A stretch of DNA of 64,000 nucleotides from positions 248,001 through 312,000 of the forward strand of contig NZ_JBBYXL010000003.1 of the NCBI RefSeq assembly GCF_039655865.1, given 5' to 3'. Position numbers and translations under genes: made by a program. This document shows, in pieces, positions 1-64,000 of the stretch (positions are counted from its first letter, which is position 1; each line of letters begins with the position of its first letter). Under the pieces are notes generated by a model. That model saw only the letters and a list, made by a program, of their open reading frames with translations, did no database searches and was not told the DNA's origin. The DNA comes from Prosthecobacter sp. SYSU 5D2 (GTDB lineage Bacteria; Verrucomicrobiota; Verrucomicrobiia; Verrucomicrobiales; Verrucomicrobiaceae).

Positions 1-268
1 TGTCCAGATGCGTCACCAGCACCACCGGCTTATCGGTAGAATCCATGCCCCGCCGACGCAAAAACAAATGCGGCCCGTGCTCCAGATGCTGCGCCGGTAC
101 ATAGTCCGCCTCGAAACCCAGCTCCGAAAAACACTCCGCCGTCACCCGCCCCACGGATTCGATGCCCTCCAGGTTCGTGGTGAAGCTGTTGATCTCCACC
201 ATCCGCCGCAGCCAGTGCAGCGCTTCTGGAAGATAATGCTGAGCACGGGCAGTGAGGTCTTCGATCAT
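1..268 (-). CDS. M20-family metallopeptidase, 3' end beyond the window
   Basis: The first 89 codons of a minus-strand gene are visible; it runs off the left edge. The start reads M-I-E-D-L-T-A-R-A, and the last visible residues, VVLVTHLD, match the first metal-binding motif of M20/M28 zinc peptidases (usually a GHxD or SHxD variant). This family hydrolyses dipeptides, glutamate conjugates or acylated amino acids. The start lies 10 bases after the stop of the dipeptide epimerase, so the two are very likely co-transcribed. A dipeptide epimerase followed by a peptidase fits cell-wall peptide recycling, with the peptidase splitting the epimerised dipeptide. The family call rests on the N-terminal part only; the other metal ligands are outside the window. 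Confidence 0.7.
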   Translation of the reverse strand, partial: MIEDLTARAQHYLPEALHWLRRMVEINSFTTNLEGIESVGRVTAECFSELGFEADYVPAQHLEHGPHLFLRRRGMDSTDKPVVLVTHLD

Positions 269-278
269 ATAAATAGGA

Positions 279-1256
279 TTACGTTCGCGGACGTGCTCCG
301 ATACCACATCTCTGCGGCATGACAACGCGGCCTTGCTCATCAAAAGTGATACCCGTATAATCATCATCCGTCAGATACAGGTGCCCGTCCAGGTCCACAA
401 AATCCGCCCATGGAGCCAGATGCGCTGCCGCCGTTGTGCCCAGGCTGCTCTCGATCATGCAGCCCAAAAGAACGCCCATCCCCAGCCTGCGCGCCTCCGC
501 AATCATCTCAATCCCCCCGCCAAAGGAAGCGCACTTTAGCAGCTTCACATTCACCCCGTCCGCCAGCCCGGCCAGACGCTGCACATCCTCAGCGTTCTGT
601 GCGCTTTCATCTGCATACAGCGGCAGCGCGCCCGCTGGCAGCTTCGCCTTCAGTTCCTTCCAGGCTTCGATGCCCTGTCCATGATGCACCGGCTGCTCGA
701 TCATCACCAGCCCATACCTCTTCAGCCGCTCCATCATAAGAACCGTCTCATCCACCGACCAGCCGCCGTTTACATCTGCAAACATCGTCGCTCCAGGTGC
801 CGCCGCACGTGCTGTCGAAACAATGCCTTCGTCATGATCCAGGTCACCGCTGCCCAGCTTCAGCTTCAACACCCGGAACTGCCGCGACGTCTCCCGCACC
901 TTTTCCTCAAAGACCTCCAAGTCAGTCGGGATGCCGAGTGACCGGCACGCATAAACCTCCTCCCAGGGTTTGCCTTTCCCCAAGATCTTCTCCACACTCT
1001 GCCACAACGGCTCTGCCTGCTGATCCCAATGACAAAGATCCCGCGCCAGCTGGCCCGCCTTGCTCCCCCCTCCCTCCCTTTCGCCTTTCAGCCAGGACAC
1101 AGTCTCCTCCGCGTTCTCCCTGTAATAGTACACAATCGGAGCTTCACCCGCCGCCCCACTTTCATGGACCCTCACCACCTGCCGGGTAGAGCTGACCCCA
1201 TGAGCAATGCGAAACGGCTCTGTCAAATGCAGCGTTTTCAATTCGATTTCTGGCAT
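279..1256 (-). CDS. Dipeptide epimerase (enolase superfamily, muconate-cycloisomerase type)
   Basis: The protein has 325 residues, close to the usual length for L-Ala-D/L-Glu epimerases. The enolase-superfamily signatures appear in order: a KLKLGSG stretch carrying the KxK catalytic lysine, metal ligands in ADVNGGW, MIEQPV and YADESA, and the second catalytic lysine in NVKLLKCASFGG. The N-terminal capping domain reads EIELKTLHLTEPFRIAHG. These enzymes invert one stereocentre of a dipeptide, classically L-Ala-D-Glu released from peptidoglycan. The next gene on the same strand is an M20 peptidase 10 bases away, which supports muropeptide recycling. Substrate specificity cannot be read from the sequence; other dipeptides are possible. 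Confidence 0.85.
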   Translation of the reverse strand: MPEIELKTLHLTEPFRIAHGVSSTRQVVRVHESGAAGEAPIVYYYRENAEETVSWLKGEREGGGSKAGQLARDLCHWDQQAEPLWQSVEKILGKGKPWEEVYACRSLGIPTDLEVFEEKVRETSRQFRVLKLKLGSGDLDHDEGIVSTARAAAPGATMFADVNGGWSVDETVLMMERLKRYGLVMIEQPVHHGQGIEAWKELKAKLPAGALPLYADESAQNAEDVQRLAGLADGVNVKLLKCASFGGGIEMIAEARRLGMGVLLGCMIESSLGTTAAAHLAPWADFVDLDGHLYLTDDDYTGITFDEQGRVVMPQRCGIGARPRT

Positions 1257-1344
1257 GATCCGTCAATTTGACCGCGGATTCTGTGCATTGAGAAGTGAAA
1301 TTTCCGAATCCTGTGCTTATGGTGCCGGTTCCAGCCGAACCGTC

Positions 1345-2586
1345 ATGCCCATGCCCCGTCCCTACCCTTCCCGTTACCCCTCCAATGCCCCCAAGCCGCC
1401 ACCGCCTGGCAGCGAATCCTGGGTGCGGCCATGGGCACAGATGAAGTACTACTCGTATCACCCCGCCATCTTCCCCAATATGGTCGGCGCGATTTCCAAC
1501 GACGCAGGCGCAGGCGATCTGGTGAACGTCTATGACAAAGAAGGCCAGCCCTTCGGTGCGGGCTTCCTCAACCCCAAAGCCCGCGTCCCCCTGCGTGTCA
1601 TCCACCATGGCCTGGCCCCTTTTGGTGAAGCCGAGCTCGATGCCCGCCTCATCCAGGCCGTGCGCCTGCGCAAAGAAACGCTGAAGCTGGACGCCAGCAC
1701 CGATGCCTATCGTGTCATCCATTCCGATGCCGACGGTATCAGCGGCCTTATTGTGGACCGTTACGATGACACCCTCTCCATCCTCGTCACCACCCTCGGC
1801 GTCTGGCGCCGCATCCGCCGCTGGCTGCCTTTGTTGCACAAGGAGTTAGGCACCATCAACCATGTCATCCAAACGGATCCCGACATCTCCCTCATCGAGA
1901 GCATGCGCATCAGCGACGTGCCGGAGATTGACGATCCCGCCCCGCCCGTCGTCCGCATCCGTGAAAACGGCGTCCGTTACCTCGTCAACTTTGAGGACGG
2001 TCACAAGACCGGCTTCTTCTGCGACCAGCGTGACAACCGCCTGAAGTTCGGCCAGCTCGCCCGTGGCCGTGTGCTTGACCTTTGCACCTACACCGGCGGT
2101 TTTGCCCTTGCAGCCAAGCTCATTGGCAAGTGTGAAGACGTCACCGGTGTGGACCTCGATGAAAAAGCCATCGCCCAGGCCAAGCTGAACGCCAACCTCA
2201 ACCAGACCAAGCTCACCTGGACTCAGGGCGATGCCTTCGGCTGGTCACGCCAGATGATCAAAAATGGCGAGCTTTGGGACACCGTCGTGCTGGACCCGCC
2301 CAAGTTTATCCACCACCGCGATACGCAGGAAGAGGGCATCTTCAAATATCGAGACCTTAACGGCCTCGCCATCCAGCTCGTCAAGCGCGGCGGCCTTTTT
2401 GTGAGCTGCTCCTGCTCCGGCCTCATCAGCACCGAGGAGTTTGAGGAGCTCGTCATCGGCGTCGCCCACCGCCACGGCCGCAAGCTCCAAATTCTCGATC
2501 GTACCGGCCCCGGCATGGACCACCCCGTCATGTCCAACTGCCCCGAAAGCCGCTACCTCAAAGTCATCTGGGCGGTTGTCGTGTGA
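1345..2586 (+). CDS. RlmI-like class I SAM-dependent 23S rRNA methyltransferase
   Basis: This 413-residue protein has an N-terminal PUA-like domain, an RlmI-type middle region (SDADGISGLIVDRYDD) and a C-terminal Rossmann methyltransferase. Motif I is VLDLCTYTGGFAL, the acidic residue after strand 2 is in VTGVDLDEKA, the catalytic-loop motif is LDPPKF, and a Cys pair follows in SCSCSG. The family makes m5C in 23S rRNA (E. coli RlmI acts at C1962). The reading frame is open back to an ATG at 1207, but that would overlap the divergent epimerase gene by 50 bases and adds an unconserved leader, so the ATG at 1345 (MPMPRPYPSRY) is chosen; 1351 is also possible. The exact target nucleotide is inference. 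Confidence 0.85.
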   Translation: MPMPRPYPSRYPSNAPKPPPPGSESWVRPWAQMKYYSYHPAIFPNMVGAISNDAGAGDLVNVYDKEGQPFGAGFLNPKARVPLRVIHHGLAPFGEAELDARLIQAVRLRKETLKLDASTDAYRVIHSDADGISGLIVDRYDDTLSILVTTLGVWRRIRRWLPLLHKELGTINHVIQTDPDISLIESMRISDVPEIDDPAPPVVRIRENGVRYLVNFEDGHKTGFFCDQRDNRLKFGQLARGRVLDLCTYTGGFALAAKLIGKCEDVTGVDLDEKAIAQAKLNANLNQTKLTWTQGDAFGWSRQMIKNGELWDTVVLDPPKFIHHRDTQEEGIFKYRDLNGLAIQLVKRGGLFVSCSCSGLISTEEFEELVIGVAHRHGRKLQILDRTGPGMDHPVMSNCPESRYLKVIWAVVV

Positions 2587-2592
2587 GGCCGT

Positions 2593-2653
2593 AGCCCAGT
2601 TGCGCCGCAACTGGGCTTTGCACCTTGCCTCAGAACCCGTTGCAGCGCAACGG
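2593..2653. repeat. Two adjacent REP-like palindromes between convergent genes
   Basis: A near-perfect palindrome at 2593-2617 has 12-base arms (AGCCCAGTTGCG and its complement) around one central C. A second, shorter one at 2637-2653 has 7-base arms (CCGTTGC) around AGC. Both share a GTTGC...GCAAC core. They fill the gap between the convergent methyltransferase and mutL genes and may act in transcription termination or mRNA 3' end protection; the first is followed by only three T residues. Whether they are a dispersed family cannot be seen from this window. Confidence 0.6.
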
Positions 2654-2661
2654 CTCTACTT

Positions 2662-4536
2662 TCAGGGTGCCTGCCGGCCAAACTTCCGCTCCAGTTCATT
2701 GATGGACATCTGGATCAGCGTCGGTCGGCCATGAGGGCAGCAGTAGGGCATCTCACAGGCAAAGAGATCCTCCAGCAGCGCCTGGATCTCCGGGGTTGCA
2801 AGACGGTCGTTCGCCTTCACGGAATGCCGGCACACGGTCGTTGCAATCATGTCCTCACCCAGCCGCAGAGATGAACTTTTGGAGCTGAGGCTTTGCAGTT
2901 CCTCAATCACCTGGTCCAACCAGGCCAGCGGATCATCCGTCTTCAAAAACGTCGGCAGCGCCTCCACCTTGAAGGTGTTCGGACCAAAGGGCTCCGCCTC
3001 GATGCCCAGTCGCGACAACGCCTCCAGATTCCGCGTCAGCACATCGGCATCACGCGGACTGGTTTGAAGCGTCAGCGGCATCAGCAGCCGTTGCGAGGGC
3101 ACTCCGCCCTGCTCCATGGCCCGGCGCATTTTTTCAAAGTTCACCCGTTCATGTGCGGCATGCTGGTCCATCAGCACCAGCCCTTCCGTGCTCTCCATCA
3201 GCACATAGAGCTTGTGCAGCACACCGATGATCCGGAAGTGCGGCATCGTCTTTTTCACCGGTGCTTCGGCTGGCTGTTCAGCGGACACTTGCGGCATGGC
3301 CGGGGCCACTTCATCCGCTTTGGCTGGAGCTGTAAACGTGCGCTCCGCCACAGGCACCGGCATCCGCCTTGCCTCTACCCGCTCCGGCAACGGCGAAAGT
3401 GCCGGACCAATGATACCAGGCTCCGCCGGCCGCTCTGGCTGCATCATTCGCGGAGCGGCGGGAGACGCCGGTATAACCAATTCTGCTTGCGTGCTGGCGG
3501 GCAGGCTTGCGGGCGCCCTTGGCACATGTCCGGTGGGCAGCTTGCTGCCTGTCTCCAGCGCCTGCTTCACCGCGCGCGCCACCGCTTCGCGGACAGCAAA
3601 GCCGTCATGAAAACGCACTTCCTTTTTGGCCGGATGCACATTGATGTCAAAGGACTGCGCCTCCATCTCCAGGAACAGAAACGTCACCGGATACTGCCCC
3701 TTCATCAGCGCATTGTGAAAGCCTTCCTTCAGCCCATAGTTGATGGATGGGCTTTCAATCGGCCGCCCGTTCAGAAACGTAATTTGCTGCTGCCTGTTAG
3801 ACCGGCTCAGCCCCGGTCCGCCGATGTATCCGGACACGCTGATCCCCAGATGCTCCACCTCCGGCAGCCGGATCAGCCTTGACGTCAGCTCTTCCCCCAC
3901 CAGCCCGCGAATGCGCTCAAGCATGTCACCTGTGGCCGGCAGATGAAACATCACCGCACCATCACGGATGAGCGTGAAAGCCGCCTGCGCATTGGCGATC
4001 GCATGCATGCGGAACTGCTGCTCAATGTGCGCATACTCCGTGGCCTCCGTGCGCAGAAACTTGCGCCGTGCTGGAACATTAAAAAACAGCGACCTCACCT
4101 CGATGACTGTGCCGTGGTTGCCGCCGTGGTCCTTCACCGCCGTCAGCTTGCCGCCCATGATCTCGATCTCAGTGCCACTCAGCGCCTCCCTTTCCCGTGT
4201 AGCCAGGCGGAAGCGTGACACACTGGCAATGCTGGGCAGCGCCTCGCCTCGAAAGCCAAAGGTGCGGATGGCCGCCAGGTCCTCCTTGGTCCGGATCTTG
4301 CTCGTCGCGTGCCGCTCCATGCACAGCATCGCATCCTCCCGGTCCATCCCGCACCCGTCATCGGTGATGCGGATCAGCGCCGCGCCGCCTCTCTGTACCT
4401 CCACCGTCACGTGCCTGGCTCCCGCATCCAGACTGTTCTCCACCAGCTCCCGAATGACGGCCGCCGGGCGTTCCACCACTTCCCCGGCTGCCACTTGGCT
4501 GGCAAGAGAATCAGAAAGAATACGAATTTTTGACAT
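2662..4536 (-). CDS. mutL: DNA mismatch repair protein MutL, nuclease-type
   Basis: This 624-residue protein carries the GHKL ATPase motifs of MutL in order: ELVENSLDAG, DDGCGM, GFRGEALPSIASVS, then the transducer domain ending in NVHPAKKEVRF. A Pro/Ala-rich linker (about residues 330-430) leads to the C-terminal dimerisation domain. That domain contains DQHAAHERVNFE near residue 457, an exact match to the metal-dependent endonuclease motif DQHA(x)2E(x)4E, plus CRHSVKA and CPHGRP. The protein therefore belongs to the nicking class found in bacteria without MutH. The frame opens 13 codons further upstream, but MSKIRILSDSLASQVAAGEVV is the conserved start. It is divergent from the Fe-S carrier gene with about 110 bases between. 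Confidence 0.96.
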   Translation of the reverse strand: MSKIRILSDSLASQVAAGEVVERPAAVIRELVENSLDAGARHVTVEVQRGGAALIRITDDGCGMDREDAMLCMERHATSKIRTKEDLAAIRTFGFRGEALPSIASVSRFRLATREREALSGTEIEIMGGKLTAVKDHGGNHGTVIEVRSLFFNVPARRKFLRTEATEYAHIEQQFRMHAIANAQAAFTLIRDGAVMFHLPATGDMLERIRGLVGEELTSRLIRLPEVEHLGISVSGYIGGPGLSRSNRQQQITFLNGRPIESPSINYGLKEGFHNALMKGQYPVTFLFLEMEAQSFDINVHPAKKEVRFHDGFAVREAVARAVKQALETGSKLPTGHVPRAPASLPASTQAELVIPASPAAPRMMQPERPAEPGIIGPALSPLPERVEARRMPVPVAERTFTAPAKADEVAPAMPQVSAEQPAEAPVKKTMPHFRIIGVLHKLYVLMESTEGLVLMDQHAAHERVNFEKMRRAMEQGGVPSQRLLMPLTLQTSPRDADVLTRNLEALSRLGIEAEPFGPNTFKVEALPTFLKTDDPLAWLDQVIEELQSLSSKSSSLRLGEDMIATTVCRHSVKANDRLATPEIQALLEDLFACEMPYCCPHGRPTLIQMSINELERKFGRQAP

Positions 4537-4645
4537 AAGACTGCAAATAGTGCAGGACGAACGCACGTAACCCAATCATGTGACATCATCACACCAGAAT
4601 GCGACTCCTGGTTTTTTTGATTTTCATCTTAATTTCATACCCTCC

Positions 4646-4981
4646 ATGATTCAAATCACTCCAAATGCGGTCACCGAGCTGTCCAATATGCTTTTGGCAC
4701 ATCAAGCTGAGGAAGGCAGCGGCCTTCGCATCGGCATTGAAAAGGGCGGTTGTGCGGGATTGCAATACGCCATGCGCATTGCCCAGCCTGACCCTTCTGA
4801 TCATCTTTTTATAAATAACGGCGTCACGGTTATTGTTGATAGTGCCAGTTTGGCATTTCTCGATGGTAGCACAATTGACTACATTGATGCATTGAATGAT
4901 TCTGGATTCCGTGTAATCAATCCCAATGCCACCCGCAGTTGCGGCTGTGGAACGTCCTTCGAACCAAAGGAAACAGCTTGA
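4646..4981 (+). CDS. A-type iron-sulfur cluster carrier (IscA/ErpA/HesB family)
   Basis: This 111-residue protein has the three conserved cysteines of A-type Fe-S carriers: one in KGGCAGLQYAMR and two in the C-terminal SCGCGTSF. A-type carriers receive Fe-S clusters from scaffold proteins and pass them to apo-enzymes in the cytosol. The start MIQITPNAVTEL at 4646 matches the family N terminus; an in-frame ATG 66 bases upstream (4580) would add a non-conserved leader over the AT-rich intergenic region. No isc or suf genes are next to it, so the partner system is not identifiable here, and IscA, ErpA and SufA cannot be told apart. Confidence 0.9.
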   Translation: MIQITPNAVTELSNMLLAHQAEEGSGLRIGIEKGGCAGLQYAMRIAQPDPSDHLFINNGVTVIVDSASLAFLDGSTIDYIDALNDSGFRVINPNATRSCGCGTSFEPKETA

Positions 4982-5090
4982 GGAACATTTTTTTTAGCTT
5001 ATTCACAGAAATTGCTTTTCTTTTTGGTTTGAACCAGTAAAATTTTAGCAGTGAATTTTTCCAGTATTTAACAATTTTCTCATATTTGAT

Positions 5091-5888
5091 ATGCAAGTCC
5101 GATTTCTGAGCGACGGTAGCGAGTACCGCTCTTATGGCGGAGGCAGCCTTTCCCAAAAGAAAGAAGGGGGTGGCATTTTTTGGTGGGCCATCCTTATCAC
5201 ACTCCTTATGGGAGTTGCGACATTCTGTTGGTTTTTCAGCATCATGATCTTTTCCCACCCGGAAAAGCCTTTCCATTATAAGATGCTGGCCAAGTTCAAA
5301 AAACTTACGCCGCTTCGTCCATACACGATCTACACCGCGCCAGCCGGCAAGTCATTCGGTCCAAGAGACATCCTGGCCGAATTCTACCCTTACAACCGCG
5401 AGCAGCTCGGAGTTCGTAATGATCTGTTCAAACGTTCTTATCTGAAAAACTATCAGCACGAGCAGCCTGTCTATCTGTTGGGCAGCTTTCGTGTTCTAAG
5501 TGTGCGCCAGCTCGCCGCCAGTGACGTGTTTACCCGTGGCTGGATCGTCAGGGCACGCTCCAGCGAGCTTGAGGATGTGGACGTTGAACTGGTCATGCCG
5601 GGCCTGTCCAAAGATGTGGCCCCATTTGCTTCGGGTGACACCTTCAACCTTCAGAAGCGCAGCTATGCCTCCGCCCTGCATGTGCAGCGGATGGATGAAG
5701 ACCGCATTTGCATCACCGTTGTTCCTCTGGCCTACCAGGCTGTGGCCAAAGCCGGTGAAGAGGTCCTGACACTCACCCCTCCGGAAATGCTCAACATGGA
5801 GGCCTACTGGCCAATCACCCGCGATCCGGGCTCCGAGTTCGCCCTGGAAAACAAGGAAACTGTGGACGTCGCCGTTGCCAAACCATAA
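5091..5888 (+). CDS. Single-pass membrane protein of unknown function
   Basis: A 265-residue protein not assigned to a known family. A short polar, Gly-rich N terminus with QKKEGGG precedes one clear hydrophobic segment at about residues 28-53 (FWWAILITLLMGVATFCWFF), then a soluble domain of about 210 residues that starts with HPEKPFHYKM. The topology suggests a membrane-anchored domain. It ends in a Val/Ala/Lys tail. A strong intrinsic terminator follows at 5944-5978, so the transcript ends here. It is preceded by an AT-rich 109-base gap after the Fe-S carrier, which may hold its own promoter. Composition and length support a genuine gene. Confidence 0.8.
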   Translation: MQVRFLSDGSEYRSYGGGSLSQKKEGGGIFWWAILITLLMGVATFCWFFSIMIFSHPEKPFHYKMLAKFKKLTPLRPYTIYTAPAGKSFGPRDILAEFYPYNREQLGVRNDLFKRSYLKNYQHEQPVYLLGSFRVLSVRQLAASDVFTRGWIVRARSSELEDVDVELVMPGLSKDVAPFASGDTFNLQKRSYASALHVQRMDEDRICITVVPLAYQAVAKAGEEVLTLTPPEMLNMEAYWPITRDPGSEFALENKETVDVAVAKP

Positions 5889-5943
5889 GTTTGTCAAAAA
5901 ACCATTCCTCATCCTTAGTTAGGCACTCTCCCCCGGCATTTTC

Positions 5944-5978
5944 AAAGACCGCATCTGGAAACGGATGCGGTCTTTTTT
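5944..5978 (+). terminator. Intrinsic terminator after the membrane-protein gene
   Basis: A perfect 12-bp stem (AAAGACCGCATC with GATGCGGTCTTT), an 8-base loop and a run of six T residues. It lies 55 bases after the stop of the membrane-protein gene and ends its transcript. Confidence 0.92.
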
Positions 5979-6096
5979 GTTAGACTGGCATTCCGCCACA
6001 TGCCACCAGCTCCACACCCATTGATAACACAAAGTTTGTTAGGCCGGACACTTCCGTGGAAGACCGGCACTGAACGGGTCCGGCTCCTCGGCCCTG

Positions 6097-6558
6097 TCAG
6101 CCGTGCTTGCGGTTAAAGCTGGACACCACTTTTTGAGTCTCCCTCTTCACGGCTTTTTCTTTGAGATCCTCGCGCTGGTCCCCTTTGGTCTTGCCCTTGC
6201 CGACGCCGATCTCGATCTTGACCCGGGATTCCTTCCAGTAGGCACGCAGCACCGGCAGCGCCAGCCCCTTCTGCTGGGTGTGGGCAAAGAGCTTCAGGAT
6301 CTCCCGCTTGTGCAGCAGCAGGCGGCGTGTGCGGCGCGGCTCATGCTGGCTGAAGCTGGCCTTCTCATAGATCTGGATGTCCATGTTGTAGAGCCAGACC
6401 TGCCCGCGCTCCACGCGGGCGAAGGCGTCACTGATGTTCAGCTTGCCGAGGCGGATGGATTTCACCTCCGTGCCCCGGAGTTCCACACCCGCTTCATAAC
6501 GCTCCAGAATGTGAAAATCCCGGAGCGCTTTGCGGTTGGTGGCAATTTCATCGGTCAT
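6097..6558 (-). CDS. smpB: SsrA-binding protein SmpB
   Basis: This 153-residue protein matches SmpB through its whole length: NRKALRDFHILERYEAG at the start, the GTEVKSIR(L)G motif, DAFARVERGQVWLYNM, the REILKL segment, and a basic C-terminal tail with KGKTKGDQREDLKEK ending KVVSSFNRKHG. SmpB binds tmRNA and brings it to stalled ribosomes for trans-translation. Omega subunit gene rpoZ lies upstream on the same strand, 39 bases away, so the two are probably co-transcribed. No tmRNA gene is visible nearby. Confidence 0.96.
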   Translation of the reverse strand: MTDEIATNRKALRDFHILERYEAGVELRGTEVKSIRLGKLNISDAFARVERGQVWLYNMDIQIYEKASFSQHEPRRTRRLLLHKREILKLFAHTQQKGLALPVLRAYWKESRVKIEIGVGKGKTKGDQREDLKEKAVKRETQKVVSSFNRKHG

Positions 6559-6597
6559 GTACCTTGACGGCCGGGAAAACCCGCCGACGGAAAAACA

Positions 6598-6807
6598 TTA
6601 GGCGTCAGCAGCCACGTGATACTCAGCCTTGATCTTGCCCTGGATGATTTCCAGCAGGGCAGTATCGGCTTCGCGCTGACCGGGACGGCGCTCGACGAGC
6701 GGTGCACGGCCGGAGGTCAGCTGCTTGACACGCTTGGAGACCATGTTGATCAGGATCGGAGGATCTTTGACAACGGCGAGGGCTTGTTCAACGAGTTCAG
6801 CTTTCAT
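6598..6807 (-). CDS. rpoZ: DNA-directed RNA polymerase omega subunit
   Basis: A 69-residue protein with the omega/Rpb6 pattern: N-terminal MKAELVEQALAVVKDPPILI, then a basic helix with SKRVKQLTSGRAPLVE, then EADTALLEIIQGKI, matching the xxxVAxxEIxxGKI end of the family. Omega assists beta-prime folding and polymerase assembly. The family core ARRVRQL is represented by SKRVKQL. It precedes smpB on the same strand. Confidence 0.85.
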   Translation of the reverse strand: MKAELVEQALAVVKDPPILINMVSKRVKQLTSGRAPLVERRPGQREADTALLEIIQGKIKAEYHVAADA

Positions 6808-6911
6808 CAGAAATTACAGGGGTTGCCCCCTCGCTCTGTTGAGCAGAAGGGGGAAAATGAATTTAGGGGATGTTTACCGTCTGGCAAGGGGAATTTCAGC
6901 CCTCCAGATGC

Positions 6912-7877
6912 TCAGCTCATCGCTGCACGGAGCTCTTCCAGCGCCTGTTTCGTGCGCTTGATCCCCTCGATTTCGGTATGTTTCACCCCTTCGTATTCAA
7001 TTCCAATGTAACCTTTGTAGCCGGCTTTGACCACGATCTCGATCAGCCTCTGGTAGTCCAGGGTCATCTCGCGGCCTTCACGCCTGTCCTCGGTGTAATG
7101 CTTCCCGGCCCCGGTGTCCCAGTCATAGGCCTTGGCGCTCATGCCTTTTTTCACCCAGGGCATGAACTCACGCAGCCCCTTGTAGGGATTGTACAACTCA
7201 CCTTTGTTGCGGTCGGTGTAAAAATTGCCGAAGTCGGGAAGAATGCCCACACGAGCGTGATCCGCCAGCTTCATCACCCCCGTCAGCCAGAGGCCGTTGC
7301 TGGAAAGTCCGCCATGGTTCTCGACCACGACATAAAGTCCGCGTTTGTCAGCCTCCAGACACAGCGCATGCAGACCGGCGGCCGCGTGCTTCATCTGCTC
7401 ATCATACGCCAGCTTGGGGTCGCTGGCGGCGTTCACGCGGATGCTATGGCAGCCCAGCAGGGCCGCAGCATCCAGCCACTTCAGATGATTTTCCACGGTC
7501 TTCGCCTGCTTGGCTTCATCAGGATCTCCCAGGTTTCCTTCACGGTCCACCATGATGAGCAGCCCCTTCACGCCTTCATCATCCTGGCGTTTTTTCATGT
7601 CCTCCAGATAGGCCAGGTCCCCTGCCTTGTCGGCAAACATCTGGTTCACATACTCCACCCCGTCAATGCCAAGGCTGCGGGCGATTTTGCAGAAATCCAG
7701 ATGCTCCAGCGGTTCGGCACCCTCACGCTTGAACATGCCTTTGTTCAGCGACCACTCCGCCAGCGAGATCTTAAATAGCGGTTCTGCGTCTGCGGCGCGC
7801 AGTCCGGTGGCGGAGGCTGCCAGAGCTGCGGTGGCAATCTGGAGGAAATGTCGGCGTGAGTGCGGGGCTGAGGTCAT
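6912..7877 (-). CDS. Exported sugar phosphate isomerase/epimerase-like TIM-barrel protein
   Basis: A 321-residue protein starting MTSAPHSRRHFLQIATAAL: a twin-arginine signal (SRRHFLQ), hydrophobic core and a probable cleavage after LRAADA. The mature part is a xylose-isomerase-like (AP endonuclease 2) barrel: ISLAEWSL, GIDGVEYV, VENHGG, GILPDFGNFY and YIGIEYEG, containing the acidic and His metal-site residues. Such Tat-exported barrels are abundant in Verrucomicrobia and Planctomycetes and are presumed to act on carbohydrates in the periplasm; the substrate is unknown. An ATG 18 bases upstream (7895) is in frame, but 7877 gives a conventional Tat signal. Confidence 0.85.
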   Translation of the reverse strand: MTSAPHSRRHFLQIATAALAASATGLRAADAEPLFKISLAEWSLNKGMFKREGAEPLEHLDFCKIARSLGIDGVEYVNQMFADKAGDLAYLEDMKKRQDDEGVKGLLIMVDREGNLGDPDEAKQAKTVENHLKWLDAAALLGCHSIRVNAASDPKLAYDEQMKHAAAGLHALCLEADKRGLYVVVENHGGLSSNGLWLTGVMKLADHARVGILPDFGNFYTDRNKGELYNPYKGLREFMPWVKKGMSAKAYDWDTGAGKHYTEDRREGREMTLDYQRLIEIVVKAGYKGYIGIEYEGVKHTEIEGIKRTKQALEELRAAMS

Positions 7878-8012
7878 ATTAGACCAACACTTCAAACGAA
7901 ACGGGACCGGCTGGCAATCACTTTCCTTCTGAATGGCCGCCCTCCGGCATTCTCATAGGCAATTCGTCTTTGGCGTGAAACCCTGCCGCCATGGCAGACG
8001 TTCTGTCAGCCC

Positions 8013-8555
8013 ATGAAAGTTTTATCCACGCTTCTCGCTCTCGCCGCCTGTGTCACCACAGCCACCGCCGCCACCCTTTACGATGTCCCTCTCAAAGACA
8101 TTGACGGCAAGGAAACCACACTCAAACCTTACAAAGGCAAGGTGATGCTCATCGTCAACGTCGCCTCCAAGTGCGGCAACACCAAGCAGTACAAAGAGCT
8201 CCAGGCCCTCCATCAGGAGTTTGAAAAAGAAGGCCTGGCCGTGCTCGGTTTTCCCAGCAACGACTTCGGCGGACAGGAACCCGGCACCAATAAGCAGATC
8301 AAAGAATTCTGCTCCACCAAGTACAATGTCAGCTTCCCCATGTTCGACAAAGTGGTGGTCAAAGGAGAGAGCAAGCACCCGCTTTACCAGGAGCTCAGCG
8401 GCAAAGAATCCCCCTTCCCTGGCGATGTGAAGTGGAACTTCGGCAAGTTCCTGGTGGGTCGCGATGGCAAAATCATCGCCCGCTTTGAGCCTAAAACCAA
8501 GCCTGACGACATCAAGGTGACCACGGCCATCAAAGAAGCACTGGCCAAGAAGTAA
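8013..8555 (+). CDS. Exported glutathione peroxidase family protein
   Basis: This 180-residue protein has a cleavable signal peptide (MKVLSTLLALAACVTTATA) followed by a glutathione-peroxidase/thioredoxin fold. The catalytic residues are recognisable: peroxidatic Cys54 in VASKCGNT, Gln in GFPSNDFGGQEPG, and Trp-Asn in VKWNFGKFLV. The family reduces hydroperoxides using thioredoxin or glutathione; the non-selenium Cys form is normal in bacteria. The signal peptide places it in the periplasm, less usual than the cytosolic form. It is a monocistronic gene and ends against the convergent lipoprotein gene, with a shared hairpin between them. Confidence 0.92.
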   Translation: MKVLSTLLALAACVTTATAATLYDVPLKDIDGKETTLKPYKGKVMLIVNVASKCGNTKQYKELQALHQEFEKEGLAVLGFPSNDFGGQEPGTNKQIKEFCSTKYNVSFPMFDKVVVKGESKHPLYQELSGKESPFPGDVKWNFGKFLVGRDGKIIARFEPKTKPDDIKVTTAIKEALAKK

Positions 8556-8567
8556 GCTGGAACACAG

Positions 8568-8601
8568 AAAAAGGGCGCACGGCCAATGCGGCGGTGCGCC
8601 C
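8568..8601 (-). terminator. Intrinsic terminator of the small lipoprotein gene
   Basis: Arms GGGCGCAC and GTGCGCCC around a GC-rich loop, read on the minus strand into five T residues. It closes the lipoprotein transcript and lies just after the stop of the convergent peroxidase gene. Confidence 0.8.
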
Positions 8602-8627
8602 ACGAAGCCCGGCCATCCGGTCACACA

Positions 8628-8882
8628 TCAGGCCCCAAAAGGGAAGACCGGGTTATGAGGTCTGCTGGATGACGACCTCCGGTAAGTACCAGAAGGACCC
8701 CTGCCGACACGATCCCGGTCATAACGGTCACGGTCATTATCCCGGCGGTCCCGGTCATGATCGTGGCCACGATGATTATAGCCGCCTCTGTTATTGTTGT
8801 AAGGCCCGCCCGCTGGCGTGACATAGCAGGAGGTCAAAAAAAGCGCCGGCACCAGGGCCAGCAGTAAGGTGGTTGTTTTCAT
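8628..8882 (-). CDS. Small Arg/Asp-repeat lipoprotein
   Basis: An 84-residue protein with a lipoprotein signal: MKTTTLLLALVPALFLTSC, with lipobox LTSC placing the acylated Cys at residue 19. The mature part is short and low complexity: NNN/HRGHDHDRD followed by a charged R-D repeat (RDRRDNDRDRYDRDR), then a Ser/Arg patch and a PVFPFG end. No enzymatic domain is possible at this size. The DNA for the repeat is a run of CGGTCA-like units, which can expand or shrink by slippage. Function unknown; an envelope or surface role is the only inference. Transcription ends at the hairpin at 8568-8601. Confidence 0.8.
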   Translation of the reverse strand: MKTTTLLLALVPALFLTSCYVTPAGGPYNNNRGGYNHRGHDHDRDRRDNDRDRYDRDRVGRGPSGTYRRSSSSRPHNPVFPFGA

Positions 8883-9043
8883 GAGAAGAGTAAACCGGTT
8901 GCTCTGTAACCTTCGTTTGCCACAGACTTGTTGGACTCATTGCATTCTGTTGTATTCACTGATTCCCTCCAGACGTAGAAAGGGACGGGCCGCAGCTTTC
9001 GTTTGACTGCTCCCCGGTCCGACCTCTTTTCTCTCCCACCATC

Positions 9044-10105
9044 ATGACCCCCGAAGAAGCCCAAGCCCAACTCGACCAGCAAGTCCGTGAAACCATCCAG
9101 TGGCATTTCAGCCCCGAAACCGGCTGCCCTTTCTGGCTTGACTGGGCCAAAAAGAACTTTGACCCCCGCGACAGCGTCAACAGCTTTGCCGACCTGATCG
9201 CCAAGTTCGACCACTTCCAGGACGAAAACCTCCGCGATCTCCAGCCTGAAGTCTGGGTGCCTGCAGCTTTCAAAGGCAAGCCTTTCAATATCTTCGAAAC
9301 CGGCGGCACCACCGGCATGCCCAAGCAGCGCATTGGCTGGAACGACTACAAGACCGATTACGAAGAGTTCAGCGGCAAGATCAGCGACGACCACTTCCCG
9401 CCTGGCGGTGCCTGGCTCATGGTCGGCCCCACCGGCCCGCGCCGCCTGCGCCTGGCCATTGAACACCTGGCCAATTTCCGTGGCAGTTCCTGCTACTTCA
9501 TTGACCTGGATCCCCGCTTCGTGAAAAAGCTGATCTCCAACAAGCAGTTCGATGTCGCCCGCCAGTACATGGACCACGTGGTGGACCAGGCCACGCTCAT
9601 TCTGAAAAACCGCAAGGTCACCGGCCTCTTCACCACGCCAAAACTTCTGGAAGCCCTGGCTGAAAAAGTGGACCTCTATGATGCCGGCATCCGCGGTGCC
9701 TTCGTCGGCGGCACCACCATGACCCCGCAATACGTGCGCTTCATGATTGAGGAAGTGCTGGAAGGCCGCATCGGCTTTTACCCCACCTATGGTAACACCC
9801 TCATGGGCCTGGCCGCAAGCGTGCCGATCACGGCCGAAGACCAGTTCTCCGTCACCTATTATGCACCCCAGCCCCGCGCCGTGCTGCGTGTGGTGGACCC
9901 GAAAAACACCTCCGCCGTGGTGGACTATGACTCCTGGGGCCGGGTGGAACTGACCACCCTCACCAAGGAGTTCTTCATGCCCCGCTTTCTGGAGCGTGAT
10001 GAAGCCATGCGCCGCCGCCCGCGTGCCCCTTATGCCTGGGATGGCGTGGCCGATGTGCGCCCCTTCGGTGCCATGGAGAAGACCATCGTCGAAGGCGTGT
10101 ATTAA
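9044..10105 (+). CDS. Short adenylate-forming (ANL superfamily) enzyme, PaaK/EhpF-like
   Basis: This 353-residue protein carries the AMP-binding signature FETGGTTGMPKQ and later blocks typical of phenylacetate-CoA-ligase-like adenylating enzymes (GLFTTPKLLEALAE, AFVGGTTMTPQYV, FYPTYGNTLMGLA). These enzymes activate a carboxylate as its acyl-AMP. It is shorter than typical PaaK (about 430 residues): the small C-terminal domain that carries the thioester step is missing or reduced, and the chain ends in VADVRPFGAMEKTIVEGVY. It resembles the stand-alone group that includes the phenazine-pathway protein EhpF. No carrier protein or thioesterase is adjacent. The substrate is unknown. A clear terminator follows at 10174-10206. 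Confidence 0.75.
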   Translation: MTPEEAQAQLDQQVRETIQWHFSPETGCPFWLDWAKKNFDPRDSVNSFADLIAKFDHFQDENLRDLQPEVWVPAAFKGKPFNIFETGGTTGMPKQRIGWNDYKTDYEEFSGKISDDHFPPGGAWLMVGPTGPRRLRLAIEHLANFRGSSCYFIDLDPRFVKKLISNKQFDVARQYMDHVVDQATLILKNRKVTGLFTTPKLLEALAEKVDLYDAGIRGAFVGGTTMTPQYVRFMIEEVLEGRIGFYPTYGNTLMGLAASVPITAEDQFSVTYYAPQPRAVLRVVDPKNTSAVVDYDSWGRVELTTLTKEFFMPRFLERDEAMRRRPRAPYAWDGVADVRPFGAMEKTIVEGVY

Positions 10106-10173
10106 GTCAGTGGCCGCGCTCGCCAGAGCGTGGTTCCCCGCCGAAACTCGGGTTCCCATCATTCCACCAAATC

Positions 10174-10206
10174 AGGCCGAGGGCACTTCAGCCCTTGGCC
10201 TTTTTT
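10174..10206 (+). terminator. Intrinsic terminator lying inside the 3' end of the convergent SET gene
   Basis: An 11-bp stem (AGGCCGAGGGC with GCCCTTGGCCT, one G-U pair), loop ACTTCA, and six T residues on the plus strand. It serves the adenylate-forming gene. The stem overlaps the last codons and stop of the SET-domain gene. Confidence 0.85.
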
Positions 10207-10805
10207 GCGGCTTTTCTCTGCGCGGGCACTGGCTCGGATACATCCAGTTCCTCCAGCTCCTGTTTAAGCTCAGCCGCACGCGCCTCCAGCGCCGCCAGTT
10301 TCTCCTTCTTGGCCTCACGTGCTTTCAAGATGCGCCGCAGCTTCGGCCACAGCTCTTCATCCAGGATGTAGCCAATGCATCTCGGCTTGCCGCAGCGGCA
10401 GGGATGGTCTTCCCAGGTATCCATGCCGAAGCCGTAATTGAAAGACAGCTCCTCCCCGGCAGGGATGTCGTGCTTGGCATAAATCCAGATGCGCCCCCGG
10501 CTGATGAAGGCCTCGCAGTTAGGCTCACAGGAGTGATTGATCAACCGGGCGGTGTTGGAGGCAGTGCTGCCGTCCAGGTCATGGGTCTTGTTCAGCGTGA
10601 AGATATACACCGCCGCCCCCCCCGTCTTCGCGGCGCGCGCGGCCAGCGCATTGCCGCGCCGCTCGCTCTCCGCCTTGGTGATCTTCTCACCCGTGTATTC
10701 AATGATGGGTGTTCCTTTGGGGATGTCCGCCCTGGCGAAGATGCCGCGCTGATGAATGGCGGAGCGGCGGACGATCCACCATTTTTGAGGAGTAGTTTCG
10801 GGCAT
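10188..10805 (-). CDS. SET-domain protein with post-SET cysteines
   Basis: A 205-residue protein with a complete SET domain: RGIFARADIPKGTPIIEYTGE at the start, the pseudoknot NHSCEPN (residues 90-96), GEELSFNYGF with the catalytic Tyr at 124, and a post-SET CRCGKPRCIGYI (136-146) that can bind zinc with the SET Cys. The C terminus is a Lys/Glu/Ala-rich helix (about 150-200) ending KAAKKAKG. SET domains transfer methyl groups to lysine; eukaryotic members act on histones. The bacterial target is unknown; the basic tail hints at a protein or nucleic-acid partner (inference). The gene stands alone between a convergent neighbour and the ferredoxin gene. Confidence 0.88.
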   Translation of the reverse strand: MPETTPQKWWIVRRSAIHQRGIFARADIPKGTPIIEYTGEKITKAESERRGNALAARAAKTGGAAVYIFTLNKTHDLDGSTASNTARLINHSCEPNCEAFISRGRIWIYAKHDIPAGEELSFNYGFGMDTWEDHPCRCGKPRCIGYILDEELWPKLRRILKAREAKKEKLAALEARAAELKQELEELDVSEPVPAQRKAAKKAKG

Positions 10806-10882
10806 GGCGTTGTTTGCAGCGGATGTGATGCCGATGCCACCAGGAAAGTCAAGCCAGGCTCATTAAGCCCCAGCTAAACAAT

Positions 10883-11758
10883 TTATGACGCAGCACCTGC
10901 CCCTGGCTGCGCCGCCAAGGCCGCCGCAGCGCGTGCTTTGGCCACTTCGGATTTGCGCAGAATCTCATCCGGGCTGGGCAGGGAGGCCAGCACATCCATA
11001 GGGATGAAGCCGTCGTTCACCAGTTTGGTGAGGCATTTTTTTCGCTCATCCAGCGCCTTGTCCGGACTGCGCTCCTTACTGAACCGGCTCTTGGCGGCCG
11101 CACTGCGGTCCTTCAGTGCTGAGTAGATGTCGCCGCCGAGGAGGGAGGAAATGTCCACTTTCATCTTTTCACGGCCATGATCCGCAGCACTCACGTCATC
11201 GCCATTGATCGGCCCGGCCTGATACTTGGGAAACATGATGGCCACCTCCGGGCACACACGGGAGCAGGCCGGGCAGTTGGTCTTGCAGTTGTCATTATTC
11301 TGCACCTGGATCTTGTTCTCCTCGCTCACGCCATAAACATCGAAGAGGCAGAAACTCAGGCACTGCATGCAGTTGGTGCAGCGGGAGTAGTCAATCACCG
11401 GGAACCATGGCTTCCATTTGCCCGGCTCGTTCATCGGCTTTTCACCGCGCGTCTTGTCCACCAGCGCCACGATGCTTTCCGCATCCAGATCCGTGATGTC
11501 CCGCGCCTCGATCTTCACACGCCCCGTCACATCCTCCAGCGCCGGAGCCTGGCGCTCAGGAAAAGACCCCAGCAGCAGCAGCGTATGGTCATCCTGCGGA
11601 GGCGAGGTCTGCGTACCCGTGGCCGTGACCCGCGCCACGGCATAGCCCTTGTCCAAAAGCGCCGTCATCACCTTCAACCTCGCCTCGGCGGGCAAAGCGA
11701 TGGCACCTTTTCCCTCATACAGGACGACTTTTAGCGGACGGGCAGTGTGGGTGATCAT
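10883..11758 (-). CDS. Dicluster 4Fe-4S ferredoxin-like protein
   Basis: A 291-residue protein with a ferredoxin module in the middle: the first cluster motif CTNCMQCLSFC and the second CKTNCPACSRVCP, after PWFPVIDYSR. The region before it (about 125 residues) is an unrecognised alpha/beta domain with LLLLGSFPERQ; the region after is a helical Lys/Ala-rich segment ending in AAQPGAGAAS. The second cluster motif is longer than the canonical CxxCxxCxxxCP. It probably transfers electrons in the cytosol. The small Cys protein gene lies 25 bases upstream on the same strand, so the two are likely one transcript and one functional unit. Confidence 0.85.
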   Translation of the reverse strand: MITHTARPLKVVLYEGKGAIALPAEARLKVMTALLDKGYAVARVTATGTQTSPPQDDHTLLLLGSFPERQAPALEDVTGRVKIEARDITDLDAESIVALVDKTRGEKPMNEPGKWKPWFPVIDYSRCTNCMQCLSFCLFDVYGVSEENKIQVQNNDNCKTNCPACSRVCPEVAIMFPKYQAGPINGDDVSAADHGREKMKVDISSLLGGDIYSALKDRSAAAKSRFSKERSPDKALDERKKCLTKLVNDGFIPMDVLASLPSPDEILRKSEVAKARAAAALAAQPGAGAAS

Positions 11759-11783
11759 AACGTCAGAATTTCAGATTAAAGCA

Positions 11784-12143
11784 TCAGGCATTCGCAACCG
11801 CAGGCGCGGCCTCATCTTCCGTGCGCAGCATCTGCTGGGCGATTTCATCCGCCGTCAGGCTGCGCATGTTCAGGATTTCCGTCCCTTCTGGCAACGGAGC
11901 CCCCGCCTGTTGAAACAGACCGGTGACCGCGCGTGGATAACAGGCCGCAATGCGCAGTTTCCCGCACTGCGCCAGCTCCTGCAGCCGGGGATCCCGGTGT
12001 GCCGTCATCTCACAGAGGTCGGAGACGGTTTCAAAACTGGCCCCGGAATCACATAACTGCTGTAGCACGGCATTCTTTACCCCGGATGGAACAACCTGGG
12101 CGTAGGCGCAGCGGCAATAGAGGAGGGTCGGGGTCTCAGGCAT
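11784..12143 (-). CDS. Small cysteine-containing protein paired with the ferredoxin
   Basis: A 119-residue protein not assigned to a known family. It starts MPETPTLLYCRCAYAQVV, with a C-x-C pair at residues 10-12, further Cys in LCDSG, DLCEMTA, LAQCGKLRI and IAACYPRAV, and an acidic C terminus. The frame extends 61 codons upstream, but those residues are not protein-like and run towards the TonB receptor gene, so 12143 is taken as the start. The Cys spacing and the ferredoxin gene 25 bases downstream suggest a redox partner or cluster-binding protein; this is inference. The IAACYPRAV segment looks like a conserved core. Confidence 0.72.
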   Translation of the reverse strand: MPETPTLLYCRCAYAQVVPSGVKNAVLQQLCDSGASFETVSDLCEMTAHRDPRLQELAQCGKLRIAACYPRAVTGLFQQAGAPLPEGTEILNMRSLTADEIAQQMLRTEDEAAPAVANA

Positions 12144-12246
12144 CTTAAGGGGGGACAAAGGTAACGCAGGAAATCGCAGAATATAGCCTTCATTCTTGCC
12201 CATTTGCACCCGGTCCCGCAACCCTCCATTCATCCAGGCCTCCGGT

Positions 12247-14412
12247 TTAAAACCGGATCGTCGCCCCGGCCACCAGGCCAAAGCCCGGTTCATTGCTCCC
12301 GGACCCGGCGTAGCGATATTCTTCATCCAGCAGGTTTTCCAGGGCCAGCGTCACGCCAATGTTTTCGGTGATCTGCCAGCCGCCACGCAGGGTGACGATG
12401 TTAAAGCTCGGATTGCCATCCGCAGGCACCCGCTGAGTGTCGCGTTTGTCGCCGGAAGTCAGATTGTCATACTGGGAGTGCGACAGGCTAACCAGCTCCG
12501 CCCAGACCCGGCGGTTGCTGCTGTTCCAGCGGATGCCTGCACGGCCCATCCAGGGCACCACACGGCTGGCGGGTTCACGGCGCACCGTGGGGTCATTGGC
12601 GCGCGGAAACTGGTCCACCTCCCCTTCCGTCCAGGTCACGTGGCCAAAGACAGACCAGTTGTCGTTGAAGCGGACTTCACCCGCCAGTTCAACGCCGTGG
12701 ATGAACCCTTCCCCTGCATTGGACTTGATCGCCGCATTTCCCCCGATGGGACGCCGGATGATCATGTCATCAATCTGGGTGTAGAAATAGCTCAGGCTGC
12801 CGCTGAAGTGCCGGGTGTCCGCCTTCAGCCCCATTTCATAATTAATGAACTGCTCAGGATCGAGGCCCGGAGAGGGCAGTTCCGTCTCGCCACTCAGGGC
12901 AGTGTCCAGGCGTGAAAGATCAGACAGGTTGGGCGCACGGAACCCTTGGGAAACACCGGCAAAAACCTTGAACTGGTCCTTCGTATCCAGATCCACCACG
13001 ATACGGCCACTGGCGGAGAAGTTGCTCCAGCTGTCGTCGTATGAATCCACCCTCTGCGGTGTGGATGGGTCTGCGTAGCGGCCTATGTCAGCCGCAGCAT
13101 ACGTTTGCCGTGCACCCAGGAAGAGGTGAAAGCGTGAGCCCAGATCAACCTCGTAGTTCAGATAGGCCCCGAGGAGATCATAGCTGGAGTCATCGCCCAC
13201 GGGTCCTTGGACACCGATGGAGTTCAGCGTGCCATTCACATTATATCGCTGGCTGCCGCTGCTGACGTCATCCCGATAGTAGTCCACCCCATAGAGGAAT
13301 CGCCCCAAGGGGGTCTGGCTTTCGAACTGCAGATCGAAGCCAAGCGTCCGCAGCTCGACCTGAGAATAGTCAGTCCGGTTGGTGCGGATGCGGTGTTCAT
13401 ACTCATTGGCACTCTGCAGGGAGACGGTGAAACTCGCGGCATCAATAAAGCCCAGGAGATTGTCCAGATCCTGCCCTTCCAGGCGGACATAGGAAAGACT
13501 GCGCTCCTGGTCATAGGCACGCTTGAGATCTGTCCCCACCGTAGTGCCATGCCAGGACACGCCTTTGACGGTCTGGTGAGTGCGCCAGGCATCATTCTGG
13601 CGGAGCTGCTGGTGGACGGCGGTGAGGGTCCAGTTGGCATCCAGGGCGACATCCAGGCGCATATCATAGGCCCACTCATCATACCCCGTTTCCGGCTGGT
13701 CACCCAGGCCGGCAGCGTGCACATCGCCAAAGGATTTCAGGCTGGCCCCCAGATGCAGCCCCCAGCGGCCGCCTTCACCAAACTGGAACTCCTGACGCCC
13801 GATGTTGCTCTCCTCAGCGGTGGCGCCGCGGTAGGCGCTCAGCCCATGGAAGAAGAAACCCGCAGCTTCATCACGGAAGCCGGAGCTTTTGGTGAAGAGG
13901 TTCAGCGTGCCGCCGATGGCATCGCTCCCGTAAAGCACAGACCCCTGCCCCGGCACCAGTTCAATGCGGTCAATGGCATAGGAATCAATCGTGTTCCAAT
14001 ATTGGTTAGGCCCCTCCCTGAACGTGGAGTTGTTAAAACGGATGCCGTCAATGAGGGCCAGGTTGCGGAAGCCGGTGAAACCGCGGATGTAAGGAGACCC
14101 CTGGGCATTGGCCGTTTTTTGCACATGCACACCCGGCAGTTCCTTCAATGCCTCCGGCAGGGTGCGCACCTGCCGCTCTTGAAGTTCCACCCGGCTAAGC
14201 TGGCGGACCTGGGACGGCACCTTGATGGCTTCCGTCGCACTGCGTGTTGCCGTCACGACCACCTCTGGCAGGACGGGCGGGTCATTGTTTTGTGATGCAG
14301 CGTTTTCAGCTCCAAGTGGCAGCGAGGGGGCGGCTGGAGCCGGTTCTGCTGCCTGCAAATGCAGAAGTCCGGCAAGAAGCAAAAGCGAGGTTGCAAAAAA
14401 TGTCTTTTCCAT
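12247..14412 (-). CDS. TonB-dependent outer-membrane receptor
   Basis: This 721-residue protein has a signal peptide (MEKTFFATSLLLLAGLLHLQA), a TonB-box-like segment (LPEVVVTATRS), a plug domain (ELPGVHVQ, SPYIRGFTGFRNLALIDG, LVPGQGSVLYGSDAIGG) and a long beta-barrel ending GLVAGATIRF, with a terminal aromatic Phe as expected for outer-membrane insertion. It belongs to the siderophore/cobalamin class of active transporters, but the substrate is not evident: no transport ATPase, siderophore synthesis or riboswitch is nearby. The start is uncertain: a TTG at 14430 lies 10 bases after an AGGAGG, while the ATG at 14412 gives the best signal peptide. A hairpin covers this region. Confidence 0.93.
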   Translation of the reverse strand: MEKTFFATSLLLLAGLLHLQAAEPAPAAPSLPLGAENAASQNNDPPVLPEVVVTATRSATEAIKVPSQVRQLSRVELQERQVRTLPEALKELPGVHVQKTANAQGSPYIRGFTGFRNLALIDGIRFNNSTFREGPNQYWNTIDSYAIDRIELVPGQGSVLYGSDAIGGTLNLFTKSSGFRDEAAGFFFHGLSAYRGATAEESNIGRQEFQFGEGGRWGLHLGASLKSFGDVHAAGLGDQPETGYDEWAYDMRLDVALDANWTLTAVHQQLRQNDAWRTHQTVKGVSWHGTTVGTDLKRAYDQERSLSYVRLEGQDLDNLLGFIDAASFTVSLQSANEYEHRIRTNRTDYSQVELRTLGFDLQFESQTPLGRFLYGVDYYRDDVSSGSQRYNVNGTLNSIGVQGPVGDDSSYDLLGAYLNYEVDLGSRFHLFLGARQTYAAADIGRYADPSTPQRVDSYDDSWSNFSASGRIVVDLDTKDQFKVFAGVSQGFRAPNLSDLSRLDTALSGETELPSPGLDPEQFINYEMGLKADTRHFSGSLSYFYTQIDDMIIRRPIGGNAAIKSNAGEGFIHGVELAGEVRFNDNWSVFGHVTWTEGEVDQFPRANDPTVRREPASRVVPWMGRAGIRWNSSNRRVWAELVSLSHSQYDNLTSGDKRDTQRVPADGNPSFNIVTLRGGWQITENIGVTLALENLLDEEYRYAGSGSNEPGFGLVAGATIRF

Positions 14413-14413
14413 A

Positions 14414-14450
14414 GGGCGGGAGGCTTTCAAAAAATGAAATCCTCCTGCCC
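14414..14450 (-). promoter_or_regulatory. Hairpin covering the ribosome-binding site of the TonB receptor
   Basis: Ten-base arms (on the minus strand GGGCAGGAGG and CCTCCCGCCC, one mismatch) around an AT-rich loop. The 5' arm contains a perfect AGGAGG, and the 3' arm ends one base before the ATG at 14412. Folding would hide the ribosome-binding sequence, so it may set translation level. Confidence 0.4.
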
Positions 14451-14571
14451 TTGTCACCCTTCTCCAGACTCTTTTCCCGCCCCAAAAAAGACCTTGGACA
14501 AATGTTGGCCGCTCATGTGCCTCAAGGAACCCTTTTGAAGCATCAGACGCTGCCCCAAAGCCTGTCAGCCA

Positions 14572-15855
14572 TTACAGCGGACGGTCGTAGATCTTTTCAA
14601 ACACCGCATCCACACCGTCGGCGAAGCGGTTTGGGTCCACAATGGTGATGCCATCATCACCGAAGCGTGCCGTCACTGTGGCTCCCTTCCCTTCGTTCAG
14701 ATACTTAAAGTTCAGATCACGCACTTTCGCCGCCGCATCCACCAGGGCACAAGTGATGCGCGCTTCTTCCGCAGTCGGATAAAGTTCCGCCACCGCATCG
14801 CGGCTCTCACCCGCAAACTTGATCCGGCTGATCGCCACCAGGCCGACGGTGAGGCTGTCCACGCCATAACCGATGTAGCCCTTGCTGCCGTCCGGGCGGG
14901 TCACATCACGGGTGAAGTGGTTGTTGCTCGTCCGGGAGCCGCCGCCCTGGTTCCACCAGCGGAAGCCGCGGTACTGCTGGTCGCTTTCCACCTTACCATC
15001 GGCTCCCACGATCTCATGGCCCTGGTTCACCGGGCCTTCAAAGTCCGCCGGCGTGATCCAGTTGTTGTTGAAGCAGATGCTCATGCCGTTTTCAAAGTCC
15101 ACCCGCACCTGCACCGCATCATAAGCATTGATGCCGTCGCGGATCAGACGCTTCTTCTGCCCAACAGCGGTCAGGCTCACAGGCTTGGATTTATAATAGG
15201 ACCAGATCAGGTCCGTCCAGTGCGGGCCCACATAGCTGAAAGGATCGGAGGACTCCACCCACTTAAACGTGCTCGTGCTCACCTCCAGCGGCTCTTCCAG
15301 ATAGGCGGTGCCATAAAGCGGCTCGCCAATGCGGTTTTGGATGTCATCACGGATGCGCAGATGATCCGGGTCATAGCGCTTGTGCATGTCCACCGCCACC
15401 ACGCAGTTCTTCTCCTTCGCCGCCGCGATGATCTCATCGGATTCCTGGATGCTCAGGCACATCGGCTTCTCCGTCAGCACATGCACTCCCTTGGCCAGCG
15501 CGGCCAGGATCGGCTGCGTATGCAGATGGTCCGGGGTGGCTACCGCCAGCACATCCAGATCTGGAAAGTCCCGCAAGATATCGTCCCAGGGAGCATCGCC
15601 AAAGTACGCCTTGGGTTCATGCCCCGTCCATTCTTTAAAGGCCGCCGCCGATTTATGCGCCGATTTCTCAGACCGGGTGGCCACCGCCACCAGGTCAAAT
15701 TTCACTGGAGCCAGATCACGCGCATGCTTGTCCAGTCCCACCCGCGCCAGCTGCCCGGCGATGCCGAAGCGTTGCAAATCAGCGTAAGCACGTAAATGGA
15801 CATCTCCGCCGAACATACCGGCACCGACGAGGGCAATCTGAATGGTTGGTTGCAT
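14572..15855 (-). CDS. Gfo/Idh/MocA family oxidoreductase
   Basis: This 427-residue protein opens with a Rossmann nucleotide-binding fold (IQIALVGAGMFGGDVH), then VAVATPDHLH and the catalytic EKP motif in VHVLTEKPMCLS. A C-terminal beta-sheet substrate domain contains a DMHKRYDPDHLRIR segment and GPHWTDLIWSYY. Family members oxidise or reduce sugar hydroxyls or related polyols with NAD(P). There is no signal peptide, unlike the many Tat-exported homologues in this phylum, so it is cytosolic. It lies alone between the TonB receptor and the pilin locus; no pathway can be assigned. The His in the DMHKRYDPDH region may be catalytic (inference). Confidence 0.88.
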   Translation of the reverse strand: MQPTIQIALVGAGMFGGDVHLRAYADLQRFGIAGQLARVGLDKHARDLAPVKFDLVAVATRSEKSAHKSAAAFKEWTGHEPKAYFGDAPWDDILRDFPDLDVLAVATPDHLHTQPILAALAKGVHVLTEKPMCLSIQESDEIIAAAKEKNCVVAVDMHKRYDPDHLRIRDDIQNRIGEPLYGTAYLEEPLEVSTSTFKWVESSDPFSYVGPHWTDLIWSYYKSKPVSLTAVGQKKRLIRDGINAYDAVQVRVDFENGMSICFNNNWITPADFEGPVNQGHEIVGADGKVESDQQYRGFRWWNQGGGSRTSNNHFTRDVTRPDGSKGYIGYGVDSLTVGLVAISRIKFAGESRDAVAELYPTAEEARITCALVDAAAKVRDLNFKYLNEGKGATVTARFGDDGITIVDPNRFADGVDAVFEKIYDRPL

Positions 15856-16051
15856 CCGGCAGAGTCAAAGCAGGCAAAGGCTCTCTGCAAGAGAGGACCT
15901 CAGTATCGAAATGACCAACATCCGCGCTCGGGTGACCCTCCCCAGAAGGCATTCTGCCTGACTCAAGCCTTAAAATCGGACTCTGAATGTCACAATTGGG
16001 TCATTTATCATAAAAAATGTCAGCAATTTGTGAAAAATATAAAAATTCAGA
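15856..16051. other. Intergenic leader upstream of the pilin locus
   Basis: A gene-free stretch between the divergent oxidoreductase gene and the pilin operon. Base composition shifts from GC-rich to strongly AT-rich after about 15970, unlike the rest of the window. A sigma-54 site (GG-N10-GC) was looked for and not found. The AT-rich part could act as an UP element for the promoter at 16052-16080. Confidence 0.5.
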
Positions 16052-16080
16052 TTGCCGAGTTTTTATGAATGAATTATAAA
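16052..16080 (+). promoter_or_regulatory. Candidate sigma-70-type promoter of the pilin locus
   Basis: A -35-like TTGCCG at 16052-16057 and a -10-like TATAAA at 16075-16080 are separated by a 17-bp spacer, in AT-rich DNA. Transcription would start near 16087, giving a leader of about 78 bases before the pilin ATG at 16165. It is a pattern match by eye. Confidence 0.45.
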
Positions 16081-16164
16081 TACCATATTCCAAGCGCGAA
16101 TTTCTCCGGAAGTTCAGATGGAAGACAACGAAATCCAACAGCCCAAACAAGAAACAACAGCACT

Positions 16165-16569
16165 ATGAAAAACGTCAATCTGAAATCCTCCCTCAAGGCT
16201 GGCTTCTCCCTCGTGGAAATGCTCGTCGTGATCGCCATCATCGGCATCATCGCCGCAATCGCCATCCCGAACATCGGTTCCATCAACGACAGCGCCAAGC
16301 AGGCCACCGCCCAGCGTAACGCCCAGTCCGTTGCTTCGATCATGAACGCCGCCATCGCTGCCGGTTATGACCCTTCCAGCCTCACCACCCCAGCCAGCGT
16401 CGTCAGCGCCGCTGTCACCGGTGTTGAGCCGCCTAGCGGCCCCTTCAAAGGCAAGAAGTTCATCGTCCCAAACATCTCTGCTGAAGACCAGACCGCCGCT
16501 GCCGTGTACCTCGAGTACAATGACGCAGACAAGGCAGTTCTCTACAAGGCTGACGCTCTGGCGGAATAA
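16165..16569 (+). CDS. Type IV pilin-like major subunit
   Basis: A 134-residue prepilin. A basic 14-residue leader (MKNVNLKSSLKAG) ends at the peptidase site G/FSLVEM, with the conserved Glu at +5, followed by the hydrophobic helix LVVIAIIGIIAAIAIPNI. The rest is a short Ala/Ser-rich head domain that includes SGPFKGKKFIVPNIS and ends YKADALAE, with no Cys pair. It is the first gene of a seven-gene co-directional block and is followed by a strong terminator, so it is probably made in excess over the downstream genes, as for a major pilin. An in-frame ATG at 16069 is rejected because it would put 32 unrelated residues before the leader. Confidence 0.9.
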   Translation: MKNVNLKSSLKAGFSLVEMLVVIAIIGIIAAIAIPNIGSINDSAKQATAQRNAQSVASIMNAAIAAGYDPSSLTTPASVVSAAVTGVEPPSGPFKGKKFIVPNISAEDQTAAAVYLEYNDADKAVLYKADALAE

Positions 16570-16644
16570 AGAATCCTGCCGCCCCCGCGTTTGCCCGGGA
16601 GACAGTGTATTCCTGAATACCTGACTCCCAGTTAAGCAATCCAG

Positions 16645-16680
16645 ATCCGTCGGGGATTCGATTCCCCGGCGGATTTTTTT
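16645..16680 (+). terminator. Terminator/attenuator after the first pilin gene
   Basis: A 12-bp stem (ATCCGTCGGGGA with TCCCCGGCGGAT, one G-U pair), 6-base loop, then seven T residues. It lies between the first pilin gene and the other three, and probably reduces readthrough so that the first pilin is the most abundant. Confidence 0.9.
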
Positions 16681-16690
16681 AGCCTCCTCT

Positions 16691-17167
16691 ATGAAATTCA
16701 GGTCTTCCCACTCCCGGAATATCGGCTTCACTCTTGTGGAAGCTATATTTACCATCGCTATTATTGGCATCATGGCATCTCTTGCGATCAGTGCCATTTC
16801 AAATGGAGCCCGGGATTCCTTTCGCATTGTCGCCCGGCAACAGCAGGCTGCGGTGCAAGAAGCCCTCAATGCCTGGGTGATGTCGCAATCGCGAGTCACC
16901 GTCAACGGAGTAGAAACCGCCCAGGTGCAATCCCTGGAATCCATCCGCAACACTTACAATTCCCTTAAAGTCACCTCTGCCCGCTTTGATAAAATCAAAC
17001 AAGCAGGCTTCCTGGATCCAGCCACCATCGAACATTTTGATGTGTATAGCAAAGACCAGGGAACTGACCGTCTCAAAACAGCAGCTCTGGAAGGTTCCAG
17101 ACAATATCTGTCCATGCCCGACTGGCAGCCCAATGCCGAACCACGTGTGGAATTGATTGATGAATAA
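16691..17167 (+). CDS. Type IV pilin-like protein (minor pseudopilin)
   Basis: A 158-residue prepilin-like protein. Leader MKFRSSHSRNIG is cut before FTLVEAIFTIAIIGIMASLAISAI, with Glu at +5 in the mature helix. The head is polar with no conserved Cys: it includes RDSFRIVARQQQAAVQEALNAW, a helical stretch typical of the pilin alpha-1C region. It starts 10 bases after the preceding terminator. It probably forms part of a pseudopilus tip or minor subunit; its specific role is not recognised. Confidence 0.85.
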   Translation: MKFRSSHSRNIGFTLVEAIFTIAIIGIMASLAISAISNGARDSFRIVARQQQAAVQEALNAWVMSQSRVTVNGVETAQVQSLESIRNTYNSLKVTSARFDKIKQAGFLDPATIEHFDVYSKDQGTDRLKTAALEGSRQYLSMPDWQPNAEPRVELIDE

Positions 17168-17185
17168 TCCCCTGCCCTTCTTCTC

Positions 17186-17602
17186 ATGACCACCTGCCTT
17201 TCAACTCATGTGAACCGCACCTGGAAAAAGCTCTGGGGCGGTTTTTCTTTGGTGGAGATGATGGCCTGCGTTTCCATCATCGGCATCATTGCCTTCATGG
17301 CCATTCCGTCCATTACCCGGATGAGGTCGGATGGTGAGCGCAATCTGGCCATCACCCGGGCTGAAGCCCTCAACCTCGCCCAGTCCACTTTCATTCAGGT
17401 CAAGGGCCGCACTGAGGCGGCCGCGCTCTGGAACAGCGCCAATAATGAAGCCCGCTATAACATGCTCCGGGACTACATGAGCTATGCCGAGCCCAGCCTG
17501 ACCCAATACCTGCCTTCCGGTTACACGCTGACTTTTTCTCCCAATATCACCTCCATGCAGAAAGCTGCTTTAAACGGACCCTCCGGCAAAATCGCCTACT
17601 GA
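17186..17602 (+). CDS. Type IV pilin-like protein (minor pseudopilin)
   Basis: A 138-residue prepilin-like protein. An 18-residue leader with a basic patch (NRTWKKLWGG) precedes FSLVEMMACVSIIGIIAFMAIPSI, with Glu at +5. A Cys sits inside the hydrophobic helix, which is unusual. The head includes RSDGERNLAITRAEALNLAQSTFI and a C-terminal GPSGKIAY. It begins 18 bases after the previous stop and ends 9 bases before the next start, so translation is probably coupled through the cluster. Confidence 0.85.
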   Translation: MTTCLSTHVNRTWKKLWGGFSLVEMMACVSIIGIIAFMAIPSITRMRSDGERNLAITRAEALNLAQSTFIQVKGRTEAAALWNSANNEARYNMLRDYMSYAEPSLTQYLPSGYTLTFSPNITSMQKAALNGPSGKIAY

Positions 17603-17611
17603 GGAAAAATC

Positions 17612-18229
17612 ATGAGTCAATCTGGGAACATCGCAGGCCAGAGTCTGGCTGCCCCCTCGCTCTTTGTCAATGGAGCCGGGCAGGCGGTCATGCCCTTCTA
17701 CAGGCTTTCGCGTGTTTCCAAGGGCGGACAAGAAATGCCCCGCCGTCATTCTTATGATGCCAGAGGCTTCTCAGTAACCGAACTGGTCATCACGATCGCC
17801 ATTCTTGGGGTCCTCGCTGGAGTCGTCATTGTCAGCATGACCGGCACCTTTGGCGCCAGCCAGGAGACCCTGGCCAAAGCCCGTGTGGAAATGCTGAACT
17901 CCGCCCTCCACCGCTGGGCCATGGCCTACCCGGAGATGTATTTCCCGGCCAGTGCAGGCAGTATCAATGACGAGCTGTATGTCCTGCGGGCGCTCCAGTT
18001 CCGGGACCCGGATGAGAACAAGGCCGCTATCGGATCCCCCTTCATGCCGCCGGAATACAACCCGCGCGATTCGTCCTCCACGGAGGATTACCGTATCCGT
18101 TGGAACGGCCGCATCTTTGAACTGCTGCGCCCCGGCCAGCAGGGCACCGGCCTGCTCATGGTCTTTGATGCTTCTGACATCACAGATCCGGTCACCTTTG
18201 CTGAGGATTACAAACCTGGCAGTTTCTAA
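17612..18229 (+). CDS. Type IV pilin-like protein with long leader
   Basis: A 205-residue protein with a prepilin motif G/FSVTEL followed by VITIAILGVLAGVVIV, so Glu is again at +5. The head domain is larger than those of its neighbours, with PEMYFPASAGSINDELYVLRAL and a C-terminal MVFDASDITDP. Counted from 17612 the leader is 52 residues, far longer than usual, although a GAGGA ribosome site lies just upstream. A second ATG at 17735 (MPRRHSYDARG) gives an 11-residue leader and may be the true start. The next gene, the ATPase, begins 14 bases after the stop. Confidence 0.8.
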   Translation: MSQSGNIAGQSLAAPSLFVNGAGQAVMPFYRLSRVSKGGQEMPRRHSYDARGFSVTELVITIAILGVLAGVVIVSMTGTFGASQETLAKARVEMLNSALHRWAMAYPEMYFPASAGSINDELYVLRALQFRDPDENKAAIGSPFMPPEYNPRDSSSTEDYRIRWNGRIFELLRPGQQGTGLLMVFDASDITDPVTFAEDYKPGSF

Positions 18230-18243
18230 CTGCTGCGCCGCCT

Positions 18244-20412
18244 ATGTCTGCCCATCTTCTAACACCGCAAGAACCAGCTTCCCAATCCTTTGGAGAAGCA
18301 AGTAATCTGACTAGCACGACAATCGACGCCAGGCTGGCAGCGATCATCTCCATCGAAGGCATGGCTCTGCAGCACAATATGCTGCCGGTGAACCTGCTGC
18401 GGGAGAGCTGCTCTCCGGAAGCCGAGCGCATCGTCAGAAAACTCGGCCGCGTCCCCTATGTGGCGGACCCCTGGCTGCCGGTCACCATGGTCGGCCCACT
18501 TCTGGTGATGGCCCACCACAACCCGCGCGCAGGGGATACCTGGGGCGTGCCAGGCTTCCTGACCCTGCGCATCCTCATCACCCCGGAGCAGTATCAGAAG
18601 ACCCGGAAAGACCTCGTTCAGCGCTTCGGCCAGCTCCCCATTGCGCAACAAAACGCCCTGGAAAATGTCCAGCCGCCCCGCTTTCCAGAGCTTGGTCTGG
18701 AAGGCACTTTTGAATGGCTGCTGGAGCATTATCCTTTTGATCCGGCGGAGGTGACGAAGATGCGCGGCTTTTACGAAAGCCAGAAGGAAAAAACCGCCAC
18801 GCTTGAGGCCTCCCACTTCAACTCCATTCAGCGGAACCTTGGCCCCGCCCTTCAATACATGGTCAGCGGCGGCCGCAGCCTTTGCTTTGCCGCCAGTGAA
18901 GCACAGCGCCAGACCTTTTTCCCGCTCCCTCTGCTGGAGCGCCACACGGTTTATCCCCTGTACATCGGCAAAAACGCCGTGTTCCTGCTCTCCGAACACA
19001 CGGATTGTTATTCCTTTGAAGATGAGTGGCTGTCCATGGGAAATGCCGCCGTCAAGATCATCCCCGTGCTGGCTGATCCTGCAGCCATCCGCGATGCCAT
19101 CAACCGGGCAGGCGCCACCTTTGATCCCAGCGGCGTGGTCAAGATGGACAAGACCACTCTCACCGCCTCCGTCACGGGGAATGAGAACGTTGTGGACATC
19201 ATGGCCGAGGACATGGCCCGCATCAATCCGTCCAACCCCAACCACACCGCAGAAGAGCTCGTCCAGTGGGCGCTCTTCACCGCCATCCGCTGCCGCGCCT
19301 CAGATCTTCACCTGGAGAAGTTTTACAACCTCGCCCGGTTCCGTGCGCGCATGGACGGCAACATGAAAACGATCCTGACGGCACCGGAAACCCAGCTTAA
19401 CCGCTTCGTTGCCCTGCTGAAAAACTATGCCGGCATGAACCAGAACCGGCAGGAATGCCAGGATGGCCGCTTCGGCCTCAGCATCGGCCGCCGCCGGGTG
19501 GACGTGCGTGTTGCAGCCGTTCCCACACGCCGGGAATTTCAAAAGGTCATCATGCGCTTTTTGGACAAGCAGGACGGCGTCAAACGGCTGGCCGATTTCA
19601 ACCTCGGTCAACGCCAGATTGACATCCTCACCCGCACCATGACGCGTGACCAGGGCCTCATTCTCGTCACCGGTCCCACCGGATCCGGTAAAACCACCAC
19701 CCTCTACGCCCTCCTCAACAGCGTCAATGATGACAGTGTCAACATCCAGACGATTGAGGACCCCATCGAATACGAAGTGGAAGGCATCAACCAGACCCAG
19801 ACTAACTCCCATGTCGGACTGGACTTTGCCAACGGCCTCCGCTCCCTCCTCCGTGCTGACCCGGACATCATCCTCATCGGTGAATCACGGGATGCCGAGA
19901 CTGCCAATGCAGCGGTCAATGCCGCCCTCACCGGCCACCTTGTTCTCACCACCCTCCACGCCAATGACAGTCTGCGGGCGGTCTCACGGCTCATGAGCAT
20001 GGGTGTGGAAAAATACCTGCTTGCAGATTCACTGGCCCTTTCCCAGGCCCAGCGCCTTGTGCGCCGCCTCTGCACATTTTGCAAACGTCCGATGGCCGTC
20101 CCCCCGGATGTCCAGGATCTGCTGGCCAAGCAAAACGTCATCACCCATCCTCTCACCCAGCCCATTTACAGCCCTGTCGGCTGCCAGGAATGCCATGGAA
20201 CAGGTTATTCGGGCCGGGTCGCCCTCATGGAACTTTGTGAAATCAGCACTGAGCTGCGCGACCTCATTGAAGAGGCTGCTCCCATGTCCGCCATGCGCTC
20301 ATGTGCTTTCAAACACGGTTTTTTCTCCCTTTATCAAGAAGGTCTCATGCAGGTCATCGCCGGCAATACCAGCCTGGATGAGATCAAATGCCTGGCCTAC
20401 ACCGCCGCCTGA
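18244..20412 (+). CDS. GspE/PilB-type secretion/pilus assembly ATPase
   Basis: This 722-residue protein has an N-terminal half (about 340 residues) related only loosely to the N1/N2 domains of GspE, and a C-terminal ATPase. The ATPase has Walker A GPTGSGKTTT (near residue 477), an Asp box IEDPIEYEVEG, Walker B DPDIILIGESRD and a His box TTLHANDS. The zinc-site pairs are CTFC (about 611) and CQEC (about 647). In the Walker B block, GESRD replaces the usual GEIRD. Such hexameric ATPases drive pilin assembly at the inner membrane. It sits directly after the four pilin genes; no PilC/GspF platform or secretin gene is in the window. Confidence 0.92.
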   Translation: MSAHLLTPQEPASQSFGEASNLTSTTIDARLAAIISIEGMALQHNMLPVNLLRESCSPEAERIVRKLGRVPYVADPWLPVTMVGPLLVMAHHNPRAGDTWGVPGFLTLRILITPEQYQKTRKDLVQRFGQLPIAQQNALENVQPPRFPELGLEGTFEWLLEHYPFDPAEVTKMRGFYESQKEKTATLEASHFNSIQRNLGPALQYMVSGGRSLCFAASEAQRQTFFPLPLLERHTVYPLYIGKNAVFLLSEHTDCYSFEDEWLSMGNAAVKIIPVLADPAAIRDAINRAGATFDPSGVVKMDKTTLTASVTGNENVVDIMAEDMARINPSNPNHTAEELVQWALFTAIRCRASDLHLEKFYNLARFRARMDGNMKTILTAPETQLNRFVALLKNYAGMNQNRQECQDGRFGLSIGRRRVDVRVAAVPTRREFQKVIMRFLDKQDGVKRLADFNLGQRQIDILTRTMTRDQGLILVTGPTGSGKTTTLYALLNSVNDDSVNIQTIEDPIEYEVEGINQTQTNSHVGLDFANGLRSLLRADPDIILIGESRDAETANAAVNAALTGHLVLTTLHANDSLRAVSRLMSMGVEKYLLADSLALSQAQRLVRRLCTFCKRPMAVPPDVQDLLAKQNVITHPLTQPIYSPVGCQECHGTGYSGRVALMELCEISTELRDLIEEAAPMSAMRSCAFKHGFFSLYQEGLMQVIAGNTSLDEIKCLAYTAA

Positions 20413-20432
20413 CAACCGATTGTATTCCCGTT

Positions 20433-20873
20433 ATGTTCCCTTCTTCACCTGCCCAAACCCACCGCGCCCATGGCCGCATCCTGGTCGTGGATGACGAGCA
20501 CCAGATGCTCGCCGTCACCAAGGCCATTCTCAATGCCCACGGCATGGAAGTCGTCGTCACTGACTCGGGGGCACAGGCCCTTCAGCTCTTTGCAGACTGT
20601 CTGCCCAGCCCTGAACGGTTTTCTGTCGTCGTGCTGGATCTCACCATGCCCGGCGGCCTTTCCGGGTTCGAGGTCATGGAACAGCTCCATAAGCTGGACC
20701 CTGACATCTGTGTCATCGCCTGCAGCGGCTTTTTTCAGGAGGATGCCCGTGATCTCTGCCAGGCCATCGGATTTACCGATGTACTGCAAAAACCCTATAC
20801 CCTGGAACATCTGGTAGCCACCGTGAGGCGGGGCCTCGCACGTGACCGTGCCATGCATGACACCCTGGCATGA
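20433..20873 (+). CDS. Single-domain response regulator
   Basis: A 146-residue protein consisting of one receiver (REC) domain: ILVVDDE at the start (acidic pocket), phosphoacceptor Asp near residue 69 in [10 protein letters not shown], and a conserved Lys in [10 protein letters not shown]. There is no output domain. It overlaps the histidine kinase gene by 4 bases (ATGA), so the two are translationally coupled and probably form a phosphorelay. Its likely output is protein-protein contact, for example with the upstream ATPase, but that is inference. The frame is open further 5' (ATG at 20388), which would overlap the ATPase gene; [17 protein letters not shown] at 20433 is preferred. Confidence 0.9.
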
Positions 20874-23650
20874 ACATGCGCTTTCCCATCGCCACCCGTT
20901 TCATGCTGCTGGGTGTCCTCGCAGTGCTCATCGGCGTTTTGGTCACCGCTACGGCGTTTCTCTGGCAGGATTTCCAGATCCTGCGCATGGTCCAGCGTTC
21001 CTACCTGGGATCGGTCGTTCAGGCTGCCCAGTCAGAGCTGCGCGCCCAGGGCCACTCCCCGGAGACCCTCGTCAGCCGGACTGACCACAGCCGCGAATCC
21101 ATCATTCATTTGAAGATGCGCCTCCAGATCGTGGATGTGCCCCCTCATGTGCAGGACCTGGGACTGCGCGTAGAAATTGTCGGCCCCAATGCCGCCCAGG
21201 GTCTGCCGCCAACCCATAAATCCCCTTTTGTCATCGTGCATGACACCCCTGTGGAGCTTCTCCCCACTGAGCCGGACGATGCCCAGCTTCAGGACATCGT
21301 TTACCGCGTTATGGCTGGCTCTGCCGTCGTCATTGGCCAGTCTCCCGTTTCCATCAAAACCAGCCTGGACGAGCCGGCCGGATGGCTGATGGCCGGTGCC
21401 CCGCTGATGAATGAAGAAGGCCGCATCGCGGGTGTCGTCATTGCACGCCAGCCTCTCGTCCAGTTCCGCCATTTGCTCAATGTTCCCCGCCTCATGGTCC
21501 CCATTCTGGGCACATGCATCGGCCTGCTCCCCGCCATCCTTGGTTTCTACCTGGTTGGCCGCAGCATCAGCCGCAAGACCGCCGCCCTGAAAGACGGTTT
21601 TGACGCACTCCGCCAGGGCCACCTGAATTACCGCCTGCCCGCCGGCGGCATGGATGACCTGGACGCCCTGCACCGGCAGTTTAACGAAGCCATCACCGGC
21701 TTCCAGCAGGAGGAATCCCGCCGCCAGCAGCTCGTCGGTGAATTCCAGGCCGCCCGCAAACAGGCAGAAGTCGCCACGGCCGCGAAAGGTGATTTCCTGG
21801 CCAACATGAGCCATGAGATCCGCACCCCCATGAACGGCATCATCGGCACCACCTCCCTCCTCATTGAGATGGGCCTGGATAACGAGCAGGAGGAGCTCGT
21901 CCGCATGATTCGCAGCAGTGGCGAATCCCTCCTCCACCTCATCAATGACATCCTCGATTTCTCCAAAATCGAATCCGCCAAAATGGAGATCGAGGACATG
22001 CCTGTGGAGATGGAAAAGCTTCTTGCTGAAGTGGCGGATGTCTTTTCCTACCGCGCCGCCGAAAAGAACGTCGAGATCAATTTTCACATGGATCCGGCCC
22101 TCCCACGCATGTTTCGTGGTGATTTCCAGCGCATCAAACAGGTCCTCGTCAACCTTGTCGGCAATGCCATCAAGTTTACCGAGCAAGGGGAGATCCTCAT
22201 CCTCGCCCGGCAGGTCAGCCGCAAGACCCCGCAGGGTGACATTCCCCACCTCCACTTTTCCGTGCGCGATACCGGCATCGGCATCTCTCCGGACAAGATC
22301 GGCAGCCTGTTCCAGGCTTTCACCCAGGCAGACAGCTCCACCACACGCAAATATGGCGGCACCGGTCTCGGACTCGCCATTTGCCGCAAGCTGTGCCGCC
22401 TCATGGGCGGGGAGATCAGCGTCATCAGCGAAGAAGGCCATGGCTCCGACTTCTTCTTTGAACTGCCTCTCCGCATCGCCCAGGATGAGGCCGGACGTGA
22501 GGAGGAAATCGGCTGGCAGGACACCATCCGGAACTCCCGCATTGTTTATCACAGCCCTCACACCACCACCCAGCAGATCCTCAGCCAGACCCTCCAGCAA
22601 TGGGCCGTCTCTGCCATTGCCCTGCCGCAGCTTCCTGAGCCCCCTTCCGCCCTTTCCCGTGAGCTGGATGACGCCCCAGTGTTTATTTTCGATGCAAGCG
22701 CCCACACGCCCGAATCCGCTGCGCCCTTGATGAAAGCGGCCACCGGGCAGGGCACCGGCATTCTGGTTCTGCTTCCGCTCACGCTCTGGAAACTGCGCGA
22801 CCAGTTTGCCCCGCCAGGATATGCCCGGTTCATCAAATTGAGCAAACCGGCCAAACGCCGTGAGCTTCTCCGCAGCCTGGCGGAGCTGGTGAAAATGCCC
22901 CGGGTGCTCCCTGCTCCACCGACGCCGCCCGTGCTGCAGCAGCCCACTCTGCGCCCCCCCACACATCCCTTTTCAGCGCCCCTCGCCTGGGGTGCACCGC
23001 CCGCCAGTCCACCCCTCACTGCCACCCAGCCTGCCATGTCACTGCCAAACTCCGATCCTGTCTGGTTGCAGCCGGCACCGCCTGCTCCCCCCACACCTCC
23101 ATCCCTCACCAGCGTGTTCCAGCCGCCAGAACCTGCCCCCTTTAACAGCCGTGCTGGCGAGGCCGGGCATGATGCCCACATTTCCAAAGAAACTAACCGC
23201 GCCATCTCCGCCGCCGCCAATGCCAATGGGGACAGCTTTGCCAAGCTCAATCCCGCCCGCATTCTCCTTGTCGAAGACCAGCCGCTGAACCAAAAGATCG
23301 CCACCATGTTGCTTCAGCGCCTGGGTTATGCCCAGGTGGATGTCGCCAACAACGGACAGGAGGCAGTGGAAATGGTCTCCACTGGCAGCTACGACCTTGT
23401 CTTCATGGACTTGCAGATGCCGGTGATGGGCGGCATTGACGCCGCACGCGCCATCCGCACCAACTTCCACCTCAAGAACCAGCCTGCCATCATCGCCATG
23501 ACCGGCCATGCCCTCACTGGCGTCAAGGAGGAGTGCAAAGAAGTTGGCATGAACGCCTTCCTGACCAAGCCTGTCAGCCTGGATGACTTCCGCAAGGCCA
23601 TCCCTCCCTGCCTGGAAAAAGAAGCCGCCCTCCGTCCCATGGTCATGTAA
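20870..23650 (+). CDS. Hybrid sensor histidine kinase with HAMP and C-terminal receiver
   Basis: A 926-residue membrane kinase. Two TM segments (about 8-32 and 205-232) flank a periplasmic sensor domain. A HAMP segment follows ([32 protein letters not shown]), then a HisKA domain with the phospho-His in [11 protein letters not shown] (about 315), and an HATPase_c with [17 protein letters not shown] and GGTGLGLAI. After a pseudo-receiver-like stretch and a Pro-rich linker (about 670-780), a REC domain ends the protein ([23 protein letters not shown] with Asp near 846; TKPVSL). The sensor domain is not recognised. It is the last gene of the pilin block and probably controls it with the small response regulator. 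Confidence 0.93.
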
Positions 23651-23670
23651 CCGCCTGCGCAAGCAGGTGG
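23651..23670. repeat. Short hairpin between convergent genes
   Basis: Arms CCGCCTGC and GCAGGTGG pair with one G-U, around a GCAA loop. No T tract follows in either direction, so it is not a standard intrinsic terminator; it lies between the kinase and SpmA/B-type genes. Confidence 0.4.
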
Positions 23671-23690
23671 TCATAGGGATAGATTCTGGT

Positions 23691-25112
23691 TCACCCAAAC
23701 ATCAGCCGGCCTAAAATCACCGACATCATCAGCCCCACCACGTCAGCCGTCAGCCCTGCCGCCAGGGCATGCCGGGTATTGCGGATGCTGACGGACCCAA
23801 AATACACCGCCAGCACATAAAACGTCGTCTCGGTGGAGCCAAACATGATGGCAGCCGTGTACTTCAGGTATTCCAGGATGTCATTGCGCACCAGAAGCTC
23901 ATTCAGGATCCCCAGGGAACCGCTGCCGCTCAGCGGCCTCATCAGCGCCATAGGCAGCAGTTCCACCGGAAACGAAACCAGATTCAGGAGCGGCGTCAGC
24001 ACATGCTCCAGCAGCAGCAGAGCGCCTGAGCTGCGAAAGATGGCCAGCGCCGCCAGCATCGCCACCAGGAAGGGCATGATGCGCGTGGCCACCGCAAATC
24101 CCTCTTTGGCCCCTTCCACAAACTCCTCATAAACCTTCACGCGGCGCGCCAGGGCAATGCCCATGGTGATGACCAGCAGCAGCGGGATGGCCACGCCGGA
24201 GGCTCCGTTCATCAGGCGGCGGATCAGCCCCGCCGCCGCATCCGGCTCCTCTTCCCCCGCTGCCTGGGCGGTCGCTTTAGCCTCGGCTGCACGGGCGTCC
24301 GCAGCCTCCAGCACCTGCGTCATCCCCGTCGCATCCAGCACTCCCTGGCGCACGCTGGGCGCGGCCAGCTCCAGCACCACCCCGCCGGCGAAAAGGACCA
24401 GCAGCACCGTCAGCAGCAGCTTCGCGCGTGAGGTCATCCTTGAGTTCTCTTCCGGCGCAGCATCCGATGCAGACTCCCCCATGCTGTCCACGGCCCTTTC
24501 AGGCGCTGCGGGCCGGAGGCGAAAAGCAGGCAGATTTTGCAGCGTCTTTGCAGCAAGAATGGCCGTCAGCGTTGTGCAGGCCGTGGCAACAATCGTCGGC
24601 ACAATGATCTGATAAGCCCCCTTCACCCCGGCCGCGCTCAGGTAGTTGATCACCGTCATCGGGATCAGAGTGAATGCCGCCGTGTTCAGTGCGAGGAAAG
24701 TCACCATCGCATTGCTGGCGGTGTCCTTGTGCGGATTCAGCTCCTGCAGATGCGTCATCGCCTTCAGTCCCAGCGGAGTGGCATTGTTCCCAAGCCCCAG
24801 CATGTTGGCCGCCAGGTTCATGATCATGGCGCTCATTGCCGGATGGTCGCGCGGCACATCCGGAAAAATACGCCTCATGATGGGTGACAGCGCACGTGCG
24901 GCAAATTCCAGCAGCCCGGCCTTTTCCATCAGCCTCATCACCCCCAGCCAGAACATCATCATCCCCGCCAGCGGCAGTGCGATATCCATCACCGCCGTCT
25001 TGGACATGCTCAGAGCGGACGTAATCACCCCGTTTTCACCCGTGAAGCGGCCCAGCAGTCCGGCCACCAGCAGTCCGATAAGTATGAGGGAGGCCCAGAT
25101 ATAATTCAGCAT
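23691..25112 (-). CDS. Nucleoside recognition (Gate) domain membrane protein, SpmA-SpmB-like fusion
   Basis: A 473-residue membrane protein. Two homologous Gate/nucleoside-recognition blocks are visible: the first with IALPLAGMMMFWLGVM and NMLGLGNNATPLGLKAM, the second with LPMALMRPLSGSGSLG and FGSTETTFYVLAVYFGS. These match SpmA (N-terminal) and SpmB (C-terminal) of spore formers, here fused in one chain with a variable, Ala/Glu-rich linker. About ten TM helices are expected. Its role outside sporulation is unknown; transport of a small solute is suspected for the family. The frame extends 58 codons upstream, but MLNYIWASLILIGLL at 25112 leaves room for the divergent MerR gene and is the natural start. 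Confidence 0.87.
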   Translation of the reverse strand: MLNYIWASLILIGLLVAGLLGRFTGENGVITSALSMSKTAVMDIALPLAGMMMFWLGVMRLMEKAGLLEFAARALSPIMRRIFPDVPRDHPAMSAMIMNLAANMLGLGNNATPLGLKAMTHLQELNPHKDTASNAMVTFLALNTAAFTLIPMTVINYLSAAGVKGAYQIIVPTIVATACTTLTAILAAKTLQNLPAFRLRPAAPERAVDSMGESASDAAPEENSRMTSRAKLLLTVLLVLFAGGVVLELAAPSVRQGVLDATGMTQVLEAADARAAEAKATAQAAGEEEPDAAAGLIRRLMNGASGVAIPLLLVITMGIALARRVKVYEEFVEGAKEGFAVATRIMPFLVAMLAALAIFRSSGALLLLEHVLTPLLNLVSFPVELLPMALMRPLSGSGSLGILNELLVRNDILEYLKYTAAIMFGSTETTFYVLAVYFGSVSIRNTRHALAAGLTADVVGLMMSVILGRLMFG

Positions 25113-25224
25113 GGACTGGAAAAGAACGCTCCCCAGTGAACAATCAACCGGGATTCCGCAGATGTGATATTTTGACCAGCCTCCTGTTCCCCTTCCCGCC
25201 CCTGCGGCGTATTCCCCTTCGATT

Positions 25225-26166
25225 ATGCTTTCTACGATCCAGGCCGCCAGCATCCGCAGCGGATTGAGCCCCCATGTCATCCGCATTTGGGAACGCCGCT
25301 ATGAGGCCCTCACCCCCTCACGCACCGGTACCAACCGCCGCATGTATTGCGATGAGGAAATCGAGCGGCTCAAGCTCCTCCGCGAGCTCACGGAAAACGG
25401 CCACCGCATCGGCAACATCGCCCGCCTGGACAAGGGCCAGCTGGAGCAGATGCTCAAGCAGACCCTCACCCGGCCTACCTCCGGCACCGCCAGCTTCAGC
25501 GTGGATGCCACAGCTCTTCTGGAAACGGAAGAGCACTTCATCAAACAGTGCATTGAGGCCACCATGGCCTACGACTCCGAGCGTCTTCGCCGCCTCCTGC
25601 AGCGTGCCCGCATTCTCTTTGGCCAGCGCTGCATGGTCCACCGCGTCATCTGCCCGCTCATCCAGCAGGTGGGGGATTCCTGGCAGGCCGGCCACATCAG
25701 GCCCAGCCACGAGCACATCGCCACCTCCGTCATCCGGGAGGTTTTGATGACGCCCGTTCCCGGCAGCCAGGTCGCCCAGTCCGCACCGGAAGTCGTCATC
25801 TCCACCCCCGTGGGGGAGGTGCATGAGCTGGGTGCCCTTCTAGTCGCCTCCTCTGCCCGCGACCTCGGCTGGAGGGTCACCTACCTTGGCCCAAATCTGC
25901 CCACGGAAGAAATCGTCGCTTGTGCCCGTGCCCGGAAAGTTCGCGCAGTCGCCCTTAGCGTTGTTTATCCGGACCGCTGCCCCGTCATCCAGGAAAAGCT
26001 GCGCAAAATCCGCAACCTCATGCCGGAGTCCATGGCCCTCATCGTTGGTGGGCGTGCCGCTTCCGGCTATGCTGAAAACCTCACCGACCTTAAAATCCAT
26101 TGGGCCCATGATCTCAGCGGACTTGACCAGCTCCTGGTCAAGCTTTCGTCCGGCACCGCAGTCTGA
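25225..26166 (+). CDS. MerR-family regulator with B12-binding domain (CarH/LitR-like)
   Basis: A 313-residue protein: an N-terminal MerR winged helix (STIQAASIRSGLSPHVIRIWERRY, then RRMYCDEEIERL), a helical bundle with the motif Wx9EH (W153, EH163-164), and a Rossmann cobalamin-binding domain with VHELG (E198, H200). In CarH the Trp and Glu/His face the adenosyl group of AdoCbl and the later His ligates cobalt; light splits the ligand and releases the repressor from DNA. All these residues are in place and the spacing (47 from W to H) fits. It is divergent from the SpmA/B gene (112 bases between), a possible target. No carotenoid genes are near. Confidence 0.88.
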   Translation: MLSTIQAASIRSGLSPHVIRIWERRYEALTPSRTGTNRRMYCDEEIERLKLLRELTENGHRIGNIARLDKGQLEQMLKQTLTRPTSGTASFSVDATALLETEEHFIKQCIEATMAYDSERLRRLLQRARILFGQRCMVHRVICPLIQQVGDSWQAGHIRPSHEHIATSVIREVLMTPVPGSQVAQSAPEVVISTPVGEVHELGALLVASSARDLGWRVTYLGPNLPTEEIVACARARKVRAVALSVVYPDRCPVIQEKLRKIRNLMPESMALIVGGRAASGYAENLTDLKIHWAHDLSGLDQLLVKLSSGTAV

Positions 26167-26209
26167 GGTTTGACACGGGAAGGCCAGCCGCTACGCTCGC
26201 GGACCCACC

Positions 26210-27037
26210 ATGCACCTCTATCGGACCACCCAAGGCATTTACCTCCACAAGGCCAATTACTGGTACCGCCTTGCTGATCTGGACTGGGATTCACTCTTCA
26301 ACCACGAATCCCTCCTCAGCCACCTGGCGGAGATTGCCTCCACCTACACCGCCGTCCCGCCTCCCACGCCGGAGACCCTCCTTGCTCCTCTCGACACCCA
26401 GGAGGTCTGGGCCGCAGGTGTCACTTACTACCGCAGCCGCACCGCCCGCATGGAGGAAAGCAAGGACGCTGGTGGCGGCACCTTTTATGACCGCGTTTAT
26501 GCAGCGGAGCGTCCGGAGATTTTCTTTAAAGCCACTCCGCAGCGCGTTGCCCATCCGGGCCAGGCCATGCACCTGCGCAGTGATTCCCAATGGATGGTCC
26601 CGGAGCCGGAGCTCACCCTCGCCATCAACAACCGTGGCGAAATCATTGGTTATACCATCGGCAACGACCTCTCCTGCCGCGACATCGAAGGGGAAAACCC
26701 CCTGTACCTTCCCCAGGCCAAATGCTTCAAACTCTGCGCTGCCATCGGCCCCTGCATTTACGTCACTGACAAACATCTGTCCTCGGACACCGTCATCGCC
26801 GTCAAGATTGAGCGTGCCGATACCGTCGTCTTCGAAGGGGGCACCACCCTGGACCAGCTCAAACGCACCCCGGAAGAGCTCGCCGGCTTCCTTTATCGCG
26901 ACAACACCTTCCCCACCGGCGCCTTCCTCATGACCGGCACCGGCACCGTCCCAGGCGACGAATTCACCCTGCACAGCGGGGACGTCGTCAGCATCACCAT
27001 TGACGGCATCGGCACGCTCGCCAACCCCATGGGCTGA
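26210..27037 (+). CDS. Fumarylacetoacetate hydrolase family protein, probable sugar-acid dehydratase
   Basis: A 275-residue FAH-fold protein. Metal ligands of the family are visible: the E-x-E in [11 protein letters not shown] and the Asp in [33 protein letters not shown] precedes them. The [25 protein letters not shown] pattern resembles 2-dehydro-3-deoxy-pentonate dehydratase members (KdaD type) of the family more than the true fumarylacetoacetate enzyme. The next gene, 57 bases on, encodes an aldehyde dehydrogenase that fits the following step (2,5-dioxopentanoate to 2-oxoglutarate). The two therefore probably form the end of an oxidative sugar-acid route; the upstream dehydrogenase and dehydratase genes are not in the window. 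Confidence 0.82.
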
Positions 27038-27093
27038 CCAGCCCCCTTTTCTCCAGTCTGAACACTGTAAACCGAATACTCCCTTCCCCCACC

Positions 27094-28683
27094 ATGATCA
27101 CAGGCCACCAATTCATCGCCGGACGCGAAGCCCCTTGCGACCACGCCCCTTTCCACGCCGTCAATCCCGCCACCAGCGAGCGCCTGGAGCCCGCCTTCTG
27201 CGATGCCACCCCTGCCCACGCAGATGAAGCCCTCCGCGCAGCCGACGGAGCCTTCGATGCCCTGCGCGGTGCCACTCCTGAAACCCGTGCCCAGTTCCTC
27301 GATACCCTGGCCGCTGAAATCCTCGCCCTGGGCGATGCCCTCCTTGAACGCGCTCATGCCGAGACAGGTCTTCCCATGGCCCGCCTCACCGGTGAGCGTG
27401 GCCGCGCCATGAACCAGTGCAAAATGTTCGCCGCGCTGCTCCGCGAAGGTTCCTGGGCCGAGGCCAGCATTGACCGCGCCCAGCCCGACCGCCAGCCTCT
27501 GCCCAAGCCCGATGTCCGCCGAGTGCTCCTGCCCGTCGGCCCCGTCGTCGTTTTCGGTGCCAGCAACTTCCCCTTCGCCATCGGTGTCGTCGGCACGGAC
27601 ACTGTCTGCGCCCTCGCCGCAGGCTGCCCCGTCGTCGTCAAAGCCCACCCTGCCCACCCGGGCACCTGTGAGCTGCTGGCCCACGCCGTCTTCAAAGCCC
27701 TACGCCAGACCAAACTGCCCGATGCCTGCTTCTCCATGCTTCATGGCCGTGGCACCGAGATTGGTATCGAGCTTGTCAAGCATCCCCTCACCCAGGCCGT
27801 CGCCTTCACCGGTTCCCTGCGTGGAGGCCGTGCCCTCATGGATGTTGCCGCCGCCCGGCCCACCCCCATCCCCTTCTATGGTGAAATGGGTTCCATCAAT
27901 CCCGTCTTTATCCTCCCCGGTGCCATCCAGGAAAACAAAGCCAAGCTTGCCGAAAACTACGTCGGCTCCGTCACCATGGGCGTTGGCCAGTTCTGCACCA
28001 ATCCCGCCATCGTTCTCGGCCTCCAAGGCTCAGACCTATCCAGTTTTGTCGAAAGCGCTGGCGAGTTTGCCCAGAAAGCAGCTCCGCAATCCATGCTACA
28101 TCGCGGCATCTGCGAAAGTTACGAAGCCGGCACCGCCGTCTGGTCCACCATCAAAGGCCTCCAGCTCGCCGGCCAGTCCTGCACGGAAGCCAACAGCGAT
28201 GCCACCCAGGCCCCCTGCCGCATTTACACCACCACGCTGGATGTATTGGAGTCTAACGAAGAGTTGCGTCGTGAAGTCTTCGGCCCCTGCTCCATCATCG
28301 CCCAGTGCCCCACGATGGAAGACATGCTGAACTTTGCCCGCAACCTCGAAGGCCAGCTCACCGCCGCCGTCCATGGCACCGCCGATGACCTCCGCGAGTA
28401 TGCTCCGCTCATCCGCGTGCTGGAGCGGAAAGTCGGCCGCATCATCTTCAACGGCTTCGGCACCGGTATCGAGCCCTGCCCCTCCATGCATCATGGCGGC
28501 CCCTACCCTGCCGCCAGCCACAGCTTCTTCACCAGCATCGGCACCTCCAGCATCTACCGCTTCGTCCGTCCCGTCTGCTATCAGGGCTTCCCCGACGACT
28601 GCCTGCCCGAGCCGCTCCAGAACGCCAACCCCGCCAAGTCAATGCGCCTCCTGGATGGCAGCTACACCCGCGATCCTGCTTGA
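27094..28683 (+). CDS. Aldehyde dehydrogenase, probable 2,5-dioxovalerate dehydrogenase
   Basis: A 529-residue ALDH superfamily enzyme. Visible signatures are the catalytic Cys in VGQFCTNPAIVLG, the Glu block in YGEMGSINPVFI, the cofactor segment FGASNFPFAIGVVGTD and the KAHPAHPGT turn, plus the C-terminal FNGFGTGIEPC. The GQFCTNP block and the early PVVVFGASNFP are typical of the alpha-ketoglutarate semialdehyde dehydrogenase group, which oxidises 2,5-dioxopentanoate to 2-oxoglutarate with NAD(P)+. The preceding FAH-family gene would make that aldehyde from a 2-keto-3-deoxy-pentonate. The start at 27094 follows the family N terminus (MITGHQFIAG). Confidence 0.88.
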   Translation: MITGHQFIAGREAPCDHAPFHAVNPATSERLEPAFCDATPAHADEALRAADGAFDALRGATPETRAQFLDTLAAEILALGDALLERAHAETGLPMARLTGERGRAMNQCKMFAALLREGSWAEASIDRAQPDRQPLPKPDVRRVLLPVGPVVVFGASNFPFAIGVVGTDTVCALAAGCPVVVKAHPAHPGTCELLAHAVFKALRQTKLPDACFSMLHGRGTEIGIELVKHPLTQAVAFTGSLRGGRALMDVAAARPTPIPFYGEMGSINPVFILPGAIQENKAKLAENYVGSVTMGVGQFCTNPAIVLGLQGSDLSSFVESAGEFAQKAAPQSMLHRGICESYEAGTAVWSTIKGLQLAGQSCTEANSDATQAPCRIYTTTLDVLESNEELRREVFGPCSIIAQCPTMEDMLNFARNLEGQLTAAVHGTADDLREYAPLIRVLERKVGRIIFNGFGTGIEPCPSMHHGGPYPAASHSFFTSIGTSSIYRFVRPVCYQGFPDDCLPEPLQNANPAKSMRLLDGSYTRDPA

Positions 28684-28750
28684 AATATCTTCATCCTTGT
28701 CTTGTTCCTTGTCTTCATCTCATCCGAAACCAAGGAACAGGCATTGATGA

Positions 28751-28775
28751 AAAAAGGGCACCATCACTGGTGCCC
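28751..28775 (-). terminator. Intrinsic terminator of the ThuA-like gene
   Basis: Arms GGGCACCA and TGGTGCCC, a 4-base loop, and five T residues on the minus strand. It lies downstream of the ThuA-like gene's stop and between two convergent genes. Confidence 0.85.
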
Positions 28776-28809
28776 CCAATTCAATCTGATGAGGTGATTC
28801 ACACCCGCC

Positions 28810-29676
28810 TCACTTGGTAGATCCAGCCGCAGGCTTGCCATCCTCACCCAGCCGCCCCGTGGTCCACAGCAGCGCCCGGGTGATCAGGTCCAGATAACGT
28901 CCGTCCGCCACCGTCTCATTGTTATGGCCCAGCGTCGTGCTGAAGATGCGCGTCTTCTTCGGACCGTATTCATTCGTCCAGGCCACCACCGCATTAGCTT
29001 CCGTCGCCGTTGCATTCGGGTCCTGCTTCTGGCCCTTCTTCACCCTCGGCATCTGCATCTGTTTGCCGCTGGCCAGCGGCTTGGCGCCCAGCATCTGCAG
29101 GTTGTTGTAAAGCTCTTCATTCACCGTTGTCCAGTTCTCCAGACCCTTGGTCAGCGGGTGTGCAGCATCCGTAAAAGAGATGTCAATGGGTGACTGCGGG
29201 CCATGGCTCGTGGACTGGATACCGATGAACTCATACCAGCCCGCATTGTCCGCCCCGGCTGTCACCGGCTCCTTGAAGTTGCCCCAGCGGTAGCTGTGCA
29301 TCGCGCAGTGCAGGTTAACCGCCGGCACACCCTCTTTGTGCGCATCCAGGATATTGGACACATAGGCCGGGTCCGTTACATCAGCAGAGCACTCGTCATG
29401 AATGATGACGTCAAAGTCCTTTGCCCAGTCCTTGGCCTTGTAGATTTCAAAGGTGGCCTTGGTCGTCTTGTCCGGATTGAAGGCCACATCCACCACCGCA
29501 TTAAGGCGGGCTTCAATGCCTTCCTTCAGGATGGCCTGCTGGTTTTCATAATCATGGCAGCAGCCGCCGGCCACAATCAGCACGCGCAGCGGCTTTGCTG
29601 CTGGATCCGCAGCCCGGGCAAAAAAGAGACCCGCAGCGAGCGCGACCGTCAAAAGGGGAGCAATAAGTTTCTTCAT
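28810..29676 (-). CDS. Secreted ThuA-like protein
   Basis: A 288-residue protein with a signal peptide (MKKLIAPLLTVALAAGLFFARAA) and a ThuA/trehalose-utilisation-like glutamine-amidotransferase fold: VLIVAGGCCHDYENQQAIL, VIIHDECSADV, PAVNLHCAMHSYRWG and a later SHGPQSP. In this clade a Cys-His pair replaces the canonical nucleophile arrangement. Function in Verrucomicrobia is unknown; homologues accompany sugar-degradation genes and dehydrogenases. The frame reaches 29787, but the signal peptide starts at 29676, which is chosen. It is the last gene of the minus-strand run and ends at the hairpin at 28751-28775; 140 bases separate it from the HTH-hydrolase gene, so it may have its own promoter. 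Confidence 0.82.
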   Translation of the reverse strand: MKKLIAPLLTVALAAGLFFARAADPAAKPLRVLIVAGGCCHDYENQQAILKEGIEARLNAVVDVAFNPDKTTKATFEIYKAKDWAKDFDVIIHDECSADVTDPAYVSNILDAHKEGVPAVNLHCAMHSYRWGNFKEPVTAGADNAGWYEFIGIQSTSHGPQSPIDISFTDAAHPLTKGLENWTTVNEELYNNLQMLGAKPLASGKQMQMPRVKKGQKQDPNATATEANAVVAWTNEYGPKKTRIFSTTLGHNNETVADGRYLDLITRALLWTTGRLGEDGKPAAGSTK

Positions 29677-29816
29677 GGTTACTTGGTGTAGCCACTCTCC
29701 AACGTCGAGTCGAGAGCAAACTTGCAGTACAGTACCCATCACTCTCCGAGTGATGCGATCCACCCAAACGACCTCACTCCACTCCATTCCTTTCTTTCAA
29801 TCATCCTTCCCCCCAT

Positions 29817-30626
29817 TCACTTAAACTCCGGATAAAACGGATTGTGCCGCTTCTCCTCGCCCACCGTCGTCATCGGCCCATGCCCAGGGCACAGCACCGT
29901 CTCATCCGCCAGCGTAAAAATCTGCGCCCGGTTCGTCGCCAGGGCCTCCTCATACGAAACCATCCCACCGCCCATCGAGCTGGCAAAGATTGCATCACCC
30001 ACAATCGCCACCGGCTTCGCCAGCCCCTCGATCACATAAGTCGTCGCCCCTTTGGAATGCCCCGTCGTCACCCGGGTGCTGATCGTCAGCCCGCCCAGCT
30101 TCCATTGGGTCCCCGGTGCAAAAGACTGTGCCTCCGGATGCGGCTCCAGTTCGCTGATGAGCACAAACGGCGCCTGCAAGCTCCCAATGTCCGCCACATG
30201 ATCCGGATGCGTATGCGTCAGGAAAAGATACCTCAGCTTCAGCTCCAGCGAGCGGATCTTGTCCAGCATCGGCTGCGCACTCGCACCCGTATCAAAAGCC
30301 GCCGCCTCTTTCGTCGCCGGATTCCACACCAGATAGGCATTCACCGTCATGTCATGAAACGGTGTGTTAAACTGCGCCAGTCCGTCCACCTCCACCGGTT
30401 CAGGATACCACGCCTGGTCGGACATCTCCGCCAGCGACGGCCCATGCAGCCCCAGCCCCGCCGCCAGCTTCATCAAGATGGAGGTATCCGTCGCACCTTC
30501 CTTTGTCGCCTCCACGGAGGCCGCACTCACCCCCACCTTGTCGGCCAGGCTTTCATTGCTCAGCCCAAGCCCGCGCTGGGCCTTGCCGATGACATCATTG
30601 AAAAGATCTTCGAGGGGAATGTTCAT
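29817..30626 (-). CDS. HTH-metallo-beta-lactamase fusion protein
   Basis: A 269-residue protein. Residues 12-45 resemble an XRE-type helix-turn-helix (AQRGLGLSNESLADKVGVSAASVEATKEG), and the rest is a metallo-beta-lactamase fold with THTHPDHVADIG (137-148), RVTTGHSKGATTYVIEG, VGDAIFASS and CPGHGPMTTVGEE, the metal ligands of glyoxalase-II-type hydrolases. A regulator domain fused to a thiol-ester hydrolase in one short chain is unusual. The start MNIPLEDLFND at 30626 is preferred over 30710. It lies 35 bases after the CcsA stop, so it is the sixth gene of the cytochrome operon. Its substrate is unknown; a role in sulfur or thiol metabolism is inference. Confidence 0.85.
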   Translation of the reverse strand: MNIPLEDLFNDVIGKAQRGLGLSNESLADKVGVSAASVEATKEGATDTSILMKLAAGLGLHGPSLAEMSDQAWYPEPVEVDGLAQFNTPFHDMTVNAYLVWNPATKEAAAFDTGASAQPMLDKIRSLELKLRYLFLTHTHPDHVADIGSLQAPFVLISELEPHPEAQSFAPGTQWKLGGLTISTRVTTGHSKGATTYVIEGLAKPVAIVGDAIFASSMGGGMVSYEEALATNRAQIFTLADETVLCPGHGPMTTVGEEKRHNPFYPEFK

Positions 30627-30661
30627 GGCGATAGAGGGGATAACGGAATACGTTTCTGCAA

Positions 30662-32656
30662 TCAGGCCGCGCGCGCTTTCTTCGCGCTGCGCTCCTGCCA
30701 CCAGAACCACAGGCAGGCCAGGGCAAAGAGGCCCTTGATGCTGTAGCCCGTATTCAGCGCCATCGTAATCCCGGCGGTGAAACCATAGCTGTGCAGCCCG
30801 ATGCTGAGCTGGTTCACACCAAACCAGCTAAACAAGGTGATGGCTCCCAAAATCAGCGACAGCGCATGCAGGCCGATCTCGCGGATGTAGCCGCCCATGC
30901 GTGCATGCAGGATGATCAGGCCCATGAGCACAATCATCAGCGCCCCGTTTTCCTTCGGGTCCCAGCCCCAGAACCGGCCCCAGCTGTCATTCGCCCAGAT
31001 CCCCCCGAGCACCGTCCCAACCAGGGCAAACAGCAGGCCAAAGCAGACGATGCCATAAGTGATGCGGGTCAGCAGCCGGCGGAATTCCACCGCCTTCTCC
31101 CCTTTGGCCAGGAAGCGGTAGATCACATACACCATGGACACCACCGATCCCAGCATCGCCCCGGCATAACCAATATTGATAATGGTCACATGCGTGGCCA
31201 GCCAGAAGTTGGTGATCAGCACCGCTTCCAGCGTCGGCATCGTGTCCTGTCCGTCCAGCGCCATGAAGCGGTTGGAAAGAAACATCCCCAGCGCGCCCAG
31301 AAAACCCGCCACCACCAGGCCGATGCCCTGCTTCGTCACCCGCTCGATAAACAGACCCACAATGGCCATGGACCCGGTAATGAAAAGGATCGTCTCATAC
31401 AGCGTCGCAATCGGCGGCCGCTCATTGATGATACAGCGCACCGTGATGCCCCAGACGTTGTAGCCCACCGCCAGGATAAGAGTCACCCACGAGATCCGTG
31501 CCGCCCATTTGGCCCAGCCCGTATTGGGTGCCACCAGCCCGGCCAGCCCCACCAAAAAGCCCAGCAGATACCAGACCAGCGCATTCGTGAAATAGTCCTT
31601 CTTATGATAGCTCACCTCACGGTCAATATGCTTCAGTTCATCCCGCTTCTCCGCCTGCGCACGTACATCGTCCACAAAGGTCTTCACCGCCGTTTTAAAA
31701 CCTTCCGGCTTCAGGCTGGCCGCATACACTGCATCCTTGCCACTGGAGAGGCGCAGATCCCCCTCTGACAAAGAGCCCTGCATCAGCGCCGTGATGGTCT
31801 GCTCCACCGTCATCCAGGTATCGTTCTCCACATCCTCAGGCGGGATAAAGGCCAGCGTCTTGCCCGGCCTCAGTGTCGTGTTGATGAACAGTTCCAGGAT
31901 CTTTCCGGCCACATCCTGGCCCATCGCCTGCAGCCTTTGGTCACGGATCATCGGCCCCAGCCGGGTCGCCAGATCCCACACCGTCAGATCCACTTCCCCC
32001 GTCAGTTCCCGGGCTGCATCCGCAGGCAGGATGGCGGCGACTTCCTTCTTCCAGTCCGTCCGCGCCGCCGTCATGAAATCACTCACCGCATCGTAGTCGA
32101 AAAAATTCCGCGCCAGGTCAATCACATTGCGCTGCACCCCGGTGCGGTCCGCGCTTTCGATCTCGCTGTAGCTCTGCGCCCGTTTGATCAGTTCCTCCTT
32201 GCCCTTCACAATCTCATTCCAGGAATACCGGTCACGCAGATCCTTCGGATCCACATTGATCTCCCCGACCGCCTGGGAATTGTCCACCACAAACAGCGGC
32301 AGATCCCGCGCGATATCCGGCCGGAACCAGCTCAGCAGCAGCCACTCAATCGCCTTCAGCTTTTTCACATCCGGCAGCTTGGGATGGTCCACTTTCATGC
32401 TCTGCTTACCGTGCAGGCGGAGCAAAAGGAAGCGCGCATACGTATCCAGCGGCTTCACCCGTCCGCCTTCCTGCACCGGCAGCGACTGAAACAAAGCCAC
32501 CACCTCCGAGTCCAAAAACACCTTCGGAGCCGGCAGCGCCGCCGCCTCCCCTGTTGAAGATGCAGCCGCTGCCACAGGAGCAGCCACAGGGGTTGTCTCC
32601 GGCTGCTGCGCATTCAGCAGCCCGGTCATTAACGCGATGACAAAAAGAAAATTTTT
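30662..32656 (-). CDS. ccsA: CcsA-like cytochrome c biogenesis protein
   Basis: This 664-residue protein has a signal peptide (MKNFLFVIALMTGLLNA), a soluble region of about 340 residues rich in KxAxE and LxFI segments, and a C-terminal multi-TM domain of the CcsA/CcmC type. The heme-handling tryptophan-rich motif is WGRFWGWDPKENGALMI (near residue 557), with conserved His in TNFWLATHVTIINIGYAG. It forms the System II heme-delivery complex with the ResB/Ccs1 protein encoded next to it (17 bases upstream). System II attaches heme to CxxCH motifs outside the membrane. The long N-terminal extracytoplasmic domain is an addition to the usual CcsA. Confidence 0.9.
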   Translation of the reverse strand, partial: KNFLFVIALMTGLLNAQQPETTPVAAPVAAAASSTGEAAALPAPKVFLDSEVVALFQSLPVQEGGRVKPLDTYARFLLLRLHGKQSMKVDHPKLPDVKKLKAIEWLLLSWFRPDIARDLPLFVVDNSQAVGEINVDPKDLRDRYSWNEIVKGKEELIKRAQSYSEIESADRTGVQRNVIDLARNFFDYDAVSDFMTAARTDWKKEVAAILPADAARELTGEVDLTVWDLATRLGPMIRDQRLQAMGQDVAGKILELFINTTLRPGKTLAFIPPEDVENDTWMTVEQTITALMQGSLSEGDLRLSSGKDAVYAASLKPEGFKTAVKTFVDDVRAQAEKRDELKHIDREVSYHKKDYFTNALVWYLLGFLVGLAGLVAPNTGWAKWAARISWVTLILAVGYNVWGITVRCIINERPPIATLYETILFITGSMAIVGLFIERVTKQGIGLVVAGFLGALGMFLSNRFMALDGQDTMPTLEAVLITNFWLATHVTIINIGYAGAMLGSVVSMVYVIYRFLAKGEKAVEFRRLLTRITYGIVCFGLLFALVGTVLGGIWANDSWGRFWGWDPKENGALMIVLMGLIILHARMGGYIREIGLHALSLILGAITLFSWFGVNQLSIGLHSYGFTAGITMALNTGYSIKGLFALACLWFWWQERSAKKARAA

Positions 32657-32673
32657 CATGATACAATTAATAG

Positions 32674-33861
32674 TTAGACCACAGCAGGCTGGGGCTTCTT
32701 CTTCATCGCCCTGCTCAGAAAGCGGACCAGATGCATCAGGAAATGCAGGGTCAGGCCAAACGCCACCGCCACACAGCTCCACAAGGGCCATTGGTCCGAA
32801 GGATTGCTCGCCACCGTAAACACTGACTGCTCACCGCTCGTCCCAGTGCTGAAGCTGGCCTGATAAACCACAAAACCCGAATCCCGCACCGGCACGTTCA
32901 TCGTCACCACCATCGGATCCTCCTTGCCGTCTTTGATCTTCGTCACATGGCTGGTGTACCTCTTCGCCTTCATCGTGCCGGGATGCAGCTCACGCTGGAA
33001 ATCCTCCAGCCGGATGGCAAACGGCAGCTTCCACTTCATCCGCGCCAGCGCCAGCGTATAAAAACCGTCCCCCGCCTTCACCGTGTAAGGCGCAAACGCC
33101 CCCTCCCATAGGATGGCCTTTTGCGGCGCTCCATCCTTCGTCTTCACGGTCACTTCCACCGCCGTGACATTCGCCTCATCTTCCTTGGCATGTTTCACTG
33201 GCTGGATGCGGTATCCATCAATCACACCCACATCCCCTTCTTCCGCCTGGACGATGTTTGCATTGCGCTGATACCCCGTCACCTGGAGGTCAAACGGCAG
33301 GTCCTTGCCAAAAAACTCCCGCGCCTTGCCCGGTGCCAGATCCGCAAAATGGTTCATCGGGATCACCATCGCCGTCTCCTCCCCCTTGCCGGAGGCATCA
33401 AACTTCCGCACTTCAATGATGCGCTCATGGTAGCTTTGGTACTGATCGCTCGCCTGGCCTTCAAACAGCGGCATTGCCCCTTCCGTCTTGTACAGAAAAC
33501 TCACAAACCCCGCCACCAGCATGAACATAATGGCCAGGTGTGAAATCAGCACGCCAATGTTCCGCACACCCTTGCGCATGCGGATCACCGCCCCACACAG
33601 CATATTGATGAAAAGCAGCACCATCAGCAAACCGCCGCCCGGCAGCGGCACCGGCAGCACCATGCGGCCAATGGTCAGGTCATGGATCAAGAACCACGAA
33701 TCAAAATAAATCCGCTGGCTGTCCAGCAGGCCCATGTCCTTCTGGGCCAGCGTGCCCAGAAAAGTGATGAGCAGCAGAAAGCTGAGCACAATGATCGCCA
33801 GTCCAAAGGACGAAAGAATGGCGAACACGCGCGCCGGAAAACTGGTGGGAGGGGCAGACAT
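32674..33861 (-). CDS. resB: ResB/Ccs1-like cytochrome c biogenesis protein
   Basis: This 395-residue protein matches ResB/Ccs1: three N-terminal TM segments (FGLAIIVLSFLLLITFLGTL, LLMVLLFINMLCGAVI, IGVLISHLAIMFMLVAGFVSF), a large soluble periplasmic domain, and a final TM (LWSCVAVAFGLTLHFLMHLV). His in FLMHL and in GVLISHLAIMF may bind heme. It partners CcsA in System II cytochrome c maturation. It lies 17 bases before ccsA and 25 bases after the small secreted protein gene, all on the minus strand. Most of the cytochromes it could mature are encoded upstream in the same operon. Confidence 0.9.
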   Translation of the reverse strand: MSAPPTSFPARVFAILSSFGLAIIVLSFLLLITFLGTLAQKDMGLLDSQRIYFDSWFLIHDLTIGRMVLPVPLPGGGLLMVLLFINMLCGAVIRMRKGVRNIGVLISHLAIMFMLVAGFVSFLYKTEGAMPLFEGQASDQYQSYHERIIEVRKFDASGKGEETAMVIPMNHFADLAPGKAREFFGKDLPFDLQVTGYQRNANIVQAEEGDVGVIDGYRIQPVKHAKEDEANVTAVEVTVKTKDGAPQKAILWEGAFAPYTVKAGDGFYTLALARMKWKLPFAIRLEDFQRELHPGTMKAKRYTSHVTKIKDGKEDPMVVTMNVPVRDSGFVVYQASFSTGTSGEQSVFTVASNPSDQWPLWSCVAVAFGLTLHFLMHLVRFLSRAMKKKPQPAVV

Positions 33862-33886
33862 GGGATGAAAAAATAAGATCCAAAAA

Positions 33887-34513
33887 CTACTGTTGCGGCA
33901 TTCTCAGGCTGAGCGAGCTGACGAACTGGTCAAAGGCCGGTGTATTGGCCTCCACCAGCTCCTTCGGACCCACCATTTTCACAAACAGACCCGCCTCTCC
34001 CAGAGCCGCCACGATGCCCAGCATCCGGTGGTCCGGCCTGGCCTCCGTCTCGCCCACATTGGTATAGGCTCCGTCCACTGTGACAAAGACACCCTGGATG
34101 CCCATCAGTGTTTTTTGCGGCAGCTTGGCCATCTCCTCTTCGGTGATCTCCGGCTGGCCCATCTGCTTGCGCCAGCGGTTCACATTCGCCAGCACACCGC
34201 CAGCTCCGCCCGGTAGCATGGCCAGGTAGCATTCACCCTCATTGTTAGGCCCAAAGGTCAGGTTCACCGGCCGCATCTGCGTTCTCTCCGCCCGCGTCCA
34301 GCCTTCCGGCGTCTCCCACTGCAGCCGCTCATCGCCAAACCGCTCCTGCGAATAGGCATTCAGCTTGGGCTTCGCCTCATAGGAGGAGATTTCGCGGGTC
34401 TGCGTGATCTCCATGCGCTCGGTCACCCGCTCACAGCAGACAAGCATGGAGGAACAGGCGGCAATGGCGAGCGCGCAACGGACGTGGCGTACCCTGGGGG
34501 TGGAATCAATCAT
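33887..34513 (-). CDS. Secreted protein of unknown function in the cytochrome operon
   Basis: A 208-residue protein, not recognised as a known family. It has a lipoprotein-like N terminus: a basic stretch then ALAIAACSSMLVCCERVTE, with Cys residues at the end of the hydrophobic core (candidate lipobox around residues 23-27). The mature domain includes WETPEGWTRAERTQMRPVNLTFG, GECYLAMLPGGAGGVLANVNRWRKQ and MLGIVAALGEAGLFVKMVGP, features of verrucomicrobial uncharacterised membrane-attached proteins. It is the third gene of the operon, between the LRR-cytochrome gene and resB. Its position suggests a role in cytochrome assembly or function; that is inference. Confidence 0.8.
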   Translation of the reverse strand: MIDSTPRVRHVRCALAIAACSSMLVCCERVTERMEITQTREISSYEAKPKLNAYSQERFGDERLQWETPEGWTRAERTQMRPVNLTFGPNNEGECYLAMLPGGAGGVLANVNRWRKQMGQPEITEEEMAKLPQKTLMGIQGVFVTVDGAYTNVGETEARPDHRMLGIVAALGEAGLFVKMVGPKELVEANTPAFDQFVSSLSLRMPQQ

Positions 34514-34534
34514 GGGGTTGTAGTATAAACGAAC

Positions 34535-34573
34535 GAAAGCCGTCCGGCCTTGGATCGCACAGGCACGGCTTTC
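34535..34573 (-). terminator. Weak hairpin between the LRR-cytochrome gene and the secreted-protein gene
   Basis: Nine-base arms (GAAAGCCGT and ACGGCTTTC) around a 21-base loop that can fold into a further short stem. Only a broken T-rich tract follows on the minus strand, so it may attenuate transcription of the downstream maturation genes. Confidence 0.4.
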
Positions 34574-34608
34574 AATTTAAATAGGTGGACTCAAATGTCC
34601 AACAGACC

Positions 34609-36927
34609 TCAGTCTGCTTTTGGGGCTGCCGGGGCAGGTTTCGCCTTGGCTTTCTCCGCCGCCGGAGCGTCCGCCTTCTTGGCAGCCTCAGGCTTTGCAG
34701 CAGGAGGTGCATCCGCTTTCTTCGCCTCAGCCTTGGACTCAACTTTTTTGGCTTCCGGCTTCGCCGCATCTTTCTTCGGCTCCTCTTTCTTGGCAGGGGC
34801 TGGAGCAGGGGCTGGCGCTGGCGGCGCGGCCGGAGGCGGAGCGGTCAGTTTGGCGATCTCAGCCTCGCTCAGCCCCACATTCACTTTCAGTCCAGGAAGC
34901 TTGCCTTCCAGGGCAGTTGCGCCTGCCTTGGTCACACCCGTCTGCCAGACGAACAGCTTCTTCAGCCCTTTGGCCCCGGCCAGAGCCGCAATGCCAGCAT
35001 CCGTCGTCTTCGTGCCATACAGGTTCAGGTATTCCAGCTTCTGCAGCGTGGCGATTTTGGCCAGACCGGCATCGCTCATCTTGGTGTTCTCCAAGTGCAG
35101 ACGCTCCAGGGCTGTCATCTTCGCCAGCGTCTCAGCCCCCGCATCCGTCACCTTGCTGCGGGCAAGATCCACCCAGATCACATGCTTGGCAATGGGCTCC
35201 AGCAGCGCCAGCTCCGCATCCCCAAACTTGTCCGTCGCATTGATCACGCTCAGGCGCAGCTGCTCCGTATCCTGCGCCAGCGGCATCAGGGACGCATTCA
35301 GCGCCTGGATCTTCGCGGTGATCTCAGCCACCTGCTTTTTCTCAGCATCCGTCAGCGGCGCAGGCTTGCTGTCATCCACCTTGGCCACCTTAGCGCCAGC
35401 TTTTGGCAGACCTTTGCCCAAAACCAGAGCCAGAGCAGACTCCACATCCGGCGTCGCTTTCACAGAGGCCACCGTCGCCGTTTCAGAGGCGCCGTTGGCG
35501 ATCCACCACTTCAGCAAAGCCAGTTCTTCCTTCGTCACCTGCGGCTCATCGCTCGGTGGCATGTGGTCATCGTCATCCACTGGTAGATTGATGCGCTCCA
35601 GCAGCAGGCTCTCCTCCGGCTTGCCCACCACCACATTCACATCGCCCTCGCTGCCGCCCTTCATGATCGAGGCAAAATCATGCAACTGCAGCTTGCCCTT
35701 CTTCTTCTCGGCACCGTGGCAGCTGACGCACTTCGCTTCCATGATCGGCGCGATCACGTCCTTATAAATCACCGCCTTCGCCGCAATCGCCGGGTCAAGC
35801 TTGCCCTTCGCCGCCACAGGGGCTGCCGCTTTCGGCTTCGCCGCCGGGGCCTTCGCCACCGCCGCTGGCTTCGCCGCCGGAGCCTCCTTGCCCAAAAGCA
35901 CCGCCAGCGCAGGCTCCACTTCTGGAGTTGGTTTTGCCGCAGCCACCGTCACCGTATCCGAGGCACCACCGGCGATCCACCAGCGCAGCAGCGCCAGTTC
36001 TTCCTTCGTCACCTGCGGCTCATCGCTCGGTGGCATGTGGTCGTCATCGTCTTCCGGCAGCTTGATGCGGCCGATCAGCAAACTCTCGTCCGGTTTGCCC
36101 GGCACCACATTCACATCGCCCTCGCTGCCGCCTTTCATGATGGAGGCAAAGTCATGCAATTGCAGCTTGCCCTTTTTCTTTTCAGCACCATGGCAGCTCA
36201 CGCATTTCGCTTCCAGGATCGGAGCGATGACATCTTTATAAACCACCGCCTTCGCAGCCACCGCCGCATCCAGCTTGCCAGCAGGCTTTGCCGCCGCCGG
36301 AGCCGCTTTCGCCGCAGGCTTGGCCTCCGCCACCACCGGCGTTGCCGCCACAGCCACCGGCTTCGCATCATCCTCAGCCGTCCAGCCGGTATTGATCTGT
36401 GCCCCCGGGAGCTTGGCCTTCAGCTGCGCCACACCCGCCTTCGTCACTCCGGTCTGCCACAAATACAGCGCTTTCAGCTTCGTCAGTCCGGCCAGCTTCT
36501 GCGCCCCGGCATCCGTCACCTTCGTGTTGTACAAATTCAGGTATTCCAGCGCTGCCAGCCCCTTCAGGTGATCCAGCCCCGCATCCGTGATGCCGGTATT
36601 CTCCAGATGCAGTTCCGTCAGGTTCTTCATCGGTGCCAGCGCAGCCAGCCCGGCATCCGTCACCTTCGTGCGGGCCAGATCCACCGAGGTGATCTTTTCC
36701 GCCGCAGGTGCCAGCGCAGCCAGCCCCGCATCGTTAAAATCCTTGGCCACATTCAGCGCGGTAAACCGGTAGGCCTTGCCATCCGCAGCCACTGGCATCA
36801 GCGATGCCCCCGTGGCATTCACCTTGTCCACGACCGCCTTAAAGGCTGGGTCAGGCGCAGGTTTGTCGGCAGCCGTGGCAAAGGATGCCAGCGCCAGAAG
36901 GCAGATCAATGAGTGACAGAATCGCAT
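34609..36927 (-). CDS. Leucine-rich-repeat / double c-type cytochrome protein with mirrored architecture
   Basis: A 772-residue secreted protein (signal MRFCHSLICLLALASFATA). Order: LRR block A (about 40-185), Ala/Pro/Lys linker, cytochrome domain B1 (CVSCH at 242-246), linker, cytochrome domain B2 (CVSCH at 400-404), LRR block A' (about 530-690), and an Ala/Pro/Lys-rich tail. Each cytochrome has KCVSCHGAEKKKGK, then DDDDHMPPSDEPQ giving a likely Met ligand, and a WWIA(N)GAS end; this is the planctomycete-type cytochrome c. B1 and B2 differ at few positions. The two LRR blocks share DLAR(T/S)KVTDAG, HLENT, LEYLNLY and WQTGVTKAG, so the whole chain is a mirrored A-B-B-A duplication. Function unknown; LRR units usually bind proteins. 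Confidence 0.9.
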   Translation of the reverse strand: MRFCHSLICLLALASFATAADKPAPDPAFKAVVDKVNATGASLMPVAADGKAYRFTALNVAKDFNDAGLAALAPAAEKITSVDLARTKVTDAGLAALAPMKNLTELHLENTGITDAGLDHLKGLAALEYLNLYNTKVTDAGAQKLAGLTKLKALYLWQTGVTKAGVAQLKAKLPGAQINTGWTAEDDAKPVAVAATPVVAEAKPAAKAAPAAAKPAGKLDAAVAAKAVVYKDVIAPILEAKCVSCHGAEKKKGKLQLHDFASIMKGGSEGDVNVVPGKPDESLLIGRIKLPEDDDDHMPPSDEPQVTKEELALLRWWIAGGASDTVTVAAAKPTPEVEPALAVLLGKEAPAAKPAAVAKAPAAKPKAAAPVAAKGKLDPAIAAKAVIYKDVIAPIMEAKCVSCHGAEKKKGKLQLHDFASIMKGGSEGDVNVVVGKPEESLLLERINLPVDDDDHMPPSDEPQVTKEELALLKWWIANGASETATVASVKATPDVESALALVLGKGLPKAGAKVAKVDDSKPAPLTDAEKKQVAEITAKIQALNASLMPLAQDTEQLRLSVINATDKFGDAELALLEPIAKHVIWVDLARSKVTDAGAETLAKMTALERLHLENTKMSDAGLAKIATLQKLEYLNLYGTKTTDAGIAALAGAKGLKKLFVWQTGVTKAGATALEGKLPGLKVNVGLSEAEIAKLTAPPPAAPPAPAPAPAPAKKEEPKKDAAKPEAKKVESKAEAKKADAPPAAKPEAAKKADAPAAEKAKAKPAPAAPKAD
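35500..36280 (-). repeat. Internal tandem duplication within the LRR-cytochrome gene
   Basis: Two near-identical DNA blocks, offset by 474 bases, encode the two cytochrome domains. The blocks begin near 35500 and 35975 and run about 290 bases each; matching segments include TTCGTCACCTGCGGCTCATC. The high DNA identity points to recent duplication or ongoing gene conversion. Confidence 0.85.
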
Positions 36928-36972
36928 ACGTAAATGGTGTGGGTGGTATAGAACGCAGAAAGTTCGTTGGAA

Positions 36973-38184
36973 TTACGGCTGTCCTTTCAAAAGAGCATCA
37001 ACCGCCGTCTTCGTCTCAGCAGGAAACTCCGCCTCGGCGACCTTCAGGGTATTCGAGGCCCCCTGCTGCACCCACCAGCGGATGAGCATCATTTCTTCTG
37101 GCGTGAGCTGCTCTTTGCCCTCAGGCGGCATGTGCTCGTCATCATCCTCCGGCAGGTCAATTCGCTGGATGCTCAGGCTTTCTGCAGGTTTGCCCGCCAC
37201 AAAATTGGCCCCGTTCTCGCCGCCCTGCATCGCCAGTTCATAGGTGTCCATTCGTAGATCTCCCTTGGACTTGTCTTCATTGTGGCACTGGTTGCACTTC
37301 GCTTCCAGGATCGGCAAAATCACATGCTGGAACACCAGTTTCTCCTTCGCCGCCTCGGCGATTCCGCCCAATACCGGAGCAGGTGGCTGCACCGGTACCG
37401 TATCCGATGTTGTGGGCGTCATCGGCTCCACGGGCTTGCCCGCCGTTTCACCAGCCGCAGGCGTCACCACAGGCACCTGTCCAGGCGGCGGATTTGGCAG
37501 CGGTGCGGGCGCAGGATCAGGCAGCGGCGCAGGCTTCACCGGCTTCGGTTTTTCCACAAAGCCCAGCATCCACTTCTCCATCGCCACCGTCTGGCTCTTC
37601 ATCGGTTCCGGCATGTGTTCGGTCAGAAACTTGCTCCCATGGGACATGTTTCCGCCAAAGTGCGCGCCCAAGCCCATCACGCCAAACGACAGGAAAAACA
37701 CCGCCCGGTAGCCATGCAGCATGTCAAAGCTCCCCTTGCCCATCGCCAGCAGCCGGATCACCAGCGCCACCAGCACCCCCGTCGTCCCCACCAGAGCCAA
37801 AGTCTGGTGCAGGGTAAAATTGCCCCCCTCATACCCGCCCTCACGGCTCAGCATGATCCCCGCCAGCACCGCCAGCACCGATCCCGCCGCGCCGATCCAC
37901 AGGATAAACAGAGCCGAAAGCCCCATGGATTCCTCCCCCTTCCTGGTCAGGCACATCAGCTCCATCAGGCATAGCACCAACAGCGCGCCCACGGGCAGGT
38001 GCAGCAGGATCGGGTGGAACCTGCCCACAAACAGCACCATCGTCTCCGCCTCCGCTGCGGGTTTTTCATACATCGGTGGAAATGCCACCAGCCCGGCGAT
38101 GAAACCGGCGATCAGCAATAACGTCGCCACCCAGGTGCCTGTGAAAGACCTGGGGGTGCCGAAATCATTGGAGGAATAAGACAT
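36973..38184 (-). CDS. Membrane protein with DUF2231-like region and a C-terminal cytochrome c domain
   Basis: A 403-residue protein. Five hydrophobic segments lie in the first 180 residues (about 17-36, 50-78, 88-112, 126-148, 160-177), with VGRFHPILLHLPVGALLVL, the His-Pro-His-Pro pattern of DUF2231 membrane proteins. A Pro-rich linker (about 212-275) follows, then a c-type cytochrome domain with CNQCH (297-301) and DDDEHMPPEGK as the Met ligand motif. The cytochrome domain is homologous to B1/B2 of the next gene. It is the first gene of the minus-strand run; 45 bases separate it from the LRR-cytochrome gene. It probably anchors electron transfer at the membrane (inference). Confidence 0.85.
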   Translation of the reverse strand: MSYSSNDFGTPRSFTGTWVATLLLIAGFIAGLVAFPPMYEKPAAEAETMVLFVGRFHPILLHLPVGALLVLCLMELMCLTRKGEESMGLSALFILWIGAAGSVLAVLAGIMLSREGGYEGGNFTLHQTLALVGTTGVLVALVIRLLAMGKGSFDMLHGYRAVFFLSFGVMGLGAHFGGNMSHGSKFLTEHMPEPMKSQTVAMEKWMLGFVEKPKPVKPAPLPDPAPAPLPNPPPGQVPVVTPAAGETAGKPVEPMTPTTSDTVPVQPPAPVLGGIAEAAKEKLVFQHVILPILEAKCNQCHNEDKSKGDLRMDTYELAMQGGENGANFVAGKPAESLSIQRIDLPEDDDEHMPPEGKEQLTPEEMMLIRWWVQQGASNTLKVAEAEFPAETKTAVDALLKGQP

Positions 38185-38401
38185 GGTTGGTTGGAATGAA
38201 TGCTCGCTGTGTCCAGGATTATCAACGCCGTTCTCACGCAGATTCGATCAGTTTAGTCATGCCTCATCGTGCAGTTTTCATGTCCAATGCACGCCTTTCC
38301 GCCCGCGTTCACAAAATTGGAACATCCTGGCACAGTCCCCGCGCACAGATCGCCCTTTGTAAAAGTCGCCTTCCGTCCGCACCTACCGCATCGTCCAGAT
38401 C

Positions 38402-38773
38402 ATGGACACCCAAGAATCCCTCTATGAACGGCTGGGCGGTTCCGCAGGCGTTGAAACCCTCGTCGAAGCCTTCTACATCCGCGTCCTCGCCGATCCCGAA
38501 CTCGCCCCCTTTTTCCGCGACTCTTCCATTGAGCGGCTGCAAAAAATGCAGACCGAGTTCTTCAATCGCGCCCTCGGCGGCCCCATTGCCTACTCCGGCC
38601 GCCCCCTTGCCCACGTGCATCATGGCAAAGGTATCACCCGCCGCCACTTCGCCCTTTTTGTCGGCCACCTGCTGGAAACCCTCAAGGACTACGGCTGCGA
38701 AGACCGGGAGACCGATGAAGTCATCGAGCACATCAACACCTTCGCCAACGAGATCACCGGCACCTCCTACTGA
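38402..38773 (+). CDS. glbN: Truncated hemoglobin, group I
   Basis: A 123-residue 2-on-2 globin. The group I pattern is visible: LYERLGGSAGVETLVEAFY near the start (with Tyr B10 in AFY), FFRDSSIERLQKMQTEFF, then ALGGPIAYSGRPLAHVHHGKGI around the proximal His, and FALFVGHLLETL. These proteins bind O2 or NO. It has no obvious partner in the neighbourhood; the gene stop overlaps the convergent ABC permease stop by 7 bases (38767-38773). Upstream there are about 215 gene-free bases after the cytochrome operon start. Confidence 0.92.
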   Translation: MDTQESLYERLGGSAGVETLVEAFYIRVLADPELAPFFRDSSIERLQKMQTEFFNRALGGPIAYSGRPLAHVHHGKGITRRHFALFVGHLLETLKDYGCEDRETDEVIEHINTFANEITGTSY

Positions 38774-39894
38774 CGCCCCAGCCGCACATCCATCCACACC
38801 GCAGCCAGCAGTACACTGCCCCGTACCACCAGCTTGTACTCGGGTGAAACTGACATCAGCGTCATCCCATTGAGCAGCGTCGCCATGATCAGAGCCCCCG
38901 CCAGCACCCCCAGCACCGTTCCCCTTCCCCCGCGCAAACTGACCCCGCCGATCACACACGCCGCCACCGCGTCCAGCTCCATCCATTCGCCAATGTCCGT
39001 GGTCGAGTTTCCCGTATAGGATGTGATCATAAACCCAGTGACCGCCACAATCGCCCCCATCATGGCAAACGCGCCGATGACCACCTTCCCCACCGGCACA
39101 CCGGAGACCAGCGCCGCCTCCGGATTTCCCCCGATGGCATAGAGATAACGCCCAAAGGCCGTGTGCTGCGTCAGCAGATACACCCCCAGCGCCACCATTC
39201 CAAAAATCACCGCTGGCAGCGGAATTCCCCGAAACTGGTTCGTCACGATCACGAACAGCATCACCGCCTGGGCCGCGATGAAGACCTTCATAAAAGCTGT
39301 CTCGCCGCTCTCTGTTTCGAACCCGTTCGCCCGCCGCTGCCTGCGTCCAAGCACCGTCGCCACCGCCAGCACAGCCACCACACCAATGCCCAGCGCATAC
39401 CCCGCCATTGGCGGCAGATAAAAAGTGCTGATCAGCGAATACACATTCGTCTGCCCGCCCGCCACCACCGGCACCGTCTGGTTTTGGATCACCAGCCAGA
39501 ACAGGCCTCGATAGACCAGCAAACCGGCGAGTGTCACAATGAAAGCCGGGATGCGCTCCTTCACAATCAGCACCCCTTTCCCCCACCAAATGAGAAGGCC
39601 CGCAGCCAGCCCGATCCCCAGCCCCACTGGCGCAGGCAGTCCCGCCTTCGTCGTCAAAACCGTTGCAATCCCGCTCAGCAGCGCCAGTCCGCTCCCCACG
39701 GACAGATCAATGTGCCCCGGCAAAATCACCAGCAGCATCCCCATCGCCAGCGTCGCCGTGATGGACAGCTCCGTCATCAGCAATGACAGGTTCCGCGAGC
39801 CGAGAAAATTCGGCTCCGCCACGGCAAAAAAACCGCAGATCCCCAGCAGCGCCAGGGCAATCGAAAAATCGCGTATGGAGGACGTGCGCGTCAT
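38767..39894 (-). CDS. Sugar ABC transporter permease, RbsC/XylH-like
   Basis: A 375-residue polytopic protein of the monosaccharide-transport permease family (BPD_transp_2): about ten TM segments, LPGHIDLSVGSGLALLSG, IPAFIVTLAGLLVYRGLFW and GVSLRGGRGTVLGVLAGALIMATLLNGM, the conserved blocks of XylH/RbsC. These subunits carry xylose, ribose or similar sugars with a periplasmic binding protein and an ATPase. Neither is adjacent: the flanking genes are typA (upstream, same strand, 72 bases) and the convergent globin. The long insertion in the middle (RRQRRANGFETESGE) is charged and cytosolic. The start MTRTSSIRDFS is used; the frame opens 19 codons earlier. Confidence 0.88.
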   Translation of the reverse strand: MTRTSSIRDFSIALALLGICGFFAVAEPNFLGSRNLSLLMTELSITATLAMGMLLVILPGHIDLSVGSGLALLSGIATVLTTKAGLPAPVGLGIGLAAGLLIWWGKGVLIVKERIPAFIVTLAGLLVYRGLFWLVIQNQTVPVVAGGQTNVYSLISTFYLPPMAGYALGIGVVAVLAVATVLGRRQRRANGFETESGETAFMKVFIAAQAVMLFVIVTNQFRGIPLPAVIFGMVALGVYLLTQHTAFGRYLYAIGGNPEAALVSGVPVGKVVIGAFAMMGAIVAVTGFMITSYTGNSTTDIGEWMELDAVAACVIGGVSLRGGRGTVLGVLAGALIMATLLNGMTLMSVSPEYKLVVRGSVLLAAVWMDVRLGRQ

Positions 39895-39966
39895 GGAAAA
39901 GCGTCGGAAAAACGGATTAACTACCCGTTTCTTCGACGCACTCCAAGACAAACCTCACTCCCGCCA

Positions 39967-41811
<1,845 letters not shown>

Positions 41812-42030
41812 TAGAAGGGCGTATGGGGGAAGGGGCGCGGAGACTAGCAGGTTTCAGGCCTTTGGCAAACGTACGTTTCGTTTCATTCCCCCTGGAATCC
41901 GCCCAACCACCTTTCCAACAAGCCCAAAAGCCACTCTCCCTTCTAAAAAAATCTTCCTCCCCCCAGTCTCTCTACCCCTTTCCAATCCCCCGCATACTAG
42001 ACACTTCGCCATTCGTTTCCGCTCGCAGGA

Positions 42031-42058
42031 TCATTCGTCATTCGTCATTCGTCATTCG
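42031..42058 (+). repeat. Four tandem copies of the heptamer TCATTCG
   Basis: Four exact 7-base units directly upstream of the metallo-hydrolase ATG at 42064. A single copy with a similar context (ATCATTCGTCATT) occurs near 50227. Repeats of this kind can change copy number; no ribosome site is visible between the repeat and the ATG. Confidence 0.85.
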
Positions 42059-42063
42059 CCCCC

Positions 42064-42945
42064 ATGCTCCTCCCCCTTCAGCAAGACGCCCCCCTCCTCC
42101 ACGACATCGCCAGCGTCCCTTCGGATCAAAACCGCCTCGATCTCTGGTGGCTCGGCCAGAGCGGGTTCCTCATCAAATGGGCAGACCATTCCTTCCTCTT
42201 CGATCCCTACCTCTCCGATTCCCTGACGAAAAAATACGCCACCACGGACAAACCCCACGTCCGCATGACCGCCCGCTGCCTGGATCCCGCCCATCTCACA
42301 GGCCTCACCCTCGTCACCGCCAGCCACCTCCACACGGACCACCTCGACGCCGAAACCCTCATTCCCATCGCTCACTCCCATCCCGGACTCCCGCTCTTCC
42401 TTCCCGGCCCCATCATCCCCGATGCCCAGGCCCGCCTCGGCGATGCCCCTTTCACCTACCTCCCGCTCACCCACGGCCAGCGCCATCAGGAAAAAGACTG
42501 GTCCATCGAAGGCGTCGCCGCCGCCCATAACGACCTCAAGACTGATGACCAGGGCCGCCATCACTACATCGGCTTCATCCTCCGCTGCGGCCCCTTCACC
42601 CTCTACCACAGCGGCGACACCCTCTGGCACGACGGTCTCATCGAAACCCTCCGCCCTTTCGGGTGCGACCTCATGCTCCTGCCCATCAATGGCAACAAGC
42701 CCGAGCGCCGCGTCGCCGGCAACCTCAACGGCACCGAAGCCGCCGCCCTCGCCAAAGCCTGCCGCGCCCGCCTCGTCGTCCCCTGCCATTACGACATGTT
42801 CGAATTTAACACCGTCACGCCCGAGGAATTTCAGCACGCCTGCGCCCGCCTCCATCAGCCTCATCGCATCCTTCAGAATGGCGAAAAACTGACCCTGTTC
42901 AGGCAAACAGATGCGTCAGTGGTTGCCCCTTGTCTGCCACGGTAA
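42064..42945 (+). CDS. UlaG-like metallo-beta-lactamase fold hydrolase
   Basis: A 293-residue protein of the metallo-beta-lactamase superfamily, resembling L-ascorbate-6-phosphate lactonase (UlaG). Motifs: [11 protein letters not shown] with FLFDPYLSD at the start, the metal-binding HLHTDHLDA, then [12 protein letters not shown] and [10 protein letters not shown]. It acts as a hydrolase on a phosphate ester or lactone; the substrate is not known. The C-terminal 15 or so residues overlap the convergent DUF1501 gene by 47 bases, and the family core ends before that. It starts just after the tandem heptamers; the ribosome site is not clear. Confidence 0.85.
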
Positions 42946-44203
42946 AGGGCCGCTTTGTGGGCGAATAAATCACCTGCTCCAGCGGCAGGCCCAGCGCATA
43001 GGCAATCGTCGCATTCAGGTCCGGCGGGGACACTTTGTTCTCCGTGACCGCCGCACCGTCCTTGTCCGTGGCCCCATACTTCTGCCCGCCCTTGATCCCA
43101 CCGCCGATCAGCACTGAGCTGAATACCGGAAAGTGGTCACGTCCTTGATTCTGGTTGATCTTCGGCGTGCGGCCAAACTCCGAACTGACCACAATCAGCG
43201 TGCTTTCCAGCAGGCCGCGTGCATTCAGGTCCGCCACCAGCGCGCTCAGCGCCGTGTCCAGCACATCACAGAGGCGCGGCGTATTGATAAAATTCGCCGT
43301 GTGGGTATCCCAGCTTCCCAGAGAAACCTCCACAAAACGCACCCCATGCTCCACCAGCCGCCTGGCCAGCAGGCAGCCCTGGCCGAAGCTCTCCTTGCCA
43401 TAGCTCTGCCGCACAGCCTCGCTCTCCTGCGTGAGGTCAAAGGCGCGCAGGTCATCACTCTTCATCAGCCGCACCGCATCATCATACATGTCTGCATAGG
43501 CCTTCACATTGCGGGTCTGCCATTCCGCCTGGAAGGCCTCATCCATGGCGGAGGCCAGATCCCGGCGCATGGCAAAGCGCTCATCCGTCACCCCTTTGGC
43601 CGGGCGCACATTTTGCAGTCCGGCCTCGGGATTGCTCACCATCAGCGGCCCGTGCTTCTTGGCAAAAAAGCCCGCTCCCGGATGGCGGCTGTCATTGCCG
43701 ATGAAAACATACGGCGGCAGTGACGGATTCCCCGCCCCCTGATAAAAGCTCAGCCAGGCACCCAGGCCCGGATGCCGGATCGTGCCGCGCAGACCAAAGC
43801 TCGTGTGCATGTAGTAGTTCGCCTGCTCATGCGCACCGGTGTTCGTGGCCATGGAATTGATCACACAGGCATGCTGCATCTGCCTGGCCATGCGCGGCAG
43901 ATATTCGCCGATCTGGATGCCGTCCGCCTTTGTCTTGATGGCCTTTGTCGCACCCATTACCTCCTTGTTCTCCGGCTTGGGATCCCAGGTGTCCAGATGG
44001 CTCTGGCCGCCCGTCATGTATAAATAAATCACATTGCGCGCGGTCGGCACCTGGCTGGCCGAAGCGGCCCCGGCACCCAGCGCCTTTTGTCTGAACAGGT
44101 GCTCTGCCGCTGGCAGAAGCCCGACGCCTAACAAACTTTTAGCCGTGCCCGCCATGAAACGGCGGCGATCCAGATCCGAATGAGAAGAACGAAGAGCATT
44201 CAT
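42899..44203 (-). CDS. Tat-exported DUF1501 protein (copy A)
   Basis: A 434-residue DUF1501 protein with a Tat signal (DRRRFMAGTAKSLLGVG) and a sulfatase/alkaline-phosphatase-like fold: NVIYLYMTGGQSHLDTWDPKP, HEQANYYMHTSFG, HPGLGAWLSFY, then VVSSEFGRTPKIN near the end. DUF1501 proteins in this phylum accompany PSD1 proteins and are expected in the periplasm; the function of the pair is unknown. The upstream PSD1 gene is 49 bases away on the same strand, so they are co-transcribed. A second DUF1501 gene lies upstream of the PSD1 gene. Confidence 0.9.
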   Translation of the reverse strand: MNALRSSHSDLDRRRFMAGTAKSLLGVGLLPAAEHLFRQKALGAGAASASQVPTARNVIYLYMTGGQSHLDTWDPKPENKEVMGATKAIKTKADGIQIGEYLPRMARQMQHACVINSMATNTGAHEQANYYMHTSFGLRGTIRHPGLGAWLSFYQGAGNPSLPPYVFIGNDSRHPGAGFFAKKHGPLMVSNPEAGLQNVRPAKGVTDERFAMRRDLASAMDEAFQAEWQTRNVKAYADMYDDAVRLMKSDDLRAFDLTQESEAVRQSYGKESFGQGCLLARRLVEHGVRFVEVSLGSWDTHTANFINTPRLCDVLDTALSALVADLNARGLLESTLIVVSSEFGRTPKINQNQGRDHFPVFSSVLIGGGIKGGQKYGATDKDGAAVTENKVSPPDLNATIAYALGLPLEQVIYSPTKRPFTVADKGQPLTHLFA

Positions 44204-44252
44204 GGCGAGTAATGACAGTTGATTGATTGAAATTAAAAGAAGGCCACAGGAC

Positions 44253-46415
44253 TTATTGGATGAACAAAAACTGCTGCGTGCTGAGAGCGGCGAGCGCCAT
44301 GTCCTCCCACAGGTTTTTGTTGCTGGCGTAACTCTCGACTCGCTGGTTCATCATCTGCCTTTCCTGGGGAGTAGGCAGGCGGGAAAACAGGGTCAGATAA
44401 AGGGTGTCAATCTTCTCGTTTGCCGTCTTGGCCTGCCGCAGGTTCATGGACAGCACCGACCAACCGCCGGTGATCTGGTTGGCCAGGGAGCCGTTCATCA
44501 TTGCCAGAGCCTGCGGCACCGAAGCCTCGTCGCTGGAGTTCTCGATCACATCCCGGTCTGACTGGCCAAATTCACGCAGGAAATGGCCACGCGGTGCAGG
44601 TGAGGTCAGCTCCGCAGCGCGGCTCCAGCTCTGGTGCAGCCCTTTACGATATTTCTCATAACTGGCCAGGGACTTCTTGTCTTTGATCCCCAGCAGGCCG
44701 GTTTCTTTCTCCAGGTTTTCGGCCATCGGACCTTCCACCGGCATCTCCATCACGTCCACGCGGGCGCTTTCCATTAGGTTCATCATGGCCATCTCCATCG
44801 GCCCTTCGCCGCTGATGGCGGCCAGCTTCGCCTGCACCTCCTTATTGTTAGACTTTGCCGCCGCTTCATAAAAGCAGCGGGAGACCTCCTGCCGCAGTAT
44901 CCGCTGGCTCTGGCCCAGACGGCGCTGGATGTCTTTGGCCGTTTCCTTGTCATCCTTGGCACGCGCCACGTCTAGATCCTTGCGCATCTGGTCAAAGGCC
45001 TTGTTCTGCTCCCGCATCGCCACCGCCACCTGCGCTGCGGCTTCGAAAAGCAAGGGTGCCTCCGTGCTGTCCAGCAATTCCGCCAGCCGGCGGCGGTTCT
45101 CCAGCTCGCGCTTCTCACGCTCGCGCGCCGTCCAGTTGATCTGGTCCGGTTCAGGGTTCACCAGCGTCACCAGGGAGTCCCAGGCCTGCTCGGAAGTCAT
45201 GCGACGGAAGACTGGACCGGGGAAGTAATACATCTCCCCCAGCCCCACCTCAGGCGTGCTGGCACGGGCAAAGGTCTGCGTGTTCAGCAGCATCTTCAAA
45301 AAGCCCTTCATGTCATACTTCATCGCCACCATCTGCCTTTCCAAAAAGGCCTCCAGCTCCGGGTTCGATGCCACACTGCCGTCCATCAGCTCATCCAGCG
45401 GCTCGATCAGGGCCAGTCCAAAAACCTTCTTCCAAAGCCGGTTCACAATCACCGTCGTGAACCGTGGATTCTCCTTCGATGCCAGCCACTCGCTAAACGT
45501 CCGTGCCGTGTTCGTCTCCTTGTTCACCTTCACCGGTTTGCCAAACATCACCGCCGCTTCCACCACAGATTTCGGTTTGGCATCGGGGTATTTGTAATCA
45601 TGCGGCAGCTTCAGCGCCGCCTTGTTCTGCACCACCAGCGTATCGCGCAGTGGCCGCGTCACCTCGGTGATCGCCTGGCGCATCAGATCCTGGGTCTCTT
45701 TGTCCAGGGACTTATCCGCGCGGATCATTTTTTGTGCCTCCTCCGTACCGGGCGAGCGGTAGGCCGAAGACGTCATGTTATGCGTAAATGCCGCCATCTC
45801 GAAAAACTGCTTCTGCGTCCATTTGTCGAAGGGGTGGTCATGGCACTGTGCACACTCCATGCGCGTGCCCAGGAAGACCCGCGTGGTGTTGGAAAGATTG
45901 TCCAGCGGCATGCCCCGGTCACGCATGTAATAACCGATGGCACCATTGTCGAAACAGGCTCCCTCGCTACTCACCAGCTCACGCGTCAACTGGTCATAAG
46001 GTTTGTTATCCCGCAGCGCTTGACGGATGAAGTTCAGGTAATTTTGCGCCGTCGTGCTGTCCGCCACGCCCTGGCTCTGCGCCCGCAGCACATCCGCCCA
46101 GTAATTGAAAAAGTGATGCACATAACCGTCCGAGGCCAGCAGCGAATCCACCAGTTTCTCCCGCTTCGCCGGGTCCTCATAGGCCAGGAAGCGCCGCGTT
46201 TCATCCAGCGTCGGGATGCGACCCACCACCGTCAGGTAGGCCCGCCGCAAAAACACCTCATCCCCCACCGGCGCATTCGGCTGGATGTTGTGCTTCTGCC
46301 AGCCCCGGGCCAGCAGTTCATCAATGCGTTTGGAGGCGGCATCCGTCTCTCCCGCAGGAAGAGCCGTGACCACCATGAGAACCGGTGCAAACAGGAAGAG
46401 CAAAGTTGCTTTCAT
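44253..46415 (-). CDS. PSD1 (DUF1549/DUF1553) domain exported protein
   Basis: A 720-residue protein with a signal peptide (MKATLLFLFAPVLMVVTALPAG), then DUF1549 (IDELLARGWQKHNIQPN; PVGDEVFLRRAYLTVVGRIPTLDE), a CAQCHDHPFDKW motif that resembles a heme c or metal site, and DUF1553 (LASKENPRFTTVIVNRLWKKVFGLALIEPLDE; TQTFARASTP). A central Glu/Lys-rich helical insert precedes the C terminus, LSTQQFLFIQ. This gene type forms a conserved pair with DUF1501, here copy A, 49 bases downstream. A dehydrogenase or sulfated-polysaccharide role has been suggested for the pair, not shown. Start chosen at the signal peptide. Confidence 0.9.
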   Translation of the reverse strand: MKATLLFLFAPVLMVVTALPAGETDAASKRIDELLARGWQKHNIQPNAPVGDEVFLRRAYLTVVGRIPTLDETRRFLAYEDPAKREKLVDSLLASDGYVHHFFNYWADVLRAQSQGVADSTTAQNYLNFIRQALRDNKPYDQLTRELVSSEGACFDNGAIGYYMRDRGMPLDNLSNTTRVFLGTRMECAQCHDHPFDKWTQKQFFEMAAFTHNMTSSAYRSPGTEEAQKMIRADKSLDKETQDLMRQAITEVTRPLRDTLVVQNKAALKLPHDYKYPDAKPKSVVEAAVMFGKPVKVNKETNTARTFSEWLASKENPRFTTVIVNRLWKKVFGLALIEPLDELMDGSVASNPELEAFLERQMVAMKYDMKGFLKMLLNTQTFARASTPEVGLGEMYYFPGPVFRRMTSEQAWDSLVTLVNPEPDQINWTAREREKRELENRRRLAELLDSTEAPLLFEAAAQVAVAMREQNKAFDQMRKDLDVARAKDDKETAKDIQRRLGQSQRILRQEVSRCFYEAAAKSNNKEVQAKLAAISGEGPMEMAMMNLMESARVDVMEMPVEGPMAENLEKETGLLGIKDKKSLASYEKYRKGLHQSWSRAAELTSPAPRGHFLREFGQSDRDVIENSSDEASVPQALAMMNGSLANQITGGWSVLSMNLRQAKTANEKIDTLYLTLFSRLPTPQERQMMNQRVESYASNKNLWEDMALAALSTQQFLFIQ

Positions 46416-46555
46416 GAGGCAACCAACGCCCCCCAAATTGCCCCCCTGTCACCCCAATCCCGCTATGACAAACCAAGCCCATCCATCCCCAATTCACGCA
46501 CAGCTCGAGAGAAAAAGAAGCTTGTCTGCTGCCGCTAAAAATATCAGTCCCGGCA

Positions 46556-47971
46556 TTACGCCAAAATATCCTTCACCACATGGCCATGCACATCCGTGAG
46601 GCGGAAGTCGCGGCCGGCGTAACGATAGGTCAGCGCTTCGTGATCCAGGCCCAAAATGTGCAGAATGGTGGCGTGGAAGTCGTGGATGTGGATCTTGTTT
46701 TCGGTGGCGAAGTAGCCGTAGTCATCGGTGGCTCCGTAGGCCATGCCGCCTTTCACACCGCCGCCGGCCATCCACATGGTGAAGCCTTCTGGATTGTGGT
46801 CGCGGCCGTCGCCGCCCTGGGCGGTCGGGGTGCGGCCAAATTCACCGCCCCAGATGACCAGGGTGTCTTCCAGGAGACCGCGTGATTTGAGATCGTGCAG
46901 CAGACCGGCGATGGGTTTGTCCACCTCGGCGGCATTTTTTGTGTGGCCTTTGATCAGGTCGCCGTGCTGATCCCACTGCACGTTGGCATCGCTATGAGTG
47001 ACCTGGATAAAACGTACGCCGCGCTCGGCAAACCGGCGGGCCATCAGGCACTGACGTCCGAAGTTTTGCGTCACCGGATCATCCATGCCGTAAAGCTTAC
47101 GCGTGGCCTCCGTCTCACCGGAGACATCCTGGAGTTCAGGCATGGCCGACTGCATGCGGAAGGCCAGTTCAAAGGAATTGATGCGGGCCTCCAGGGCGGC
47201 ATTTTCACCGGTCACGTCCAGGTGGTTTCGGTTCATGCGGCTGGCCAGGTCCAGTTGCAGACGCTGCAAAGAGGGCGACTTCAGCGGACTGTGGATGTGC
47301 CTCACCACGGCCTGGTCCGCCGGCACACTCGCATTGCCCATCGGAGTCCCCTGGGCCCAGGCCGGCAGGAAAGCGGCCCCCCAATTGTTCACTCCACCGT
47401 GCGCCAGGGTGGGACAGATCGTGACAAAGCCGGGCAGATCTGAATTTTCCGTGCCCAGTCCGTAGCTGACCCAGGCGCCGAGGCTGGGCCGCACAAAGGT
47501 GTCACTGCCGGTGTGCAGCTTCAAAAGCGCACCTCCATGGGCGGGATTGGTGCCATGCAGGGAGCGCAGGATGCACAGGTCATCCACGCAGCGGGCCACA
47601 TGCGGAAACAGCTCGCTCACCGGCAGACCGCTCTCGCCATAATTTTTAAATTTCCATGGCGATTTCAGCAGTGTGCTGGTCTTGGCAAAAGTCACGCGAG
47701 GCAGGGCAAAAGGAAGCTGCTTGCCGTGGTCCCGGTCCAGGAGCGGCTTCGGATCAAACGTGTCCACATGCGAAGGGCCGCCCTTCATGAAGAGAAAAAT
47801 CACCCGCTTGGCCCGCGCCGGGAAATGCGGCTTTTTGGCCAGCAACGGATTGTCAGACTGCGCCGCCGCGTTCAGAATTCCCTGCAATGCCACGGCACCA
47901 AAACCGGCCGCAGACCGCTGGAGCAGGGCGCGGCGGCTGAAATGATTCTCAAATGCGGGGGGCATGACCAT
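46556..47971 (-). CDS. Tat-exported DUF1501 protein (copy B)
   Basis: A 471-residue DUF1501 protein. Tat-like signal ([20 protein letters not shown]), then [64 protein letters not shown] and [19 protein letters not shown]. It diverges clearly from copy A (about 30% by inspection). It lies 140 bases upstream of the PSD1 gene on the same strand. Usually each DUF1501 gene follows its own PSD1 gene; here copy B has none behind it, so it may be a lone member or the remains of an older pair. Start is ambiguous (47971 or 47965). Confidence 0.87.
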
Positions 47972-48063
47972 AAGCATATTACGGTCCGAAAAGTTCCTTT
48001 TATCTCCCGCAGGGCGCAAGACTTCCATTTGAGCACAGGACGATGTCTTGCCATCATCCCGGT

Positions 48064-48519
48064 ATGCCTTCCCTGACACACCTGGACGATGCTGGAAAAG
48101 CCAGCATGGTGGACATCTCTGACAAAACGCCCTGCCTGCGCGAGGCCATCGCCGCTGGCAGCATCCAGATGAGCCCTGAGACGGCGCAGTTGATCCGCGA
48201 AAACGGCCTCAAAAAAGGCGATGTGCTCGCCGTGGCCCGCATCGCCGGCATCCAGGCGGCCAAGCAGACCCAGCACCTCATCCCCCTCTGCCACCAGATT
48301 CCCCTCAGCAAGGTGGCCGTGGATTTTGAAGTGCAGGAGCGGGAGGTGCAAATCACTGCCACCGTCAAGACCACCGCCGCCACAGGTGTGGAAATGGAAG
48401 CCCTGACCGCCGTCAGCATCGCCGCGCTGACCATCTATGACATGTGCAAAGCCGTGGACAAAAGCATGTGCATCACAGATATCCGTCTGCTTTCCAAAAC
48501 CAAGACTCCCCTGCCCTGA
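48064..48519 (+). CDS. moaC: Cyclic pyranopterin monophosphate synthase MoaC
   Basis: A 151-residue protein matching Moa[20 protein letters not shown] at the start, [16 protein letters not shown], the catalytic region [45 protein letters not shown]. MoaC converts the GTP-derived 3',8-cyclo product of MoaA into cyclic pyranopterin monophosphate, the first intermediate in molybdopterin synthesis. The next gene, 7 bases on, is a MogA/MoaB-type protein, so this is a small molybdenum cofactor operon. An upstream ATG at 48043 is in frame but adds non-conserved residues. MoaA, MoaD and MoaE are not in the window. Confidence 0.95.
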
Positions 48520-48526
48520 TCTGCCC

Positions 48527-49024
48527 ATGTCCGCCAGCACCGCCTCCATCCCCACCGGCATCATCACCATCTCCGACCGCGCCAGCCAGGGCATCTATGA
48601 AGACCTGGGCGGCCCCGCGCTGCGCACAGCGGCAGAAGGTTACGGCTGGCAGGTCGTGGCCGAGGTCATCGTGCCCGATGACCTGGAGCGCATCCAGGCC
48701 GCCATCCGCTCTTTGATTTCCCAAGGCTGCGGCCTGGTCCTCACCACCGGCGGCACCGGCGTGGACGCACGCGATGTCACCCCGGAGGCCATCCGTAGCA
48801 TCATGCGGGTGGAGATTCCCGGTTTTGGCGAGCTGATGCGCATGCGCTCCGTGGAGATCACCCCCAATGCCATCCTCAGCCGCAGCCTGGCCGCGATTGT
48901 GGATTCAGCGCTGGTCATCGCCCTGCCGGGAAAACCGCAGGGCGCCGTGGAATGCCTCAGCTTCGTTCTCGGAGCCATTCCTCATGCCGTCAAACTGGCC
49001 ATGCGAGTCCCAACAAGTTGTTAG
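48527..49024 (+). CDS. MogA/MoaB-family molybdopterin adenylyltransferase
   Basis: A 165-residue protein of the MogA/MoaB family: ITISDRASQGIYEDLGGPAL at the start, VIVPDDLERIQAAIRSL, LTTGGTGVDARDVTPEAI, PGFGELMRM and ALPGKPQGAVECL. The TGGTG and PGKP loops bind molybdopterin. MogA adenylates molybdopterin before molybdenum insertion. Length and the moaC neighbour 7 bases upstream support the assignment. MogA and MoaB cannot be told apart reliably by eye. The frame is open back to 48437 inside moaC; 48527 is the natural start (MSASTASIPTGI). Confidence 0.92.
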   Translation: MSASTASIPTGIITISDRASQGIYEDLGGPALRTAAEGYGWQVVAEVIVPDDLERIQAAIRSLISQGCGLVLTTGGTGVDARDVTPEAIRSIMRVEIPGFGELMRMRSVEITPNAILSRSLAAIVDSALVIALPGKPQGAVECLSFVLGAIPHAVKLAMRVPTSC

Positions 49025-49030
49025 GCCAAT

Positions 49031-49046
49031 AACTGAGCGCTCAGTT
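49031..49046. repeat. Perfect 16-bp palindrome at a convergent gene junction
   Basis: AACTGAGCGCTCAGTT, overlapping the stop codon region of the aminopeptidase gene and just after the MogA/MoaB stop. No T tract follows. It may mark a termination or processing site for both converging transcripts. Confidence 0.5.
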
Positions 49047-50138
49047 CAGCGGCTTCAGCTCTGGCAGGACAAACTGGCCGTCCTTGCGGATGAGCTGCCC
49101 GTCGAAGTGGATCTCCCCGCCGCCATAATCCGGCCGCTGGATGTTTACCAGATCCCAGTGGACCTGGCTGCGGTTACCATTGTCCGCAATGCCCTCATAG
49201 GCCTGCCCAGGTGTGAAGTGGAAGCTTCCCGCGATCTTCTCATCAAACAAAATGTCCCGCATCGGCTCGCGGATCTCCCGGTTAAAGCCGATGGCAAACT
49301 CCCCGATGTACCGGGCGCCTTCATCACTGTCGAAGATCTTGTTAATCGCCGCCGTGTTGTTCGCCGTCGCATTCACAATCTTGCCCTTGGAAAACTCCAG
49401 TTTCACCGTGTCAAAAGCGATACCCTGGTAAATCGTTGGCGCATTGTAGCTGATCACGCCTTCCACGCTGTCCTTCACTGGCGCGCTGAAAACCTCCCCG
49501 TCCGGAATGTTGTGGCCGCCGCCGCAGACGATGGACTTCAGCCCCTTCAGGCTGAACCGCAGATCCGTCCCCGGACCCGTGATGTGCACGTCCTTCGCCT
49601 TGTCCATCAGCTTCTTCAGCGCATTCATCGCCGGCAGCAGCGCCGCGTAGTCCAGCAGGCAGACCTTGAAATAGAAGTCCTCAAACGCCTGCGTGCTCAT
49701 CCCCGCCTGCTGCGCCATGGCACTCGTGGGCCAGCGCAGCACACACCAGCGCGTGTTATTGACACGCTCGTTCTGCAGCGGCCGCAGCTTGGCCATCACC
49801 ATCTTCATCTTCTCCGCCGGCACATCGCTGTTTTCCGTGATGTTATGGCTGCCGCGCACCGCGATGTAGCAGTCCATCTTCTTCATCAGCGCCAGCTCGC
49901 TCTCCGCGATGATGTCGTACTGCCCCTCATCTGCGTGGACCATCATCTCACGCGTCACCGTCGTGTCATGCAGCTTCACCACCGGCTTCGCCTTCGCATC
50001 CACCACCGCTCGGATCAGCGCCTGGGCCACATAGTTGGGAACATCAAAACAGTCTATCCAGACCATGTCCCCCTTCTTCACCTTGGTGGAATAACGGACA
50101 AGTTGGCGGGCAAGCTGGTCAACGCGTGGATCGTGCAT
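49041..50138 (-). CDS. M29-family aminopeptidase
   Basis: A 365-residue metallo-aminopeptidase of the thermophilic aminopeptidase (M29) family. Metal ligands are in the expected blocks: [12 protein letters not shown], then [32 protein letters not shown], and SQVHWDLV near the end, with Glu, His and Asp residues. These enzymes remove N-terminal residues from peptides with broad specificity and are cytosolic. The gene is single and divides from the S1-domain gene by about 90 bases. Assignment is firm at family level. Confidence 0.92.
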
Positions 50139-50227
50139 GCCCCCGATATAACGGGGACATCGCCTTTGGTAAAGACCGACTTTAACCTGACGCTACCGCC
50201 CCCCGTCCTTCGTTCCCGCAACCGAGA

Positions 50228-51121
50228 TCATTCGTCATTTCCCCGCTCCCCCGGCCGCCATTCGGACCCGGTATTCTCGCGGATGTCCACCGCCGCAATG
50301 CCGGGATTCGTAAATCGGATGCGCCTCTGCCGGAACAGCGCCCCCAAGGCTTGTTTAAAGGCCTTTTTGCTGCAATCGAAGTTCCGCCGGATGTCCTCCG
50401 GCGAGCTGTCATCGTCAAAGGCCAGCGTCCCGCCCTTCGCCTGCAGCACGCCCAGGATCTGGTCCGTCAGCGGTGCCACGCGTTTGTAGCCCTTCGCATC
50501 CAAGGTCAGGTCTAGCTTGCCGCCGGGCCGTATGGCACTGATGAAGCCCTTCAATTTTTGGCCTACCTCCAGCTTCGCCCCCACGTTGCTGTGATACAGC
50601 AGGCCCTGGTGGGTACCCTCCACCACCGCATTGTAGCCCAGCGGCGTCTCCGCCAGGATCACCAGCGCCACCTGCTGCCCAGGCTTGAATTCCACCGGCT
50701 GCTGTTTGTTGAGGTGCTTGTTGAGTTTTGTTGTGGCAATGATGCGGTCGGTTTTCGCATCCAACATCGCATGGGCGATGACCGTCTCCCCCGGATACAC
50801 CGGCTCCGCTTGCTGGCGGAAAGGCAGCAGCAGATCCTTCGGCAGCCCCCAGTCCAGAAAGGCTCCCACATTCCGGTTCACACTCACGACTTTCAGCGGG
50901 GCGGATTCCCCCACCATCACCAGAGGCGTCTCCGTGGTGGCGATCACCCGGTCCTCGGAATCCCGGTACACAAAGACCTCCAGCACGTCATCTATCTGCG
51001 TCCCCCGGGGCACATAGCGGTTTGGCAGCAGGATCTCCCCATGGTCCCCTCCTCCCAGGTAAATGCCGTGAGGAGCGCTGTAGAGAACGGGAAGCTGATT
51101 GAGTCTGCCAAGGTCTGCCAT
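50228..51121 (-). CDS. cvfB: CvfB-like S1 RNA-binding protein
   Basis: A 297-residue protein with S1-type RNA-binding motifs: an N-terminal domain (YLGGGDHGEILLPNRYVP, VFVYRDSEDRVIATTE), two further S1-like modules (VGAFLDWGLPKDLLLP; GYNAVVEGTHQGLLYHSNVG), and a C-terminal winged helix (LTDQILGVLQAKGGTLAF and SSPEDIRRNFDCSKKAFKQALGALF). This is the CvfB/YitL architecture. In Gram-positives CvfB affects virulence and RNA metabolism; here the role is presumed RNA binding. The C terminus (ENTGSEWRPGERGNDE) is hydrophilic. It starts a single-gene unit facing a long region of unclear coding. Confidence 0.9.
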   Translation of the reverse strand: MADLGRLNQLPVLYSAPHGIYLGGGDHGEILLPNRYVPRGTQIDDVLEVFVYRDSEDRVIATTETPLVMVGESAPLKVVSVNRNVGAFLDWGLPKDLLLPFRQQAEPVYPGETVIAHAMLDAKTDRIIATTKLNKHLNKQQPVEFKPGQQVALVILAETPLGYNAVVEGTHQGLLYHSNVGAKLEVGQKLKGFISAIRPGGKLDLTLDAKGYKRVAPLTDQILGVLQAKGGTLAFDDDSSPEDIRRNFDCSKKAFKQALGALFRQRRIRFTNPGIAAVDIRENTGSEWRPGERGNDE

Positions 51122-51194
51122 GTATCCCCCAGCCTAACCCATCCCGCCCGCTGCGAAAGAGCTTGTTGCATTCAGTTTCCGGGAGCTGCCCACT

Positions 51195-51485
51195 CTAAAG
51201 GGCACCGTCGAGAGCATGATCCAGCCTCAGTCTTCCGGAGGCGGGATGCATTCCGGGGGCTGCCTCATAATCTGCATCCGCGTAGTGCCAGTCCAGGTCG
51301 CCGTTATGATGAAGGCAGGGGGGAAGCCGGTCAGGATAATAGACGTGCCGGAGACCGCAAGCGACGCCGAGACTGAGATGATGCTCAGCGATGGCTTCAG
51401 GCGTCAGCAGGCAGCGTACGCACATGTCTTTGCCGTTCCATCTGCAGCGCAGATGACAAGGATCATTATGGGATAGTCCTGACAT
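51195..51485 (-). CDS. Possible small Cys/His-containing protein
   Basis: A 96-residue frame (MSGLSHNDPCHLRCRWNGKDMC... ending in LDHALDGAL) with AGAGG 8 bases before its ATG. It has Cys pairs (CHLRC, MCVRC) and several His (EHH, CLHHNGDLDWHY), a composition that looks like a real zinc- or metal-binding protein. The overlapping plus-strand frame (51216-51476) looks less natural. I do not recognise a family, and the assignment stays tentative. Confidence 0.35.
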   Translation of the reverse strand: MSGLSHNDPCHLRCRWNGKDMCVRCLLTPEAIAEHHLSLGVACGLRHVYYPDRLPPCLHHNGDLDWHYADADYEAAPGMHPASGRLRLDHALDGAL

Positions 51486-51792
51486 AGAATAGGCCTCTTC
51501 ACGTTGTTGATACGGGGTATCCACAACTTCAGGAAGGGACAGAGATGCTCGGGAGAGCAGCCGCCAGAAGGCTTTAGCACAGGTCTGAAGCTCCCAGAAG
51601 GGGTGAATTTCTGGAATTAACTTATTGTTAGCAGAATCAGGAAAGACACGCAAGGAGACACGTGCAATTTGCACAGTTTAAGACAGCTTAATCACCCGTA
51701 TAAAGTGGAAAAACACGCGAAATGGAATCTAGGTGAAAATTTTATCGCCATCCGTGAATGCTGGGGGTAAAAAGGCATTTCACTCTTAGTTT
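51486..51792. other. Gene-poor, AT-leaning region before the large secreted protein gene
   Basis: No convincing gene. The frame of the small Cys/His protein extends upstream here but looks degraded. A TATAAA at 51699-51704 could be a -10 element, but no good -35 is in place. The low GC relative to the window continues into the first 1.6 kb of the next gene. Confidence 0.4.
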
Positions 51793-54700
51793 ATGCTTAT
51801 GTCTTTCAAGGCACCCTTCTATAGCTGTATCGCCCTGCTCCTTGCCGTCACGAGCGGGTCAGTCTGGGCGCAGGTGCCAAGGATCAGTGTAAGCCAGGTG
51901 GGGCTGCACTTTATCTGTACGGCAGATGGGCAGCCGGACATGTATAGCTGGAGAAATCCGGTGCCTGATTACAGCGATTGGGGACCAGATGGAAATTATA
52001 AAATCCCGAATTTTGATCCTCTTGATCCTGGAGTTAGCGGGGGACGCACGGCGCTTAAGGTGAATGAAAACATTGCGCAGGAATTTGCAATCGAGCATAT
52101 CTATCCTGAGGATTTTGGCGGTTTAAATTCCCGATTTCGTTTGACGAATTTGCAGCAAATTCATTGGAGCACAGCGGAAGAAGCATCTTCAGGCCGGATG
52201 AAGGCACGATATTACTCGAACTATCCTCCTCTGAGCAACTTTCAGCCCGGGAGATATAACACTGTCGCAACTGATAGTGACGATAATTTTGGCAGATACT
52301 ACGTGAGGCATCCAGGGTATGACTTCAGGAACTGGAACTGGACGTTGCCATACGACACGCCTTTACACATGAACCAGAAACGCATCCAGGCGATGCTGCA
52401 TCTGGAGCTACGCCTTCCGGAGGGCGGTAGCGGCGAGGGAGACTTTAATCTCTCGTTTGTCATTTCGGGTGTGGATATGAGTACCATCCAGGTCAATGGC
52501 GAACAAGTCTTCAGCAGAAACACGTCATTGGTCGTTAAAACGCAAAAGTCGCTGTTTCTGACAAGTCCCAGCACTGAATTGCATACCTTTGCAGATGCAA
52601 GAAGGCTAGTGCAGGGACGACGGGCTCCCGCTGTTTCAAACAAGCCGGCGGACGCGGGATATTCTGACGCTCCCAACTCCGCCACCATGAACCTTAACCT
52701 GGACCTAGTTTCGAGATATTTCACGGTCTCAGATCATGCAGATCTGGTCTTCAATTCAGATCTGATAACGATCAAAATTTATGACATGCACGTGGCAGCT
52801 AACACGACCGAGATGCCGGTGCAGACGGTAGCGTTTAGACTTCCGATGGGAAGAGCCCCCTCGCCTGATTTAGTGGTGGCCGGTTCAGGGCAGGTCCATT
52901 ACATCACCCCAAGTGGTACGGCTTATCGACATCCGGCCATTCAGGCAATCCGTTGGTGGAGTTTTAGCCGTGATGGGAATGTCGGGCGTTACGAGGAAGG
53001 TTTTCCCGGTCAATATGACGCCATAAAAGGACGCTTTTCTGAATGGAGGGTTGCCATCAGCAACGACAGATCGGCGGTGAACAACCTGTCTTTTATAACC
53101 AACAAACAAAGAGTGCCTGGAGCGCGTGCGCTGGTCTATGGGTATGATGCCAGCTTTTACCCAGATGTGGGGAATGTCAGTGTGTCTGAACTGATGACGG
53201 ACCCGGCGAGGCGAATTGAGTATCAGGGACCGGACTATGACCGGCCAGTCCACTATGGAACGGATACGCTGCGCCTGCTGAAGAATGTCAATCCCCTGGT
53301 GGCCCGCACGCACCTCAGCGAGAGCGAATTCGAACCTGAAGCAAACTATGCCAATCCAAATCTTCATATGGCTGAGGGATTTGCCGAGGAGCAGCCAAGG
53401 TTCGCCCTGCATCCGGTGTCAGCGGTGCTGGAAAGGGGAGAAGAGGTGAGACTTAGTGTTGGAGTAGGGAATGGTCCTGTAACTTATCAATGGCGGTTCA
53501 AGGGGGAGCCGATTGATGGCGCGACTAACTCCAGCTTCCTCGTAACGGACATGTCGCCGGAGAAGTCGGGAGCTTATGATGTGGTGGCGACGAACGGGAA
53601 AGGAAGTACGCCATCCAAGCCAGCGATATTAAGCGTGCCTGGGCCGGTGATTATTTTGCAGCCAGCGGACATCGTGGCAAACGGAGGCGCGGAGGCTGTC
53701 TTCACCGTGACTGCGGAGGGGGACGGGCTGAGCTATCAATGGCGGCGGAACCGGCTGGTGATTGATGGGGCAAACACTTCGACTTTGACCTTGAAGAAGG
53801 TGAAGGCGGCCGATGAAGGGAGCTACGATGTATTGGTGGTGAATGTGGATGGCAGGGTGGTGTCTGAGCCGGCGGAACTGAGATTGAAGAGGTCTTTGGC
53901 GATCATCAAACAACCGGTTGGCGGGAACCTGCGTGTGGGCGGAAGGGTGATTTTGCAGGTGCAGGCGGTTGGTGAAGGGGCGATGAATTACCGCTGGCGG
54001 CGCAATGGCGAGGTGGTGATGAATTCAACGGAGGACCGGCTGATACTGACGTCGGTGGAGGGCGATAACTTCGGCGGGATGTATGACGTGGTGGTCACCG
54101 ATGAGAGCGGCAGTGTGACCTCTCAAAAGGTGAAAGTGACGGATGTGGGGATGCCACCAATGATCACGCTGCACCCCATGAACCAGACAGCCAGTATGGG
54201 CGGGCAGGCGACCTTTAGCGTTCAGGCCCAGGGCGGGAGCCTGACCTACCAGTGGCGGCTGAACGGGGCCAATGTGGCCAAGGGCAAAGGGGCGAGCCTG
54301 GTGGTGAGCGGGGTGAAGGAGAAAAACCTGGGGCGCTATGATTGTGTGGTGGAAAACGAGCATGGGAGGACGCTTTCGCAGATGGCAACTCTGAGCCTGA
54401 GCTCGGCCCTGAGTTTTACCATGCTGCCGGAAAACGTGACGGTGGCACCGGGTGACGAGGCTGCCTTTACCAGCGAGGCGGCGGGAGAGGGATTGACGCC
54501 AAGTTATCAATGGTCATTTAAAGGCAAGGAAATACCGGGCGCGATCTATCCGGACCTGGTCATTCCCAAGGCATCGGTGAGCCAGGCAGGACTTTACAGT
54601 GTGACGGCGATCAGTGGTGCTGACAAAGTCACGACCACAGTGATGCTGGGCATTCTGGAACCGGGAGTGCTGGTGTACAAGCTGAGCGGAACGGGTGTAA

Positions 54701-55209
54701 CGACGACGGGGGCGACGCCGACGCGGATGGCGCTGAAGGGATATTTGCTGGTGAACCGCAGTGAGCAGCCGCCGCAAGGGACGCTGCTGCTCGTAAGCAA
54801 GGACGGGAAATACAGCCGCTATCAGGAGCAGAACCTGGCCGGGCTGCGGGTGGACTCCACGGGACCTGCGCTGAAGACGCAGACGGCCATCAGTGCTGTC
54901 ACGGATGAGACGGGGGAACCGCCATTCCGTTCACAACTGTGGCTGCAAGGGGCGGACAGTGTGGTGAAGCTGTCCAAGACGGACCAGACGCTGGCACCGA
55001 AGACTCTGTCTGGCAGCGCGCATCAACTGCTGATCGAGAATGAGACAGGCGAGGTGACTTTGGAGACGGTGAGTTTCAAGGCGGCGATGGACATGGCCAG
55101 TTCGGCGAGAGCCCGTCAAAACAGAGAGACCTTGTACGAGACGACTGCGCGCCTGACTGCGGACCTGCAAGTGGCCGGGAGTGTGGCGGCGCCGGATGTG
55201 GAGCCGTGA
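51793..55209 (+). CDS. Large secreted protein with five Ig-like repeats
   Basis: A 1138-residue protein with a signal peptide (MLMSFKAPFYSCIALLLAVTSGSVWA). The first 530 or so residues form an unrecognised, aromatic-rich region (WRNPVPDYSDWGPDGNYK; EFAIEHIYPEDFGG) that could hold an enzymatic or beta-rich domain. Five Ig-like units follow, about 80 residues each, with the repeated pattern Y-Q-W-R-x-N/K-G...L...V..E..G.YDV.V..N..G; the central Trp and Tyr are kept while the disulfide Cys pair is not. A C-terminal region of about 175 residues completes it. Such Ig arrays are common in verrucomicrobial surface proteins and usually bind or space ligands. The N-terminal part has lower GC than its neighbours. 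Confidence 0.88.
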   Translation: MLMSFKAPFYSCIALLLAVTSGSVWAQVPRISVSQVGLHFICTADGQPDMYSWRNPVPDYSDWGPDGNYKIPNFDPLDPGVSGGRTALKVNENIAQEFAIEHIYPEDFGGLNSRFRLTNLQQIHWSTAEEASSGRMKARYYSNYPPLSNFQPGRYNTVATDSDDNFGRYYVRHPGYDFRNWNWTLPYDTPLHMNQKRIQAMLHLELRLPEGGSGEGDFNLSFVISGVDMSTIQVNGEQVFSRNTSLVVKTQKSLFLTSPSTELHTFADARRLVQGRRAPAVSNKPADAGYSDAPNSATMNLNLDLVSRYFTVSDHADLVFNSDLITIKIYDMHVAANTTEMPVQTVAFRLPMGRAPSPDLVVAGSGQVHYITPSGTAYRHPAIQAIRWWSFSRDGNVGRYEEGFPGQYDAIKGRFSEWRVAISNDRSAVNNLSFITNKQRVPGARALVYGYDASFYPDVGNVSVSELMTDPARRIEYQGPDYDRPVHYGTDTLRLLKNVNPLVARTHLSESEFEPEANYANPNLHMAEGFAEEQPRFALHPVSAVLERGEEVRLSVGVGNGPVTYQWRFKGEPIDGATNSSFLVTDMSPEKSGAYDVVATNGKGSTPSKPAILSVPGPVIILQPADIVANGGAEAVFTVTAEGDGLSYQWRRNRLVIDGANTSTLTLKKVKAADEGSYDVLVVNVDGRVVSEPAELRLKRSLAIIKQPVGGNLRVGGRVILQVQAVGEGAMNYRWRRNGEVVMNSTEDRLILTSVEGDNFGGMYDVVVTDESGSVTSQKVKVTDVGMPPMITLHPMNQTASMGGQATFSVQAQGGSLTYQWRLNGANVAKGKGASLVVSGVKEKNLGRYDCVVENEHGRTLSQMATLSLSSALSFTMLPENVTVAPGDEAAFTSEAAGEGLTPSYQWSFKGKEIPGAIYPDLVIPKASVSQAGLYSVTAISGADKVTTTVMLGILEPGVLVYKLSGTGVTTTGATPTRMALKGYLLVNRSEQPPQGTLLLVSKDGKYSRYQEQNLAGLRVDSTGPALKTQTAISAVTDETGEPPFRSQLWLQGADSVVKLSKTDQTLAPKTLSGSAHQLLIENETGEVTLETVSFKAAMDMASSARARQNRETLYETTARLTADLQVAGSVAAPDVEP

Positions 55210-55233
55210 AAAAGAAGGCCTGAGCGGGGCGGA

Positions 55234-55737
55234 TCAGAGAAAGCGGCGGCTTTCCTCACAGAGCTGGTTTCGGCGGTTTCGGCGAAGGTGGATTTCCTCC
55301 TTCTTGGGGCTGGTGTAACCGGGGGCTCCGTATTCAACCACCACCACGACGTGCTGCGGAGCGGCCTCCAGGGTGACGATGCGGAAGATGGGCACACGCT
55401 TGCTACGGAAGAAGGCATGCAGGGGAATGTGCGGGTGACCTGCATTCCATAACCAGCGGCCTGGTGGAAAGTCAGACATGTCGGCGAGAGCCAGGAGGAC
55501 TTCGCGGATGAGGGGCTCTTCGTGGCGTTTCAGCAGCTTGGAGGCGGCACGGCGGGAGAGCATGTGCTCCAGCAGGGCGGCGGCGGGATTCAGGTGGTCT
55601 TCCTCCATCTCCTCAATGGCTTCTTTGGCATGAAAGGCCATGGCCTCGCGGAACTGCTCCCGCGTGATGCGGCCGCTGTCGAGCTGTTGAAACAATTGAC
55701 GGGGGCTGGGGGGGATTTCAGACACGCGCTTCATTGA
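55234..55737 (-). CDS. Conserved-looking hypothetical protein
   Basis: A 167-residue protein starting MKRVSEIPPSPRQLFQQLDSG. It has a helical N-terminal half (ITREQFREAMAFHAKEAIEEMEEDHLNPAAALLEHML; RRAASKLLKRHEEPLIREVLLAL) and a beta-rich C-terminal half (PIFRIVTLEAAPQHVVVVVEYGAPG) with a basic end. No family is recognised. The frame continues upstream, but those residues are Arg-rich and antisense to the lipoprotein gene. It converges with the large Ig protein gene with about 24 bases between stops and diverges from the lipoprotein gene. Confidence 0.75.
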   Translation of the reverse strand, partial: SMKRVSEIPPSPRQLFQQLDSGRITREQFREAMAFHAKEAIEEMEEDHLNPAAALLEHMLSRRAASKLLKRHEEPLIREVLLALADMSDFPPGRWLWNAGHPHIPLHAFFRSKRVPIFRIVTLEAAPQHVVVVVEYGAPGYTSPKKEEIHLRRNRRNQLCEESRRFL

Positions 55738-55897
55738 AAAGAACGCGCCGGGCGGCTGCAAGGATGTTTTGTACTTTCTGCGGGGCCGCAGCAGAGAAAT
55801 CCGGGGGAGGAGTTCCCGCTTGCCCTCTGCGGAGAATGTGGAGATGGTACCTGATGTGCGTGCCGGATGCGGCAGGCATGAACCTGTGCCCCATGCC

Positions 55898-56620
55898 ATG
55901 AAGACTGTTTCCAAATTCCCTCTGCGCCTCTGCCAGGGTGCCTGTGCCCTGCTGGCGATGGCGGCCCTGACCGGCTGTGAAATGCCGCCGAGAGATGCCT
56001 GGCGGATCATCCAGCGGGACGGGTTACTGACGTATTGGGACCGTGAATACAATCCGCAGATCGCCCCGAGCCGGTACTTGTATCCCACGGGAAGGCCGCT
56101 GATTCGGGGAGGTGGCACAGTGGCTCCGTATCAGCCAGCTTATTCAGAAAACCGCTATCTGGCCTCAGGCAGCGGGGTGCCCTACCGCCGCCCTGCACCC
56201 CGTGTAAGTGAGTGGCAGACGAGCGAAAGCCGCGTGATCGAACCGAAGGCAACAGTGACCCAGGCACCTGAACCGAAACAAAGAATCCCGCTGGAGCCAT
56301 CGCGGAAGACGAATCCAGTTGCCGTGACGCCGCCAGCGGCAGCTAAACCTGCGATGGACAATCTGCCCTTTGGCACGCCAGTGCCTGGCAGGCCAGGAAT
56401 GGTGAACAGCCCCTTTGCCACCAAGCAGCAACTGGTGGATGTGACGGGGATGGCGGCTGGCGAGGCGGTGAAGGATCCCTACAGTGGAAAACTTTTCCGT
56501 GTGCCGCCTGCTCAGGAGGCTGCAGCAAAGAAAACGGAGCCAGAGCCTGCCGGTGCTCCTGCTACTGAGGCTCCTGAAGCACCAGAAACGTCGCCGGAAG
56601 AGGCTAAACCGCAGCCTTGA
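55898..56620 (+). CDS. Proline-rich lipoprotein
   Basis: A 240-residue protein with a lipoprotein signal: MKTVSKFPLRLCQGACALLAMAALTGC, lipobox LTGC with the acylated Cys at residue 27. The mature part is an extended, Pro/Ala-rich chain with YWDREYNPQIAPSRYLYPTGRPLI, a GTPVPGRPGMVNSPF segment, VKDPYSGKLFRVP, and an acidic tail. No enzymatic domain is visible; it probably spans or decorates the envelope. The VKDPYSGKLFRVP piece resembles a short conserved motif in verrucomicrobial lipoproteins. It is followed by the small basic protein gene. Confidence 0.82.
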   Translation: MKTVSKFPLRLCQGACALLAMAALTGCEMPPRDAWRIIQRDGLLTYWDREYNPQIAPSRYLYPTGRPLIRGGGTVAPYQPAYSENRYLASGSGVPYRRPAPRVSEWQTSESRVIEPKATVTQAPEPKQRIPLEPSRKTNPVAVTPPAAAKPAMDNLPFGTPVPGRPGMVNSPFATKQQLVDVTGMAAGEAVKDPYSGKLFRVPPAQEAAAKKTEPEPAGAPATEAPEAPETSPEEAKPQP

Positions 56621-56729
56621 ACGCGCCTTTGGAGGCAATCCGGGTGTTTCATGTGACATTCGGGCTTGATTCCCCCCGTGATGGTGCCACTCTCCGCACC
56701 CCGCTTTTAGCATTCCAATACCTGCCACC

Positions 56730-57047
56730 ATGGGCCAGCAACTCAATAAAATCGTCAAACGTCGCCGTCGTAAACTCTATGTCGCCCGCAAGAAAGCTCT
56801 TGCAAAGGCCGGCCTGAGCCGCAAGCCCCTTGTCCGCGAGCCGAAGGCCGCCAAGAAAACGGTGAAGAAGGCAGCCCCCAAGAAGGACAAAGCCCCAGCG
56901 AAAGCCAAGGCCGCTCCTGCTGCTGAAGCGGTGATCGCACCGGTGGTGGCTGAGACCGCTGCCCCTGCTGTGGAAGAAACCGCGCCAGTGGTTGAAGAGA
57001 CTGCTGCTCCAGAAGCACCTGCCGCTGAAGAAAAATCGGCCGAGTAA
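56730..57047 (+). CDS. Small protein with basic head and acidic Ala/Glu tail
   Basis: A 105-residue protein split by charge. The first 60 residues are strongly basic (MGQQLNKIVKRRRRKLYVARKKALAKAG, then KPLVREPKAAKKTVKKAAPKK), resembling histone H1-like or ribosome-associated proteins. The last 45 residues are Ala/Glu/Val-rich and acidic (APVVEETAAPEAPAAEE). I do not recognise a named family; the conserved-looking N terminus suggests nucleic-acid or ribosome binding with a self-screening tail (inference). It has its own terminator directly after. Confidence 0.82.
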   Translation: MGQQLNKIVKRRRRKLYVARKKALAKAGLSRKPLVREPKAAKKTVKKAAPKKDKAPAKAKAAPAAEAVIAPVVAETAAPAVEETAPVVEETAAPEAPAAEEKSAE

Positions 57048-57077
57048 TATCGGGCTGAGTTTTTTAACGATCCTTTT

Positions 57078-57116
57078 AAAAACCCCGCGCAGACTCTGCG
57101 TGGGGTTTTTGTTTTT
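57078..57116 (+). terminator. Strong terminator after the small basic protein gene
   Basis: A long stem with A-tract and T-tract (AAAAACCCCGCGCAG pairing with CTGCGTGGGGTTTTT, one G-U), a 3-base loop, and further T residues at 57112-57117. It is symmetrical enough to work in both directions. Confidence 0.92.
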
Positions 57117-57126
57117 TGGGAGGATG

Positions 57127-57651
57127 TATACCGATTTCCAAAAAGAGTGTCCGAAATTCGTCTGAGCTTTACTTGGCTCCCTCAGCCCGAAGGGCTGCCT
57201 ATGAATAGCCGGAGGTCAGGCGAGTCTTGACGAGCTGGACCTCCGGTAACGGGTGACAATGTTTCCACGGTGCCGCCTACTCCAAAGGAGTAGTCCCATC
57301 GGCCACGCCCCGGTCATTCTGGCTGCGGCGTGATGGGGCAACCCTGCGGGTTGGTCTTCAAGACGGGTCGTGCTTGCCTGACCGGAGGTTAGCTCGCCGA
57401 GGCTCGCGTCACCTTCCGGCTACTCATGGGTTAGCCCTTCGGGCTAGAAAAACGGGCCACACAGAGGCTTGCCTGCGCTCTGGCGAGGTTGCGGAAACCC
57501 TGCGGCTGGCAGGAGCCACACGCTTGTCCAACACACGCCGGACACCGGAGGGATAGGACCGCATGCGGAGGAGCTTCAGGCGGGCTTTGGATTGGATGAG
57601 CCCCATTCGCTGGCACGGACTTTTTAGACAACCTTTTTGGAAATCAGTATA
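57127..57651. mobile_element. 525-bp gene-free element with 19-bp terminal inverted repeats (MITE-like)
   Basis: Ends TATACCGATTTCCAAAAAG (57127-57145) and CTTTTTGGAAATCAGTATA (57633-57651) are inverted copies with one mismatch, and the outermost bases are TA. Inside, two 65-base arms in opposite orientation (57183-57246 and 57382-57446) share AGCCCGAAGGGCT, TAGCCGGA and the ACCTCCGG end. No transposase or other reading frame is present. The layout resembles a non-autonomous transposon derivative of a TA-targeting family. Copies elsewhere in the genome are expected but not visible here. Confidence 0.6.
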
Positions 57652-57908
57652 ATTGTTGGCCTAACGGGATATGTAACTGAATCGGGTCGTGTGGCCAGGG
57701 CCATTCTGGCACGTGGATTCTAGCATGCGGCTCCAGGGCTTCGGCGTAAGCGGCGCTGCCGAGGCAATGACTTGCGTCTTGCCTCTCTGCTCCGCACTCC
57801 GGGACGCTTTGCGGCTGCGGAGATCCTGAGCGGCGCGGAAGCGTCCTGCCCTCAGCATGAGGCCGGGACAGCCTCAAACCTTGGGGGGAAAAGAAACCAT
57901 CCAGGCAT
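57652..57908. other. Intergenic region with no recognisable gene
   Basis: Between the inverted-repeat element and tRNA-Asp; frames on both strands are short and unconserved. The stretch from about 57720 is GC-rich with several short palindromes but no clear repeat family. Confidence 0.5.
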
Positions 57909-57935
57909 AAAAAAACCCGCTCATTTCTGGGCGGG
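57909..57935 (-). terminator. Intrinsic terminator of tRNA-Asp
   Basis: CCCGC and GCGGG arms, 10-base loop, followed by seven T residues on the minus strand, 18 bases after the tRNA 3' end. Confidence 0.85.
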
Positions 57936-57953
57936 ACTTTTTATGAAACTCAC

Positions 57954-58030
57954 TGGCGGAACGGACGGGACTTGAACCCGCAACCTCCAACGTGACAGGC
58001 TGGCGCTCTAACCAATTGAGCTACCGCTCC
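57954..58030 (-). tRNA. tRNA-Asp (GTC)
   Basis: A 77-base cloverleaf on the minus strand. Acceptor GGAGCGG pairs with CCGTTCC (one G-U), D arm GCTC...GAGC, anticodon stem CCAGC/GTTGG with loop CTGTCAC giving anticodon GTC, T loop GTTCAAGT, discriminator G and encoded CCA. All expected invariant bases are present. Confidence 0.97.
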
Positions 58031-58109
58031 AGGGCCTCGTGAGTGGACGGAGATACTAGATGATGACGGCGGGCTGGCAACTGAAAAGTGATGTTTTTGT
58101 GAAGAAATT

Positions 58110-58760
58110 TCACTTCGTTTCAGCAGGCAGTTCGATAGCCACTTCGATGTCATCAAAGTAGATGGGTGTCTGCGAATAAGGAGTGGCCCAGATGCTGGCT
58201 TTCCCCTGCCCTTTCAGGCCTTTATCGGTATGCGATATTTGGGGTTCGGCGGGCTCGGTGGCATCGGCGGCCCAGGTCTTGCCGGTGATGGTCCACTCAT
58301 CGCCGTTCTTGCGGGCTTCGAGCTTGATCCAGAGCCAGGCATCGCTGGTCCAGGTAAAGGGGATGCTGGCGTGGGTTTCATCGCTCTTGACGATTTCCAG
58401 GGTCTTCTTCGGTGCATTGACAATGAGACGGTAGCCGCTCATGCCGTGCACCGCGATGCCGAAGCGCGGATTGCTGCGGCCCTGCTTGCTGGCGAAGACG
58501 CGGGCTTTGATGACGGACTCGCCAGCAGCCGAGGTGGCAAACTGGGCGCTGGCATCCACCAGATTATCCGGGGCGACCATGATGGCTTTATTGCCGTCTT
58601 TGGCGGCGACTTTGATGGTGCCATCCACGACGAAGACTTCCTTTGGAGGATCGCCTTCCGGCCAGTCATCGGAGGTGAAGGTGAAGGAGGTGAGGTCGGC
58701 GCTGAAGGCCTGGGTCAGCAACAGCAAAGATGAGGCGAGGAGGGCGGGCTTTTTCATCAT
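58110..58760 (-). CDS. Secreted beta-sandwich (LamG/DUF1080-like) protein
   Basis: A 216-residue protein with a signal peptide (MMKKPALLASSLLLLTQAFSA). The mature part looks like a single concanavalin-type beta-sandwich: VIKARVFASKQGRSNPRFGIAVHG, YRLIVNAPKKTLEIVK, LWIKLEARKNGDEWTITGKTW and a final YFDDIEVAIELP, the strands and 'DDIEV' end of 3-keto-disaccharide-hydrolase-like/LamG domains. These domains often bind or hydrolyse glycans. No catalytic residues can be assigned by eye. It follows the class I aldolase gene by 21 bases on the same strand, so the two share a transcript. Confidence 0.8.
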   Translation of the reverse strand: MMKKPALLASSLLLLTQAFSADLTSFTFTSDDWPEGDPPKEVFVVDGTIKVAAKDGNKAIMVAPDNLVDASAQFATSAAGESVIKARVFASKQGRSNPRFGIAVHGMSGYRLIVNAPKKTLEIVKSDETHASIPFTWTSDAWLWIKLEARKNGDEWTITGKTWAADATEPAEPQISHTDKGLKGQGKASIWATPYSQTPIYFDDIEVAIELPAETK

Positions 58761-58781
58761 GGCGGTCTCTTCGTAACTCGT

Positions 58782-59576
58782 TTAGCGGAGGGGTTCTTTC
58801 ATGAGGGCCAGCGCCTCCAGGGCGGAGACATCTTCATGCACGATGGCGGAGAGGCTGCGGGCGATGGCGGCGGGGTTCTGGTGCTGCCAGACATTGCGGC
58901 CGATGGCCACGCCGGAGGCTCCGGCTTCCATGGCGTCCTCGGTCATTTTTAGCAGGGCGGCATCGTCATTGAGGGAGGCTCCGCCGAGAATGATGACGGG
59001 CACCCAGAGCTGGTCTACGACCTTGCGAAACTCGCCCGGTTTGCAGTCAACGGGATAGGGGACTTTGACAACATCGGCTCCCAGCTCAGCAGCGAGGCGA
59101 GCAGCGAAGGCGACGTTTTCCAGGGTGTATTTGTCCGTCTGGCCGAGGCCATAGGGGAGGGCTTCAATGATGACCGGGATGTCCAGGTCCATGCTGCTGC
59201 GGATGATGTCGGCGCATTCCTGGAAGTTGACGCGCTCGCTGATGGAATTGGGATACAGCATGTTCATGACGGCATTGGCACCGACGGCCTCGGCCTCCTC
59301 CACGCCATAGACATTGATGCTGCCTGCGCCGTCGCCGGTCATGCGGGTGTTATAGACATCCGTGCGGAGGCAGATGCCCTTGCCCGCCATGGAATCTGCC
59401 GCGCGCATGGCGACGCCCAGGTTCATGACATACCCGTCCACATAGGGGCTGACGGCATCAATCAAAGCGAAGGGATTTTCCATGCCTGGAACCGGGATGG
59501 CCACGCCGTGGTCAATCGGAAGAATGACGGTCTTGCCGTCGCGGAAAAAGATTTCGAGATTTTCTTGGCGGTTCAT
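58782..59576 (-). CDS. Class I (DhnA/FbaB-type) aldolase
   Basis: A 264-residue (beta/alpha)8 protein of the DhnA/DeoC/LacD aldolase group: ILPIDHGVAIPVPGM at the start, the Schiff-base lysine in DVVKVPYPVD, and GGASLNDDAALLK and GVAIGRNVWQHQNPAAI near the end, which form the phosphate-binding site. This group includes archaeal-type fructose-bisphosphate aldolase and LsrF-like thiolases; the substrate here is not certain. The first ATG of the frame fits the family N terminus (MNRQENLEIFFRDGK). It is followed directly by the beta-sandwich gene. Confidence 0.88.
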   Translation of the reverse strand: MNRQENLEIFFRDGKTVILPIDHGVAIPVPGMENPFALIDAVSPYVDGYVMNLGVAMRAADSMAGKGICLRTDVYNTRMTGDGAGSINVYGVEEAEAVGANAVMNMLYPNSISERVNFQECADIIRSSMDLDIPVIIEALPYGLGQTDKYTLENVAFAARLAAELGADVVKVPYPVDCKPGEFRKVVDQLWVPVIILGGASLNDDAALLKMTEDAMEAGASGVAIGRNVWQHQNPAAIARSLSAIVHEDVSALEALALMKEPLR

Positions 59577-59698
59577 AGCTAGAGACTACGGATGGCGGCG
59601 GATGCGCGGGGTGTAAAGAGAGGAAAAGGATCCTCTTTGACAGTGTTGCCGCGGAAGCGATCGTCATAGACAGGGCGTTCGTGCCCGAATATCCGGAT

Positions 59699-60934
59699 TT
59701 ACTGTAAAGACAGGTCGAAGTAGAGGAGGCCGTTAACGAGGCGGATGTTGCGAAGGTTAACCGGGAAGTTTCTCCCCTCACCGGGCAGGATAAAATCCTT
59801 GATGGTTCCATTTGGCCAAGCGACCCAGCGCTTGTTAAGATCTATGCCCGGTACATCGGCAGGGCCGGGCAATTTCAGTTCATAGCGTGGCAGGTCACTG
59901 GTGCTCAGGAGACGCTTGATACGCCAGATGAACAAGCCTGCCTGCCCTTCGGCGTCATTGCCCGCAGTGGATCTGTTTTCCAGCATCAAGAACTCTGCAC
60001 CGACCCCGTCAAGGCTGTTCAGGGGTATGATGAAGGCGTCGTTGGGGTGGTCCTGGATGGGTCTTAACACCAGCTTTTGTGGCGTCCCGGCATCCACGAT
60101 GGTGGGGTCACACCATCCAAGCCGTGTTTTTGTCCATACACAAAAGCTTCTGGGGTAAATCCCCCGATAACCACCGGCCATGGAGCACCAGGGACCAAAG
60201 CTTTCGCGAACGTCTTTTTTTGCGTAGAGGTCTGGCACGCCGAGTATGTGCCCCCATTCATGGCAGAAGACGCCGATTCTCTCGATCTCTCCCGTCGTGA
60301 AGTATCGTTTGCTTTCGATCGTGCTTGCGTGCGACCAGAGGATGTTACTGGAAGGTCCAGTGATTGGCCCCGCATGAATGAAGGCAAAGACATCGTAGCC
60401 ATCCAAGGCGTGGGCTCCTTCCCGCTCACGCAAGAGGTCAAGGGCGGTTTGGAAAAGGCTTTTCTTCGCGGCCTTGAATTCCATGTCATGGATGGCTTGG
60501 AATGTATTATCCACACTGAGCCAGTCGAAGACTTTGCCAGTGAGCACGAAGCGCCCGTTTGACTGGATACGATACCAGTCTGCAAGGCTGCCAAAAGAGG
60601 GCTTGCCATCTGGCTGCTGGTGATACTCGTCACGCGAGAAGAGCATCTTTTCATAAAACGCTGCGCTGTGGACGGCCTGGTGTTTCTGATCTGCGAACTC
60701 AATCAGCAAGGTGGCTACACGGAGCGGTTGCTTTTGCCAGTCACGATCAGCTCCGAAGACGTGGCGCGGAGGCACGGGATTGGGCCGGGTGGACACTTGT
60801 GCGCCCGAGACCGTGAAGTGTCCTGCAATGCTGGGAGGCGTGCCGGCCGGCGCTTCTGCGAACAAGGCTGATGCTGTGATGAGCGCCAGTGAGAGCATGG
60901 CACAGATGGGGTGCCTCAGACGGCATGGTTTCAT
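59699..60934 (-). CDS. Secreted M6-type metalloprotease
   Basis: A 411-residue protein with a signal (HPICAMLSLALITASALFAEA) and an M6/immune-inhibitor-A-like catalytic domain. The zinc site is CHEWGHILGVPDLYAKKD: HEWGH gives the HExxH pair with Glu (near 225-229) and the GxxD that follows. A CSMAGGYRG Met turn comes later, before a C-terminal beta region (GFLYFDLSLQ-like end). It should be secreted and degrade proteins. The frame opens six codons earlier; MKPCRLRHPICAM is preferred. No inhibitor or chaperone is adjacent. Confidence 0.87.
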   Translation of the reverse strand: MKPCRLRHPICAMLSLALITASALFAEAPAGTPPSIAGHFTVSGAQVSTRPNPVPPRHVFGADRDWQKQPLRVATLLIEFADQKHQAVHSAAFYEKMLFSRDEYHQQPDGKPSFGSLADWYRIQSNGRFVLTGKVFDWLSVDNTFQAIHDMEFKAAKKSLFQTALDLLREREGAHALDGYDVFAFIHAGPITGPSSNILWSHASTIESKRYFTTGEIERIGVFCHEWGHILGVPDLYAKKDVRESFGPWCSMAGGYRGIYPRSFCVWTKTRLGWCDPTIVDAGTPQKLVLRPIQDHPNDAFIIPLNSLDGVGAEFLMLENRSTAGNDAEGQAGLFIWRIKRLLSTSDLPRYELKLPGPADVPGIDLNKRWVAWPNGTIKDFILPGEGRNFPVNLRNIRLVNGLLYFDLSLQ

Positions 60935-61069
60935 AAATGGAATAGATGGCATCCTAATCTGTGTGACCTGCTGGATACGTCCGCTGAGGGGGAGTTCTTG
61001 AACGGGGGCGGAGGGAATGTTGGGCTTGCTGACTAAAGCAGTGGAGTCATTGGTGGGATTGGGTTTTGA

Positions 61070-62080
61070 TTGGGAATGCCAGATCCTGTCCCCTTCTCTG
61101 CTTTCATGGCGCGTGCTCTGTATGATCCGGAGCGGGGATATTATGCGCGGCAGATCCGGACGGTGGGGGCGAGGGGGGATTTTTCGACTTCGGCGACGAT
61201 TTCACCGGTGTTTGGCCAGGCGGTGGCGGGGTGGCTGAAACAGGAGTCGGTTTTGCAACCGAAGGTCCGGCATATCATCGAGATCGGCGCGGGCAGCGGC
61301 GTGCTGATGGAGCGGGTGCAGAAGAGCCTGGGGTGGTGGCAGCGGCGGAGATTTCAGTGGCACATTGTGGAAACGTCAGATGTTTTGCAGCAGCGGCAGC
61401 GGGAATTATTGGGGGCCGGGGTGACCTGGCATAAAGATTTAAAGGCGGCCCTGGAAAAGACTGGAGGTAAGGCTTTCCTTTATCACAATGAGCTGCTGGA
61501 TGCTTTTCCTGTGACTCTTTTGCAGTGGCATGAGGAGGCCTGGCATGAGGTGCATGTGACGGATGAAGGGCGTGAGGTGTGGGTGCCACTGGCCCGGGAT
61601 GAGGCTCAAAGGGCGCCGTTTTCAGCGCTGCAAAACTGGCCTCAAAAACAGCCCAGGCAGCGGGTGGAGCTACATGCGACGGCACGAGAATGGATGCAGC
61701 ACTGGGCACCGGTCTGGCAGGTCGGGGCGATGCTGACGGTGGACTATGGGGACGTGTTTCCAGCGCTTTATTATCGGCGGCCCGGGGGGACCTTGCGGGG
61801 GTATTTGCACCAGCAGCGGCTGGAGGGTGCTGAGATCTATCAGAACCCTGGCAGGCAGGACCTAACCAGTGATGTAAATTTCACGGATTACCGTGCCTGG
61901 GCGGAGGAGCTGGGTTGGCAGGAGGTGGGCTACGGAACCCAGGCGGAGCTGATCCGAAAGCATGTAAAGAATCCGCCAATAGATAAAGGCGCTTCATTCA
62001 TCCTGACAGAGGAAGGAGCGGGAGGAGCTTTTAAATATGTGGTGCATCGTTTGTCCAAAGAAGGTCATTTGCACATATGA
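61070..62080 (+). CDS. MidA/NDUFAF7-type SAM-dependent methyltransferase
   Basis: A 336-residue protein of the DUF185/MidA family. Visible blocks: MARALYDPERGYYAR, GDFSTSATISPVFGQ, HIIEIGAGSGVLM (SAM motif I), NELLDAFPVTLL, AMLTVDYGDV, GGTLRGYLHQQ and DLTSDVNFTDY. In mitochondria the homologue methylates an arginine of NDUFS2 in complex I assembly; in bacteria the target is unclear. A second ATG at 61076 is possible. The gene stands alone between the protease and the RND pair. Confidence 0.92.
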   Translation: MGMPDPVPFSAFMARALYDPERGYYARQIRTVGARGDFSTSATISPVFGQAVAGWLKQESVLQPKVRHIIEIGAGSGVLMERVQKSLGWWQRRRFQWHIVETSDVLQQRQRELLGAGVTWHKDLKAALEKTGGKAFLYHNELLDAFPVTLLQWHEEAWHEVHVTDEGREVWVPLARDEAQRAPFSALQNWPQKQPRQRVELHATAREWMQHWAPVWQVGAMLTVDYGDVFPALYYRRPGGTLRGYLHQQRLEGAEIYQNPGRQDLTSDVNFTDYRAWAEELGWQEVGYGTQAELIRKHVKNPPIDKGASFILTEEGAGGAFKYVVHRLSKEGHLHI

Positions 62081-62221
62081 ATTGCCGCGCGGCTGCGTAA
62101 ATACAATGACTGCGCCTTGAATGCCCTGGCTTGCAAGGCAGTCCCAATGAAAGCGGTGGTTGGTGCGTTTCTGATGAGACCCATCATGACTGCTTGTGAA
62201 TTTTGCTGATCTATTTCCCAC

Positions 62222-63391
62222 ATGCGCTATCCCCCCACGCTATTGGCGATACTCAGTCTGGCGCTCGGCCTGACTGCGTGTTCGCCGTCGAAAGAAGCTG
62301 ACTCCAAAGCAGGCAAACGACCGCCGCCGTCAGTGCCGGTCGTGGTGGCGACGGTGGAGCAAAAGGATGTGCCGGTGAAGCTGCTGGCCATCGGCAATGT
62401 GAGACCAAGGGCTACGGTGGCGGTGAAAGCGCGGGTGACGGGACAAATCTCCGAGGTGCTATTTACGGAAGGGCAGGATGTGAAGGCCGGGGATGTGCTG
62501 GTGAAGATTGACCCGGAACCTTTTGAGGTGACGCTGGCGCAGGCGAAGGCGCGGCTGGCGCAGGCCGCAACCCAGGCGGACATTGCAAGGAAACAGGCGG
62601 ACCGTTATCGCAACCTGTCGCAAAGCGGCGGGGTGTCCCGTGAGGAGGTAGACAACTTCATCAGCACGGCGGATGCTGCGGATTCCAATACGGTGGCGGC
62701 AGCGGCGATGGTCAAAGAGGCAGAACTGCAGCTCAGCTATTGCACGGTGATTTCCCCGATCACGGGACGTGCGGGAAGGCGGGCGGTGGATGCGGGGAAT
62801 GTGGTGAAAGAGGATGAAACGGACCTGGTGGTGATCAACCAGCTCAGGCCGATTGAGGTCATTTTTTCGGTTCCTGAGCAGTATTTCGGCGACATCCAGC
62901 GCTACACGAACCTGGGTGAGCTGAAGGTGACCATCACAACGAGCGGCAGTGAGAGCCAGGTGATTGACGGGGTGCTGTCCTTTGTGGACAATGCCATCAA
63001 ACCTGCCACCGGAACGCTGGAGATGAAGGCGACGATGGCGAATGAAAACCTGACTTTGTGGCCGGGGCAATATGGCGAAGTGGCTCTGACGCTGACGACG
63101 CAGCCGGATGCCCTGGTGATACCGGCGACGGCGGTGCAGACAGGACAGGACGGGCAGTATGTTTTCCTCGTCAAGGATGACAGCACCGTGGATGTGCAAC
63201 CCGTGACCATTGAGCGGACGCTGGGTGCGGAAGCCATCGTGAGCAAGGGACTGAAAAAGGGGGATGTAGTGGTCATTGACGGCCAGTTGCGCCTGGTCAG
63301 GGGCAGCCGGGTGGAGATCAAGCCGCCGGTGGGGATGACACCGCAGGCGGATGAAGCGGCAAGCAAACTGTCCCAGGCCCAAATCCAATGA
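62222..63391 (+). CDS. RND efflux membrane fusion protein (HlyD/MdtA family)
   Basis: A 389-residue lipoprotein adaptor: signal ending LTAC (lipobox, Cys20), a Pro-rich start (KRPPPSVPVVVATVEQKDVPVKLLAIG), then barrel-sandwich (AVKARVTGQISEVLFTEGQDVKAGDVLVKIDPEPFEV), an alpha-hairpin (AQAKARLAQAATQADIARKQADRY), lipoyl-like and beta-barrel blocks with LSYCTVISPITGRAGRRAVDAGNVVK. It links an inner-membrane RND pump to an outer-membrane channel. The stop overlaps the start of the permease gene by 4 bases (ATGA), so the two are coupled. No TolC gene is visible. Confidence 0.93.
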   Translation: MRYPPTLLAILSLALGLTACSPSKEADSKAGKRPPPSVPVVVATVEQKDVPVKLLAIGNVRPRATVAVKARVTGQISEVLFTEGQDVKAGDVLVKIDPEPFEVTLAQAKARLAQAATQADIARKQADRYRNLSQSGGVSREEVDNFISTADAADSNTVAAAAMVKEAELQLSYCTVISPITGRAGRRAVDAGNVVKEDETDLVVINQLRPIEVIFSVPEQYFGDIQRYTNLGELKVTITTSGSESQVIDGVLSFVDNAIKPATGTLEMKATMANENLTLWPGQYGEVALTLTTQPDALVIPATAVQTGQDGQYVFLVKDDSTVDVQPVTIERTLGAEAIVSKGLKKGDVVVIDGQLRLVRGSRVEIKPPVGMTPQADEAASKLSQAQIQ

Positions 63392-64000
63392 CCCCGGAAC
63401 GCTGCATCCACCGGCCGGTGATGACCACACTGGTCATGGCCGGCATTCTCGCCTTTGGCATGCTGGCTTTTCAAAAGCTGCCGGTCAATGACCTGCCCAA
63501 CGTGGACTTCCCGACGATTTCCGTCACGGCCAGCATGCCAGGGGCGAATCCGGAGACGATGGCGGCCTCCGTGGCGACGCCGCTGGAACGGCAGTTTTCG
63601 ACCATTGCGGGCATTGACTCCATGAGCAGCACAAGTGCGCTGGGGACGACGAACATCACGATCCAGTTCAATCTGGACCGGAGCATTGACGGAGCCTCGC
63701 TGGATGTGCAGTCGGCCATTTCATCGGCGCTGCGCTACCTGCCGGATGACATGCCGAGCATCCCGTACTTCCGCAAAGTGAACCCGGCGGATTTCCCCAT
63801 CCTGATCATGCAGCTGGGATCTGACACGCTGCCCATCTCCACCGTGGATGAGTACGCGCAGACGGCACTGGCGCAGCGCATCAGCATGGTGGAGGGGGTG
63901 GCGCAGGTGCGTGTCTTTGGCTCGCAAAAATATGCCGTGCGGGTGCAGGCGGATCCGCTGAAACTGGCCTCCAAGGGCATCAGCCTGGATGAGGTGAGGG
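63388..64000 (+). CDS. RND efflux transporter permease, 3' end beyond the window
   Basis: The first 204 codons of an RND pump: MTPERCIHRPVMTTLVMAGILAFG forms the first TM, then the porter-domain start VDFPTISVTASMPGANPETMAASVATPLERQ, a typical acrB-like block, and GVAQVRVFGSQKYAVRVQ. RND pumps export drugs or other compounds using proton flow. The overlap of 4 bases with the adaptor gene makes them an operon. The substrate is unknown. Confidence 0.93.
   Translation, partial: MTPERCIHRPVMTTLVMAGILAFGMLAFQKLPVNDLPNVDFPTISVTASMPGANPETMAASVATPLERQFSTIAGIDSMSSTSALGTTNITIQFNLDRSIDGASLDVQSAISSALRYLPDDMPSIPYFRKVNPADFPILIMQLGSDTLPISTVDEYAQTALAQRISMVEGVAQVRVFGSQKYAVRVQADPLKLASKGISLDEVR

Follow-up and report, generated by a model that had tools for sequence, protein, structure and literature searches.

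A Prosthecobacter protein with two tandem cytochromes between leucine-rich repeat domains, the probable soluble half of a membrane electron-transfer unit

The window, by which we mean the whole stretch of 64,000 nucleotides analysed from Prosthecobacter sp. SYSU 5D2, contains a gene for a protein, P0001, in which two leucine-rich repeat (LRR) domains, A1 and A2, flank two PSCyt1 cytochromes, B1 and B2, so that the order from the N- to the C-terminus is A1, B1, B2, A2 (Table 1). This order had been read from the letters alone in the original prediction, and it was confirmed both by the open reading frame and by Pfam, which placed PSCyt1 (PF07635) on two stretches with 96.4 bits (gathering cut-off 22) and LRR_4 and LRR_8 on two stretches each with 55 and 52.7 bits (cut-off 27); every motif that had been quoted was found twice in the translation, and the proposed combination of redox domains with protein-binding repeats is supported by the same Pfam matches. 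A CXXCH motif is present in each PSCyt1 domain of P0001 and in that of its neighbour P0002. The modelled LRR region has the solenoid fold of LRR chains in the PDB (for example 2wqu: Z 16.1, rmsd 4.4, 151 residues aligned), and the A1 blocks of the predicted model have pLDDT values mostly between 79 and 94, while confidence is low in the linkers and in a large part of the cytochrome region. Matches in a viral structure library were to LRR proteins, nearly all of them from giant viruses. The protein had also been called secreted, which is suggested by an N-terminus that looks by eye like a signal peptide.

Table 1. Features of the operon, in window coordinates
Feature	Position	Strand	Basis
CcsA-type cytochrome c assembly protein	30662..32791	-	family matches
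ResB	32674..33861	-	Pfam; sole ResB match in the genome
Lipoprotein-like protein, 208 aa, conserved in the operon	33887..34513	-	no family found
A-B-B-A protein P0001, 772 aa, ATG start	34609..36927	-	open reading frame with exactly these ends
C-terminal tail rich in Pro/Ala/Lys, residues 691-772	34612..34857	-	translation
LRR domain A2, residues 526-690	34858..35352	-	Pfam, A1/A2 alignment, model
PSCyt1 cytochrome B2, residues 384-505, one CXXCH; tandem relative of B1	35413..35778	-	Pfam, repeat alignment
PSCyt1 cytochrome B1, residues 226-347, one CXXCH	35887..36252	-	Pfam and motif
LRR domain A1, residues 26-185	36373..36852	-	Pfam, A1/A2 alignment, model, PDB LRR matches
Signal-peptide-like N-terminus, residues 1-19	36871..36927	-	translation judged by eye
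Membrane partner P0002, 403 aa: DUF2231-like membrane domain and one PSCyt1	36973..38184	-	Pfam
DUF2231-like membrane domain of P0002	37612..38049	-	alignment of 57 proteins

The members of each pair of domains are related to one another. A1 and A2 are identical at 85 of 160 residues (53%) and align with a score of 379, whereas none of 500 shuffles scored above 57, so the two LRR blocks, which might have proved unrelated, are homologous; B1 and B2 are identical at 101 of 120 residues (84%), with a score of 536 against a shuffle maximum of 44. At the DNA level, the cytochrome region consists of two 300-nt copies spaced 474 nucleotides apart and 83% identical, with 20-30 of 30 bases matching per window at this offset over approximately residues 221-350 and 14-18 of 30 over residues 191-220. 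The predicted offset of 474 bases was thus correct, although the description of the copies as nearly identical was too strong, and the word "mirrored" fits the order of the domains but not the copies themselves, which are all direct and none inverted.

In the LRR tree, A1 and A2 form separate clades, and the second cytochrome is absent from all 31 congener loci read, each of which has one B. The A1/A2 split is older than the genus (the Prosthecobacter group), and the duplication of B looks later. The comparison of B1 with B2 gave a dN of 0.09, a dS of 0.68 and a ratio of 0.13, and since CXXCH is kept in both, both copies look constrained; this comparison covered the window and G019, with G034 and G018 left out, and dS between the window B domains and G019 was saturated, giving no value for B1 and 2.5 for B2. 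Window B1 and B2 grouped together in one tree (support 94/61), whereas in another B1 lay closer to the congeners (83/53), with an AU p of 0.487 for the monophyly of window B1 and B2. The double-cytochrome forms elsewhere in the family look, from their sequences, to have arisen independently. A single ancestral duplication of B, with all B1 or all B2 domains in one clade, was rejected (AU p 1.3e-4 and 2.6e-4, respectively) in a tree of 24 hand-picked loci of the 77 described below, including all six two-B loci, plus 11 earlier rows. Concerted evolution inside each genome could mimic such a rejection.

Of the 174 relatives named by the scan, the best 77 were kept for the tallies of named loci given here and below; one locus (L049, from G052) was left out of every tally as no frame passed the filter. 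The original prediction had called the architecture unusual and had asked whether it was already common; within the family, the LRR-cytochrome-LRR order is common (42 of these 77 loci), while the form with a second cytochrome inside the LRR pair is rarer (6 of 77, or 6 of the 49 loci with two LRR domains). In the open-access literature searched, the accessible portions of which included work on PSCyt1, PF07635, DUF2231 and DUF1501/1553/1549, we found no characterisation of proteins of either order, nothing on the LRR-cytochrome architecture, and no paper that brings PSCyt1 together with a leucine-rich repeat; the available part of PMC11495043 merely uses PSCyt1 as a domain name. A further C-terminal domain with CXXCH occurs at 21 of the 31 congener loci, and P0001 is without one. 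This domain, which might by the C-terminal place of its motif be of class II (c-prime-like), matched no Pfam family above cut-off, with weak stretches of Cytochrom_c3_2 and Cytochrome_C7 below it, and no PDB chain at E < 0.8.

The concave face of the LRR domains is more conserved than their remainder, with a mean conservation of 0.98 in A1 and 0.96 in A2 against 0.82 at 59 other positions (p 6e-4 and 8e-4, respectively); in single-LRR proteins the excess was not significant (p 0.10). At the concave positions 81 and 105, A1 and A2 each have a fixed residue that differs between the two domains; this makes 2 of 12 concave positions against 0 of 59 others (p about 0.027). Most single-LRR proteins fall on the A1 side of the LRR tree, yet it is A2 that has their concave residues. 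Outside the concave positions, A1 matches the single-LRR proteins at 40 of the 59 sites and A2 at 35, which disfavours the simple view that A2 is the old one.

The gene belongs to a conserved run that encodes a DUF2231-like membrane cytochrome, the LRR-cytochrome-LRR protein, the lipoprotein-like protein, ResB and CcsA. Among the 49 two-LRR loci, the last three genes lie downstream in 32 of the 36 that have at least 4.6 kb there, the ccs genes being absent from the other four; they accompany 1 of 20 single-LRR forms. Upstream, the membrane gene or a fusion was found at 43 of 44 two-LRR loci with room, and at the 44th (L093) it is present too, having been missed by the overlap limit alone. The membrane and LRR-cytochrome genes are fused in L062 and L107 as M-B-A-B-B-A (M being the DUF2231-like domain), in L106 as M-B-A-B-A, and likewise in G115. 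A divergent globin gene adjoins the operon in the window and also in L069 and L091.

P0002 scored 55.9 bits for PSCyt1 (cut-off 22) and 21.7 bits for DUF2231 (PF09990), the latter below the gathering cut-off of 26.4, which was exceeded by the relatives L106 (31.0), L173 (32.0) and L171 (39.6) and missed by L062 (26.0) and L128 (22.8). In 57 aligned membrane domains, His57, His62, His126 and His182 are invariant and His175 is present in 56; by the order of the helices, the conserved histidines lie on one side of the membrane. Among 21 related domains without a cytochrome, the first two histidines are kept in 20 (the remaining one is partial), the third in 21 and the fourth in 13. The fifth histidine is found in 11 of 11 cytochrome fusions, of which P0002 is one, against 2 of 21 others, a pattern that was noticed rather than predicted. 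Foldseek found no significant PDB match for the membrane model (best E 0.7), and together with VIA-align it returned generic helical bundles; cytochrome b561 (4o6y: Z 10.1, rmsd 6.3, 153 aligned) stood amid unrelated ones.

In four independent lineages (L128 Dyadobacter, L169, L170 and L171), genes for PSCyt1-PSCyt2-PSD1, DUF1501 and DUF2231-PSCyt1-LRR proteins follow one another on one strand, with a 238-aa frame without a family between the first two in L171; the membrane domain in L169 and L170 and the LRR in L169, L170 and L171 were called by our own profiles. The window genome has 54 PSD1 matches in 50 frames, 54 DUF1501 matches over cut-off, 62 PSCyt1 matches and one DUF2231/LRR-cytochrome membrane unit, and there is no strong PSD1 gene beside that unit at the window locus. 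PSD1 proteins are present in 49 of 56 relatives searched, and the membrane domain occurs in 43 of these 49 genomes and in 0 of the 7 without PSD1 (one-sided p 7e-6, kinship ignored); as six of the seven PSD1-free relatives belong to one genus, such co-occurrence tests overstate independence. PSD1 without the membrane domain was seen in G015, G020, G027, G038 and G045, which are 68-87% complete, and in G055 (94%). Across the 144 phylum genomes, five combine the membrane domain with PSCyt1 and LRR, and each of these five belongs to the seven that carry a strong PSD1 (kinship ignored), defined as more than 250 bits, a threshold set after seeing a gap from 172 to 255 bits; one of the five is the window genome, where the three domains are spread over two genes. 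When any PSD1 was counted, the combination was present in 5 of 44 genomes with PSD1 and in none of the 100 without (p 0.002, kinship ignored). The genomes G109 and G171 each have one strong PSD1 and no membrane domain, and PSD1 counts per genome are at-least values (39 scored in the search of relatives, 17 in that of the phylum). A membrane-domain match was found in 24 genomes of the phylum sample, and 19 of these show neither an LRR on that domain nor a strong PSD1; the membrane domain alone is therefore not tied to PSD1.

We consider an electron-transfer part with docking arms to be the likeliest role of the A-B-B-A protein. It probably makes up the soluble half of one membrane unit, and dozens of uncharacterised heme proteins of this bacterium may use that unit. 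P0002 and P0001 would be the two halves of a membrane-anchored c-type cytochrome unit, with the DUF2231-like domain in the inner membrane and its conserved histidines probably binding, close to the periplasmic side, a heme b or else some other metal. Electrons would move between this domain and the string of small PSCyt1 cytochromes, the direction of flow being presumed, and the LRR domains would act as docking arms that bring periplasmic partners to the hemes; these partners, as we infer, would most likely be the many PSCyt1-PSCyt2-PSD1 proteins with their DUF1501 companions. In the Verrucomicrobiaceae the unit would have become a single-copy hub, placed in the window genome in the operon of its only ResB, of cytochrome c maturation, and the A-B-B-A form would be that hub with one extra tandem cytochrome. 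That the unit is a single-copy membrane electron acceptor for PSCyt/PSD1 proteins, with LRR arms docking the partners, seems to us about evenly balanced between true and false. It draws on the fusions of the two genes, their conserved order, the run of PSD1, DUF1501 and DUF2231-PSCyt1-LRR genes in the four lineages, the many PSD1 frames and DUF1501 matches beside one unit, the co-occurrence with PSD1, the five membrane histidines, of which the fifth goes with a fused cytochrome, and the conserved concave face. Against it count the lack of a strong PSD1 gene next to the unit in the window, the genomes with PSD1 but no membrane domain, the 19 phylum genomes whose membrane domain goes without LRR and strong PSD1, the DUF2231 score of P0002 under the cut-off, the fold searches of the membrane model, which gave no significant match, and the single-LRR proteins, which show no significant concave excess and mostly side with A1 in the tree although A2 has their concave residues. 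The fuller version, in which the pair is the sole shared membrane acceptor for the whole PSCyt/PSD1-DUF1501 set, with a five-histidine heme site, A2 as the old docking face and A1 as the changed one, is tentative and somewhat doubtful. If such a single-copy partner exists, one gene would offer a way to test whether PSD1 proteins feed one electron-transfer route.

The second cytochrome itself may be an inconsequential fluctuation in domain number, a tandem duplicate placed in a linker that tolerates it, which we would accept or reject with equal readiness; this concerns the A-B-B-A form only and is compatible with the hub. Its rarity among two-LRR loci, its absence from the congeners and the scatter of the B copies of different groups over more than one clade speak for such a fluctuation, whereas the apparent constraint on both B1 and B2, and the repeated origin that the arrangement seems to have had, speak against it. 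A different function, as an accessory of cytochrome c maturation in which apocytochromes destined for ResB and CcsA would be held, sensed or kept under redox control by the LRR arms and the membrane protein, appears unlikely. The company of the maturation genes at two-LRR but not single-LRR loci, the single copy of ResB and the large demand for maturation set by the PSCyt1 matches would agree with it. However, the ccs genes are missing at the four two-LRR loci noted above, none of the lipoprotein, ResB and CcsA genes lies at six M-B-A loci with downstream room, and the unit of L128, L169, L170 and L171 instead comes after PSD1 and DUF1501 genes. In addition, the A-B-B-A protein is itself a cytochrome, and homology to ResB or CcsA is confined to the neighbours: neither P0001 nor P0002 matched a maturation family in Pfam or NCBIfam, or ResB or Cytochrom_C_asm at E 0.01. 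LRR domains frequently recognise ligands, and this, like the neighbouring globin gene, would suit transmembrane signalling by a redox or ligand sensor in place of respiratory electron transport; we regard such a role as improbable, given that no kinase, sigma-factor or response-regulator domain was found in the part of the neighbours scanned. A symmetrical electron conduit or scaffold born of a mirrored double duplication, as originally predicted, has the A-B-B-A order and the clear homology within its pairs in its favour but is highly improbable, because the two duplications differ in age, the arms form separate clades with different concave faces, the congeners have a single B, the copies are direct and the modelled linkers are of low confidence; the layout looks like recent variation rather than designed symmetry, and its palindrome accidental.

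The electron-transfer unit preferred here resembles several known systems in part. Four-helix membrane cytochromes b such as cytochrome b561 may be compared with it in their way of working, by analogy only, in that membrane histidines stand beside a redox partner. The membrane domain of P0002 has no significant structural or sequence match to them and differs in having its conserved histidines, by helix order, all towards one membrane face. P0001 is modelled with the solenoid fold of internalin-type and other LRR proteins and matches them in sequence, but its repeats are few, short and fused to cytochromes, and nothing indicates a role in virulence. The relatives L106, L173 and L171 score as DUF2231 proteins, to which P0002, itself under the cut-off, adds a fifth histidine and a cytochrome. 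Studholme et al. reportedly described planctomycete-specific cytochrome proteins with the domains PSCyt1, PSCyt2 and PSCyt3 together with PSD1-5. In R. baltica, according to the accessible part of PMC2754498, PSD1 and PSC2 domains occur 41 times each. The available sections of He et al. 2017 (PMC5615132) describe PSCyt proteins that share the PSCyt1 domain and the phylum with P0001 and carry the protein-interaction domains WD40, Big_2 and F5_F8, and state that nothing is known about their functions; the word "leucine" is absent from the main text of that paper. Compared with these known PSCyt/PSD proteins, PSCyt1 is joined here to LRR domains and also, either within the partner protein or in a fusion, to a DUF2231-like membrane domain, in a unit that is present as a single copy alongside ResB and CcsA.

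The gene for the A-B-B-A protein, in which two PSCyt1 cytochromes (B1 and B2) lie between two leucine-rich repeat (LRR) domains (A1 and A2), is preceded by that of P0002, which combines a DUF2231-like membrane domain with a single PSCyt1 domain, and followed by genes for a lipoprotein-like protein, ResB and CcsA. The lipoprotein-like protein has no match in Pfam or NCBIfam, while ResB has a single match in the window's genome and CcsA-type proteins have two. Among the best 77 of 174 named loci (L numbers), 49 carry two LRR domains; the lipoprotein, ResB and CcsA genes lie downstream in 32 of the 36 with at least 4.6 kb of room (the exceptions being L085, L086, L103 and L105), and the membrane gene or a fusion containing it lies upstream in 43 of the 44 with room, the 44th failing the overlap limit only. 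In the 28 one-LRR loci, ccs genes were found in one (L074) of the 20 with downstream room. The strongest direct argument that P0002 and the A-B-B-A protein would form one unit comes from fusion, since the membrane and LRR-cytochrome parts make up a single protein in L062, L107, L106 and genome G115. A bacterial-like globin gene diverges from the operon and is also present in L069 and L091. CcsA is followed on the same strand by metallo-beta-lactamase and ThuA genes; a ThuA gene also adjoins the unit in L085 and in L170, and in L059 and L098 one lies at a distance of about 9 kb.

Coordinates of the features discussed (window positions unless a locus or contig is named)
Feature	Position	Strand	Remarks
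Metallo-beta-lactamase and ThuA genes	28810-30710		follow CcsA
Lipoprotein-like gene, 208 aa	33887-34513		between LRR-cytochrome and ResB genes
A-B-B-A gene	34609-36927	-	772 aa
P0002 gene	36973-38184	-	403 aa
Membrane domain of P0002	37612-38049		
Globin gene	38402-38773	+	divergent from operon
DUF1501, weak PSD1-type and second DUF1501 genes	42899-48079		~5 kb upstream of operon
Tandem PSCyt1 of L054	contig C7, 65805-66302		586-aa frame, window's genome
C-terminal CXXCH domain, last ~95 aa	e.g. L019:1219-1503	-	L013, L017-L020, L022-L029 and others
L171 unit protein	L171:5899-7656	+	

Gene order in other genomes links this unit to PSCyt/PSD1 and DUF1501 proteins. The Dyadobacter locus L128 reads PSCyt1-PSCyt2-PSD1 (with CBM6), DUF1501, DUF2231-PSCyt1-LRR, a TonB-plug receptor and SusD, and its first three genes keep this order in L169, L170 and L171, which represent three further families within the phylum sample; in L171 a 238-aa frame separates PSCyt1-PSCyt2-PSD1 from DUF1501. 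The unit is followed by a ThuA gene in L170 and a GH95 gene in L171. For the unit proteins of L169 and L170, PSCyt1 is the one domain that Pfam identifies; our own profiles supplied the membrane domain (111 and 54 bits) and the LRR (51 and 58 bits). In the L171 protein Pfam gives DUF2231, PSCyt1 and F5_F8_type_C, with a weak match to our LRR profile (49 bits) in between, so the docking part may vary among genomes. In G174, the sole PSD1 and the sole membrane unit adjoin each other. The window's genome holds 54 PSD1 matches spread over 50 frames, and 32 of these frames have a same-strand DUF1501 gene within 2.5 kb. It also has 54 DUF1501 matches over the cut-off and 62 PSCyt1 matches, but one membrane unit. 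DUF1501 genes and a weak PSD1-type gene also lie upstream of the operon.

Among 56 relatives, the membrane domain is present in 43 of 49 that bear PSD1 and in none of the seven PSD1-free ones, six of which come from one genus; neither this comparison nor that of the phylum sample takes kinship into account. Copy number across the window's genus (35 members, G000-G034) is one in 31, two in G029, and zero in G015, G020 and G027. In the phylum sample, 24 of 144 genomes have a membrane-domain match; in five of these the domain occurs with PSCyt1 and LRR, and all five are among the seven strong-PSD1 genomes of the 144, while the other 19 have neither LRR on the domain nor a strong PSD1.

His57, 62, 126 and 182 of the membrane domain are invariant in 57 aligned proteins, all of which carry a cytochrome, and His175 is present in 56 of them. 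In the P0002 model (mean pLDDT 85.5), helices span residues 15-34, 57-77, 81-113, 121-150 and 153-182, and their order would place the five histidines near the side bearing the C-terminal cytochrome, taken as periplasmic. The phylum sample gave 32 membrane domains, among them P0002 and L140-L168. Histidine fills the fifth position in all 11 that are joined to a CXXCH domain, P0002 included, and in two of the 21 without such a fusion; Tyr, Trp, Phe or Leu takes its place in the others. Of the two exceptions, L168 is truncated at a contig edge, and in both the frames longer than 60 aa in the retrieved flank lack a CXXCH. We read the fifth histidine as a probable ligand gained together with the cytochrome; that the histidines hold heme b is a guess.

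Translation and Pfam bore out the frame, the order of domains and the motifs given in the original prediction. The proposed relatedness of the repeated blocks likewise held, with identities of 53% between A1 and A2 (160 residues) and 84% between B1 and B2 (120 residues), each far beyond what shuffled sequences gave. The cytochrome DNA repeat has the predicted offset of 474, but at 83% over 300 nt is not nearly identical. An AlphaFold2 model from 20 sequences (mean pLDDT 69.9, pTM 0.36) predicted both LRR solenoids well (ten-residue blocks mostly 79-96), and the linkers and much of the cytochrome region, modelled without heme, poorly. L054, from the same genome as the window, is another protein with a tandem pair of PSCyt1 domains.

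Within the whole-genome set the closest relatives belong to one genus, and all 31 loci from 30 of its 34 other genomes have LRR-cytochrome-LRR with a single PSCyt1. The remaining four (G015, G020, G027 and G031, whose membrane gene sits at a contig edge) matched only distantly (best E values from 1e-19 to 3e-49, compared with 1e-146 or better elsewhere). A second CXXCH is placed instead in an extra C-terminal domain in 21 of the 31 loci, about 11 residues before the protein end; this domain has no Pfam family over the cut-off and no PDB relative. Nine or ten loci have one CXXCH only, the tail of L014 being cut at a contig edge. Among the best 77 of 174 named loci, which partly overlap the congener loci, the layouts (M, membrane domain; c, C-terminal CXXCH domain) were A-B-A-c in 24, A-B-A in 18, B-A in 17, M-B-A in seven, A-B-B-A in three, M-B-A-B-B-A and B-A-B in two each, and B-A-B-B-A (L061, frame cut by the contig start), M-B-B-A, M-B-A-B-A and M-B-A-B in one each.

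In the LRR tree (98/90, midpoint root), all A1 domains from the genus cluster together, as do all its A2 domains, and each cluster has other-family domains beside it, so the A1/A2 duplication is older than the genus. The tree neighbours of the window's B1 and B2 are the B domains of G034 and G019. Protein trees leave the order of the B duplication and the G019 split unsettled; by dS (0.68 between B1 and B2, saturated to G019), the duplication appears younger than that split, or the copies recently homogenised. A dN/dS of 0.13 suggests that both are constrained. The two-B groups beyond the genus (L059/L060/L098 with L061, and L062 with L107) stand apart from the window's B in the tree, and a single clade of all B1 or of all B2 was rejected by the tree test; barring homogenisation, a second inter-LRR cytochrome was thus probably gained about three times.

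In A1 and A2 the concave face is more conserved than other positions. At 12 concave positions per domain, guided by model strands 79-85, 105-109, 129-133 and 153-157, mean conservation across 32 sequences per domain was 0.98 in A1 and 0.96 in A2, compared with 0.82 at 59 other positions. Set against 28 single-LRR proteins, A2 carries their consensus residue at all 12 concave positions and A1 at eight, its four departures being S81 (W in the consensus), E105 (R), A153 (K) and Y155 (F). A2 thus seems to have kept an old, predicted binding face, and A1 to have a changed one. Within 78-160, only 81 and 105 are fixed A1-A2 differences. Against this reading, the A1 side of the LRR tree holds most of the single-LRR domains, non-concave agreement with these proteins is slightly higher for A1 (40/59) than for A2 (35/59), and in single-LRR proteins alone the concave excess was not significant (p 0.10).

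The membrane domain, cytochromes and LRR arms form one conserved unit, present as a single copy in a genome rich in PSCyt/PSD1 genes and adjoining such genes elsewhere. Electrons might pass from PSCyt/PSD1 proteins through the PSCyt1 domains and membrane domain to the respiratory chain, or in reverse, with the LRR arms docking the partner proteins; the added cytochrome of the A-B-B-A protein would most simply serve as a further relay or provide a second site. A possible role in carbohydrate metabolism fits the sugar-related neighbours SusD, CBM6, GH95 and ThuA, and also a suggestion in PMC5615132. The component domains are already known, and no description of their combination was found in the open-access literature searched; we regard the proposed membrane hub, more than the A-B-B-A layout, as the finding worth testing.
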